Notes under the pieces: model-generated
The model's input: only the letters and a program-made list of their open reading frames with translations
Databases searched by the model: none
What the model was told of the DNA's origin: nothing
Part shown: positions 1 through 45,027 of the stretch, in pieces
Layout: every line of letters begins with the position of its first letter
Position numbering within the stretch: position 1 is the first letter of the stretch
Program-made: the position numbers and the translations under genes
Virus record (IMG/VR): IMGVR_UViG_3300019776_000617
Span: 1 to 45,027 of that record
Source of the DNA: a virus
Reading direction: 5' to 3' (one strand)
Length of the DNA: 45,027 nt

Positions 1-3000
1 AATTGCACGTTGTAGAGTTGTAATGGGTCCGGTGCAAATGGTCGATATATGTCAACATTGTCCATTAGCTCTTTGCCATAAAGAGGAACAGTTACAGTTT
101 GATTGCCTATCTGTTGCGTTCTATTCGGTCTGTATTTCCTCCCTGCTGGCAATAATCGCGTATTTGGTCTTAAATTCGCCAGCCTTAGGCTAGGATCTTT
201 GACCATATTGTAGAAGTCTTCGTATGGATTTAATCCGAGTTTGCGAATCATCCAATTTTCAAAAGACTTTAATGTGCGACCCATCCATTGCATCACGTTC
301 TTTGGCTTGGTGGATTCCAAGTCAATCTTACTGCGCACAAGGTCCATCATCTCCTCAGCGAACCACTCGTCGAACATTGAGTATCTGTAATTGTCCAAGG
401 AGTAGTTGATGGTGTATGTTTTATCTCCAGTTTTTGGATCGACAGTTGGTATTAGATATTGCGCAGCTTTATCTGGGTAAAACTCAGCATAGTCTAAATA
501 CTCCTCCTCCGTCATTTTCATTCTGCCAACAAAAGCGTAATACCATGGATTGTTCCCAACGTATTCGCTTACTTGCTCTCGGTAATCCGCGAGCATCTTG
601 TTATATTCCTTTTGTGGCAAATACCGCGATAAGCTGTGCCAGAACTCATGTGTGTAGGTTTTTGATTGCTCTGTTTCACTTTGTTGATTGAGCTGGCTAA
701 AGCTCATCTTAATCAAGTTTTCTGTGAAGTTGTAAGAGCTATTTACAGGCTTTACCGTCATGGACATTGCAACGTCATCGAGGAAGTAATCGCTGATGCT
801 GTTGACAAATCCGATCACTTCTTTTGAAACCCTTGCTGGAATCCGTCCAGCAGCGGCTTCTCTTGCTATGCGCACCAATAGATTGGCTTTGCCTGTTATG
901 CGTGGTCTAGCCTTTCTTTCTTTGGCAGCAAGTAGCATCTCAGCTCTTTCAAGCGCAAACTTGAGAATATCTGCAAGAAGTGACTTTTTCTCTTCAGGCG
1001 ATGCTTGATCATACTCTGATTGAAGCTGCTCTACAGTAACCTGATCGCCACTTGTGGTTACAGTGTATGTCCTAGGAGGTCTCTTGCCGCTTTGCAAGAT
1101 CGTTTCAGGTCTCGCTGCGCCTTGGAATTGGACGTTAGGATCAGATTCTAATCCATCTCCTCCTCGTCTTCCTCCTCCTCGTATTCCTCCTCGTCCGGAA
1201 GGTATTGAAAATAGTCCGGAACGATCTCCTCCTGTATAAACAGTTCCAAGTCCTCCATCACCGTCTCGACCTCCAAGCCCCCCAGTCCCTCCGCTCTCAG
1301 AAACGAGTATTTGGTCATTGGATGCCCTTGATTCAGCATATACTCCGCGCTCTTGAACAACTGCCTTCCACCATTGCGGGATTCCGACTCCTTCAGCATC
1401 TGCTTTTGCTTCTTCAAGAGATCTTCTTTCGTTATTGCTGTTTTTTGCCGCTGGGCTGAGTTCCCAGATTTGCTCTCTTGCCTGTTTTGCTGTGATTTTT
1501 CCATTGCTGTAATCGTTCCAAATTTTACGTGTTGCTTTTACATTTTCCGAATTCGACTTGAAATTAGCAGGGAAAAGCATCCTTACTGCCTCCCATGTGA
1601 TACTCTGGACCTCGCGAGGAAGCAAGCCGAATTTCTCGGCAGCTCTAATGTAAGCCTCGGCGTTTGCGGCGTAAGTTCCTTTGATCCCTGCTGTTGAATC
1701 GTTCTTTGTATTGCCAGATCCGAAGTTCTGAGAAACTTCGCGTGAAGCACCGGAAAGCGGCAACCATAGCAATGCTGCGATTGCGTGGGTATCCATAGTC
1801 ACGTCACCGTATATCCTGTTGACTCCATCAAGATTTCTGGCTGAAGACGGATCTACGATGTTGTTGTAGAAGCTGCGAACTTTGTGTTGCGTGCCAAGCT
1901 GATCAGATATGATCTTTTGTTGCTCGGCTGGACTGGATTTCATGATCTCGATCGCCTTTATCGTTACCGAGTATCCACCCCATCCAACTGGCAACTTCTT
2001 GTCACCTTTTTTGTTCATGGCAAAATCGCCAAAGCTTCCGTCTGGTCCAACAACAGCATAGTTAGGACTGTGGTAAACCTCTGAATACATACGAATGAAC
2101 CAAGCCTGCTCAACCCCTTCCATTTGACGCAATGACATCTTGCCTTCTGCTTTAGCATTGAATGCTTTTGCCATTGCTATGTTTCTAATGGCTTGCGCCT
2201 TGTCAAAGTTCTCCCAAATGCGTGTGCCATCAGGATTAATTCCAATTGGTCTAGCATTGTTTTCATAGATAAACCCTTCTGGATTAAACTCAGATTCAAG
2301 ATCTGGATCTGTTTTTTCAGTCATCGTTCCATCATCAGCTCTTTCCATTTTTGGCTGAGGCTCGCCAGCACGCATGATGAACCGCTTGGACATTTCTGCT
2401 GTCCATACGAAGTCCTGCTTGTTGACCCAAGTGTCCATCATTCTTTCGGCGAGCGATACGTTCTGGAACCAGTCTTTTTGAGGACTGAATACAGCTAGAA
2501 TCGCTGCGGCTTGCTCTCTGCTTATTCCATATGCATCGGCAAATTTGTTGGCGATGATGTTTGCTCCGTCATACCATAACTTCGCCACGGTTCTGACGTA
2601 TCCGGGCATAAGGTTGATCAACTCTAGTAGATTTGACTCTGTGGCATCAACGTAGGCATTGTAGACAACTTCAGCATCATTTACTGTAAATGCTTTGATG
2701 TTTTTTTCGATCTCGGCGAGCTTGTCATCAGCAATATCTCTTTTCTGCTTCTTTTTAGCTAATGCCTTATCGAGATCCTTTTGTGCCTTCCTTGCTGCAA
2801 CAACAAGTGCGCTCATGCCTTTTGGTGATGACTTGATGGCGTTATCAACGTCTGCCGCTTTTGCTTTCGGAGCTAATTGCTTTTTGATTCCTTTTGCTTT
2901 TGCAGCTTCCAGCATCCTTGCTTGGATTGCTTTTTTGACATTTTCCCTAGCTGCGTTGTTGACCTTGCGAGCATCGTCTACTTCAAATTCAGCATTTCTG

Positions 3001-6000
3001 GCTTCTATCAACAATGATCTAACCTGACGGAACGACCTGTTGCTAATATCGCCTAAGACTGAATACTCGGAGAGCAAAAGTGCATTCTTGCGATACGCCA
3101 GAGGATTGACTTCGCGCAATCTTGTAAGACTGATATTGTGTTCTCCGTCATATCCTTTTCCGGTAGATCTTTTCGCAGTTGGGTTACTTGATCCGACTCG
3201 CTTGCCCGGCTTAACTCTTGCTTTGGTATCTTGCTCAATTGATTCACCATCTTGCAAGTTGCTTTGGAGTTGCACATTGCTACCTGCATTGTAATCAGGA
3301 TGGTTAGGCAGTAGTCTTGTCGTGTAGTTATCTGGATCGTATTCGTTGAGTTCTGCGGCAACATCTACCACTTCTGCGCTATCCAGCTCAAAGTATGTAT
3401 TGTATATGTATCCTTTGCCGTATCCAAATGGCTTACCAAAGCTGATATTTGGAACTCCAAAATTATTGAGCGGAGTTGCTATCCATGTATCAAAATCTGT
3501 ATCGTAATGCAGCCCGAAAGTGTTTTCCTTGCTAGAATACATGAACGAGTATTCATCGCTTAAATATCCAGAGTTTTCATCTGTTAGCTTGGTGAATTTT
3601 CCGGCTTCTGGCTTTACATAACTGTAGTATTCTGGGGTAAGAAGTCTAATCTCCATGTTTTCCTGAGCCTCTGTCAGCTTCATAGACTTTTTGGGCTGGT
3701 GCATTTTTTTAGCAACCATGTCCTTAAACGCCTTAGTATTGCTCTGGAATTGGATTCCGGATTTATCCTTGATGAAGCTGCGCTCAACGTCTTTGACCAG
3801 ATCGACAGTCTCTCTGAAGATGCGCTTCTGCTCTTGATCAGCACCTTTCAGTTTTGCGCTGAAATAGCTGATCAGATCTTTAAGCAGACTTACGATTTTC
3901 TGGTAAGCTTTCGATGTTGGCTTTTTGCCAGTAAGCTCGGTGATATTGCCATACAGCATGTTCTGGATGGAAATGCGTTTGAACTCAGCGGCAATAGCGT
4001 ATTTAGACTCAGCACCATTGTAGACCTTCTTGACGGCTGCAATTTCAGCCGGAGACATCATGTCGTAAAGCTGTTGATGATAGTCAACGTATGCCTGATA
4101 TTTAGCATACGGCTTCGACTCGTTCTCGGTTATGACCGACCAGCTTGCTGCATGAATCATCTCCTCTCGGATGATCGCATCGACTTCCTCGATGCTGTAT
4201 GAACTCATGTCATTGGTGTTGAACTTAACCTGCGCTCCCTGCTGACTGTCAATTTCGAGTTTTGCAGTATAACCTGTTGGAAGAGTTGCAACATCCACTC
4301 CGATGTATCGGAATGCCTTGCGGAACTTGCCATCGAAATATTGCTTGAAGTTGTTCGATGTTCCGAGGCTTTTTGCTGACTGCGATTGGAATTGAACCTG
4401 AGAAGGACTGTCAGATGCGCCATCATACATGACCCATTCCGGCAGTAGACCGACTTTCTGATCAGCATAAATAGTGTCTTCCTGACTAGCGGTCCGGTTG
4501 TGTTCAGCGTGTGGACCAAAGTTCACCCAGCTATTTTGACCCCTTGTTTCTGAGGTCATAGCCCTTCTTGCAAGAGGTGAATACATTGAGCTGTGAGATC
4601 TCCAAGCGTTTTCTTCTCCATCTGCTCGGAATCCAACGCCTTCTTTGATGTGACCAAAGTAATCATGAACTACTCGGAAAACATCGTTCACGAGCATCTT
4701 GTGACCATTGATCACTTCTCCGGTTTCTGCAAGGAGTGGATTGTCTGAGACATCCAGTTCGCTCGAGCCAAATCCGTCATCGGTGCGGAAGAAATACATG
4801 CGGTTGTTTTTGACCACATCCAGAATCGCCTCTCGTGGATTTCCGTAGTAATCCGATGGGTTCATCATCGGCAAGATCTTGATGCCTGTCTTCTTCAGTG
4901 CTTCATACTGCGCCAATGTCTCATCGATCATTGCTTGATACGCAGCTTTGACCTCAGGGTTCTGAGGATCATGTTTCAGCTCATCGTAAGCATCAGCTAC
5001 GCGAGCCGCTCTTTCCTCGTCAACTTTTGCGTATGTCGTTGGAGGGTTATACGGAAGCCCTGCGGACTTCATGTAGTCTTCTGCCGCTTTTCGTGCGGTC
5101 TCAAATGGACCGAATTCGATAAGCTGATCGTTGACTTTAACCTTTGAAGGAAGACCTTTTAACTTCGGCTTTTCAGTCGGAATATATGGGCTGTCTTCGC
5201 TCGGAATCCATCCCTTGCTTCCAGCCATTCCTCTTCCGACTTGAAGTCCTCCTGTTTCGGCGCGAGTGCTAGTATCTCCTGTTGATAAGGAGTTAGCTTG
5301 CGATCCTTGAGCATTACGCTGGAATCGGATTTGGGCTTCGTAAGATCTTGCGGCATCGAGAGCATTCTCGTAGACACTCATGTTGTTGTCAACAATAAAG
5401 TTCTGCACACCGTCAATGCCTTTCAGTGCGTTAGCCCTGTATGCCCATGCCTCCTCCCAAGTTTCCAACGTGGGAACGGAGTTTTGAATGTCTTGATAGT
5501 TGTCGTATGCATTGTTACGCAATTGCTCGCCACGCATACGTGCCATCAGGAGAACGTCTGGAGTCCCAAGTTCATCGGCATTGTAGCCGTCTGGGGCGAA
5601 CTCAGCATTGAAAGCAACTTTGGATACAGGCACAAATCCCATCGTGCGATGGTAAAGGGTTGGCAAGTATCCTCCGGTGTCGTAGCAGTCCAGAGTGCTA
5701 AGGTATGGGTGATGTGTTCCCAATGCCTCGAGGAGCGCACGCATGTCCTCTTTGCTGTCAGGGTGTTTGAATACAGCAAAAAGGTTTCCGTCTCGATCGA
5801 TTGCGACACCTCCACGACCATCGGCGAGCATATACATTTCCGTGTCCAGCATGTCCTCTGGGGACACTGGAGACACTGCTCCGCCTTTTCTGTGAGCGGC
5901 TTTTGCCGCTAATAGTGCCTTGGAATACTCTATTTCTGATTTTCCGGGCTTGCGAATATCGCCTTGTTCCGTGGTATCTGTTGAAGGTCTGTGCCACTTA

Positions 6001-9000
6001 GCGAGCGCAGGGCTAATAGGGAATTCTCCCCTGCGGATTTTTGACTTCGCGTCTTGATCGATTCCTTGCGTGTCCGAAGGGGCTTGTTGGAACCTGATGT
6101 TGTTTGCTTGTTCATTGCGATTACTTTGTAGTGCTGCGTTATTGTTGTCAAGTCTGGCGTTTGTGTTTCTTGGGTATGGTCGTCCAGCGTAGTATTTTCC
6201 TTGATGCTCAAAAGCCACAGCGTTGTTGCTCATTTTTTGAGCTAGTTGCTCTGCTGCTTTTTTATTGCTAAATCCGACTTGAGCGTTTCCTCCCATAGAT
6301 GGAGGAACGATGTATCCAGCGAGAACTTGAGTGTTTTTTATGATCTTTTCCTGCATCTGGTATATCGCTCCGTTTCTGGCTTGCACTGAAGCATCCATGA
6401 CTGGAGCGATTGTGAACAACTGATCAAACAATGCTATTGCATCGCGATCGATATTGTATCCGGGCATTTTTTTGGCTGATGCGTGAACCCTGCCGATCGA
6501 TGCCGCAAGCTGTGCAAACGCTTTGCTGACAGCTGGGTCTGCATCGACAATAAGACCTCCTTGCTTGAGGTATGCTTCCATGCCCTCAGCCATTGCCTCG
6601 TTGTATTCGTAGCTGCCTTCTGCGGCATTAGGGTAGTTCTTGCTGATCCATTTTTTCATGGCAGCAACGCCTGCTTCTCCCAGTGCTACTTCCAAGATTG
6701 GTTTGCCAGTATTGGGATCTTGCAGTGATTGCAGAACGTGAGTGAATTCGTGCATCATTGTCGATGCCGTCGATTGATCATTGAGACCAATGGATGAAGC
6801 AACGATGTTTCCGATCTTGTCCACAAGTGGAACATTGTAGCCGGAGAATTTTGATTCCTGATCTAATTGGATCCTGTATTGCTTATTTACCTCATAGAGC
6901 AGGTCATCAATCTTTGAGTCTACGTTTTTCAGTTCAGTTCGTGCCTGAGTCCTTGCTGTTGCTTGCTCTGCGTTTAATGATTGTTGACCAGCGGATTTAG
7001 CCTCTATCTCAATCTGTCCGATCTGCTCTGTTATTTTGACTTTTTGAGCAAGAAGATCATTGAGCTGAACCACGATTTCTTTTGATGCCTCGTTTCCAAA
7101 TGCATTCAAGAAATTGATTTTGCCATTCATTGCTCGAGCCGCAGCCAAAGCTGTAGCATCACCATTGGCGACAAGCTCTGTAAATGCTGTAGCAGCCTTG
7201 TTTGCCAGCAGTGATTTTTTTGCTGCTTCAGGTATTGAATTTCTACTCAATAACTCTTCGCCTGCGCGATTCAGTTTTGCAATTGTCTCAACGATTAAGC
7301 TCTTGTTTGCGACATTGACTCCTTGCGTGTCTGCTTGATCAAGAGAAGTGGCTAGCGCATTAGCTATAGCGTTTTCTTTAGCTCCAATGAAGCTGGTGCG
7401 AACCATTGCATACATTGAATCAGAGTTGATTCCAAGACGGTTTGATACAACAGAAACCAAGCGGTCAATAGCAGTGATTTCCGCATCAACGTCCTCCCTT
7501 GTTTTTTTGCCTGCAATAACAGCTCTTGCTGATGCTTGTCGAGCTTCGTATGCAAAGCGTTTTTTGTATTTTGTTGCGTTGATCTGAAGTGCCTCTTGCA
7601 CCGTCTTTACCGTAACAAATTCATTTTCGATCTGACCTTTGCTGTTTTTGACTTGCGTGGGCAGGATAACCTTGAACCCACCCCTCATCGGGATGATGTT
7701 TGCTGGCAGTGTTGCTTTCTCGGTGGTATCAATGCGGGTCTCTGGGAGGACAATGCCAAGCTTGAGCAAGGCTTCCGCCGATGTGGCTTCCTTGAGTAAT
7801 GCCAAGGCGTATTTCTCGACTTGTTGCAACTCTTCTTGAGCTGTTCTGTCAGCTCCCTGCATCAAAGTCCTGATGTTGTTTACAAATTTGCGCAGGAATT
7901 TAAGTGCTGACGATATCAGCTTGCGGTCGCCACCCCTGAGTGCTTTAGCTAGAGATGATGATAGCACCTTGTCTTTCAACAGGTTTGCCACCATATACTG
8001 TGCAACTTGGTTATCGGTGATGTCTGTTCCAAGCTTTTTCTTTGCCTGCTTCTTTACGAGAAGGCGCAAGTCCGGAGGAAGGCTTCTGTATAGGACTCCT
8101 GCCTCTTGCTCTGTCAGAGACTTCTGTGAAGCTCTTTCTGTCAACGAGTCAATGACTGCTTTGCGTTGCTTTTTATGGCTTAGACCCGGACGCAATACGA
8201 GACCACCATTGGCATCGATCGCGTAGTCTCCGCTCATAGTTGCAACCTGATCAGGAGTAGCCTCCTGAACACTGGTAAACATGGACCCGACAGCTTGCTC
8301 TATTCCTGATACGTTTACGTTCGGACTGACATTGCCAGCTCCTTGGAACTGAGTGTTAGTGGCTGGTGCTTGCGCTGATGCCTCTGTTGACTGCAATTGT
8401 TGAGTCAGATCCGCTGGCAAGGTTTCGCCTGCTTGCAATTGACTCATGATCAACTGCTGCGCTTCTTGTGCGTTCTTCGCCTCTACAGCGATTGGTCGCA
8501 TTGCTCCGGTAGCGGTTCTCACGTTCGTTCTGAACGTAATATTCCCTCCGGCGGGAGCTGTTCCAGCTTGTGCTGTTGCGGCTTGCGCTTTTGGCATTGC
8601 GATGAATCCTGTCCCTGCTGGGTTTGGGATGATGTCGTAATTGGCTGGGTTTAGCTTTGCTCGGGTAAGTGCTGCCTTTGCGCCTTTTTCAGTGGCAAAT
8701 CCTTCTCCTCCTTTACGAGTGAAAGGCTGAGGAGCAGTCGCATTAGCCGGAGCCTGTGTTGCTACTGGAGCCTGTGTCGTTGCGGCAGTAGCTTGAGTGG
8801 TCGTGGCTACCGGAGCTTGTGTCGTCGTGGCTGGGGCTTGTGCAGTAGTTCCTGCTGCTGCCGCTGCTGCCTCTTGCTGCTTGATCTGCTCCATCCTGCC
8901 AGCTTCGCTCAATCCGATCAGCTTGCTTGCTGCGGATGGGCTTAGGCGAGCCACCATACTGATCGCGCTATCGCTGATGATGATGTTGCCGTTTGCGTCT

Positions 9001-12000
9001 TGTGTGTATGCTGCTGATCCATCCAAGAGGTTTGCTTTGAATGCTGTTTGCTCAGACCGAGTCAAGTCAGCGAGTTGGTAGCCATTGGCTATTTTGATGA
9101 TAGCACGAGCTTGATTGATGTCTTGAATCTGTTGCTTTGCATTTTGTATCCCAGCTTTATCTCCGGCTACCGTTGCTTGTTCTAAATTTGTCTGCGCTGC
9201 GTTAAAACGCTTGTTGAGGTCGTTATTTGTGTCGATTGCAACTTGCAACCTATCGATTGCTACATTGCTATCTACGGCTCCGCGACCGGGCTGGTAATTC
9301 ACCAACTGCAATCCAGATTCAACCTCGGCTTGTTGGTAGTTTGTGCCAGTAGACTCTCTGAGAGCGTTCATTACCGACTCAACATTGGTAGCGTCTACGC
9401 TTTTGATTCCTGTTTGGCTTGCGCTAGCTACAGAGGCAAATGCTCCGCCTAATATTAATCCAGCCTTACCAGCTTCCAAGCCAGCGGCTAATGCGTCTTG
9501 AATGCTTGCGTTTTCATTTAGTGTTACGGTTTGCAGGAATTCGTCAGAAAACTCTTCACCGTATTCTCCTAACGCTGGTTTTGCTACTGAACCAATAGCT
9601 TTCCATGTCCTGCTTAGGATTTCTTTAGCCGTGTATTTGCCTCCAAACGATCTGACAAGATCTCTGATCGTGTAATTGGCGATGGGCTTTCCGGAAAGAC
9701 TTCTTAGGGCAGCACTTTCTATTGTTGCGCCACTAGCACCAAAGGCAAGCATTATACCTGTCGTGATCACTCCAGCCACCATTGCTTTCCCTCTAACGTC
9801 ATCACTGGCTACCAGCTCATTTTTTTCTTCTTCTGTCAGATCGCGACCAAGCTCTTTCTTTTTGGCTTGGTAGGCTTCTTGGTAATATTGATGCCAAGAC
9901 AATCCAGCGGATTGCATGCCTCCTCCTACTGCCGATCCCAAAAGTCCGCCAGCTCGTGTTGCAACAGTTGCGTATTTGGCGGCAGTTTTAGCTACTGCTG
10001 CTCCGCCATACTTTACAGCCTGTTGTAAGACGCTGCTTGTAGCTCCAGCCGCCCCGACTCCCGGAGCCAGTGTTAAAGCTAGTGATGGTGCTTCTTCTAA
10101 AATGGTATCTGCGACAGGAGTAAGATATGGTATCTTTCCACCCATTGCGTTGGCACGCATGCTCTTGTTTGCATCTTGATACTTTTGCAAATTTTCCGCT
10201 ACGCTTAATGCTCCGGGTATTTCTGCTAATGTAGCAATGCCTGCTATGGCTCCAGCAGCTTTGGCTCCTCCGTAATTGAGTGCTTGCTGTGGTCTATTAA
10301 GGGTGTCTATAACGTTTACAAGACCGCTTCTATTTCCGGGTCCGTAATGCTTTTGATATTGCTCAAATTGATCAGGCAAAGAAGTTTGGTCAGTCTTTCC
10401 TTGGTAATACTGCTTTTGCCATACCGAAAACGATGGAATATTTCTTGCCTCTTGAGCCAATGGACCACCAGACATCAAATATAACTCATTATCAGCTATC
10501 CTTTGTAATGCATATCCCTCCCTCATTTTGTTCATGCCCTCATCGGACAGGAGGTATTGCTTCATGTATTGAGGTGCGGTAGATGATTCTACAGCACCAC
10601 GATAGATATCTCTGTCTACAATGTTAAGGCTTGGATTGATGAAGACGTTTCCGCCCCATAGTGTTCTGGACTTTTCTCCGTCCTCCCACTCTTTGTTTTC
10701 CAGCATGATTTCATTGAGAGCTGTTTGTATCTGCTCATCAGTATATCTAAGCTGTAACGCACTGATCGTAGCATTAGATTGATGGGTCTTGCCGGAAATC
10801 GTGCGAGCCAATCTTTTTATTTCCGTATCTTTAGTCTCTTCTAGATTAGAAGCTGCATTAACGATCGGATTCCATAAATTTTGCAGAACACTCTCCGTGT
10901 CTGGAAGTGGCTTCATATTAGATGCCGATCTTCCAGTTGGCATCAAGAATTTGCTCGCGCCAGCATTATCACTTGATTTCTCATACTTGTATCCTTTTTT
11001 TGCAAGCTCTTGAAAGTATTCTTTCGTGTGAGCATTTTCAAGAACACTGGCAATTTCTGCGTTTACTTTTTGCTGCTTCTCTACTTCTTGTTGATACAAG
11101 TTTTGCGCGGCTTTTTCATTGTCGTAAACCTGCTTTGCTCTTTGTTCTATCTGCTCTTTTGTTGCCTCTGGAGGGAGTGGGTTTCTGAATATATCATCAT
11201 TTGCTTTTAGAATGGCTGCGGCTTCCTTGCTCACCATCGAGATGTCAGCCATGTTCTGGGTATTAGCATCAAGCATTGCTTTGATGCCTTCTTCTCTTCT
11301 TTGTTCGGCTAATTTATTTTCTTCATCAATCCAAGTATTATGAGCTGTTATCGCGTTTCCAACGTATGGTGCTAGGATGTTAATCTCCCTGCCTTCATCA
11401 GCGATGCGCTTGATATTTTGGTCGTATTCAAACCTGTTCTGAAGGAACTTCTTGTTAGCCTCTGCAATTTTTTCTCCGTATAATCTTTTTTGCTCTTCGA
11501 TTCCGGATGGCGACAATCCAAGACCAAGTCTTGCTTGATATTGCTTGTTAAGTTCTGCAACTTCTTGTTGATACAGGTCTTGTTGCGCTTTAGAGTTTTC
11601 GTTAATTAATTTCTGGGCGTTATTCAGCCGAGTGACTCGCGTATTGTATGACTCGATGTATGCTTTGCGTTCATCAGGGTCAGTCGGAACGACCGTGTTA
11701 ATATCTTCCGGCTTGTTAGCCTTGATGTCTTCTTGCTTGCGCTTTTCTTCCTCGAGAAGATTGTATTGATTGCGGTATTCATCGTCTCTTGCGATTGCTG
11801 CGCTGTAAGAGTCAGCTTCCTTGCGAAGAGCATCCATGGTCTCACGGACATCGTCGTATTTTGCTCTGCCGTCCCTGATGTCTTGCTCATACATAGACAA
11901 TCCTTGACGCTTTTGCTCAAGTTTTTTTGCCTGCTCCTCTCTGTCACTATCCTTGAGTTTCAAGTCGTCTAACGACTTCATCTCCCGTTCCAGATCCCTC

Positions 12001-12356
12001 ATCCGAAATTCTGCCGCTTCCTGCTTTTGCTTTTGCTGAAGCTCGACTTGCTTGTCGCGTTCAAGACGAGACCTTTGCTCATCTGTCAAAGCACTCAAGA
12101 GATTCCCCTGAGAATCAAGATACGAGTATGCATCAGCATCCTCAGCTTTCATCTGATCCATCAGCGCGGAATTACTCTGACGCTGCTGCTGATCTTGGTA
12201 TGTATTTGCAGCGGTCAAGGCAGATCTCTGGTCTCTTTGATCCTCCTCAAAAATACTGCGAACCATGCGGCGTTGTCTTTCGATTCCGCTGGAAATGGAT
12301 TCGGTTAATTGTTCTCTGCTACTGGCTGATGCGTCTTGAAATGCTGGTTCTGACAT
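1..12356 (-). CDS. Giant multi-domain polyvalent phage protein (partial, C-terminus beyond window)
   Basis: One frame stays open from ATG 12356 to the left edge, at least 4118 codons; I checked the frame at seven points. Residues 99-150 are a charged coiled coil. Glycine/alanine-rich hydrophobic stretches lie near 695-714, 756-776, 801-819, 856-875 and 960-978, as in ejected internal virion proteins. An Ala/Pro/Thr/Gln linker follows near 1165-1207. Then come a zincin with HEFTH at 1869-1873 and a following EAMAEG glutamate near 1920; a GNAT-like module about 2160-2260; a module with VVHDYFGH (about 2562-2569), GEENAW and TETRGQNSW; a degenerate zincin with EEMIH at 2731-2735; a module with LAVFSPQKDW near 3290; a Gly-rich linker near 3700; and a second full zincin, HEFWH at 3903-3907. 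Such mosaics match the 'polyvalent proteins' of phages and conjugative elements, thought to enter the host with the DNA. Virion location and counter-defence role are inferred. Confidence 0.9.
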   Translation of the reverse strand, partial: MSEPAFQDASASSREQLTESISSGIERQRRMVRSIFEEDQRDQRSALTAANTYQDQQQRQSNSALMDQMKAEDADAYSYLDSQGNLLSALTDEQRSRLERDKQVELQQKQKQEAAEFRMRDLEREMKSLDDLKLKDSDREEQAKKLEQKRQGLSMYEQDIRDGRAKYDDVRETMDALRKEADSYSAAIARDDEYRNQYNLLEEEKRKQEDIKANKPEDINTVVPTDPDERKAYIESYNTRVTRLNNAQKLINENSKAQQDLYQQEVAELNKQYQARLGLGLSPSGIEEQKRLYGEKIAEANKKFLQNRFEYDQNIKRIADEGREINILAPYVGNAITAHNTWIDEENKLAEQRREEGIKAMLDANTQNMADISMVSKEAAAILKANDDIFRNPLPPEATKEQIEQRAKQVYDNEKAAQNLYQQEVEKQQKVNAEIASVLENAHTKEYFQELAKKGYKYEKSSDNAGASKFLMPTGRSASNMKPLPDTESVLQNLWNPIVNAASNLEETKDTEIKRLARTISGKTHQSNATISALQLRYTDEQIQTALNEIMLENKEWEDGEKSRTLWGGNVFINPSLNIVDRDIYRGAVESSTAPQYMKQYLLSDEGMNKMREGYALQRIADNELYLMSGGPLAQEARNIPSFSVWQKQYYQGKTDQTSLPDQFEQYQKHYGPGNRSGLVNVIDTLNRPQQALNYGGAKAAGAIAGIATLAEIPGALSVAENLQKYQDANKSMRANAMGGKIPYLTPVADTILEEAPSLALTLAPGVGAAGATSSVLQQAVKYGGAAVAKTAAKYATVATRAGGLLGSAVGGGMQSAGLSWHQYYQEAYQAKKKELGRDLTEEEKNELVASDDVRGKAMVAGVITTGIMLAFGASGATIESAALRSLSGKPIANYTIRDLVRSFGGKYTAKEILSRTWKAIGSVAKPALGEYGEEFSDEFLQTVTLNENASIQDALAAGLEAGKAGLILGGAFASVASASQTGIKSVDATNVESVMNALRESTGTNYQQAEVESGLQLVNYQPGRGAVDSNVAIDRLQVAIDTNNDLNKRFNAAQTNLEQATVAGDKAGIQNAKQQIQDINQARAIIKIANGYQLADLTRSEQTAFKANLLDGSAAYTQDANGNIIISDSAISMVARLSPSAASKLIGLSEAGRMEQIKQQEAAAAAAGTTAQAPATTTQAPVATTTQATAATTQAPVATQAPANATAPQPFTRKGGEGFATEKGAKAALTRAKLNPANYDIIPNPAGTGFIAMPKAQAATAQAGTAPAGGNITFRTNVRTATGAMRPIAVEAKNAQEAQQLIMSQLQAGETLPADLTQQLQSTEASAQAPATNTQFQGAGNVSPNVNVSGIEQAVGSMFTSVQEATPDQVATMSGDYAIDANGGLVLRPGLSHKKQRKAVIDSLTERASQKSLTEQEAGVLYRSLPPDLRLLVKKQAKKKLGTDITDNQVAQYMVANLLKDKVLSSSLAKALRGGDRKLISSALKFLRKFVNNIRTLMQGADRTAQEELQQVEKYALALLKEATSAEALLKLGIVLPETRIDTTEKATLPANIIPMRGGFKVILPTQVKNSKGQIENEFVTVKTVQEALQINATKYKKRFAYEARQASARAVIAGKKTREDVDAEITAIDRLVSVVSNRLGINSDSMYAMVRTSFIGAKENAIANALATSLDQADTQGVNVANKSLIVETIAKLNRAGEELLSRNSIPEAAKKSLLANKAATAFTELVANGDATALAAARAMNGKINFLNAFGNEASKEIVVQLNDLLAQKVKITEQIGQIEIEAKSAGQQSLNAEQATARTQARTELKNVDSKIDDLLYEVNKQYRIQLDQESKFSGYNVPLVDKIGNIVASSIGLNDQSTASTMMHEFTHVLQSLQDPNTGKPILEVALGEAGVAAMKKWISKNYPNAAEGSYEYNEAMAEGMEAYLKQGGLIVDADPAVSKAFAQLAASIGRVHASAKKMPGYNIDRDAIALFDQLFTIAPVMDASVQARNGAIYQMQEKIIKNTQVLAGYIVPPSMGGNAQVGFSNKKAAEQLAQKMSNNAVAFEHQGKYYAGRPYPRNTNARLDNNNAALQSNRNEQANNIRFQQAPSDTQGIDQDAKSKIRRGEFPISPALAKWHRPSTDTTEQGDIRKPGKSEIEYSKALLAAKAAHRKGGAVSPVSPEDMLDTEMYMLADGRGGVAIDRDGNLFAVFKHPDSKEDMRALLEALGTHHPYLSTLDCYDTGGYLPTLYHRTMGFVPVSKVAFNAEFAPDGYNADELGTPDVLLMARMRGEQLRNNAYDNYQDIQNSVPTLETWEEAWAYRANALKGIDGVQNFIVDNNMSVYENALDAARSYEAQIRFQRNAQGSQANSLSTGDTSTRAETGGLQVGRGMAGSKGWIPSEDSPYIPTEKPKLKGLPSKVKVNDQLIEFGPFETARKAAEDYMKSAGLPYNPPTTYAKVDEERAARVADAYDELKHDPQNPEVKAAYQAMIDETLAQYEALKKTGIKILPMMNPSDYYGNPREAILDVVKNNRMYFFRTDDGFGSSELDVSDNPLLAETGEVINGHKMLVNDVFRVVHDYFGHIKEGVGFRADGEENAWRSHSSMYSPLARRAMTSETRGQNSWVNFGPHAEHNRTASQEDTIYADQKVGLLPEWVMYDGASDSPSQVQFQSQSAKSLGTSNNFKQYFDGKFRKAFRYIGVDVATLPTGYTAKLEIDSQQGAQVKFNTNDMSSYSIEEVDAIIREEMIHAASWSVITENESKPYAKYQAYVDYHQQLYDMMSPAEIAAVKKVYNGAESKYAIAAEFKRISIQNMLYGNITELTGKKPTSKAYQKIVSLLKDLISYFSAKLKGADQEQKRIFRETVDLVKDVERSFIKDKSGIQFQSNTKAFKDMVAKKMHQPKKSMKLTEAQENMEIRLLTPEYYSYVKPEAGKFTKLTDENSGYLSDEYSFMYSSKENTFGLHYDTDFDTWIATPLNNFGVPNISFGKPFGYGKGYIYNTYFELDSAEVVDVAAELNEYDPDNYTTRLLPNHPDYNAGSNVQLQSNLQDGESIEQDTKARVKPGKRVGSSNPTAKRSTGKGYDGEHNISLTRLREVNPLAYRKNALLLSEYSVLGDISNRSFRQVRSLLIEARNAEFEVDDARKVNNAARENVKKAIQARMLEAAKAKGIKKQLAPKAKAADVDNAIKSSPKGMSALVVAARKAQKDLDKALAKKKQKRDIADDKLAEIEKNIKAFTVNDAEVVYNAYVDATESNLLELINLMPGYVRTVAKLWYDGANIIANKFADAYGISREQAAAILAVFSPQKDWFQNVSLAERMMDTWVNKQDFVWTAEMSKRFIMRAGEPQPKMERADDGTMTEKTDPDLESEFNPEGFIYENNARPIGINPDGTRIWENFDKAQAIRNIAMAKAFNAKAEGKMSLRQMEGVEQAWFIRMYSEVYHSPNYAVVGPDGSFGDFAMNKKGDKKLPVGWGGYSVTIKAIEIMKSSPAEQQKIISDQLGTQHKVRSFYNNIVDPSSARNLDGVNRIYGDVTMDTHAIAALLWLPLSGASREVSQNFGSGNTKNDSTAGIKGTYAANAEAYIRAAEKFGLLPREVQSITWEAVRMLFPANFKSNSENVKATRKIWNDYSNGKITAKQAREQIWELSPAAKNSNNERRSLEEAKADAEGVGIPQWWKAVVQERGVYAESRASNDQILVSESGGTGGLGGRDGDGGLGTVYTGGDRSGLFSIPSGRGGIRGGGRRGGDGLESDPNVQFQGAARPETILQSGKRPPRTYTVTTSGDQVTVEQLQSEYDQASPEEKKSLLADILKFALERAEMLLAAKERKARPRITGKANLLVRIAREAAAGRIPARVSKEVIGFVNSISDYFLDDVAMSMTVKPVNSSYNFTENLIKMSFSQLNQQSETEQSKTYTHEFWHSLSRYLPQKEYNKMLADYREQVSEYVGNNPWYYAFVGRMKMTEEEYLDYAEFYPDKAAQYLIPTVDPKTGDKTYTINYSLDNYRYSMFDEWFAEEMMDLVRSKIDLESTKPKNVMQWMGRTLKSFENWMIRKLGLNPYEDFYNMVKDPSLRLANLRPNTRLLPAGRKYRPNRTQQIGNQTVTVPLYGKELMDNVDIYRPFAPDPLQLYNVQ

Positions 12357-12379
12357 CTTTTATTACAGTGTGTGTTATA

Positions 12380-13666
12380 TTACTTAGATTTTTTTAATGC
12401 TTTTTTTACAGGTAATTCACCTCGGCGCGACATCCCTGCTCGTAAGGCTTTTTGCAGTTCTCTATCTGTGTTATACATTTGCACTGGAGGAGCTGCTTGT
12501 CGCTTAGTATATCCACGTTCTTCCGCTGCTACACGACCCATTGTGCGTGCATTATTGTTAATTTCAGCAACTTGTCCCGGCTGCATTCCTTTTGTTCCTG
12601 CGAATTTATTTTCGTATTCTTGAGCTGCCATTTCTGCTTTTGCTCTAGACGATGACCAATAGCCGCCAGTCATTGTAGCTGGATTCTCTCTTTCTTTTTT
12701 CCTTTCCGCTTCTACAGTTTTTACATTTTTTTCATATTGTCTGTATGCTTTGTCTGCCTCTCCTCCTGTTTGCACAATTCTGGAGCTGCGCATGTCAGGA
12801 TTTTTTTTGAGTTCGTCTGCGGTTGCTTTTTTTGTTTCAGTTTGCAACGCGACTTTTTCACGCAGCGATTCCAAGTTTCCTCCAGCACCTACGTAGCCAG
12901 CCTGATAACCTTTGTCTTTCTGAGCCATTTGCTGGAACGTCTTTGATTTTACGATGTTCTCATCGGTCTTGCGTGCAGCGGACTGATTTAGAGCAGTCAT
13001 CTCTGGTCCTTTTCTCCAAATTTTTCCTGTATTTTCGTTTGATCCTGCTACTGCCCCTTTGTAGCCGACAAGAGTGTATCCTTTTTTACTCATGTCTTCA
13101 TCGGTGACAATTCTATCTGGCTGCTTTACAGGAGCTTTTGCAGGCTTTGGCTTAACAATAACAGGTTTTATATCAGTCGCAGGAGTTTCTGTTTTTGCGG
13201 CTTCAGGTGCTGGTGTAGATGCGGCTACTGGCGTTGGCTTTGGCGATTTTGGCTCATAAGCAGTGACCCTGTCTCCGACAACTTTCAATTGCGATCCTGA
13301 CGAGCTTGCGTTTGTTGCAACGCTAGGCTTTTCAGATAAAAAAGATGATGATTTGTTTACGAAAGGAGATGGATTTGTTGTAACACCAGTCCCGTATGTT
13401 TCCTTGTCAGTTCTTTCTTTTGGCAGATAGCTTTTACTGTTGTCCACTCCAAGACGCGACGAGATGCCGCCAGATTCAGCAGGCTTAGTAACTGGTATTT
13501 GTGGCTTTGGTTGCACTGCAACAGATTCAATCTTGTTGTCCTTGACTTTAAGTTGATACTTATCCGTGCTTGGAACTAAAGCTACGTTGTTTGATTCAAC
13601 GACTCCTTTTGTTAATTCTCCCTTGCCTTGCAATGCGGTTGGTTTTTTCTTGTCTTGTTCAGCCAT
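12380..13666 (-). CDS. Low-complexity probable virion-associated protein, 428 aa
   Basis: I do not recognise a family. The first half is rich in Lys, Pro, Ser, Thr and Val with many VKPKP-like and PAPE-like stretches and should be disordered. The C-terminal third is charged and helical and ends in a basic tail (KKALKKSK). There is no signal peptide or membrane segment. The gene sits 23 bases upstream of the giant minus-strand gene and 32 bases downstream of another low-complexity gene, in the same direction, so the three are probably cotranscribed and may be packaged together; that is inference. The ATG at 13666 has no Shine-Dalgarno, only an A/T-rich leader. Confidence 0.75.
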   Translation of the reverse strand: MAEQDKKKPTALQGKGELTKGVVESNNVALVPSTDKYQLKVKDNKIESVAVQPKPQIPVTKPAESGGISSRLGVDNSKSYLPKERTDKETYGTGVTTNPSPFVNKSSSFLSEKPSVATNASSSGSQLKVVGDRVTAYEPKSPKPTPVAASTPAPEAAKTETPATDIKPVIVKPKPAKAPVKQPDRIVTDEDMSKKGYTLVGYKGAVAGSNENTGKIWRKGPEMTALNQSAARKTDENIVKSKTFQQMAQKDKGYQAGYVGAGGNLESLREKVALQTETKKATADELKKNPDMRSSRIVQTGGEADKAYRQYEKNVKTVEAERKKERENPATMTGGYWSSSRAKAEMAAQEYENKFAGTKGMQPGQVAEINNNARTMGRVAAEERGYTKRQAAPPVQMYNTDRELQKALRAGMSRRGELPVKKALKKSK

Positions 13667-13698
13667 AATCTTAATTGTTTTTCGTTTATTGCGAATAT

Positions 13699-14640
13699 TT
13701 AAGCCATCCGCTTTGCTAAGTTTTGTTGTCTGAGTTTTTCTGTATTGCCAGTCTGGGATGCGCCAGAACCACTTCTATTACCAAACGATGGCTGGCTCAT
13801 GCTATTCGCTGCGAGTCCCATCGGATTCATTACTGGTGCTTGCGAAACCTTTCCTTCTTCCATTGGAGAAGATGTTGCCGATGGTTGCGGTGTCTTTTTT
13901 GCTTCGGATGGATTCAGAACTGGTGCTACTGGAACGGTTGGGGTAGTAGCTGCTGCTGCTCCAGCCGCCGCAGGGGATGCGCTGGTAGTTGTAGTCGCAG
14001 GCGAGGTAGTAGACCCGGTAGTAGGTGTAGCAGACCCGGTAGCTGGAGTAGTAGTAGGAGCTTTAGCTGTATCTGTCGCTCCTGTTCCTGTTGCAGGAGC
14101 TGATGGTCCTACAATCGGAGTTCCCTTTGCTGCTTTATCTGCTGCCTCTTTCGCCTCTTGCTCTTTTAACTTTCTTGCGTCCTCTGCTGTTTGAGCATCT
14201 CGTTGTTCTTTTTCAATTTTGAGACGCTCCCTCATTGCAATCTTTTCTCTTTCCAGTGCTTTTTGGAACGATTGCTCTTCTGCTGCTGCGGCAGCGGCGC
14301 GATCAGCGGAATTGACAGGTCGATACCTGTCACGCTCTTGATCGCTCATGCGAGAGAATGTATTGTTGCCAATTATATCACCTTGTCCCTCGGTCATTCC
14401 TTTGTAAGGACCACTGATGTATCGCATCTCGCCTTTACGGTCAGACTTCAGTGTGCCTCTTGCTCCTCGGTGCAACGTCATGAACCTCTCGTATCCATCG
14501 TTTGATCCTGATCCACCAAATGGATTTTGCACTGGTGATCCTCCTGCTGGATTGGTGTCGCGACTATCTGCGTTATCCAAGTTATCCGGGTTGCGCCTTC
14601 TCGCAGGCATGTAGCTATCGAGTGTCTCTGGTTCAGCCAT
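13699..14640 (-). CDS. Low-complexity coiled-coil and Ala/Thr/Pro-rich protein, 313 aa
   Basis: The start at 14640 (MAEPETLDSY) is preferred over an in-frame upstream ATG at 14733, because that extension would cross the divergent intergenic region and overlap the plus-strand gene at 14714. Residues about 105-170 form a highly charged Ala/Glu/Lys/Arg coiled coil. It is followed by a long Ala/Thr/Pro/Ser linker (TTTPATGSATPTT-like) and a Ser/Asn/Gly-rich end. No catalytic motif is seen. It is the first gene of the leftward block and probably encodes a structural or ejected protein accompanying the giant protein; this comes from context only. Confidence 0.75.
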   Translation of the reverse strand: MAEPETLDSYMPARRRNPDNLDNADSRDTNPAGGSPVQNPFGGSGSNDGYERFMTLHRGARGTLKSDRKGEMRYISGPYKGMTEGQGDIIGNNTFSRMSDQERDRYRPVNSADRAAAAAAEEQSFQKALEREKIAMRERLKIEKEQRDAQTAEDARKLKEQEAKEAADKAAKGTPIVGPSAPATGTGATDTAKAPTTTPATGSATPTTGSTTSPATTTTSASPAAAGAAAATTPTVPVAPVLNPSEAKKTPQPSATSSPMEEGKVSQAPVMNPMGLAANSMSQPSFGNRSGSGASQTGNTEKLRQQNLAKRMA

Positions 14641-14713
14641 AGTCGTAAGTGTTAATTTGTTGCAACGAAAACTGTGCTTGCAATTAATTAACACCAAATA
14701 TAGGATCTTTGCA
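14641..14713. promoter_or_regulatory. Divergent control region with paired TTGCAA and GTTAATT repeats
   Basis: These 73 bases separate the leftward virion block from the rightward operon, so both promoters must lie here or within coding DNA. It holds TTGCAAC at 14660-14666 and TTGCAA at 14678-14683. An inverted pair, GTTAATT 14651-14657 and AATTAAC 14686-14692, flanks them. TTGCAA 14678 and TATAGG 14699 could be rightward -35/-10 elements, but the spacer is 15. I see the repeats; promoter and operator roles are inferred. Confidence 0.4.
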
Positions 14714-15391
14714 ATGAAGAATTTGCCTACCAAATCACTTAATTTGCCTGCTGCTCAAGACTTTACGAATATGCAATCGGTCGATGAGATCGATGACCGC
14801 ACTACAAAAGTAACAACTTCTGATATTGCAAAAGAGGATGTTGCAAGCGCAGTCCGTGACGGCAGGTTAAGTATACGATCCGCAGACCTTGCGCCTAGGG
14901 TTATCGAAGAACTTGCGAAAAAGTTTAGCCCTGACATTATCGTGAACAAGATCGCCGAGTGTTTGGAGGCTACTAAAACAATGGCAGTTGGCGGAAGACC
15001 ATACGATACTCCGGATTACAAGACCCGACTTGATGCACTCAAGCTTGTAATGCAGTATCAGGTCGGCATGCCTGTGGCGCGGAGCGAAGTCGTCACACAC
15101 AACGTTGATACGATGCAGACTCTCGAAAGCAAGATGCAGAATTCACCAGCGTTGCGACGAGCCGTTGGTCGGATGCTCGACAAGGCAAAGGCTGATGATG
15201 GCGAGGTGATTGATGTTTCTACGGATTCCAGACCACTGTCAGAAAGCGAAATGATCGAGGCTGAAAAAGTGCTGCAAGATTCTCCCCCTCCGGAGGAAAC
15301 ACCTGTTCAGACCGAGGTCCGCACCAGAAATATGTCCGAATTCCTGAAAGCAAGAGGTAAAATGGACATCAACGAGAAGTATTCACGATAA
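14714..15391 (+). CDS. Possible terminase small subunit-like protein, 225 aa
   Basis: The start at 14714 (MKNLPTKSLN) is chosen; an in-frame ATG at 14657 would add 19 residues across the divergent control region. The middle holds a helical block with EECL-like and DYKTRLDALKLVM motifs and a VGMPVARSE turn, resembling phage small terminase or related DNA-recognition proteins that bind the packaging site. I cannot confirm that family by eye. The C-terminus is acidic and Pro/Glu-rich and then basic, so probably flexible. The large terminase subunit lies about 22 kb away on the other strand, which weakens the assignment. It is first in the operon that runs to 17961. Confidence 0.4.
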   Translation: MKNLPTKSLNLPAAQDFTNMQSVDEIDDRTTKVTTSDIAKEDVASAVRDGRLSIRSADLAPRVIEELAKKFSPDIIVNKIAECLEATKTMAVGGRPYDTPDYKTRLDALKLVMQYQVGMPVARSEVVTHNVDTMQTLESKMQNSPALRRAVGRMLDKAKADDGEVIDVSTDSRPLSESEMIEAEKVLQDSPPPEETPVQTEVRTRNMSEFLKARGKMDINEKYSR

Positions 15392-15397
15392 GATTCG

Positions 15398-15604
15398 ATG
15401 AGTTCCGACACATCATACCGCGATCTCATTGCTCCAGTTCTTTTGAGCGGTGAGTGGGTATGCATTGGTCACGAGTCAGAGATCAAGCTGGAAGGCGACA
15501 AGCTTCTACATCGACTCGATGACGAGATCATCGTGCGCGATCCGTCATGGCTTGTGGATGATTTATCCCTTTTGAATTGGATATTGTCGCAAAAAAGTGA
15601 TTGA
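15398..15604 (+). CDS. Small acidic hypothetical protein, 68 aa
   Basis: A 68-residue acidic protein (MSSDTSYRDL...) starts 6 bases after the preceding stop and ends where a palindromic control element begins. It has a hydrophobic core pattern (LLSGEWVCIG, WLVDDLSLLNWIL) suggesting a small folded domain, and no known motif. I do not recognise it. Its tight spacing and same-strand context support it as real. Confidence 0.5.
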   Translation: MSSDTSYRDLIAPVLLSGEWVCIGHESEIKLEGDKLLHRLDDEIIVRDPSWLVDDLSLLNWILSQKSD

Positions 15605-15628
15605 CCATAGTGTCAGCTATGGTAAACT
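15601..15628 (+). promoter_or_regulatory. Candidate promoter overlapping a 7-bp palindrome before the XRE gene
   Basis: ACCATAG (15604-15610) and CTATGGT (15617-15623) form a perfect inverted repeat with a 6-base spacer. TTGACC (15601-15606) and TAAACT (15623-15628) are 16 bases apart, close to sigma-70-type spacing, and overlap both arms. This is the layout of an autoregulatory operator. The symmetry is seen directly; promoter activity and binding are inferred. Confidence 0.4.
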
Positions 15629-15641
15629 TACACCACAGCAA

Positions 15642-16004
15642 ATGAAGAAGACACACCAGAAGAGCTTGCAGACAAACTTCGACACCGCTGATGAAGCCTT
15701 GGATTCTTTGCCAAAGTGGATCAGTGGCTCCGATGAGAACCTAGTCGTCACAGTTGATCGTTACGCGATCAACTGGGCGGCTGTGGGCAAAGAAGTCAGG
15801 AACAAGCGGCTTGCTACTGGAATGTCGCTGCGTTGTGCGGCGAGGTGGATGAGCATATCCGCTGCATACCTCAGCGAACTTGAGAGAGGCACGATGCCTT
15901 GGTCAGCTTCTCGGCTCAACGATATGGAAAATGTCATCGATATGGCTAGCCGGATGCCAAAGAAATCAAGCAAAATCACACAAACCAACAACACAAATGA
16001 CTAA
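15642..16004 (+). CDS. XRE/Cro-like helix-turn-helix regulator, 120 aa
   Basis: The start ATG 15642 (MKKTHQKSLQ) follows the palindrome; a GTG at 15597 would add 15 residues and overlap the previous gene and the operator, so the shorter form is preferred. Residues about 45-90 carry an XRE-type helix-turn-helix: VGKEVRNKRL, then SLRCAARWMSIS as helices 2-3, then AAYLSELERGT, the usual LSxxERG signature. The C-terminus is basic and short, with no peptidase or sensor domain. It probably represses its own promoter at 15601-15628. It overlaps the next gene by 8 bases. Confidence 0.75.
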   Translation: MKKTHQKSLQTNFDTADEALDSLPKWISGSDENLVVTVDRYAINWAAVGKEVRNKRLATGMSLRCAARWMSISAAYLSELERGTMPWSASRLNDMENVIDMASRMPKKSSKITQTNNTND

Positions 16005-16479
16005 TAATCAGCAGGAAACAGTAGACGAAATCATCGAAGATGCTATCCCCGAAACCAAGGAGGAGATGCGAGAATTATTGGTCAAGCTCAGTAAAGAGCT
16101 GATCGACACAGTGCAAAAGCTGAAGATCGTTGAGAGTGAACTCAAAACAGCAGTGAAGCGAAAGAAGGCGAAGTATGATCCCCGGCTCAAGAAAGTTGCA
16201 ATGGTCATGTATAGCAAGCCAAAGAACGGTGGCAGGGTCCGCATGCATACGGTAGACGATGTCCACGGTAACCTTGCGCTGATCACCGTGAAGCGAATGC
16301 TCACAGACCCTGACAATGATTTCATCGGCGCATATCTTCTGATGCCAATGAAAGGCTATGACGATGCGTATAGCCGACTGAACGTAAACGCCGAGGCTGC
16401 TTGGCATTTGTTTGAGCGTTTGGACGCAGACCTCAAATCGCAAGATCCGAATAAGGAAGAAGATGAAGAAGCAAATTGA
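15997..16479 (+). CDS. Charged coiled-coil hypothetical protein, 160 aa
   Basis: The start at 15997 (MTNNQQETVDE) lies inside the last codons of the XRE gene in another frame, giving an 8-base overlap typical of coupling. Residues 1-60 form an acidic, Leu/Glu/Lys-rich helix (coiled coil), followed by a basic patch (AVKRKKAKYDPRLKK) and a more globular half. The tail is very acidic (KEEDEEAN). I recognise no family; the charge pattern would allow a nucleic-acid or partner-binding role, which is speculation. The next start lies within this tail. Confidence 0.65.
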   Translation: MTNNQQETVDEIIEDAIPETKEEMRELLVKLSKELIDTVQKLKIVESELKTAVKRKKAKYDPRLKKVAMVMYSKPKNGGRVRMHTVDDVHGNLALITVKRMLTDPDNDFIGAYLLMPMKGYDDAYSRLNVNAEAAWHLFERLDADLKSQDPNKEEDEEAN

Positions 16480-17617
16480 TCTGTCTCTGGACAAATCTCT
16501 ATTCAACAGCAAGCACGTTGACCTAGCCCTCAAGGCTTATAGGTCAATGGTCGCAAAGCGAATGGGCGATACTGGCACGTTGAAGACTCCTTATGGAATA
16601 TGGGTGAGTCACGACGATGGGTCTTACTCAATGCTGTCTACTCTTGACAATCGCTACGTTGATACCGAGCTGTCTTATCCGTTCCTGCCTATTCAGGACA
16701 AAGATGTAGTGTTTGAGCGGGTCCATGACGGCAAAGGAGTTACGGTCATGGAGTCGCTGCAATCACGAAAAGAGATGCGATGCAGGGCGAGGAAAACCCT
16801 ATTTCAGTTCATGACGAATCAGAGCATGGACGCTACTAACTACAATGATCCAATAGTTTACATTCCTGTCGTTGATATTCATTCATATCAGCGTGTTTAC
16901 GACAGGACGAAAAAATGCATCACAGGAAAGCTGGTCAATTGCGTAAACTCACAGTGGGAAGGTGGAAACTTTTTGATCAATGCTGATTTACACGGTGTCG
17001 CGTATAGCCAGAGGTGCGCCAATGGTCCTTCTGTATCGTCTGGAAATGTTGTAATTCCTGTCAGGTTGGACGATCTTATTGATGCTAATCTCAATCATTA
17101 CGATCGCTCAAGAAAAGGAACCTTGCCGGAAAAGAAATTCAAGTGCTTCATCAACCAGAAGACTCTTGCCATGCTTGAGGCTAACCATGTCAACAGGGAT
17201 CATCTATGGTCTAGGTTTTCCGTTCAGGGTTTGCTCGTCGGATTGCCTATTGTTACAAGGACTACGCCAAAACAACTGCGCGAAAGCAACTTGTTATCTC
17301 CCAGTGGCAATGACAGTTTTGACGTTGCAACTTCGATCTTCTACGCGATGTGGAGTCTTGGCTGCGCCAGCGACTTCATGATCAAGCTTGACCTTGCAAA
17401 CAAGAACACAAGCAAGCGTGGCTTGTATATGGAGTTCAGCTTCGGCGGCAAAAGAAGCGATCTTGTTGATATGACTTGGAGAAGTCCTGAGAATAGGGAC
17501 GGTGAGATCATGCTGTCTCAACCTGACAAGGAAACAGAGGTCATCGTTGATGATCTCGACGACATCCTGAAGATATTTGAGATGGCAGTAAAAGAAGGAA
17601 TGGGGGTGGCACAATGA
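16463..17617 (+). CDS. Hypothetical protein, 384 aa
   Basis: The start ATG 16463 (MKKQIDLSLDK) overlaps the previous gene by 17 bases. The protein is globular with mixed alpha/beta composition, several aromatic-rich segments (DPIVYIPVVDIHSYQRVYD, SQWEGGNFLINAD) and an acidic C-terminal helix. No Walker, nuclease or metal-binding motif is visible and I do not recognise the family. It overlaps the next gene by 4 bases (ATGA), so it belongs to the same transcript as the protein with the SSB-like tip. Confidence 0.65.
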   Translation: MKKQIDLSLDKSLFNSKHVDLALKAYRSMVAKRMGDTGTLKTPYGIWVSHDDGSYSMLSTLDNRYVDTELSYPFLPIQDKDVVFERVHDGKGVTVMESLQSRKEMRCRARKTLFQFMTNQSMDATNYNDPIVYIPVVDIHSYQRVYDRTKKCITGKLVNCVNSQWEGGNFLINADLHGVAYSQRCANGPSVSSGNVVIPVRLDDLIDANLNHYDRSRKGTLPEKKFKCFINQKTLAMLEANHVNRDHLWSRFSVQGLLVGLPIVTRTTPKQLRESNLLSPSGNDSFDVATSIFYAMWSLGCASDFMIKLDLANKNTSKRGLYMEFSFGGKRSDLVDMTWRSPENRDGEIMLSQPDKETEVIVDDLDDILKIFEMAVKEGMGVAQ

Positions 17618-17961
17618 GTTATCTTGAAGGAGACCTGACAGATCCGTTCATCATGCACGAATGTGCTTTTGATCATCCGATCAAGAAGTATAACGCAAAC
17701 GTGCAACTGCTGATCACGGTAAGCGAAGAGTTCAATGTCGTAGACTTGCTGTCAATTCACTGCGCTCCAAACCAAAACGTATTGCGAGAAAGCCGGATCA
17801 AGACGGCTAAGGCTTTGCATTCAGCTATTAGTAGCAGGCAAATATACGTTCGACAGCAACAGATCGATGACGATGTCAAGAAGTATGAGACACTGGTTAA
17901 TGCCGTGGCTCAAGGTAATCACATCATCTGTAGCTATGATGACGATGACTCTCCGTTCTGA
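17614..17961 (+). CDS. Small protein ending in an SSB-like acidic tip, 115 aa
   Basis: The body (MSYLEGDLTDPF...) shows no OB-fold I can recognise and has a helical C-terminal half. The last eight residues, YDDDDSPF, copy the bacterial SSB C-terminal tip (DDDIPF in E. coli), which docks on RecQ, PriA, RecO, exonuclease I and the polymerase chi subunit. A second, unrelated protein here (29914-30315) has the same kind of tail. It could bind ssDNA weakly or act as a decoy or recruiter of host SSB partners; both are inference. Its 3' end overlaps the convergent gene 17934-18155 by 28 bases. Confidence 0.7.
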   Translation: MSYLEGDLTDPFIMHECAFDHPIKKYNANVQLLITVSEEFNVVDLLSIHCAPNQNVLRESRIKTAKALHSAISSRQIYVRQQQIDDDVKKYETLVNAVAQGNHIICSYDDDDSPF

Positions 17962-18155
17962 TCTTCTAGAGAATCGCTTGCTGCAAGTAAAGCGGCAAGC
18001 GATTCTCTATGACCTTCAAACTTTCCTTTCCAGAAGTTCGACCGATACTTGTTCTCGTCCTTCTGCTCCGATTCCATAGACCGGACGTATCGTTGGTATG
18101 ATTCGTCCATCATGGCTTTAATCTTTTCGGCTGGATTCATAGCATAGCTTACCAT
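17934..18155 (-). CDS. Small helical hypothetical protein, 73 aa
   Basis: The reading frame encodes a helical, charged protein (AMNPAEKIKAMMDESY, then a basic RSNFWKGKFEGHRES stretch) ending in a Ser-rich tail. An internal ATG at 18140 (MNPAEK) is an equally good start. The last codons contain a 15-bp perfect inverted repeat and overlap the end of the convergent plus-strand gene. I recognise no family. It is the last gene of a three-gene leftward operon. Confidence 0.5.
   Translation of the reverse strand: MVSYAMNPAEKIKAMMDESYQRYVRSMESEQKDENKYRSNFWKGKFEGHRESLAALLAASDSLEDQNGESSSS
17967..18009. terminator. 15-bp perfect hairpin at the convergent gene junction
   Basis: TAGAGAATCGCTTGC (17967-17981) and GCAAGCGATTCTCTA (17995-18009) are exact reverse complements around a 13-base loop. 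Neither side is followed by a T-run, so this is not a textbook intrinsic terminator, although its place between converging transcripts suits bidirectional termination or RNA processing. It lies within the 3' end of the minus-strand gene. Confidence 0.5.
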
Positions 18156-18387
18156 TTTTCAGGCAAATTAAGACGCTTAAAGGGTGATGATTCTCAAACT
18201 GTGGCATAGTCGAAAGAAATCCGCCAGCAATATGAAGCAGTTCCTTTGCTTCGGCAAGCTCGCGTTCAAGTTGGCGAGCGAAGTCTGCGCTCACCGTGTT
18301 AGATGGGGCAAATGCCCCGAACTCAGTATCGACGTGGTCATATTCATCACGCATCGTCTCTGCATCCGTCCTCGGTGTGTCACTCAT
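18118..18387 (-). CDS. Small phage protein of the MSDTPRTDAE type, 89 aa
   Basis: The N-terminus MSDTPRTDAET and the motif SADFARQLERELAEAKELL match a small protein family seen over and over in phage accessory regions; its function is unknown to me. The middle is a charged helix, and the C-terminal 35 residues are less regular. It overlaps the downstream gene start (18155) and the upstream MazG-like gene end (18380), so the three minus-strand genes form an operon. Confidence 0.65.
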   Translation of the reverse strand: MSDTPRTDAETMRDEYDHVDTEFGAFAPSNTVSADFARQLERELAEAKELLHIAGGFLSTMPQFENHHPLSVLICLKNGKLCYESSRKD

Positions 18388-18760
18388 TTGTCGCCTCCTT
18401 ATCCTTTACGAATACTCCATTCTCCATGCGTCCTGTGCGCTTAGAGATCACATCATAGGCTTGCTGGAGGCACTCCTCCAGAGTAACTCCATACATCTCG
18501 CAGATACCAATGAGTGTCACAACGGTGTCACCGATACCATCTTGGATCTCGTTCATAAGATCATCGATCTGATTGTTGTTTAATTCATTAGCATGCGTCA
18601 ACTTGACTACAGCGTCTCTTGTTTCTGTAAGTTCTTCCTGTGTCTTCTCCAACTGCTTGAGCGGATTACTATTTGCGATGATCCCTTTGTTATGGAACCA
18701 CTGTCTTACATTGTCGATTAGTGCGTTCATTGCGAGAGAAGTATGGACCGGATTAGCCAT
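18380..18760 (-). CDS. MazG-like nucleotide pyrophosphohydrolase, 126 aa
   Basis: Alpha-helical MazG-like enzymes hydrolyse NTPs or dNTPs to the monophosphate and pyrophosphate. The expected helices are present: LEKTQEELTETRDAV, then DDLMNEIQDGIGDTVVTLIGI, which supplies the EIxDxxGD-type acidic cluster that binds magnesium, and a final EECLQQAYDVISKRTGRM. The length of 126 residues suits a single-domain phage form. In phages such proteins may adjust nucleotide pools or lower ppGpp; that role is inferred. The start at 18760 has no Shine-Dalgarno; it is first in its operon, beside the large non-coding region. Confidence 0.8.
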   Translation of the reverse strand: MANPVHTSLAMNALIDNVRQWFHNKGIIANSNPLKQLEKTQEELTETRDAVVKLTHANELNNNQIDDLMNEIQDGIGDTVVTLIGICEMYGVTLEECLQQAYDVISKRTGRMENGVFVKDKEATNE

Positions 18761-19016
18761 GCTGTCAATAATAAATTGCTGACATGAAAAACCTACAGTG
18801 CAAAAAAATTTTGGGGTAGGAACTATATCCGGAGTCCCAAATAAGGGATCCCTTACCTCCCTTTTGACACCCCCACCCCCCCCTACCCCATGGGTGCATA
18901 GGGGTAATCGGTCTACATCCTAGAATAGGGTTGGTCTGGATAGGGGTAATGTTTTGCGGGGAGACCTCGACACCGGAGTCCTCAATCGGTCGGGATCGGA
19001 GTCCCACCCGCCACCA

Positions 19017-19036
19017 TTGCAATTGCAACGTTGCAA
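19017..19036. repeat. Cluster of three TTGCAA palindromes
   Basis: TTGCAA occurs at 19017, 19023 and 19031; the last two form a 14-bp palindrome, TTGCAACGTTGCAA (19023-19036). It is the densest cluster of the hexamer seen in the window and lies in the candidate origin region. Confidence 0.8.
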
Positions 19037-19481
19037 CCTGCCATCTGCCACCGTTTCAGCCCGCCATCCAGCCCTACCATCCGGTCTCGATGCCATGACA
19101 TACCATGCTGTCTGAGCTGCCTGATGCATGGGGTATATCTGCCCCCCTGTCACCCTGTCATCTGGGGTGTGATGGGGGGGTGTTATGGTGTGGCAATCGA
19201 TGAGGCTGATGGGGGTCTGCATAGGGCATCTGATGGGGTTATGCCGCAGGGTTGCAAGGGGGCATGGCAGGGGTTGCAAGTTGCAGCTTTTCGGAGGGGT
19301 AATCGATGTAAAACAAACGTTTGAATCAAACGAATGTTGGATGCTGTGGAGGCTGGGCAAATGTCGCGATTCGCGGGGAGGCAGAGTGCCTACTGGGCGA
19401 GAGGGTAGAGCCTAGGTAAATCCCCTTGCAATCACCCCAGATGTCATGCCCACAGAATGCAATGTTGCAATGCCTGAAATG

Positions 19482-19612
19482 ATGCCGAGGAGATGCCATG
19501 AAATGCCGAGGAGATGCCGAGATATGCACCATATTTCCGGAGATGTCCGGAGATGTCTGCTCTCTCCTGTCTCTGTGTCTCCCTGTCTCTCTCTCCCTCT
19601 CTCCCTGTGTAT
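19482..19612. repeat. Direct repeats followed by a pyrimidine-rich tract
   Basis: ATGCCGAGGAGATGCC occurs at 19482-19497 and 19503-19518 (21-base period). CCGGAGATGT is repeated in tandem at 19537-19556. From 19557 to about 19612 the plus strand is almost only C and T with occasional G. Such polypurine/polypyrimidine DNA can form unusual structures; its role here is unknown. Confidence 0.7.
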
Positions 19613-20010
19613 TGATCGGTGATGAAGGCTCGCGGCTGCAATGCCTGTAGTTGCTTGCTCTGCGCCTCATCGCGATGCGCTGGGCTGGTGATGTCTGCAT
19701 GCCGGAGATGCCCTCTCTCATGCACTGCCATCGATCGTCTCTGCATGTCCTGTCCTGCGTTGCAATCATGTTGCAATGCCTCCCGGGATCAGCTCCCGGC
19801 TATGGTCTACACCTGCCCTGTTGTGGGTATGTTGTGCGTCTCCCCCCAGAGGGAAAAATAAATCTGTTAGATGAATCTGTTAGAGTTTTTTTGTCATAAA
19901 TTTGACCTGTTAGATGCCCGAAACGTGCAATATTGACATTATGACAACCCGTTGCAAGCCTTATAGGATAAGGGCTGGCGGACTTTTTTTATTTTTTTTG
20001 TAAATCCGGC

Positions 20011-20039
20011 TTGACGCAATAGGGGGGGATTGACATAGT
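20011..20039 (+). promoter_or_regulatory. Candidate sigma-70-like promoter for the 20094 operon
   Basis: TTGACG (20011-20016) and CATAGT (20034-20039) are 17 bases apart, matching four of six bases of the -10 consensus. They lie 55 bases upstream of the first gene. A G-run sits in the spacer, and a second TTGACA (20030-20035) overlaps the -10. By sequence only. Confidence 0.35.
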
Positions 20040-20046
20040 GTTTAGC

Positions 20047-20068
20047 GTCCCGCCGGAACGGCAGGGAC
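20047..20068 (+). other. 5' leader hairpin
   Basis: GTCCCGCCG (20047-20055), a GAA loop, and CGGC-A-GGGAC (20059-20068) form a nine-pair stem with one bulge, 26 bases before the ATG at 20094. It would lie in the 5' untranslated leader and could stabilise the mRNA or affect initiation; this is inferred. Confidence 0.5.
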
Positions 20069-20093
20069 ACCGCAACCTAACTCATACCGACAT

Positions 20094-20501
20094 ATGAAAC
20101 ACATCACCACCGTTAATTATTCCGAACGCATCGCACAAGCTACCTATGCTGATGCCCTCGCCTACTACATCTCGTCTGAGCAACTGATCCACTGCGTGGA
20201 TTTCTTGGGCGGGTGCAGCGTAGATCACCCAGCAGTAGAACTTCTCGAGCAGCGGTTTGAAAAGCTGTTAGACGACAAGGCTGCCGAGCGTGCAGCCAGA
20301 GAGACTGCTCGCAGGGCAAAACGTGCCATCAAAAAGTATGGCATCGAGGTTTGCAAGGATGCTTACGATTTGCATGTCTGGGGCTACGGTGCAAGCGGTG
20401 TCAGCCACTGCATTGCCATCCTGAACGGCAACACCAGAGCAGCTGACTCAGCCATCGACGCAGGACGGTGGCTGGCTGTTAATTCCAACTCTAACATCTG
20501 A
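20094..20501 (+). CDS. Hypothetical protein, 135 aa, first gene of the AAA+/VWA operon
   Basis: The start at 20094 (MKHITTVNYSE) follows a leader hairpin. The centre is a long basic helix (KLLDDKAAERAARETARRAKRAIKKYG) and the C-terminus holds a small globular part with GYGASGVSHCIAILNG. I recognise no family. The basic helix could bind nucleic acid or an acidic partner such as the VWA protein encoded two genes on; this is speculation. It is probably cotranscribed with the poly-Ile micro-ORF and the AAA+ gene. Confidence 0.65.
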   Translation: MKHITTVNYSERIAQATYADALAYYISSEQLIHCVDFLGGCSVDHPAVELLEQRFEKLLDDKAAERAARETARRAKRAIKKYGIEVCKDAYDLHVWGYGASGVSHCIAILNGNTRAADSAIDAGRWLAVNSNSNI

Positions 20502-20505
20502 TCCT

Positions 20506-20556
20506 ATGTTTATCATCATCATCATCATCATCATTGCTCTCAATACTAACAAATGA
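20506..20556 (+). CDS. Poly-isoleucine micro-ORF / leader peptide (16 aa)
   Basis: ATG 20506 opens MFIIIIIIIIALNTNK, in which seven ATC codons and one ATT code for eight consecutive isoleucines; the stop TGA overlaps the ATG of the AAA+ gene in an ATGA configuration (20553-20556). Ribosomes finishing the micro-ORF are placed to restart on the AAA+ gene, so coupling is plausible. Runs of one codon resemble amino-acid attenuation leaders, but a simple ATC microsatellite would look the same. No hairpin-terminator pair was found. The reading frame is seen; expression is inferred. Confidence 0.35.
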   Translation: MFIIIIIIIIALNTNK

Positions 20557-22148
20557 CCACCATTAATACCATGCAAGACAATACCACCACCACCACCAAT
20601 GTCACGGCTAACATCCGTGACGCCCGAAACACCCTAGGCAACCTCGTCAAAGGTGCGCCAGCCGGACACCCTCTGGCAGCTCTGAGCTGCGCCACCATCA
20701 AACAGGGTGGCGATGGCTGGAACGCAGGTCGCATCTACCCACTAATCCGCGCCATGGGTGCAGCTCTGGCACTGTCGGACGACACCGTGATCATCCGGAC
20801 TCTGGATGGCATGATCGCTCGAGATGGCGCGGCAGCAACGCTGAACCTCCTCTCCTCCGTGGGCTGGTCTCAGCTCCTGACTCCGGTGATGCCTACCATC
20901 ACCATCGATGAGCCAGAGGCTGCTCCTGCTCCTGCGGCTGCTCCTGCGGCTGCTCCTGTAGCTGCTCCCAAAGGCAGCACGTCCGCCATGAAGGCGATGC
21001 TGGAAATGCTGACCAGACAGGTCGCCGAGGAGGTCGAGCAGACCGAGCAAGTGGCAGCGGCTACCGCCTCCGAGGTGGCTGCGGTCCGCGCCGAGCTGGT
21101 GACCCTGACCAAATCCATCGGGCTGTCCATCGGGCAGCTCACTGCCAAGGTGGATGCAGCTGCTGCCCCAGCCTCCGCGCCCATCAGCGTGGCTGCTCTG
21201 CGTGGCGCAGTGGCGGACGTGCTGCGTGACCTAGCACCAGCCCCAGAGGTGCTGGAGGCAGCTACCGATGGCGCATGCCAGTTGCCAGCCATACCCGAGG
21301 CTGATGCCACCTACGTGCCGCCTGTGTGGCATGAGGACGTCATGCATTTCATTTCCGCCGACAAGCACGGTGTCATCGGCGGGTCGTCCGGTGCTGGCAA
21401 GACCTTCCCGCTCAAACAAATCTGCGCCGAGCTGGGTCGCCCATGCAAGGTGTTAGCCTGTAATGAGGCACTCGATGCCGAGACGCTCGTCGCCATGCCG
21501 AGCATCTCTGGTGGCAACAGTCACTACATCGACGGACCATTGACGCATGCCATGCGTCACGGATATGTCCTAATAATGGACGAGGGTGACGAGCTGAGAA
21601 GAGGGGAGGCATTGGTCCTCAACGATGCGCTGGAATCGCGCACCATCACCATCCCGCAGACAGGAGAGGTGGTCCGTGCTAAAGCCGGATTTGCCGTCTG
21701 GTTCACATCCAACTCTCTGGGTGACGAGCTGGGCATCTACAATCGCGAGGGGTTCGATGAGAGTCTCCGCCAGCGTTTGCTGAAGGTGCTAGCCAAGCCT
21801 CTCAGCGTGGCTGACGAGGTCGCCATCCTGACAAAAATTATCTCTCCCTCCGGAGGTAAGCTCACCAAATCAGACGCAGAGCTGCTCGTAAAGTGGGCGC
21901 ACGCTGCGCGTCCGTTCCATTTCGGCATCAATGGTAGCGATGCTGTGCTGGAATCGCTGCCATCCACTCGCGTGCTGGTCACGGCTGTGGAGCATTGGCT
22001 GGGTTTCAACCGTGCCACAGGCGCGGAGTTTCCGGCTCTGAGCCAGCGTAAATCTGACGTGCGCCATGCCCTCTGGTATGCCTACGCCAGCAGCCTTAAG
22101 ACCGAGGAGGTCGAGGCTCTCAAAAACATCGGTCTATGGATTTGGTGA
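20553..22148 (+). CDS. MoxR/CobS-like AAA+ ATPase, 531 aa
   Basis: AAA+ ATPases of the MoxR/CobS type work with VWA-domain partners as ATP-driven chelatases or remodelling factors. Walker A is GGSSGAGKT at 276-284, Walker B is LIMDEGDE with Asp at 343, the sensor-1-like motif is WFTSNSLGDE near 383-392, and an arginine-finger candidate lies in ESLRQRLLK near 405. The first 250 residues are Ala/Pro-rich and helical, with a PAAAPAAAP linker and a coiled coil (MLTRQVAEEVEQTEQ), probably for partner binding. The partner is the next gene. The start follows the poly-Ile micro-ORF and has no Shine-Dalgarno. The substrate is unknown; cobalt chelation is not implied, as no cobalamin genes are seen. 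Confidence 0.85.
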   Translation: MTTINTMQDNTTTTTNVTANIRDARNTLGNLVKGAPAGHPLAALSCATIKQGGDGWNAGRIYPLIRAMGAALALSDDTVIIRTLDGMIARDGAAATLNLLSSVGWSQLLTPVMPTITIDEPEAAPAPAAAPAAAPVAAPKGSTSAMKAMLEMLTRQVAEEVEQTEQVAAATASEVAAVRAELVTLTKSIGLSIGQLTAKVDAAAAPASAPISVAALRGAVADVLRDLAPAPEVLEAATDGACQLPAIPEADATYVPPVWHEDVMHFISADKHGVIGGSSGAGKTFPLKQICAELGRPCKVLACNEALDAETLVAMPSISGGNSHYIDGPLTHAMRHGYVLIMDEGDELRRGEALVLNDALESRTITIPQTGEVVRAKAGFAVWFTSNSLGDELGIYNREGFDESLRQRLLKVLAKPLSVADEVAILTKIISPSGGKLTKSDAELLVKWAHAARPFHFGINGSDAVLESLPSTRVLVTAVEHWLGFNRATGAEFPALSQRKSDVRHALWYAYASSLKTEEVEALKNIGLWIW

Positions 22149-22186
22149 TCTCCTCTAACATCTAACATCTAACATAACATCCGACA

Positions 22187-24085
22187 ATGAACTGGAAAAC
22201 AATTGGTATCAGCGAGGCTCGCATCGCGAGCATCAAATCCACCCTGCGCACCGTGCTTGGTCGCGACTACGCCAAAAACAAACAACTCGTGAAATGGTTT
22301 CCCCGCGCCACAGGGGATGCCACCGAAGGGCATGAGATCGTTCTAGCAGCAGCTCACGGTCTGCTGACCCGCGACGAGTTGCAACGCATCAGCGAGGAGC
22401 TGCCCCAGCCTCCTCCGCCGCAGGATCAGCCAGAGGGTGACGAGGCTGGTGACGAGGCTGGTGACGAGGCTGGCGACGAGGCTGGTGACGAGGCTGGTGA
22501 CGAGGCTGGTGATGAGTCCGGTGACGAGGCTGGCAGCGAGTCAGGCGATGAGTCCGGCGATGGCAGCGAGTCCGGCGATGAGTCAGGTGATGGCGATGAG
22601 TCCGGCGATGGCAGCGAGTCCGGCGATGAGTCCGGCGATGGCAGCGATGCTGGCGATGATCAGGGTGACGAGCAGAATGACGATGGTCGCAGCCACGAGA
22701 AAAGCGGCAACCCAGAAGAGAAAACATTTGGTGGGGACACCCGCCGCAGCCATTCCGACGATGACGGAATCATGGAGGCACTGCGCAAGCTCCTTGGTCG
22801 CAGCTCTGCGCCAAAACGCTGGATGCCATCTAACGAGGTCGAGGCTGACGCATGCGAGGCAGCATACAGCAGATGGTCCGGTGGCATGGGCAAACTGGTC
22901 AATGCGATCCGCGACAGTTTCCAAGCAATCGCCAAAAACAAAACCAGCCGCAACAAAAACACAGGTCGGCTGGACCTGCGCAGCGTCAGCAAGATTGCAA
23001 CGGATTCGCGGTTTGTTTTCAAACGCAAACTGCGCGGCACGGACCGCAGGGTGGCAGTGGCATCCATGCTTGACTACTCCGCCAGCATGCAGTCAGGCAG
23101 CGTTCATGGTTACGAGGGCTGCGTGGCACTCTGCAAAAACCTGCACCGAATGGGGCTGGTGAATCAGGCTGCGAAGTTACTCGCTGAGTGCAACAGACTC
23201 CGCGCCGATGCGCTCGCAGCGTGGAATCGTTTGCCAGCCTCCGATCGCGAATATTACAAGTCTTTTGAAAAATTCTCTGAGCATAGCGTCTACATCGAGC
23301 CTCGCAGATATCAGATGCATCATGCTTTTGGCTGCGCCAGCGGCATGTCTCGTATCAATTACAGAGTGACCAACAGCAACCCCGCGAATGCAAGCGTCAC
23401 CTTCGCAGTGCGCAGCTACACCACAAACTCCAACGTGTCGGCTCAGGTCAGCATGGCTGATGGCGAGGAGCTGCTGATGAAGGTAGCTGCCCTCTACACT
23501 CGCGCACACGCCCAGTGGATCGGCGCGAACCTCATGCGTTCTGCGTTCAGGAAATCTGGCATCGCCCAGTGGTGGGGCTGCTTTGACGCTGATGCCTACA
23601 CCATCCGCGATTGGAATCAGACCACCGGAGTCATCCCAGCTCCCGTGACTTTTGGAGGAGCTACCAATGTCTGCTCCGGAATGGTCAGCCTGATCAACAT
23701 GCTCCGCATGCGCAATGAGGAGCGTAGGATCGCACTGCTGTTCTCTGACGGATCATTCAGCGACGAGATGTCGGAGGAGCATCTGAGCGGTGTCACCAGC
23801 CTGAGCATGGAGTCGCGAGGAGATGATCGCCGGAATCGCCGAGAGACCACCACCATTGATCAGATCAAGAAGGCGTGGTCCGAGGGTATCGAGGTATACT
23901 ACATCGGGCTTCAGGTCTCAGATACCGACATCAGCCGAGCCGAGGAGATGCTGGGCAAAGGGCATGCCATCAGCATCGCCAACATCGCCACGGACCTGCC
24001 CAAAGTGATGGAGCAGATCATCCTCATGGACGAGCATAACCTGAAGCAGACTAACAAGGGCAAAGGATTTGCCATCAAGAAATAA
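22187..24085 (+). CDS. CobT-like VWA-domain protein with acidic repeat linker, 632 aa
   Basis: An N-terminal helical region (1-75) is followed by an acidic low-complexity linker (about 85-165) of GDEA, GDES and GSES units and a C-terminal VWA domain. The metal-ion-dependent adhesion site is visible as DYSAS at 296-300 and a conserved Asp at 521 in LLFSDGSF. CobT, the partner of CobS in cobaltochelatase, has the same order: helical N-terminus, acidic linker, VWA. The upstream AAA+ gene is thus its probable partner. The 39-base gap between them contains TAACATC repeats and no Shine-Dalgarno. The role in phages is unknown; remodelling of a host or replication complex is a guess. Confidence 0.85.
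   Translation: MNWKTIGISEARIASIKSTLRTVLGRDYAKNKQLVKWFPRATGDATEGHEIVLAAAHGLLTRDELQRISEELPQPPPPQDQPEGDEAGDEAGDEAGDEAGDEAGDEAGDESGDEAGSESGDESGDGSESGDESGDGDESGDGSESGDESGDGSDAGDDQGDEQNDDGRSHEKSGNPEEKTFGGDTRRSHSDDDGIMEALRKLLGRSSAPKRWMPSNEVEADACEAAYSRWSGGMGKLVNAIRDSFQAIAKNKTSRNKNTGRLDLRSVSKIATDSRFVFKRKLRGTDRRVAVASMLDYSASMQSGSVHGYEGCVALCKNLHRMGLVNQAAKLLAECNRLRADALAAWNRLPASDREYYKSFEKFSEHSVYIEPRRYQMHHAFGCASGMSRINYRVTNSNPANASVTFAVRSYTTNSNVSAQVSMADGEELLMKVAALYTRAHAQWIGANLMRSAFRKSGIAQWWGCFDADAYTIRDWNQTTGVIPAPVTFGGATNVCSGMVSLINMLRMRNEERRIALLFSDGSFSDEMSEEHLSGVTSLSMESRGDDRRNRRETTTIDQIKKAWSEGIEVYYIGLQVSDTDISRAEEMLGKGHAISIANIATDLPKVMEQIILMDEHNLKQTNKGKGFAIKK
22437..22672 (+). repeat. Degenerate 12-bp and 18-bp tandem repeats encoding the acidic linker
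   Basis: The first part consists of near-identical copies of GGTGACGAGGCT (Gly-Asp-Glu-Ala), the second of units such as GAGTCCGGCGATGGCAGC. Because units are multiples of three, gain or loss of copies would keep the frame and change linker length. Confidence 0.85.
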
Positions 24086-24092
24086 CAAACCA

Positions 24093-24114
24093 GCGGGGGG
24101 CGCAAGCCCCCTGC
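24093..24114 (+). other. GC-rich hairpin with GCAA tetraloop
   Basis: Nine pairs (24093-24101 with 24106-24114, one G-T pair) close a GCAA loop of the stable GNRA class. It begins 7 bases after the stop of the VWA gene. No T-run follows, so it may cap or protect the upstream message or attenuate transcription rather than terminate fully. Confidence 0.55.
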
Positions 24115-24130
24115 GCAACTTAACGAAAAA

Positions 24131-24487
24131 ATGAAAAAAAATATGCAAGAAAAAGTAGAGGTAGCAATCGTCATCCGAGGCAAGGACTATGCATGCATCG
24201 GCGTGAGCGATCAGGACATTGACGCTGCGTTCGAGGAGCGAATCGGATACATCGAGAGGGCAGGACTGTTCTGCGGTGGCTCATTGATGGACGAGGATCA
24301 TGTCGAGTGCGCATGCGAGCCGCTTGACGGTAAGCCAATCACGATCGAGCGATGGCTGGCTTTCGCTGAAGGATACCACGCTGCGTTCCCCACGTTCGAT
24401 GGACACATCGTTTTGCAAAATATCGCGCATTTGACATCCGACGAGATCAAAAGTGTTGATCAATTAAAAAAATTACTGAAACCATGA
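24131..24487 (+). CDS. Hypothetical acidic protein, 118 aa
   Basis: The start at 24131 (MKKNMQEKVEVAIVIRG) follows the hairpin; a second in-frame ATG at 24143 (MQEKVEV) is also possible. The sequence alternates strands and helices with two Cys clusters (AGLFCGG, VECACEP) that do not form an obvious zinc site. The C-terminal helix is LTSDEIKSVDQLKKLL. I recognise no family. Its stop overlaps the next start by 4 bases. Confidence 0.6.
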   Translation: MKKNMQEKVEVAIVIRGKDYACIGVSDQDIDAAFEERIGYIERAGLFCGGSLMDEDHVECACEPLDGKPITIERWLAFAEGYHAAFPTFDGHIVLQNIAHLTSDEIKSVDQLKKLLKP

Positions 24488-24576
24488 GACCACTATTAAA
24501 AGAAGTCCAAGAGAAACTAAATTACCATAACTACATGAGACCATACCTATTGAAAGAAGCCCAAGAGAAACTGAAC
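24484..24576 (+). repeat. Imperfect direct repeat, two copies, 51-base offset
   Basis: Copy one is at 24484-24522 and copy two at 24535-24576; both begin ATGAGACCA and end in CAAGAGAAACT followed by an Asn codon region. Copy two has an extra Tyr codon. Each copy offers a start codon in the same frame. Confidence 0.8.
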
Positions 24577-24837
24577 ATGGCACGATTGCAGAACAACCAA
24601 TTGCAACGTGCAAACGACGAGCAGCTAAAGGGCAGAGGTGCGTGGCTGGTTGGCGTGATGATAGCAGCCGGACTGGGCTATGCACTGCCACTGCACATCG
24701 CAATCAAATGCATCATCTGGATCATCCTCGCTGGGCATGTCACCGGAGTCGCACGGCTATTGGTCCGAGCATGGCGCATGCATTTGCTGGGTCGGAAAAT
24801 CGAAAAGCTCCAAACCGAAATCAACAATCAAAAATGA
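24484..24837 (+). CDS. Membrane protein with two transmembrane segments, 117 aa
   Basis: Residues about 54-72 (WLVGVMIAAGLGYALPLHI) and 74-95 (KCIIWIILAGHVTGVARLL) are hydrophobic and should span the membrane, leaving a basic cytoplasmic end (HLLGRKIEKLQTEINNQK). The N-terminal 35 residues contain a duplication, MRPLLKEVQEKLN and then MRPYLLKEAQEKLN, so translation may start at 24484 or 24535. It lies between ATGA overlaps with both neighbours, so it is coupled to the SNF2 helicase gene. The role is unknown; it is too early in the genome order to be an obvious holin. Confidence 0.65.
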   Translation: MRPLLKEVQEKLNYHNYMRPYLLKEAQEKLNMARLQNNQLQRANDEQLKGRGAWLVGVMIAAGLGYALPLHIAIKCIIWIILAGHVTGVARLLVRAWRMHLLGRKIEKLQTEINNQK

Positions 24838-26975
24838 TCACCATAGAAAATTACAGCGGCACGATCGCGTGGACCGACAAGGGTGTCGTCAATACATCAC
24901 AGGGTGCGCGTCACCTGCACACCGCACCAGTGCCACCTGACTGGTGGGATTTCTGGAGGCAGCACAAAGAAACCGTCAAACGGTCCGGTTTGTCCTGCAC
25001 CAAGGACCAGCACGGCAATTGGATGCTGGCGCACTGGGGTCACGCGACCGCAGGAGCGTCAGCGGCTGCCAATGCTCCGGCAGCAGCCTACAGCACGATC
25101 CTGCTCGACCAGAGCAGGGCTACAGCTCCCGCCGGAGGGTATGTGCCACCAGTGCCATCAGGGGTCACACCATACCCATACCAGTGCGCTGGGGTGCAGT
25201 ATGCAGCAGCACGCAAACGTGTCATCATTGGCGATGACATGGGGCTGGGCAAGACCCTGCAAGCGATCATGCTTTGCAACCAGATCGCAGCACAGACCGT
25301 GCTGGTCGTGTGTCCGGCATCGCTCCGGCTCAATTGGCTGGCTGAGTGGACAAAGTTTAGCACCACTGTGTCAGGGCAAAGGATGACAGCTGTGATGAGC
25401 AAAGCAGACCTGCCTGAGGTCAAAGCCGCTGACGTAGTGTTCATCAGCTATGACCTGATGTCGTCTGATGAGGCTCAGGTGATCCTGCGCAGCAGGGTCT
25501 GGGATGTCGTCATCGCGGACGAGGCACACTACCTCAAGAACAAAGAGAGCAAGCGTGCCATTGGTCTACTGGGCGCACCTGCACGCAGCAAAAAAAATGC
25601 GGTCAAAGTGCCGATACAGGCTGACCGTTATGTGTTCCTCACTGGCACTCCGGTCTCGAACCGTCCGGCGGACTTCTGGAATCTCCTTCGGTTCTGTGCG
25701 CCGGAGCATTTCGGTGTCTGGACCGCATACGCGATGCGGTATTGTGACGCACGTCAGCTGCCATTCGGCAGTGGTCTCGATGCCTCCGGTGCATCCAACT
25801 TAGACGAGCTGCAAACACTGGTGCGTGGCTCATGCATGGTGCGCCGACTCAAGGTGGACGTGCTGACCCAGCTCCCAGCCAAAACACGCAAGATCGTCGC
25901 GTTGCCAGCACCGAGCAAGGTCATACAGGAGATCGATGCGCTCACCATGCAATACAAGATCGCCGACCAAACCATCGCTGATGCCAAGCTCAAGCTTGCT
26001 GAGGCTCAGACCGCTGGAAATGCTGCCGAGATGCAGTCAGCCGTGGCTACCCTCAAGAGTGCCGAGGCTGCGTTGTTCACCGAGACTAGCAAGGTGCGCA
26101 AAGCCATCGGGCTGGCTAAGGTCGGTCTAGCTGTGGAGCATATTGCAAGCCAGCTTGCAAGTTGCAACGACAAGATCATCATCGGCGCACACCACAAGGA
26201 GGTGGTCGAGCAGCTCGTCGATGCATTCAAGGACTACAACCCAGCCGTCATCACCGGAGGTGTTGATCCGGTCAAACGTCAGGACGAGGTCGTCCGCTTT
26301 CAGACCGACCCGAAGTGCAGGGTTTTCATCGGCAACATCATCGCTGCCGGAACTGGTCTCACCCTGACCGCTGCACCTCACGTCATCATCGTCGAGCCGG
26401 ACTGGGTACCAGCCAACAACGCCCAGTTCGAGGATCGCGCCCACCGGATCGGTCAGAGCAAGCCAGTGGTGATCGAGTATTTGGCGATGGAGGGAACGAT
26501 CGACGTGCAGGTCCTGAAGGCTGTGGCGCGGAAGATGGATGTCATCGAGAAGGCGACAGACAATCAGACCGGACTCCGGTTAGAGGAGGACACGGTCAAC
26601 ACCACGGTCAAAGCTCCGGCAGTTCCTAGCAAGCCTACGTCTGAGTCGATCGCCGAGGAGTCAGCGGTCAAGCACAAGCGCATGCAGACCATGGCACTGG
26701 GCAGGTCACTCTCGCCGAGAGACCTGATCGTCGCGCACAATGTCGTGCGCCACGTAGCACGGCACGATTCCGACCGAGCCAGAGCTGTCAACGGTGTCGG
26801 GTTCAATAAGTTAGACACCGAGTTCGGGACGGCTTTGGCTGCAAAAAGCACACAGATGTTAAACGACTTTGAGAAGGGTCGGGTGGTGCAACTGGCATGG
26901 AAATACCGGACGCAAGCAACGCCGGAGCTGGCTGGTCAGCTCCGCGATCCAAAGCAGCAAACACAAGATCAATAA
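24834..26975 (+). CDS. SNF2-family DNA helicase/translocase, 713 aa
   Basis: SNF2 proteins move along double-stranded DNA using ATP and remodel protein-DNA complexes or forks. Motif I is GDDMGLGKT at 133-141, motif II DEAH at 229-232, motif III TGTP at 270-273, and the C-terminal lobe ends with HRIGQ at 537-541. A charged helical insertion near 365-430 is likely a coiled coil. The N-terminal 100 residues are not recognisable, and the C-terminal 170 contain basic and helical stretches. The start at 24834 (MITIENYSGT) overlaps the previous stop by 4 bases; a longer frame from 24642 only shadows that gene. In a phage it may help replication restart or strip host proteins from DNA. Confidence 0.93.
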   Translation: MITIENYSGTIAWTDKGVVNTSQGARHLHTAPVPPDWWDFWRQHKETVKRSGLSCTKDQHGNWMLAHWGHATAGASAAANAPAAAYSTILLDQSRATAPAGGYVPPVPSGVTPYPYQCAGVQYAAARKRVIIGDDMGLGKTLQAIMLCNQIAAQTVLVVCPASLRLNWLAEWTKFSTTVSGQRMTAVMSKADLPEVKAADVVFISYDLMSSDEAQVILRSRVWDVVIADEAHYLKNKESKRAIGLLGAPARSKKNAVKVPIQADRYVFLTGTPVSNRPADFWNLLRFCAPEHFGVWTAYAMRYCDARQLPFGSGLDASGASNLDELQTLVRGSCMVRRLKVDVLTQLPAKTRKIVALPAPSKVIQEIDALTMQYKIADQTIADAKLKLAEAQTAGNAAEMQSAVATLKSAEAALFTETSKVRKAIGLAKVGLAVEHIASQLASCNDKIIIGAHHKEVVEQLVDAFKDYNPAVITGGVDPVKRQDEVVRFQTDPKCRVFIGNIIAAGTGLTLTAAPHVIIVEPDWVPANNAQFEDRAHRIGQSKPVVIEYLAMEGTIDVQVLKAVARKMDVIEKATDNQTGLRLEEDTVNTTVKAPAVPSKPTSESIAEESAVKHKRMQTMALGRSLSPRDLIVAHNVVRHVARHDSDRARAVNGVGFNKLDTEFGTALAAKSTQMLNDFEKGRVVQLAWKYRTQATPELAGQLRDPKQQTQDQ

Positions 26976-26977
26976 AC

Positions 26978-27370
26978 ATGAACATCTCACATCAATCTTC
27001 CAGCCTCATTAGCAGCATCGGTGAGACCGTTGCAACATTCTATGCGATGGGCTTGCAACCATTGCAAGTCCTAATCATGACCACGGTGCGCCATGCCGAG
27101 CATGGACTTCCGCGAGGTCAGCACATCTACGCGCACAAAATTCGCGCTGCGATCGATGAACTCTACAAAAGTCGAGGTGGTAAACCAGCTAGCAGACAAT
27201 TGTTCTGGCTGCACATCCGAGACTTGCAACAACGGAAACTGATTTACATAGCCCCGCCCAAAAAAGGATCGAGCCACAGGTCATTGTGCCTGACAACGAT
27301 CGGCAGCGATCTGTTTACTTACCCAAAATCAATCAACCCATACCAACCACAACCAGCCACAACACCATGA
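26978..27370 (+). CDS. Probable winged-helix DNA-binding protein, 130 aa
   Basis: The start at 26978 (MNISHQSSSL) is 2 bases after the helicase stop. Residues about 15-115 have the helix-helix-helix-wing pattern of a winged helix: HIRDLQQRKLIYI as recognition helix and first strand, then APPKKGSSHRS as wing and LCLTTIGSDLF. This suggests a small transcription factor or DNA-binding accessory; I do not recognise the exact family. The C-terminus is Pro/Gln-rich. It overlaps the next gene by 4 bases. Confidence 0.5.
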   Translation: MNISHQSSSLISSIGETVATFYAMGLQPLQVLIMTTVRHAEHGLPRGQHIYAHKIRAAIDELYKSRGGKPASRQLFWLHIRDLQQRKLIYIAPPKKGSSHRSLCLTTIGSDLFTYPKSINPYQPQPATTP

Positions 27371-27837
27371 AATGCAATCAATCCAACAAGTCATGCAACG
27401 AATGCCCCTTCAGCAAAGCCAGCCCCAGTGGGCAACTGGGAGGCAGTCCGATACAAACCTACCTTGGTCAAATCCTTGGTCCATTCTATCTGCCATGCCA
27501 CATGCCCCAGAATTACAAGGGCAATGACACTCCGGTCTCGCCGGAGCATATGCAGTGCGCTGGTGCTGCAATATTCAGGCGCAAACTTGGAGTGCGCGTG
27601 CCAGCACCGTTGCTGACGTTGCAATCTGATGATAGCAATGTGTTTAGCACGCTGGAGGAGTTTATATCTCACCATGATCCGAGCCTCACTCCGGAGGGAG
27701 TCAAGAGCATGGCTGACATGGCGCGGACCGGATTCTACACCCGCATCGAATACGCGATTGCAGCTTCCAAAAACCGAGCATACCGAGCTTCGGAGATGGC
27801 TGAAAAATTTTCGCAAGATAGTGAAAAAAATGATTGA
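27367..27837 (+). CDS. Cysteine-rich phage protein with CxxCPF motif, 156 aa
   Basis: The start at 27367 (MKCNQSNKSC) forms an ATGA overlap with the previous gene. Cysteines 10 and 13 (CNECPF), Cys44-His45 (PCH) and Cys64 (QCAGAAIF) match a phage family with a CxxCPF...G.LG...CH...C.GA pattern, which probably binds zinc or an iron-sulfur cluster; its function is unknown to me. The second half is helical and ends in a charged tail. It is the last gene before the strong terminator, closing the AAA+/VWA/SNF2 operon. Confidence 0.65.
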   Translation: MKCNQSNKSCNECPFSKASPSGQLGGSPIQTYLGQILGPFYLPCHMPQNYKGNDTPVSPEHMQCAGAAIFRRKLGVRVPAPLLTLQSDDSNVFSTLEEFISHHDPSLTPEGVKSMADMARTGFYTRIEYAIAASKNRAYRASEMAEKFSQDSEKND

Positions 27838-27925
27838 CGTTATGATGGCAAGATGTTTTCTTGGTCACAGCTTTATGCTCTCGCTGCCGACACACCGAGT
27901 AGAAAACTTTCTGCCCTAGCAGATC

Positions 27926-27969
27926 GCGGTAACAGTGAATTGTCGGATTCCTGTTACCGCATTTTTTTT
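27926..27969 (+). terminator. Intrinsic terminator
   Basis: GCGGTAACAG (27926-27935) and CTGTTACCGC (27951-27960) form a perfect 10-bp stem with a 15-base loop, followed by A and eight T residues (27962-27969). This is a textbook Rho-independent terminator, about 90 bases after the Cys-rich gene, ending the 20094-27837 operon. Confidence 0.92.
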
Positions 27970-28397
27970 GACAACAACCAACAAAAGCGAGCCAGCAGTC
28001 GCTGACATACCTGCTGACCCAGAGGTGCTTTGTGCTGCAACACGTCAAGGTTCTCTCTCCCTGCCCCGATCTAACAATTCGCTGGCAGGACGAAATTCTC
28101 AGCTTGCGCTCAGGCGCAGGGGGACGCTGCTTGTTGGCGAGAGTGTAAAGCGCACAAGCGCATGGCTGGCTCGCATCAATCAACACGCAGCGCACTGGTG
28201 ACGCGACGACGACCGAATGCGTGATCCACTGCTGCTCCTCCCTCTGTTCTCCCTTCGTGGGGGACTTAGGGGGACTGGCATCTGGTTAGCTCGACTCGCT
28301 CATGCGTGAGTGCCATCTGAGGATATCCATTCAAATGATCTCGCACTCGCCAACTGGCGAGGGCAATGAAAAAAAAGAAAAGCAAACGATACCAAAT
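27970..28397. other. Non-coding gap between early operons
   Basis: No convincing gene is seen; reading frames here lack protein-like composition. It holds a doubled GGGGGACT near 28260-28276, an inverted CTCA-TGCG-TGAG near 28300, and CTCGCCA-AC-TGGCGAG (28346-28361), a 7-bp hairpin just before the A-rich leader of the next gene. A promoter for the replication operon is expected here, but I could not pick one out. Confidence 0.5.
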
Positions 28398-29912
28398 ATG
28401 ATTACAAACAAAGCAATTACTAATAACGTAGTACCAAAACTTCAAGCTAGAGAAACCGAGAGGTCTTTGGTTCTGCACTTGGGCAAACCCAACGACAGTG
28501 CGCTTGCCATGTGTGAGAGCATTGGCATGAAGTCAGCCGGATGCTCTAAGGCAATTTGCAGATGGAGCATGGGCAGCAATGCCTACCACAGGGCAATGGT
28601 CGCAGCCCTCGATTATGCTGCTGACAAGATCGTGACGATGCATGAGCTGTATTCGGTCATGGAGGGCATGAGTAAGGAGGAAATCGCAGAAAAAGTTCCT
28701 GACGTATTTCAGAACATCAATATAAAGGAGATGCTTGAAAAATGCGGAGTGTGGGGCATTAGCGACAAGGAAACAGTCCTTGCAGTGATCAAAGGCAGAA
28801 AGACTATAAAAGAGATCGCCAACGTTACGGTGAAGCTCATGAAAGCAGTGTCATACATCGACGCGATTCGCGATCATGATGCGGTGTATGGAGCGAATAA
28901 AGAAGGCAAGCTGAGAGGAAACCCAACATTAGATGATATCGAGAGTTACCGATCCGAAACTGGAATCGGCGAGCCGGACGCATACGGTTCGGTGAATTTC
29001 TTTGGATTCGATGGAGATGTCGAATCGTTGGAGTATTGCAAGGGCAAGCACAAGCGTGAGCTTTCTCCAATTATGATGGGTAACATTGTGGGCTATGATG
29101 TTCATGGCGATCACTTGGTCACGCTCATGATGGGCTATGATGACAAGATGCATCAAGATTGGCGCAACATGCAGTGGCAACTTGATGATAGCAGCTTTGC
29201 TGAAAACCCTGTTGAATCCGATCCATTAGTTGACATGATGTCCAATGAACACACTCAAAAAAGTTGGACAGGAGGGACATGTTATTATTTGGAGAGCGAA
29301 GGTCTCGACAGCAGTGTTAAGCCGATGGGTGTGATCTGGTTCGACGAAGAAGCCGACGAATGGATGAAGCAGATTGCAATGACGACCAAGATTTACAACG
29401 AAGATGCCAAGGGTCACGATGTCATTTGGACACGAGCCATTGCTAACATGACCCAGACCATGATCGGGTTGTTTGGCGTGACAGGATACAGTCTGATTGA
29501 GACATTCATCATTGGATACTACCTCTCCCCATCGATCGCTTATCTCGTCGAGCTTAATCGCGAGAACATCAAGACGACGATGGAGCATATGCCATTCGTC
29601 ACTGATCCAATATTCAACAAGGTGCTGATCGACAAAATCAAAAACGACAGTGCGCAGCGCAGCGCATTCATCGAGGCTCATCGTAGGACACACGGAGAAT
29701 CTATTGATCATGCTGTGTATGACAAACACCTCGACATAGCGTTCGGTAAGCTTGCAGTCTTGTTGCAACAAGCCGAACCAGCACTGCACGAATTGTCTGA
29801 TGAGACATCTTTGTTGATGGACAATTACACAAGTGAGGCTACAATTGATTTCGTTGAGGTCCTCGATCAGATGATGGACTTCGACAAAAAAACAACAGAC
29901 AGAGAAAAATAG
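28398..29912 (+). CDS. Hypothetical protein, 504 aa, first gene of the replication operon
   Basis: The start at 28398 (MITNKAITNNV) has an A-rich leader; an in-frame ATG at 28335 would lie in the hairpin region. The protein is acidic and mostly helical in the second half, with a Tyr/Asp-rich middle (SYRSETGIGEPDAYGSVNFFGFDGD broken by turns). I see no nucleotide-binding or nuclease motif and recognise no family. Its lead position, one base ahead of a zinc-ribbon protein, suggests a replication or host-takeover role; this is only from context. Confidence 0.7.
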   Translation: MITNKAITNNVVPKLQARETERSLVLHLGKPNDSALAMCESIGMKSAGCSKAICRWSMGSNAYHRAMVAALDYAADKIVTMHELYSVMEGMSKEEIAEKVPDVFQNINIKEMLEKCGVWGISDKETVLAVIKGRKTIKEIANVTVKLMKAVSYIDAIRDHDAVYGANKEGKLRGNPTLDDIESYRSETGIGEPDAYGSVNFFGFDGDVESLEYCKGKHKRELSPIMMGNIVGYDVHGDHLVTLMMGYDDKMHQDWRNMQWQLDDSSFAENPVESDPLVDMMSNEHTQKSWTGGTCYYLESEGLDSSVKPMGVIWFDEEADEWMKQIAMTTKIYNEDAKGHDVIWTRAIANMTQTMIGLFGVTGYSLIETFIIGYYLSPSIAYLVELNRENIKTTMEHMPFVTDPIFNKVLIDKIKNDSAQRSAFIEAHRRTHGESIDHAVYDKHLDIAFGKLAVLLQQAEPALHELSDETSLLMDNYTSEATIDFVEVLDQMMDFDKKTTDREK

Positions 29913-29913
29913 T

Positions 29914-30315
29914 ATGTCAATCAAAGCAACAGTAAAAGTAGGCAGGGCTTGCAACATCAGCCTTGAAGCAGCAGATCCGGTCAGCCTGATCAAGGCAGTC
30001 AGTCAGTTCACACAGTTGCCGTCCAAGTGCGGTCACTGCGAGTCAAACAATCTGGCACTGCACCACAGGGTAGCCGGAGACAAAGGTCAATACGACTACC
30101 TGCACATTAAGTGCGGCGACTGCGGGGCGACCGGAGACATCGGGCAAAATGAGACACCGAAAGGCAACGTGTTCTTCCGTTACCAACCCAAGGATCGCGT
30201 TGGCGTGAAGAATGGTTTTTACAAGTATTGGGAGCAGCCGGACTACAAGGGAAGCACTCCTGCGCAGACATCCAGCCCAGTCGTGGTTGATGATGACGAC
30301 GATATTCCGTTCTGA
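29914..30315 (+). CDS. Zinc-ribbon ssDNA-binding-like protein with SSB C-terminal tip, 133 aa
   Basis: A zinc ribbon is formed by CGHC (Cys39, Cys42) and CGDC (Cys67, Cys70). The C-terminus is DDDDDIPF, nearly identical to the acidic tip of bacterial SSB that recruits repair and replication proteins. Similar zinc-ribbon proteins ending in DDIPF occur in phages and mobile elements, where they are thought to bind single-stranded DNA. The start at 29914 follows the previous stop by one base. It probably serves the replisome encoded downstream. The hairpin 30323-30353 follows its stop. Confidence 0.7.
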   Translation: MSIKATVKVGRACNISLEAADPVSLIKAVSQFTQLPSKCGHCESNNLALHHRVAGDKGQYDYLHIKCGDCGATGDIGQNETPKGNVFFRYQPKDRVGVKNGFYKYWEQPDYKGSTPAQTSSPVVVDDDDDIPF

Positions 30316-30322
30316 CAGACTC

Positions 30323-30353
30323 AGTGCCTCATGCTGTGATGGCGTGAGGCACT
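30323..30353 (+). terminator. 9-bp perfect hairpin, attenuator-like
   Basis: AGTGCCTCA (30323-30331) and TGAGGCACT (30345-30353) pair perfectly around a 13-base loop, followed by TCAAAAG with no T-run. It lies between two same-strand genes, so it may attenuate transcription or protect the 3' end of the upstream message. Confidence 0.5.
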
Positions 30354-30362
30354 TCAAAAGCC

Positions 30363-30614
30363 ATGAGCGCAAAAAAAGACGACCTCAAGAAACAGTATCG
30401 CGAATCCAAAAAAGCCGACCACCACTGGCAAGTTTGCCGAGCGTGCGGTGAGAGAGCGATGAAGACTGAGCTTGAGCCACACCACCCCAAGGGTCGACAT
30501 GGCGAAAACATTCTGGACTATTTTTGGATTCACCCAAGCTGCCACAGGTGGATTCACGACAACCCAAAAGAGGCGACCCAGATGGGTCTTCTCAAAAGTG
30601 GCAGAAACATTTAA
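30363..30614 (+). CDS. Small HNH-like endonuclease domain protein, 83 aa
   Basis: Cys25 and Cys28 (CRAC), His40-His41 (EPHHPKGR), and a C-terminal IHPSCHRWIHDNP with Cys60, His61 and His65 reproduce the zinc-stabilised HNH/beta-beta-alpha-metal core. HNH proteins cut DNA with one metal ion. At 83 residues it is just the core plus a basic N-terminal tail. Phage HNH proteins can aid packaging or act as homing nucleases; here it sits in the replication operon, so recombination or mobility is possible. No intron or split gene is seen nearby. Confidence 0.65.
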   Translation: MSAKKDDLKKQYRESKKADHHWQVCRACGERAMKTELEPHHPKGRHGENILDYFWIHPSCHRWIHDNPKEATQMGLLKSGRNI

Positions 30615-30626
30615 TCCGACAAAAAA

Positions 30627-30998
30627 ATGAAACAGCTAATACTACCGTTTTTTGGTGCGCTGCCCAATGTGAGCAACGTATTCAACAAGTTGCCAAAATT
30701 CAACGCAGCAGCTTCAGAGAAGCTTAAAGAACAAGGCATGGCGATCGCCGCCAACAACAAATCCAACCTGCTCGACGAGGCACGCAACATTGCATTGCAG
30801 ATATGCCCCATCGGAGGGAGGATCACCGCAGACGATGTATTCTCCGAGATGGAGAAAAGACAGCTTCCGGTGTCACTGGGTGCAGCTTCAGGAAGCCTAT
30901 TCAAGACGGCTCGATGGAGGTTCACCGGAGACCGCAAGAAAAGCGCAAAGGTGTCAAACCACAGCAGAGAGATCAAGGTCTGGGAACGTATCGCCTGA
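30627..30998 (+). CDS. Hypothetical phage protein, 123 aa
   Basis: The start at 30627 (MKQLILPFFGALP) is 12 bases after the HNH-like gene. The second half, with ITADDVFSEMEKR, LGAASGSLFKTARWRFTG and a final REIKVWER, looks like a small winged-helix-type domain common in phage replication regions (DVF...LG.AAGSLF..). Its function is unknown to me. It ends 4 bases before the primase start. Confidence 0.55.
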   Translation: MKQLILPFFGALPNVSNVFNKLPKFNAAASEKLKEQGMAIAANNKSNLLDEARNIALQICPIGGRITADDVFSEMEKRQLPVSLGAASGSLFKTARWRFTGDRKKSAKVSNHSREIKVWERIA

Positions 30999-31002
30999 AG
31001 CC

Positions 31003-32067
31003 ATGAACGACAACCATTACGACATCGATACGATCAAGGATCGCATCAAAATTTGGGACGTGATGCGCCATTTCGGGCATGACGTAGGCGACAGGTGCAA
31101 AGCTGTCAAAAGCCCACTCAGGGAAGATAGAAGCCCAAGCTTCAGCATCTTCGCCAATGGCAACGCTGCGAAGGATCACAGCACTGGCAAAGGATATGAT
31201 GTCATCTCTCTGTATCAGGAGCTGGCTGGTGTTAGTAAGCACGAGGCAATCGTCGGATGCGGTAGACTCGCGCAGATGGGAGGAGGATCAATTCCTCAGG
31301 AGTGCTACGTGCCACCACCACCGAGATCAACGGTAGCTGCAAAGCAGAAGGATGATAGCAGCTTTGTTCACAAGCTGGGCGAGCTAAACCAAGGCGTATT
31401 GGACCAAATGAAAGCGAAAGCTCATGAGATGCTCACTGGTAAAAGCAACATCCTGACTCAGTTCTGCGCAGCCAAAAAATTTGACCATGCGTTCATGGCG
31501 ACCATGATCGACCAAGGTCTTGTTGGGGTTCTGGAATCTCCTCACCTGCGCGAGCCAGTCATCACATGGATCTTTCACAACAGCATCCATGGCTATGGTT
31601 GCAAGATACGGTTCAAGTCCGGCACAAGCCACAGCACCATGTGGTGGCACGGGAAATCCTCCGAGCATTTCTTCGGGGAGCAGCTGATTAAGCCACTGGC
31701 GATCGATGACCAAGACCGCAGCTTGATCCTGACCGAGGGTGAGTCTGACTGCCTCACCATGTTGCAATTGGGAATTCCAGCCCTTGGCATGACCGGAGCT
31801 GGTGTGCTACCGACAATGCAAGTCACCCATGCCATGCTTGGTCACCGGACCATCGGTGTCTGGTATGACAGTGACCCAGCCGGACGTGCAGCGACCGAGA
31901 AAGTGCAACATCATATCTTGCAACATGCCAGCGGCGCAACGGTCATACATGGCATCGGGTCTAAAGTTCCTGACGGTATGGACATAGGCGACTGCTGGGT
32001 CAAGTATGGTAAAAAATTTGAAAATTATGCAAAAAAAGAGTTTGACTTACTCGAAACAATCAACTAA
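31003..32067 (+). CDS. TOPRIM DNA primase with CHC2-like N-terminus lacking the zinc cysteines, 354 aa
   Basis: DnaG-type primases make RNA primers on the lagging strand. Residues about 12-72 follow the CHC2 zinc-finger layout, including SPLREDRSPSFSIF and GYDVISLYQ, but only one Cys is present where the usual CxxC pair should be, so zinc is probably absent. The TOPRIM core is clear: LTEGESD with Glu245, and VWYDSDPAGRAA with Asp289 and Asp291. The length is short, with no helicase-binding domain like that of DnaG. The start at 31003 (MNDNHYDIDT) is used; a longer frame overlaps the previous gene. It works with the DnaB-type helicase encoded at 35101. Confidence 0.85.
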   Translation: MNDNHYDIDTIKDRIKIWDVMRHFGHDVGDRCKAVKSPLREDRSPSFSIFANGNAAKDHSTGKGYDVISLYQELAGVSKHEAIVGCGRLAQMGGGSIPQECYVPPPPRSTVAAKQKDDSSFVHKLGELNQGVLDQMKAKAHEMLTGKSNILTQFCAAKKFDHAFMATMIDQGLVGVLESPHLREPVITWIFHNSIHGYGCKIRFKSGTSHSTMWWHGKSSEHFFGEQLIKPLAIDDQDRSLILTEGESDCLTMLQLGIPALGMTGAGVLPTMQVTHAMLGHRTIGVWYDSDPAGRAATEKVQHHILQHASGATVIHGIGSKVPDGMDIGDCWVKYGKKFENYAKKEFDLLETIN

Positions 32068-32080
32068 AGTTCAAATCGCA

Positions 32081-33055
32081 ATGAGTACACAAATTGTAAG
32101 ACCGGACAGCTCGTCGCATTGGTATCTGCCAACCGACGAGGGAATTAAAGCCTTTCACTCTGTGCCATACGCTGGAAAGCGTGGCGCAGCAGGAGAGACC
32201 AGAACAACAACCCTTGGGGACGCACGCAAAGCTGGCGCATACCCATCCGTGACAAACGTTCTTGGGATTCTGCATAAAGAATTCCTTGTCGCATACAAGG
32301 TCAATCAAGCTATTCTCGCGGCACTCACTCTGCCACGCATCAATGGCGAGACCGAGGATGAGTTCGCCCATCGAGTCAACGCAGACTCCAAGGAGCATGC
32401 AGCGTCAGCGGCACGGCTTGGATCAAGACTGCACGAAGTGGCTGCGGCTGCCCTGACTGGCAGCACCGATGGTCTAGCTCTTGATGGTGAGTTCATTGAA
32501 GGCAGGGAACTGCTCCCGCTTCAGGAGTCAATCATCGAGTTGATTGATGGGATCAGACCGGAGAATTCAAAGACCGATACAGAGTTGAGCGAGTTCCTCA
32601 TTAGCCACCCTATCGGTTACGGCGGGACGTGCGATGGGCTGGCATGGCTCGATACGACAAAGCCAAAAATCGCGTTCGCGCTTTCCGAGGCTGGGATCGA
32701 ATACAATACCTCAGCGGTCATCGCGATGGTAGATATTAAAACCAGAGGATCCGATGCTAAGAAAGCTCCGATCTACGAGACGGATTTGTTGCAACTTGCA
32801 GCCTACCTGCACGCGGTTCCGCATACGCCAAACCTTGGATTTCACATGAATACCAAAAACACTGCCGTAGCCAACATCATGATCAACACTCATGCCAATG
32901 CTGGCAAAGACGGTGTCTGGAAGGCAGAGCTTGTCATTCACAAGCGTGAAGACATCGAGAAGGCATGGGATGCCTTCCAACATGCTCACGCATTGTGGTG
33001 CTGGGTGAAAAACTACGATCCAAAAAATTACAACAATAACAACACGACAAAATGA
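32081..33055 (+). CDS. PD-(D/E)XK (RecB/Cas4-like) nuclease, 324 aa
   Basis: The PD-(D/E)XK core is visible: CDGLAWL with Asp185, VDIKTR with Asp218 and Lys220, and LLQLAAYLHA near 236-246, the QxxxY motif of the RecB/Cas4/exonuclease branch. The N-terminal 130 residues include a helical ARLGSRLHEVAAA segment also typical of this branch. It probably processes DNA ends in recombination. The start at 32081 (MSTQIVRPDS) is 13 bases after the primase stop; its stop overlaps the next start by 4 bases. No RecT/Erf annealing protein is obvious nearby. Confidence 0.8.
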   Translation: MSTQIVRPDSSSHWYLPTDEGIKAFHSVPYAGKRGAAGETRTTTLGDARKAGAYPSVTNVLGILHKEFLVAYKVNQAILAALTLPRINGETEDEFAHRVNADSKEHAASAARLGSRLHEVAAAALTGSTDGLALDGEFIEGRELLPLQESIIELIDGIRPENSKTDTELSEFLISHPIGYGGTCDGLAWLDTTKPKIAFALSEAGIEYNTSAVIAMVDIKTRGSDAKKAPIYETDLLQLAAYLHAVPHTPNLGFHMNTKNTAVANIMINTHANAGKDGVWKAELVIHKREDIEKAWDAFQHAHALWCWVKNYDPKNYNNNNTTK

Positions 33056-34119
33056 ACATAGCCGACATCAAAAAATGCGCCGACAAAACGGCAATCGATA
33101 CAGTAACAGGGGTAGTGGAGAAGCAGTATCTTCCTGCTGATCAGACCGAGAACGACCTCAAGTTCGGACAGCACCGTCAAAGCTTCCTCATCCACGACGA
33201 CAATGGTGAGAAGCTGATGGTAACACTCATGAAGCCGCAGCTACACATCCTCGATAACGTCGAAGGTAAGACCATGACGATTACCGCTGGACTCAGTGAG
33301 TCCGGTGAAAGCCGAGGCATGGTCCTGAACCGTTGGAAAGGGGCAAACTCGCAATACGAGAGCTTTGCCGTCAAGGTATACCCAGAGGCTACGATTCGGG
33401 CTACTCCCTCCGGAGGTAGTGCGACCAGTCAGAAACCAGCAGCGACTAGCCAAAAAGCACCCGCGACTAGCCAACCAGCGCAGTCCGCTAGTAGCGATGG
33501 TGTTAGCACCTTTGAGAAGCATCTGGCAATGGTCGCCTACGCCTACTGTTTGTGCCTCGATAAAGCAGCCGAGGTGATCAGCGATAGACCTGAGCTACAG
33601 ACCGATCCAACCAATCAGAGGACGATCGCGACGACACTCTGGATGGATTGCAAGCACCACCTGCAAACACTCGCGCCGAACATCCACGGCACGACACCAC
33701 AGGTCAGGGGCAATGCAGAACCTCAAAAAGCAGAACCAGCAAAGAAAGAAGCACCTGCTGAAGAAGTGAGCGATGAAGATGTCATCACGCGAGTCGTGAA
33801 GGGATATAAGTATGCCTCGTCACCTGATGCAGAAGTGACACCAAAGGTCAAGAAGGCACTGGACAAGCTGACGATGATAGTAGACGACAGAAACCTGTGG
33901 GAACAAGCTTACGACCTAATGCTTGAGATAGCAGTAGCCGAAGTATACACCGAGCTTGGTGGGGAACACACAGAGGATGTGATCCTTCTCGCCGCGAACG
34001 GTGTCTACGATGCTGCCAAGGAGAAGCTGGCAGGTAAAAACAAAGGAATGTCGGTCGAGAAACTGTTCGTGACTCAGCCTTCGATGTTCATCTCAGTCCT
34101 TAAAGAACAAGTAGCATGA
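33052..34119 (+). CDS. Probable OB-fold single-stranded DNA-binding protein, 355 aa
   Basis: Residues about 10-115 have the beta-strand periodicity of an OB fold (IDTVTGVVEKQYL, QSFLIHDDNGEKLMVTL, KTMTITAGLSE, SYESFAVKVYP-like). A Ser/Thr/Ala/Pro linker with three ATSQ-type repeats follows near 120-145, then helical domains and an acidic region. It is placed between a RecB-like nuclease and a replication-linked gene, with ATGA overlaps at both ends. An SSB role is an inference from fold and context; there is no DDDIPF tip on this protein, while two other proteins here have one. Confidence 0.5.
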   Translation: MNIADIKKCADKTAIDTVTGVVEKQYLPADQTENDLKFGQHRQSFLIHDDNGEKLMVTLMKPQLHILDNVEGKTMTITAGLSESGESRGMVLNRWKGANSQYESFAVKVYPEATIRATPSGGSATSQKPAATSQKAPATSQPAQSASSDGVSTFEKHLAMVAYAYCLCLDKAAEVISDRPELQTDPTNQRTIATTLWMDCKHHLQTLAPNIHGTTPQVRGNAEPQKAEPAKKEAPAEEVSDEDVITRVVKGYKYASSPDAEVTPKVKKALDKLTMIVDDRNLWEQAYDLMLEIAVAEVYTELGGEHTEDVILLAANGVYDAAKEKLAGKNKGMSVEKLFVTQPSMFISVLKEQVA

Positions 34120-35099
34120 AATTCAAAATACAAAACGCACCGCAGGACCAGCCTCTGTTTTTCGACACAGACGCAGGAGTGATGTTCTCAGACCCAGAGG
34201 ACGCAGAATCGTCAATCGATATTAGCATGCCGCACGCAGTGGCAACTGGTGTCGCTGACACGAAGCCACAGTGGATGTCTGACTTCTATACGCAGATGAA
34301 CGGCTACGTGAATCAGTCGTCACCAAAGGCTAGCATCGATGGGCTGGGGCAATTGCTCCTCAGCCCAGACATGCCGAAGTCATCGCTCAAGAAGGTCTGT
34401 GATCACCTCGCATGGCTGTATGAGGCGCAGTTCCGCCAAAACAAGGAGATCCTACTCTGGATCGGCGAAGTGATCCTCGATTACATGGCGAGGTCAACAA
34501 ATCCGGTGACGATCGAAGAAGCCATCGAAGAGCTTGGTCTCACCAAGCGTGAGAACGGTGTCAAATGGAGCATGAAGACTATCGCACGATACCCGATAGT
34601 GGTGCAGAAAATTCCACCCAAGATACGCCAGCTCAACATTCCGCCGACCTATCTGTCAGAAGCCGCACTGTTTTCTCAGCCTCAAGATCCGGTTCAGAAG
34701 ACGCAGTTCTGCAATGCGCGAGATGCGATCCTTGTGGCGATTTCCAAGTCGCCGGACCTGTGGAGTCGCAGCAAGTTTGTGGCATGCATGAAGGAGTTGC
34801 AAGAACACTTCGGCATGACACCAACGAGAAACGAGGGTGTGTCTGCGTTGCAGGAGAGGCTCATCGCGTATTACCGTATCGCAAAGATGGCTGCTGAGAG
34901 TGGCGACATCGACGCATACTACGCATCTATCGGGCTGGACCGCAAAGAAGTTGCAACTTGGATTTACAATATCGAGTCTGCCCTGATCGATCGAAACCGT
35001 CTTGAGCCTGACCCCCTTGAAGCCATCCCGAAAGGTGATGGTCTCACCGAGACGGCACGTAACAGGGTAACGAAAATCAACAAACAGAAGCCAAACTAA
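34116..35099 (+). CDS. Hypothetical replication-operon protein, 327 aa
   Basis: The start at 34116 (MKFKIQNAPQD) overlaps the previous stop by 4 bases and the gene ends one base before the helicase. The middle is helical with a possible helix-turn-helix (TIEEAIEELGLTKRENGVKWSMKTIARY), and the C-terminus is basic (TARNRVTKINKQKPN). It could be a helicase loader or an origin-binding protein from its position directly before DnaB, but no Walker motif is present. I recognise no family. Confidence 0.65.
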   Translation: MKFKIQNAPQDQPLFFDTDAGVMFSDPEDAESSIDISMPHAVATGVADTKPQWMSDFYTQMNGYVNQSSPKASIDGLGQLLLSPDMPKSSLKKVCDHLAWLYEAQFRQNKEILLWIGEVILDYMARSTNPVTIEEAIEELGLTKRENGVKWSMKTIARYPIVVQKIPPKIRQLNIPPTYLSEAALFSQPQDPVQKTQFCNARDAILVAISKSPDLWSRSKFVACMKELQEHFGMTPTRNEGVSALQERLIAYYRIAKMAAESGDIDAYYASIGLDRKEVATWIYNIESALIDRNRLEPDPLEAIPKGDGLTETARNRVTKINKQKPN

Positions 35100-35100
35100 A

Positions 35101-36420
35101 ATGAGCAGTGTAAAGAAGACTAGGGACAACCTTTACGACTTGTTAAGCGAGGAATCATTGATCAGTCATGTTTGCAGTGATCCAAAGCTTTTAGCGGAAA
35201 ATGTAGGAGTTATCGACACTCTCACAGCGGAAAGAGCTGAGTTGGCTAAGGCGATTTATGAAGTCGTCTGCAACTCAGAACCTCTTACCACAGAAAGCCT
35301 CAGGCTGCGTGGGTATTCCGAGGAAATGAGAAACCTGTTTGCGAAGCTAAGTGTGATTGCGCCGAGCAGCTCTGCTGTCTCTGTTATCGCTGCGCTGCGT
35401 GAAGTAGCCGCCAGAAGATCGATCGCGACAGCATCGTCCAAAGCCTTCGCTGGCATGACAGATGGCTCAGAGAAGGCAATGGACGCTATCGAGATGATCG
35501 AGTCGTCTGTCGGCAACGCAAGGATGCTCCTGAACGGTCACAAGACCTCAGGTGGCGTTTCCCACATTGGCGACATTGCCGAGCTGGTGAACGACATTAC
35601 GTGGCGAGCAGCTAATCCGAATCAGATCAAAGGTTTACCGTTCGGCATGATGCGCATCGAGCGTCTGCTCGACGGGTTGCAACCTTGCAAGCTCTACCTG
35701 ATCGGCGCGAGACCCGGAGTTGGCAAGACCTCATTCGCTGGCGACATCGCGATCGATCTAGCGAAGTCCGGTGTCGGCGTTATGTTCTTCAGTTGTGAGA
35801 TGAGTAAGCTCCAACTGCAACAGAGGCTACTGTCCACATTAACCGGAGTCAATCCACAGAAAAGCATAAGCGCACCATACACGAAGCAAGAGCTACAAAA
35901 GATACGCGATGGCGTTAGGGAGATGCGCGGATGGAATCTGTGGATCGATGACACTGACCGGATCGACATTGATCTGCTCAGGTCGCGTGCAAGGAAAGCC
36001 GTGACCAAGGACAACGTCAAATGCATCATCATCGACTACATAACACTGGTCAGAGGTGTCGAGCCTAAGAGCAGGTCTTCCAAGAAAGACGAAGTCGGAG
36101 AGGTGTCCGGTGCGTTGAAAGCCTTGAGCAAAGAACTCAACGTTCCAGTCATTGCACTGGCGCAGTTGAAGCGAACCGGAAACGCTTACAACAGCAGCTC
36201 AAACGCTACTGAAATACCGAAACCAAACCTTGAGTCTTTGAAGGAAAGTGGCGATCTTGAGCAAGACGCTGATGCTGTGATTCTACTGCATCGTGACATG
36301 TCTCACAACGCATCGGTTGCATATGCGATCGTTGCCAAAAATCGATCCGGTATGACAGGTGAGGTAGAGCTTATATTCTCAAACGAAACAACATCATTTA
36401 CAGAAAACCCAATCAGATGA
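35101..36420 (+). CDS. dnaB: DnaB-like replicative helicase, 439 aa
   Basis: DnaB unwinds the fork as a hexamer on the lagging strand. The RecA-type core shows Walker A GARPGVGKTS at 202-211, Walker B IIIDYITLV near 308-316, ALAQLKR near 353-359, and ESGDLEQDADAVILLHRD near 379-396, all typical of the family. The N-terminal 170 residues are helical, as in the DnaB primase-interacting domain. The length is normal. With the primase and the candidate SSB it forms the phage replisome. Its stop overlaps the next start by 4 bases. Confidence 0.93.
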   Translation: MSSVKKTRDNLYDLLSEESLISHVCSDPKLLAENVGVIDTLTAERAELAKAIYEVVCNSEPLTTESLRLRGYSEEMRNLFAKLSVIAPSSSAVSVIAALREVAARRSIATASSKAFAGMTDGSEKAMDAIEMIESSVGNARMLLNGHKTSGGVSHIGDIAELVNDITWRAANPNQIKGLPFGMMRIERLLDGLQPCKLYLIGARPGVGKTSFAGDIAIDLAKSGVGVMFFSCEMSKLQLQQRLLSTLTGVNPQKSISAPYTKQELQKIRDGVREMRGWNLWIDDTDRIDIDLLRSRARKAVTKDNVKCIIIDYITLVRGVEPKSRSSKKDEVGEVSGALKALSKELNVPVIALAQLKRTGNAYNSSSNATEIPKPNLESLKESGDLEQDADAVILLHRDMSHNASVAYAIVAKNRSGMTGEVELIFSNETTSFTENPIR

Positions 36421-36650
36421 AAAAGTCCCTAGCAATAATGATACGATCAGTATGCTCTTTCATAGCAGCATCATGGCTGCTGGTAATCATGGTATATTTC
36501 ATATACAATGGAAGTTACACAGCAGCAATTTATTGTGGCGCGATCGCAGTATTCGCTGCGTTCGTGACGGCAGTTGAATACAAATACGCAGAAGAAACAT
36601 ACAAAAATGAGCAAGAACAACTGGGTCGAAGTGCCGAAGAATTTGAGTGA
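36417..36650 (+). CDS. Small membrane protein with two transmembrane segments, 77 aa
   Basis: Residues about 8-30 (MIRSVCSFIAASWLLVIMV) and 33-53 (SYTAAIYCGAIAVFAAFVTAV) are hydrophobic; the basic N-terminus and acidic C-terminus (EEQLGRSAEEFE-like) suggest both ends face the cytoplasm. It is coupled to DnaB by an ATGA overlap, and its end overlaps the next gene by 44 bases. The function is unknown; a superinfection or replication-membrane role is possible. Confidence 0.6.
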   Translation: MKKSLAIMIRSVCSFIAASWLLVIMVYFIYNGSYTAAIYCGAIAVFAAFVTAVEYKYAEETYKNEQEQLGRSAEEFE

Positions 36651-37011
36651 TAAAACTTTGACGGTTCTGATCGAGCTGAGAAATCAGGCGATCAGTAATG
36701 CTGAAAAAATCGATTCACTCATGAGGCTGCATATTGATGCTCTGCTAAAGGAATATTCAAACCTGAAGCCGTTATCAATGAAGCAATACAGCTTATTGGC
36801 ATACATAATCGATGAATACAAAAACGGTGGCATTTGCCCGACGATACATGAGATGTCCGAATACATGGAGCTGACCAGCGAGAATAGCGTCTTCTCGTTA
36901 GTCGATGCTCTCTGCAAAAAAGGATATATCAAAAAGACTCCGCGAAAGTGGAGATCGATCATACCGTTGTATGATTGCCACAAAAATCGAGTATTGCTTA
37001 ATAATGAATGA
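36607..37011 (+). CDS. LexA-like winged-helix regulator without peptidase domain, 134 aa
   Basis: Residues about 55-125 match the LexA N-terminal DNA-binding domain: MKQYSLLAYIIDEYKNGG, CPTIHEMSEYM, LTSENSVFSLVDALCKKGYI and RKWRSIIPL. The Ser-Lys autocleavage domain of LexA is absent, so it cannot self-cleave as LexA does. It could bind SOS-like or phage operators. The start at 36607 (MSKNNWVEVP) is preferred to 36574. It overlaps the membrane protein upstream by 44 bases and the resolvase downstream by 8. Confidence 0.65.
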   Translation: MSKNNWVEVPKNLSDKTLTVLIELRNQAISNAEKIDSLMRLHIDALLKEYSNLKPLSMKQYSLLAYIIDEYKNGGICPTIHEMSEYMELTSENSVFSLVDALCKKGYIKKTPRKWRSIIPLYDCHKNRVLLNNE

Positions 37012-37387
37012 AATCGACATCTTACACAGCAAGGGTTTTGAGAGAAAGCCTGACGGAACATGGGGCAAGAAAGATAGCGCACATCATTGTGCCGCAGGTC
37101 GGACCAACCCTGAACCTGATCAAGGGAAACAGAAGCGTAGGACTCGACCACAAGGTGAGGCAGGTCCAATACGCCGCATTGTTGCAATCGTTACCGTTAG
37201 GACCGTCAGACCCAGAGACTACGATGGACTGGGAGCCTCAACAAAGCACTATATGGACGCACTTCGACAGTGCGGATTGTATGCAGACGATTCCCCTGAA
37301 TATCTTGAAGTCGTCGCAGTTGCAGAACGTGTCGGGTCTTTTCAAGAAGAAGAAACGGTGATCGAGCTATTTGAAATACCGGAATGA
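37004..37387 (+). CDS. RusA-like Holliday junction resolvase, 127 aa
   Basis: RusA-type enzymes cut four-way junctions with acidic residues in a DxDNxxKxxxDxL...DD pattern. Here the pattern is RDYDGLGASTKHYMDAL with Asp72, Asp74 and Asp85, then YADDSPEY with Asp95-Asp96. Asp-Gly replaces the more usual Asp-Asn, as in several phage relatives. The N-terminus is basic and Gly/Pro-rich. The start at 37004 (MNEIDILHSK) overlaps the LexA-like gene by 8 bases. It is the last gene of the operon, 19 bases from the convergent late block. It is likely to resolve replication or recombination junctions before packaging. Confidence 0.7.
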   Translation: MNEIDILHSKGFERKPDGTWGKKDSAHHCAAGRTNPEPDQGKQKRRTRPQGEAGPIRRIVAIVTVRTVRPRDYDGLGASTKHYMDALRQCGLYADDSPEYLEVVAVAERVGSFQEEETVIELFEIPE

Positions 37388-37406
37388 TGATAGCAGCTTG
37401 GCTGGG

Positions 37407-37691
37407 CTACTTGCGACTGTTGCCAGTGTGCGACTTAGCCCCGCCGAGTTTGCGGTTCAGGATCTTATCAATGATTCGGGTCTTGTTGTTGTTCAGATTT
37501 CCATTCTTTGGTGAATCCGGATGGTCTACCTCTTTGCCTTGCAACTTGCTTTTGCCGTGGATCCTCTCAGCAGCTCGACGTGCGGCATTGCGCTGCGCTC
37601 GACGCTTCTTCTGGTTCTCGCTGCCTTGATACTCTCGCTGACGTATAGAGTCTGCGCTAGCGTTCGCACTGTATTCTCCTTTCTTAGCCAT
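37407..37691 (-). CDS. Small basic HNH-like phage protein, 94 aa
   Basis: The protein (MAKKGEYSANASADS) has a very basic middle (NQKKRRAQRNAARRAAER) and the element KEVDHPDS...NLNNNKTRII, which matches the small DHxxxxxxNN-type HNH-like proteins found beside phage terminases. Some such proteins stimulate terminase nuclease activity in known phages. The start at 37691 is preferred to 37739, which would overlap the terminase gene by 45 bases. It starts right after the terminase stop, so the pair is coupled. Nuclease activity is uncertain since the second metal ligand is not clear. Confidence 0.6.
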   Translation of the reverse strand: MAKKGEYSANASADSIRQREYQGSENQKKRRAQRNAARRAAERIHGKSKLQGKEVDHPDSPKNGNLNNNKTRIIDKILNRKLGGAKSHTGNSRK

Positions 37692-37692
37692 A

Positions 37693-39546
37693 TCAGTAAA
37701 ATCCTTTCCTTCCAAGCATGCCGGATGACAAGCTGCCACTACGTAACCTTTGTTCGTATTTTTGCAAGTCCCTAGGCATCGGAATATCTTCCAATCGGTT
37801 ACGGTATCGAGTTGCTTGATTTATCACGCAGAGACCAATTCCTGCGCTCAAGACATCGTCATCGTGACTGCCTCTTAATGCTTCAGCCCTGCCACGATCG
37901 TTTATGCAAAACGTTTCGCACTCGGAGATCAGGTGAGGGCAGTTGAGGTGGACTCCTCCACCATCCTCTCCGTATGTCCGGATTGCTCTTGCAAGAGTTT
38001 CCTCGATTTGCAATCGGGTCGAACTGCTGGTGTGCCACCCGAACGCTTTTGACCGCTTCTGGTTCACATGGTTGAAGATCTCCCTCTGATACAGCGGGAT
38101 ATCCCCCTTTGCCCTGATCAACTCGACGAATCCTCGGTCACAGTTGATCTCTGATACGACTAAGCACTTGCCATAGTATAGGGCAAGCCTCCATGTCCAC
38201 TCAGCCAATATGTCAATGTCCCAGCGGCACTCAGGAATGATCCTAGCTGCTACCGCCGGAGGGAGCCAGCCACGGTCACGGTCGAAGTATCCTTTCCGCC
38301 AAACAAAAATAGCGTGCGCGTCTGGGTCTTTGCCACCGACCTGCGACTCTCCGGTCATAAGGTCTGCGCTGATAAGGTAGTGGTATCCATCTCTCGGCTT
38401 CTCAAACACATGATAAATAGCCTCCTCAACACTGGACTGCATAAATCCGACAAGCTTGCCGCTCGAGGACAGCTCTAGTGTTCCATACATAGGTTGCAAC
38501 GTGCTTGCATGCTTGCGTTGCCAGTCCAGACCATCCCGGCTGAATCTCGTCCGGGCTGATGCTCGGAACGCATGCTGTGGTGTTGTTGGGAATTCTCGGT
38601 CGAACTTGGTCTCGTCTCCATCGCACTCAGATTGCAAGATCTTGCGTCTCCAGCTTATATGACCCAATGTGACCGTGTGCATTCTGCCGCTGATTCCGTA
38701 GCACTTGTAGTTGGACATAAGCTCCCGCTCGGTCGGCGATAGAGAGTTCCTGATGTCGTTGGACTGTTGATCAGTGAGATTATCGCACGAGTCAGAGAAG
38801 GCATACCATGGCGCGAACACCCTGATCCAGTGACCGTTCCATTCACCCTTCTTGAGTGTCCTCACATGCTCCCAGTCGTCAGCACCGTTCCATCGGTCGT
38901 AGAATACACCGCTCGGACCCTGAGCCGTTGACTCAAGGACTGCCACGGTATCCGGCAATGTTGGCATACACGCTAAAACACCAGTAAGAATGTCTGAGCT
39001 GTTTCGCGCCGGAGTGTCTTTCCATCGACCGATCTCGGTTGCAAGAATGAAGTGATACGTTCCGGATCGACCAGCTTCTGAGTCTTGTGCGGTCTCCTTT
39101 TCGAGAGAGGATCCATTGGCAAAGTATCCACGCTCGTTAGTGATGCGAGACTTCTCATGACCCCAGTTCATCTTGTCATAGTCTGCATACCTGCGGGTGA
39201 TTTTCCACAGGTTATCGGTCTGGCTGAACTCGCCACCGATGATCAAGCCGTTAGCCTGTCTACGTTGCAACATGTGATATAGGCATGCAGTGGTCACGGT
39301 TGATGCCCCCTTCTGACGTGGCTTTAGGATGACGATCCGACATGGGTATCGATTTTCTCGACACCATATGATTGCAGAGATCACCTGCTCTTGCAGGTAA
39401 TTTAGCTCAGGCGTTTCGATCTTGCCGCTCTTGTGCAAGATTTTGCCGAATTGCTCCATCCACGCTCCTTCGTCATGGATGCATGCTGAACGTATGACTT
39501 CGTCAGCTTCTTCGTCGGTCAATTGTATTGCAATATCGTCTTGCAT
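37693..39546 (-). CDS. terL: Terminase large subunit, 617 aa
   Basis: This protein is the ATP-driven DNA packaging motor and nuclease. The ATPase shows PRQKGAST at 76-83 (Walker A variant of terminases) and FILATE at about 167-171 (Walker B). The RNase H-like nuclease has Asp395 (LISADLMTG), Glu466 (VVSEINCDRG) and Asp563-Asp564 (GSHDDDVLSAG), all in the expected order. The length is typical. The ATG at 39546 has no Shine-Dalgarno and follows a large inverted repeat. It starts in the late leftward block, followed by a small HNH-like protein. Confidence 0.92.
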   Translation of the reverse strand: MQDDIAIQLTDEEADEVIRSACIHDEGAWMEQFGKILHKSGKIETPELNYLQEQVISAIIWCRENRYPCRIVILKPRQKGASTVTTACLYHMLQRRQANGLIIGGEFSQTDNLWKITRRYADYDKMNWGHEKSRITNERGYFANGSSLEKETAQDSEAGRSGTYHFILATEIGRWKDTPARNSSDILTGVLACMPTLPDTVAVLESTAQGPSGVFYDRWNGADDWEHVRTLKKGEWNGHWIRVFAPWYAFSDSCDNLTDQQSNDIRNSLSPTERELMSNYKCYGISGRMHTVTLGHISWRRKILQSECDGDETKFDREFPTTPQHAFRASARTRFSRDGLDWQRKHASTLQPMYGTLELSSSGKLVGFMQSSVEEAIYHVFEKPRDGYHYLISADLMTGESQVGGKDPDAHAIFVWRKGYFDRDRGWLPPAVAARIIPECRWDIDILAEWTWRLALYYGKCLVVSEINCDRGFVELIRAKGDIPLYQREIFNHVNQKRSKAFGWHTSSSTRLQIEETLARAIRTYGEDGGGVHLNCPHLISECETFCINDRGRAEALRGSHDDDVLSAGIGLCVINQATRYRNRLEDIPMPRDLQKYEQRLRSGSLSSGMLGRKGFY

Positions 39547-39557
39547 ATTGTCTTAGG

Positions 39558-39622
39558 TGGGTCGGAGCATGCAGGGGAATACCTAACCCTTGAGTTCCTT
39601 GCGGTTGACTCACTCCGACCCA
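39558..39622. repeat. Inverted repeat upstream of terL
   Basis: TGGGTCGGAG (39558-39567) and CTCCGACCCA (39613-39622) pair perfectly with a 45-base loop that can fold further (GCAGGGGAA against TTCCTTGC). It ends 12 bases before the terminase ATG and begins 8 bases after the upstream gene's stop. It is too short for a tRNA and lacks a T-run for a terminator. A packaging-site or translational control role is possible. Confidence 0.6.
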
Positions 39623-39629
39623 TTGATTT

Positions 39630-39908
39630 TTACCATTTCTCCTTGTTAGCCCAATAAGCTGCGCTCATTTTGCCTTTTGCAATATTCTTTGCATGCCGTG
39701 CCTGAAATGATTTTCTACGAATCCTAGCAGCCGCTGCTTCGCCTTTGCGCTCAGGTGAGCCAGAGACACCTTGCTGACCAAATCGTATGGTCTTAACCTT
39801 GTCGCCGGACTTAGCCACAACAACGTGCGACTTCGTCGGATGGTTCGGTGTTCTCTTTGGATCGTTGTATCCACTGACTCCAGCTTGTGCTAATCTCGGA
39901 TCTTTCAT
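39630..39908 (-). CDS. Conserved phage protein with VKTIRFGQQG motif, 92 aa
   Basis: The segment SHVVVAKSGDKVKTIRFGQQGVSG followed by KSFQARHAKNIAKGKMSAAYWANKEKW is strongly conserved in a small family encoded near terminases or virion genes of many phages; I believe a DUF name exists but cannot confirm it. It is small, basic and strand-then-helix; no enzyme motif is seen. ATG 39908 (MKDPRLAQAG) is used; a TTG at 39914 would add two residues. A packaging or capsid role is plausible from position. Confidence 0.7.
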   Translation of the reverse strand: MKDPRLAQAGVSGYNDPKRTPNHPTKSHVVVAKSGDKVKTIRFGQQGVSGSPERKGEAAAARIRRKSFQARHAKNIAKGKMSAAYWANKEKW

Positions 39909-39914
39909 AGGCAA

Positions 39915-40535
39915 TTAGTAACTCCATTTACTGTCGCCCAGAACCTCGTCACTGTCAAGCCACCATTCGTCCCATTGCTCGTTGGTTGCAACGCTCCAGT
40001 CCGGTATTTTTGACGCAGCTTCGGCTGGGGTGAGACTCAACGGTAGCCACTTGATCCGGTTGTTCGGATAGATTCCAATTTGACCATTGGAGAATTTGAT
40101 CACGTTTGACTCCTTATGCTCCTCGAGTAGCTCAACGTCACCGATGTCGAGACCTCCCTCTGGCAGGTAGTCGAGAGTGAACCAGTAATGACCAGTCATC
40201 GGAGGGCATCCTTTGCCCATGTTCACCAATACAGGAACATCGGCGAGCTGACTCTTTTGCCATAGCTCAATGCTACCAGATAGGCACTCCCACATCTGCA
40301 CCTTGTGCAATGGAAGAGGAGTGTATCTTGACTCCGGCTCATACCAGTAAAGGCAGTGTGGCGGGATCTTGTCGTAGCAAGCAGCGTAGGCATCGACCCA
40401 GACTTGGAATACCAATGGACGATTTCGGATGGCGCGAACGCTCACAAGCCATGCTGGCTCAAACTCATCCGGCGATCCTCCAAACGCATCTTTGCGGATG
40501 TAGACTCTGGCTTTTGGTAGATTGACGTTTCTCAT
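39915..40535 (-). CDS. Hypothetical phage structural-region protein, 206 aa
   Basis: The segment AWLVSVRAIRNRPLVFQVWVD with CYDKIPPHCLYW, and a C-terminal half containing MTGHYWFTLDYLPEGG, resembles a protein family conserved in small-genome podophages beside terminase and tail genes; its function is unknown to me. ATG 40535 (MRNVNLPKAR) is preferred; a TTG at 40553 would add six residues. It overlaps the upstream gene by 4 bases and ends next to the start of the downstream one. No metal or catalytic motif is seen. Confidence 0.65.
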   Translation of the reverse strand: MRNVNLPKARVYIRKDAFGGSPDEFEPAWLVSVRAIRNRPLVFQVWVDAYAACYDKIPPHCLYWYEPESRYTPLPLHKVQMWECLSGSIELWQKSQLADVPVLVNMGKGCPPMTGHYWFTLDYLPEGGLDIGDVELLEEHKESNVIKFSNGQIGIYPNNRIKWLPLSLTPAEAASKIPDWSVATNEQWDEWWLDSDEVLGDSKWSY

Positions 40536-40732
40536 TTTCTGTGCTTTCCCCAATAGGCTTTTCGTTTGCTGTATTCAGGATCATTGTCCTGTAGGTAATT
40601 ATCAAGTGCGCGATTGAATCCGTTGAGATCCATATGCTGAAACTCAACTGCAACGCCTCTGTCATTCTTGCCGCATTTACCATACTTCTGATGGCAGTAT
40701 CGGCGATTTTCAGCTCGTGGTTTGTCTTTCAT
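40532..40732 (-). CDS. Small basic hypothetical protein, 66 aa
   Basis: A 66-residue basic protein (MKDKPRAENRRYC) with two Cys near the N-terminus (YCHQKYGKCGKN) and a helical end. Its start overlaps the upstream stop by one base and its stop overlaps the downstream start by 4. The Cys/His cluster could hold a metal but is incomplete. I recognise no family. Confidence 0.5.
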   Translation of the reverse strand: MKDKPRAENRRYCHQKYGKCGKNDRGVAVEFQHMDLNGFNRALDNYLQDNDPEYSKRKAYWGKHRK

Positions 40733-40902
40733 CAGAATTTGTCAACCCAAGCTGGGCGAGTTGGTTTGGGTTTTGGAGCGCAGTGCGCTTTGAACGAGTC
40801 GATTTGCTCCTGCACATGCTTTCGCATCTGCGGTGTCTTGGCTTCTGACAGATTGATTTCCAATGCTGCTAGGACCAGTTTTTGGTTAGGTGTGATATTC
40901 AT
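40732..40902 (-). CDS. Very small hypothetical protein, 56 aa
   Basis: ATG 40902 opens a 56-codon frame (MNITPNQKLVLAALEINLS...) with helical N-terminal two thirds and a KPKPTRPAWVDKF end. It is preceded by an AAGG about 8-11 bases upstream, one of the few plausible Shine-Dalgarno sequences in the window. Its stop shares a base with the next start (TGATG). Confidence 0.55.
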   Translation of the reverse strand: MNITPNQKLVLAALEINLSEAKTPQMRKHVQEQIDSFKAHCAPKPKPTRPAWVDKF

Positions 40903-40953
40903 AATGCGCGACCTTACTAGCGATGGATGGACTGCATGTCAACAAAAAAATGC

Positions 40954-41493
40954 TTACGCTTCGTTTGTGGATAGAGTCCCGGACGTTGCAACAACATACT
41001 GCTTAACGCTTTCCGGTGTATTGCGATAAATTGGTCGGCGCACGGCAATGCATCGCGCCTTTTCGATCCTAGCGATTGAAACCGAGTTGCCTTGGTTTCC
41101 GCCGAGGACGTGGTAGGCTTGACCATCTTCTGCGATGTATAGACCTACATGACCACCACCGTTACGCGAAAAGACCAAGACATCACCGAGTGATGCTTTA
41201 GGCGATTTAATTCCATAGCTAGCCCAGTTCCTTGCCCACAGAGGATCGGTGACAACCTCATGCGCAAAATTGCAACGATTGTATGCCAAGTAGGCGACGA
41301 ACAAGCCGCACCAAGCGATGTCGTCGTCAGAGTATCCACTGATCTTGACTCCGTTTTGATTCAGCTCATCTCGCCACTCAAGAATCGTTCGATTGCTTCC
41401 CTTGCCGACGACCTCGCGAGTTCCAATAAGAGAGACTCCAAGAGACACCATGCGTGGCAGAGTGCCGACTTTATTGATCCAATCATAGTTCAT
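40954..41493 (-). CDS. Endolysin, NlpC/P60-CHAP-like peptidoglycan hydrolase, 179 aa
   Basis: The Cys/His peptidase core is visible: Cys62 in DDDIAWCGLFVAY and His115 in NGGGHVGLYI, followed by a GGNQGNSV loop near 135. This arrangement is typical of the small phage amidase/endopeptidase family similar to TIGR02594. It degrades the cell wall at lysis. No signal peptide is present, so it needs the holin-like gene upstream or host export. It overlaps the DUF1353-like gene by 4 bases. Confidence 0.85.
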   Translation of the reverse strand: MNYDWINKVGTLPRMVSLGVSLIGTREVVGKGSNRTILEWRDELNQNGVKISGYSDDDIAWCGLFVAYLAYNRCNFAHEVVTDPLWARNWASYGIKSPKASLGDVLVFSRNGGGHVGLYIAEDGQAYHVLGGNQGNSVSIARIEKARCIAVRRPIYRNTPESVKQYVVATSGTLSTNEA

Positions 41494-41966
41494 GTGTATG
41501 TTACGGTTAGTCCTGCGAGATCTTTTCCCCAGTAATTGCGACCGAATCCATCGACCGCATCATAGTATTGCTCGGCAAGAGAAAACTCCTCGTCCTCCAT
41601 CCACAGGAGGAATTGCTTGTTAGCCTCGTCAAAAGATATGCGCAGAAGCGTTGAGAACTGAAAAAGAATGTCGTGACCGAGGGATGGCTTCATGGTCTTC
41701 TTGAAGTCAGGAGTGCCGACCCACTTACCCACCGGAGGGAATCCGATGTAATACTTTGGGCTGCATCCGTTCCAAGCGTAGTCAGGGTTCCAATACAATC
41801 GACCATCGGCGATCCAAGCACGAATGATGTTCTGCTTGCAACGCATCACGCACGGTGGATGATTTTTGTTTTTTCCGTATAGTGGTAGGCTTTCAATGCA
41901 AGTGGTGAGAAACCGCATCTTGCGATTTCCTTCCTTTGTCGGATGCAATTTCCTGAACCAGCTCAT
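41490..41966 (-). CDS. DUF1353-like phage protein, 158 aa
   Basis: The element DGRLYWNPDYAWNGCSPK followed by GTPDFKKTMKPSLGHDILFQF and a helical end with EANKQFLLWM matches the DUF1353 layout (a G.SiP-like turn and an HD before a helix) seen in phage lysis and tail regions. The molecular role is unknown. It sits between endolysin and holin-like genes with 4-base overlaps both sides, so it belongs to the lysis cassette. Confidence 0.65.
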   Translation of the reverse strand: MSWFRKLHPTKEGNRKMRFLTTCIESLPLYGKNKNHPPCVMRCKQNIIRAWIADGRLYWNPDYAWNGCSPKYYIGFPPVGKWVGTPDFKKTMKPSLGHDILFQFSTLLRISFDEANKQFLLWMEDEEFSLAEQYYDAVDGFGRNYWGKDLAGLTVTYT

Positions 41967-42283
41967 TTCTTGTTCACGGCTTCTGTAAGCTTGTCGAGTG
42001 CGGTGGATAGTTTTTCTCGTGATTGCGCTGACATGGCTGAGATTTCAACCTCACGATCATGCATGGCATCAAGACGCTTCTGACGCTCATTGCGCTCCTC
42101 ACGCAAAGCGCAGACTGCTCGATATAAGAAATAGATACACAGTGCTGTGCCTCCACGTTCTATCCACTTATCAAGACCTTCTGGGGCAATTTGACCGAGT
42201 GAGGTAATGCCAAACTGAGACATGATAGCAGCTAGCGAGTAGCTCAACATTTTCGCGTGTTCTAAATCAAGCATCTGGTTCAT
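41963..42283 (-). CDS. Holin-like single-TM protein, 106 aa
   Basis: A hydrophobic segment near residues 45-60 (GTALCIYFLYRAVCAL), interrupted by one Arg, is followed by a long charged coiled coil (REERNERQKRLDAMHD). This resembles single-TM phage holins or UviB/BhlA-like proteins. It is directly upstream of the DUF1353-like and endolysin genes. The Arg and short hydrophobic length make the holin call uncertain; a tail or spanin-like role is the alternative. Confidence 0.5.
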   Translation of the reverse strand: MNQMLDLEHAKMLSYSLAAIMSQFGITSLGQIAPEGLDKWIERGGTALCIYFLYRAVCALREERNERQKRLDAMHDREVEISAMSAQSREKLSTALDKLTEAVNKK

Positions 42284-42307
42284 TTTCCATTGGTTAAATT
42301 GTTTATA

Positions 42308-44137
42308 TTAAGTCAGCATAGCGGTGTGTGCGCGTAAGGACAGTTCTTGTTCTCCTGCGGAATTTGGGTGGACTCCATCTCCAGAACCAGTGGCATCCGC
42401 TGGTCGTGCCACTCCCCTACTATCGAAGGAAAGGCAACGAGCGGCATTCGCTGCGACAAAGTCTGCTTGTGCTTTGCGAACTCTTTCGATGTTGCCTGTT
42501 CGCGACTCGCTAAACGCAGGTGTTCCAGTAGCTCCGTTATTCAAAGCCCAAGTGCAAAGCTCTGGGTGAGTGTGTGTTTCGTTGCTTGTAGCAAATACAG
42601 TTCCGCTTACAGCGATTTCCCAAAGACCAGAACCATTTTTGGAGATTGTTCCACCTCCTGCTTTTGTCCAAGAGTAGTTTGCATTTGCGTTTGACACCAG
42701 TGAGTTTGTGGTCACCCCATTTGCTAGAACGGCAGAAATTGCAGCAATCGTCCAAGTTCCGTTAGCCGATGTGCCAGAGCCAGTGAAACCTGACAAGGTA
42801 AAGTTTCCTTGTGCTGTTCCAGTTCTGTATGATATGGCATAGTCCAATAGGTTTACTGCCATTTTGAAATTGCTACCAAAATCTGCTTTTAGAAAATTAA
42901 ATAGGTTTTGCAGTTGTTGCTGGTAAACCATGGCAGTAGATCTTAGCTCGGTGTCACTTTCGCCCTGTAGCCACACAATCCAGTTCTGAGTTTTATCACT
43001 GACTCCGGTTACCCAAGAGCTTTCTGCTACGCCACCTCCAGATCCGTTGTAGAATCCTCCAGTGTATTGACTTGCACGAACAGGTGAATTTGGGTCAGCT
43101 CCAAGCCATGCGCTTATATATGTCCCGCCATAACTAGATACGCTATAGGTTACAGTTCTAGTAGTATTTAATCGAATTTGAAGTCTGGTAGCAAGTGATC
43201 CAGTGGAAAGAGATTGTCCATGCATGGCAAAATGCGCTGCTGGTGCTACATTACTTAAAAGAGTGGACCTAAATATATGCCAAAAAATTCTACGTTCATA
43301 CGCAGAAATATCAGAGATGCCACCACTTATGAAAACTAGATACTGTAATGTTCCAGTAGTAGTCGTGCTTGTGTTAATTGCTGGAAAAAACCACAAGCCA
43401 GTATTAACTCCATTTGTGCTTGGAGCAATGGTGGCATGTGTGGCGACCGAATAGCGTTCATTGGAAAGCATTCCAACACTAAGTCTTCCAGTTTGGAAAT
43501 CAACACCGATAAACTGAGGCGCATCCTTGGAATTGTTAGCTGTTGCGTTAGCAGTTACGTATTGACCACCTTCCGCTCCAACAATACCAAAGCCAGTTTG
43601 CCAAGTCGGTGTGATGGTGTCGCCACCAGCATAGTTTGATAGAAAACCGCTTGTTGTTCCAATATTCCATCGTATTAAACTAGTGGAGTTGGTGAACACT
43701 CCACTGCTTGGTTGGTTTTTGTAAACCATCCCGATGAACATTGGCTCCGACCTGTGCGTATTGTAGGTAAAGCCAGTCGGAGTGTTTACTCTGTTAGCAT
43801 AACTGGCTGCATAGGATATGACTGCGCCTTCTGTCGTATAACTAACAGTGCCATTTGTAACAAAGTCGTTTCTGAGTTGTGAAGGAAGAGTTGCTTTTCC
43901 TCCTCCCCATGTTTTGCGAGGTGCCTCGTTTGACCTTAGGCTTACCATCATTAATCTACTCCAGATCGTTGGAGTTAATAGTTTGCACATGCTGTAAAAG
44001 TCGGAGTATCGCTTGCGTATTAATGGGTCGCTTATACCTTGCGAAGAAAGCCATGCTTCACTATCTGGGTCAAGCGTTTCAATTCCGATGCCTCCTGTAT
44101 ACGAGGTTCGATCAAGCTGTAATCCGATACCGAGCAT
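42308..44137 (-). CDS. Tail protein with SGNH/sialate-O-acetylesterase-like domain, 609 aa
   Basis: The N-terminal 200 residues are beta-rich and Gly/Ser/Thr/Asn-rich, as in tail appendages, and contain a lectin-like or jelly-roll region. From about 300 on there is an SGNH-type hydrolase: GQS with the nucleophile near 309 (FAMHGQSLSTG), LQGESD near 390, and the terminal GDGVHPNSAG near 588 with the catalytic Asp and His. An inserted beta domain lies near 450-540. Such enzymes remove acetyl groups from surface polysaccharides, so the protein is probably a receptor-binding or depolymerising tail component. It begins one base after the spike-base-like gene ends. Confidence 0.8.
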   Translation of the reverse strand: MLGIGLQLDRTSYTGGIGIETLDPDSEAWLSSQGISDPLIRKRYSDFYSMCKLLTPTIWSRLMMVSLRSNEAPRKTWGGGKATLPSQLRNDFVTNGTVSYTTEGAVISYAASYANRVNTPTGFTYNTHRSEPMFIGMVYKNQPSSGVFTNSTSLIRWNIGTTSGFLSNYAGGDTITPTWQTGFGIVGAEGGQYVTANATANNSKDAPQFIGVDFQTGRLSVGMLSNERYSVATHATIAPSTNGVNTGLWFFPAINTSTTTTGTLQYLVFISGGISDISAYERRIFWHIFRSTLLSNVAPAAHFAMHGQSLSTGSLATRLQIRLNTTRTVTYSVSSYGGTYISAWLGADPNSPVRASQYTGGFYNGSGGGVAESSWVTGVSDKTQNWIVWLQGESDTELRSTAMVYQQQLQNLFNFLKADFGSNFKMAVNLLDYAISYRTGTAQGNFTLSGFTGSGTSANGTWTIAAISAVLANGVTTNSLVSNANANYSWTKAGGGTISKNGSGLWEIAVSGTVFATSNETHTHPELCTWALNNGATGTPAFSESRTGNIERVRKAQADFVAANAARCLSFDSRGVARPADATGSGDGVHPNSAGEQELSLRAHTAMLT

Positions 44138-44138
44138 A

Positions 44139-44402
44139 TTAGATCAAAAGAGTGATGTTTTGAGCAGTTGTTCCAGCGGTATGAACTGTGTTCACTCCGA
44201 TACTGTGAATACCGACAGGAACTGCTGGGATTACTCGACGATTGCCGCTGAGAGTGGTGATGTCTAATGCTCCAGATGTCCCGACCATAATAGCTCTGGC
44301 TGGTGTTTGTGACACGTAGTCAGCAGCACTGACGTTAATTGGAATTACGTCGATTGCACTGTTTTCGATGAGTTCTTTTACGTTTGCTCTAGATTGATAC
44401 AT
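44139..44402 (-). CDS. Spike-base-like small virion protein, 87 aa
   Basis: The pattern TPARAIMVGTSGALDITTLSG, then VPVGIHSIGVNTVHTAGTTAQNITLL, resembles a widespread small phage protein (ARAI-VGTaG-L-v...TGTTA--I--L), also known next to tail genes in gene transfer agents as a spike base protein. It is a small beta protein with no catalytic motif. It lies between the tail fibre fragment and the esterase tail protein. The name rests on pattern memory and is uncertain. Confidence 0.6.
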   Translation of the reverse strand: MYQSRANVKELIENSAIDVIPINVSAADYVSQTPARAIMVGTSGALDITTLSGNRRVIPAVPVGIHSIGVNTVHTAGTTAQNITLLI

Positions 44403-44469
44403 AGTGTTGTTGGCTTATTGTTTTTCTTGCTGTGAATATGGCTAATTAGTTGCAACTTGCAAGCCGATT
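44403..44469 (-). promoter_or_regulatory. Intergenic spacer with paired TTGCAA
   Basis: The 67-base spacer holds TTGCAAC at 44452 and TTGCAAG at 44459, nearly adjacent, and a short GATCGATC-type palindrome at the gene end beside it. This is the same paired arrangement as at 14660/14678. A promoter for the downstream genes could lie here; none was identified with confidence. Confidence 0.3.
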
Positions 44470-45027
44470 TTAATCGATCGGCTTAATTACAATTACCGCT
44501 TTTTCGTAAGTCATATCAGCCGGGCTTGCGTCTAAATCTTCAGCGTGGAATGTCACTCTATCTCCATGGCTAAGAGTCACGATAGCCTGTGCATTAATTT
44601 GAGCATGCTCACCTGATGCGTGTTGATAGAGCATTGTTATTTCGCTGCTTAAAATTGCTATGCCGTTTTTACCAATCCTGATCGCAATCTCATTACCAGC
44701 TCCAGCGTTTGCCACCGTTGCACAAATTGAGACATAGAATTTTTTGTTTGTAACGCCAGAGCTTGAAAAAGCAATATCCAGAAAACCTGCTGTATTTTGC
44801 GAGAAGTTCAGACTATCAACGGAAGATAATACTCCAGCAGCAATTAATTCTTCGGTTCCTGAATTAGTATAGGTTATATCCGACGATGAGATATATCCGT
44901 AGTAATATCCAATATCAGTTCCATTTTTGGCATCAATAGCTGTGCGTCCTGCCGCTGCGCTAGCTGCCGTAATCAGCGATTGACCTGTAGCTGTGGATCC
45001 AGTGATGTCGGCTGGTGCTACTGATCC
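44470..45027 (-). CDS. Tail fibre protein, C-terminal 185 aa (partial, N-terminus beyond window)
   Basis: The frame is open to the right edge. The first visible residues, ITGSTATGQSLITAASAAA followed by GRTAIDA, are the AA..aRtaI.A repeat typical of the shafts of phage tail fibres. The C-terminal 130 residues are a beta-rich globular domain (YYYGYISSSD..., FYVSICATVAN, HGDRVTFHAED), probably a receptor-binding knob. A GTG within the frame near 44715 is an internal Val codon, not the start. It is upstream of the spike-base-like gene in the late leftward block. Confidence 0.8.
   Translation of the reverse strand, partial: GSVAPADITGSTATGQSLITAASAAAGRTAIDAKNGTDIGYYYGYISSSDITYTNSGTEELIAAGVLSSVDSLNFSQNTAGFLDIAFSSSGVTNKKFYVSICATVANAGAGNEIAIRIGKNGIAILSSEITMLYQHASGEHAQINAQAIVTLSHGDRVTFHAEDLDASPADMTYEKAVIVIKPID

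Follow-up and report, generated by a model that had tools for sequence, protein, structure and literature searches.

What is encoded by a reading frame that fills more than a quarter of a phage contig and runs off its end without meeting a stop codon? The window analyzed here, a stretch of 45,027 bases from a fragmentary marine-phage virus record, carries on its minus strand a frame that starts with an ATG at 12356, continues through 4,118 codons without a stop and is open at the left edge. It occupies 27% of the window, so that the original prediction, a single uninterrupted frame of at least 4118 residues covering more than a quarter of this DNA, was accurate in both respects. Relatives of the encoded protein (subsequently designated W) were reached solely through the terminase large subunit (TerL) encoded in the window. 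Three IMG/VR records, whose TerL is 78% identical to that of the window, contain homologous stop-free frames: G005:26114-43816 with 5,900 aa, G011:5987-23101 with 5,704 aa, and G003 with at least 5,384 aa (open). The frame is therefore not a product of chance. As the relatives reach 5,704-5,900 aa, W probably comprises ~6,000 aa in full, of which the N-terminal ~70% would be present in the window. Extrapolation from L050, the closest relative of module M8 of W, which extends ~2,520 residues past this module, yields ~6,100 aa, albeit the modules beyond may differ. The N-terminal 1,000 residues of W retrieved no relatives among phage records, and scanning viral contigs directly with them yielded none either.

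Polyvalent proteins, described in 2017 by Iyer et al., are very long chains of many domains that are encoded by terminase-portal phages. In the available part of that work (PMC5512222) the zincin appears as the hub and commonest domain of the class, and packaging, injection and zincin-mediated release of the domains are already proposed. W shares length and multidomain build with these proteins and has HExxH motifs of zincin type, and its relatives carry the ART and kinase modules that are covered there (PMC5512222, available part). TerL is encoded in the window, and portal and head genes lie beside the gene for the giant protein of G005 (G5; its counterpart from G011 is G11), which places that gene in the virion gene cluster. 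Activities of unrelated kind are combined in one polypeptide: W comprises nine modules, among them two HExxH-containing stretches and a DUF7178 domain scoring above cut-off, while G5 yields Pfam matches above cut-off to Kinase-PolyVal (40.8 bits, cut-off 27) and ART-PolyVal (37.1 bits, cut-off 31.2). By its architecture W is a member of this known class, in support of the earlier assignment to the polyvalent proteins and of the effector and zincin-like modules suggested for it. G005 spans 64.9 kb and is probably complete at ~65 kb, because its ends carry a repeat matching at 98/99 bases. Its giant gene makes up 27% of the genome and is located directly upstream of the portal gene with a 4-base overlap, followed by a scaffold-like gene and the gene for the major head protein. 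In a Rhodobacteraceae phage, genes for a tail protein and an “internal virion protein” stand in one run with that of a giant protein that has a homologous module. Judged from class and position in the virion cluster, W would most likely be packaged and enter the cell along with the DNA.

Table 1. Features of the window; residues are numbered on W.
Feature	Position	Strand	Basis
Giant polyvalent protein W, residues 1-4118, C-terminus missing	3..12356	minus	ATG start; homologous relatives of 5,704-5,900 aa
M1, charged coiled-coil-like N-terminal part, residues 1-640	10437..12356	minus	homologous to N-termini of G5/G11; composition
M2, Gly/Ala-rich conserved part, residues 641-1170	8847..10436	minus	31-34% identical to G5/G11; candidate ejection/membrane part
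J1, TQFQ, residues 1335-1338	8343..8354	minus	junction peptide
M3, zincin-like module, HEFTH at residue 1869	6099..8339	minus	motif kept in G5/G11
J2, IRFQ, residues 2087-2090	6087..6098	minus	junction peptide
M4, exchangeable module, residues 2091-2342	5331..6086	minus	L050 homologue flanked by AASL peptides
J3, IRFQ, residues 2343-2346	5319..5330	minus	junction peptide
M5, phrog_3170 module, residues 2347-2653	4398..5318	minus	HDYFGH...GEENAW...ETRGQNSW motifs
J4, VQFQ, residues 2654-2657	4386..4397	minus	junction peptide
M6	3756..4385	minus	homologues in L090/L101; weak sub-cut-off SprT-like match
J5, IQFQ, residues 2868-2871	3744..3755	minus	junction peptide
M7, orphan module, residues 2872-3027	3276..3743	minus	no homologue in fetched loci, no Pfam match
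J6, VQLQ, residues 3028-3031	3264..3275	minus	L050 homology begins right after; L050 has AASL there
M8, DUF7178 module, residues 3032-3741	1134..3263	minus	PF23802, 3.7e-20; predicted 8-oxoguanine DNA glycosylase-like fold
J7, VQFQ, residues 3742-3745	1122..1133	minus	junction peptide
M9, second zincin-like module, HEFWH at residue 3903	3..1121	minus	ends at record edge
428-aa gene	12380..13666	minus	co-oriented, just upstream of giant gene; no family match
313-aa gene	13699..14640	minus	co-oriented, upstream of giant gene; no family match
Terminase large subunit, podophage type	37693..39546	minus	served to find relatives

How is such a chain organized? W aligns to G5 and G11 over residues 19-1160, 1275-2058 and 3242-3625, while its residues 2059-3241 are without counterpart in either protein and the C-terminal halves of G5 and G11 hold other modules, Kinase-PolyVal and ART-PolyVal among them in the case of G5. 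The N-terminal coiled coil and the glycine-rich hydrophobic segments that had been taken as signs of delivery into the cell fared unequally. A coiled coil is plausible in view of the composition of residues 1-450 (36% D/E/K/R, 4% P+G), while the hydrophobic segments find modest support: one segment of 22 residues in M2 (858-879) passes a Kyte-Doolittle value of 1.5, and residues 641-1160 around it are conserved between W and both G5 and G11. Counted over the fetched sequences, window included, M4 occurs in 9 frames, M5 in 36, M6 in 3 and M8 in 91, and M7 was found there in no frame but the window's own. In other phages, M5 and M8 also exist on their own, encoded by separate ORFs of smaller size. 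A joint alignment of M4 and M5 was left out (the M4 homologues were misaligned). M4 and one module of G5 resemble GNAT proteins by eye only and lack a Pfam match, and this assignment was dropped.

The most informative feature of W, which the original prediction lacks, is a short peptide of the form [VIT][QR][FL]Q that recurs between the modules. With its seven copies, W is partitioned into eight stretches and the first stretch consists of two parts, in agreement with the earlier count of at least seven modules. Block-shuffled versions of W contained 0.4 copies on average and 4 at most (2000 shuffles), and the motif is absent from all other ORFs of the window. G5 likewise has 6 copies of its junction motif, every one in the giant ORF. 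PSLQ is the most enriched pattern across the 5,900 residues of G5 (four copies vs 0.04 expected), and together with INLQ and LSLQ it parts DUF7178, kinase, ART, a fourth module, an ATPase-like/zincin part and the C-terminal part. In G11 the corresponding forms are SLLFQ, SPTFQ, PPLMQ, DILLQ, PPTFQ and PPTMQ; both G5 and G11 keep a peptide of hydrophobic-Gln type at or near six aligned positions. Further giant proteins have forms of their own (RYSP/IRYS, LFAK, FALDP, LFGG, LFQD, AASL/NNAASL), and almost every version includes a bulky residue (F, L, Y or M). E. coli phage PTXU04 gp25 and Vibrio phage 1.232.O were set aside as laboratory models because a convincing set was not found in them, and many giant proteins are without a clear repeated motif. 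Two further frames were observed: L167 encodes, from position 5012, a polyvalent protein with six copies of (F)xxxQPRDxxGR, which is also placed after the ART end, and a giant frame with ART-PolyVal, open on its left side, runs from base 2 over at least 6,832 aa of an 89-kb contig (L165).

As these peptides had first been spotted by reading the sequences, statistical tests were applied afterwards, with non-redundancy of the proteins set by shared 8-mers rather than by phylogeny. The ART-PolyVal module ends with PLSQRFN, and the 4-mer right after this end recurs at least 2 times elsewhere in its own protein for 21/71 ends, compared to a mean of 4.2 and a maximum of 11 under the null (500). The proteins from which trimers were taken at the ART ends contain 74 recurrences of these trimers, as opposed to a mean of 27 and a maximum of 47 when permuted between proteins (2000). 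In an anchor-free test, 22/92 giant proteins had a 4-mer repeated at spaced positions beyond the 99% null vs 0.9 expected, some of these passes being due to modules with paralogues (YHGT, SQRF) and not to junctions; among other long ORFs, which are shorter, 3/97 pass. Finally, homologous alignments cross the motif sites in 12% of cases vs 42% at random positions (lowest random draw 22%; 96 motif sites, 26 proteins), a null that consists of random positions and not of linkers, which are less conserved anyway. The two ART-end tests and the anchor-free test are the cleaner ones, because several motifs of the crossing test were chosen after inspection. What is new here is a short, recurrent and phage-specific peptide between modules, sited where homology starts or stops. 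No cleavage or junction motif is described for polyvalent proteins in the available part of Iyer et al. (PMC5512222), whereas here many giant proteins each have their own recurrent peptide, and an incomplete search of other literature found none either.

The junction peptide is conserved as protein and not as DNA. Copies within one gene differ in synonymous codons: in the AASL copies Ser is encoded by TCG, AGC, TCA and TCT, and the LFAK copies employ five different Leu codons. L050 and L146 are 88-92% identical around one site and diverge immediately past NNAASL. M8 is common to L050 and W (56% identity), and homology begins immediately after AASL in L050 and VQLQ in W, so the same joint carries the motif of its current host protein. 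These observations bear on the idea that module shuffling left the repeats behind as marks of recombination at the DNA level. Breakpoints do sit at the motif, but the synonymous differences among copies in one gene and the occurrence of different peptides at the same joint in different phages make this origin very improbable.

Zincins come into question as the enzymes that might act at these sites. HExxH occurs in 70/102 giant proteins, with 90 motifs vs 1 in shuffled sequences, and W has two, at residues 1869 and 3903. In M3, HEFxHVLQ and a downstream Glu are invariant in W, G5 and G11; the module has no Pfam peptidase match, and its AlphaFold model from a four-sequence alignment (pLDDT 50) was too poor for use. 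A bulky residue such as F, L or Y would suit the P1' pocket preference of zincins. A short repeated peptide between the modules, with a form particular to each phage, suggests that the chain is made in one piece and cut afterwards. We consider as best explanation, at evenly balanced confidence, that W is a polyprotein cleaved at its junction peptides, probably by a built-in zincin. According to this model, one chain of ~6,000 aa would be made from the virion gene cluster, its N-terminal part serving packaging and ejection. Interchangeable modules would follow, each bounded by the phage-specific peptide, [VIT][QR]-[FL]-Q in the case of W. These peptides would be processing sites, most likely for the zincin of the same chain, and cutting at the joints would allow the modules to act as separate proteins in bacterial takeover. 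The zincin-release proposal of Iyer et al. would call for sites of this kind between the domains, and the junction peptides would fill that gap. Besides the giant proteins that lack a clear repeated motif and the poor model of M3, further observations count against cleavage. HExxH is present in 13/20 proteins with a recurrent motif and in 26/36 without, i.e. there is no correlation, and recurrent-motif proteins lacking HExxH in the part read include L050 (open-ended) and L088. A simple zincin-cleavage model is weakened as motif presence does not track visible HExxH. Moreover, the N4 relative is packaged uncleaved according to the available part of PMC5512222.

Readings without cleavage also come into consideration. 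The peptides could be docking motifs, by which a virion protein (inner core, portal or chaperone) keeps the flexible giant chain inside the capsid or guides it through the tail. Protein-level conservation, placement between modules and phage-specific form fit docking equally well, a zincin is not required, which agrees with the missing correlation to HExxH, and for the N4 virion RNA polymerase, passage as an unfolded and undivided chain is assumed (PMC12633501). However, docking has no need for a motif at almost every joint or exactly where homology starts, and it leaves aside that the zincin is the commonest domain of the class in the available part of PMC5512222; we regard it as unlikely. 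More doubtful still is that W acts as a single intact multifunctional protein in the manner of the N4 enzyme, with the peptides as ordinary linkers devoid of a recognition role. The N4 polymerase and plasmid TraC1 are indeed transferred full length (PMC5512222, available part), but the copy numbers of the peptides far exceed expectation from composition and shuffles, their sequence is protein-specific, and sequence searches found no similarity of W to the N4 polymerase or any solved chain.

If cleavage at the junctions is the correct reading, the exchange of modules may follow a rule: the edges of a moved module would adopt the peptide that marks the joints of the protein it has entered. We therefore suggest, tentatively and with confidence short of even, that polyvalent proteins are true polyproteins with an own cleavage code in each phage, and that moved modules end up with the recipient code. 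Protease specificity and all joints would consequently co-evolve.

Known systems share single traits with this arrangement. The N4 virion RNA polymerase (gp50, ~3,500 aa) is a giant ejected podophage protein with HExxH and a membrane-associated N-terminus (PMC12633501), much as proposed for W, but W differs by its multiple junction peptides. No RNA polymerase similarity was detected by phmmer against PDB chains, neither for W, whose C-terminus is missing, nor for residues 3901-5900 of G5. In the systems of T4 gp21 and SPN3US gp245, the protease is a separate morphogenetic enzyme. Ejection proteins processed by such prohead proteases resemble W, as far as the available accounts go, in that packaged proteins contain a short phage-specific recognition motif. 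In contrast, the junction motif is missing from the other proteins of the window and of G5, including its scaffold-like, portal and capsid proteins, and a function as general virion-protease site was rejected. Phage P1 DdrB is a virion protein with a zincin that is processed before packaging; it is much smaller, gives one processed product, and no phage-specific repeated junction is described for it in the available part of PMC5512222. Polyproteins of eukaryotic RNA viruses, an analogy drawn in that same part of PMC5512222, likewise hold their modules in one chain with a short recognition site per joint, but employ other proteases and modules, so that the analogy is an operational one.

A model of M8 derived from 47 sequences reached a pLDDT of 91.4, and its best nine VIA rows are all 8-oxoG glycosylases (Z 5.1-7.8, values below 8 calling for care), the next unrelated row having a Z of 3.9. 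The model aligns with AGOG over 202 residues (Z 7.8, rmsd 5.0) and with OGG1 over 162 (Z 6.9, rmsd 3.5); Foldseek against PDB gave a best E of 0.95, which is not significant alone. The Lys of HKVR and the Asp of (M/I)DTHA are invariant in the 47 DUF7178 sequences. By motif and spacing rather than superposition, we take them to resemble the catalytic pair of HhH-GPD enzymes, OGG1 Lys249/Asp268. Pfam HhH-GPD (PF00730) had no match in the window genome, whereas all 14 controls matched. The predicted structure suggests that M8 likely folds like an 8-oxoguanine DNA glycosylase. In L064, a DUF7178 match at 10001-11101 has a stop codon within the module, and that copy is broken. In the G005 giant protein (L043), one motif-bounded stretch at ~3908-4778 combines GHKL/HATPase-like sequences (DNGIGMS, GGGFGIAK) with a second HExxH; database matches to a GHKL ATPase stayed below threshold, and this assignment was not retained. 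Neither a DNA glycosylase module nor a GHKL-like ATPase is named in the available part of PMC5512222.

Release of polyvalent domains by zincins has been a proposal without named sites since 2017, and the junction peptides provide concrete residues for it. With their help, borders between modules could be placed in a large number of giant phage proteins that lack annotation. They also delimit early-infection effectors as separate expressible units, and the giant proteins supply candidate proteases with different specificities. Elsewhere in the window, a region on the plus strand (20553-24085) contains a gene for a MoxR/CobS-like AAA+ ATPase (phrog_249) and then one for a protein of 632 aa that includes long acidic GDEAGDE/ESGD repeats and is VWA/CobT-like by eye. 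Positions 24708-26975 (plus strand) strongly match a SNF2-like DNA helicase (phrog_62, 2.6e-105), and positions 42308-44137 (minus strand) encode a tail spike-like protein of 609 aa with an apparent SGNH/esterase signature, WLQGESD, recognized by eye.
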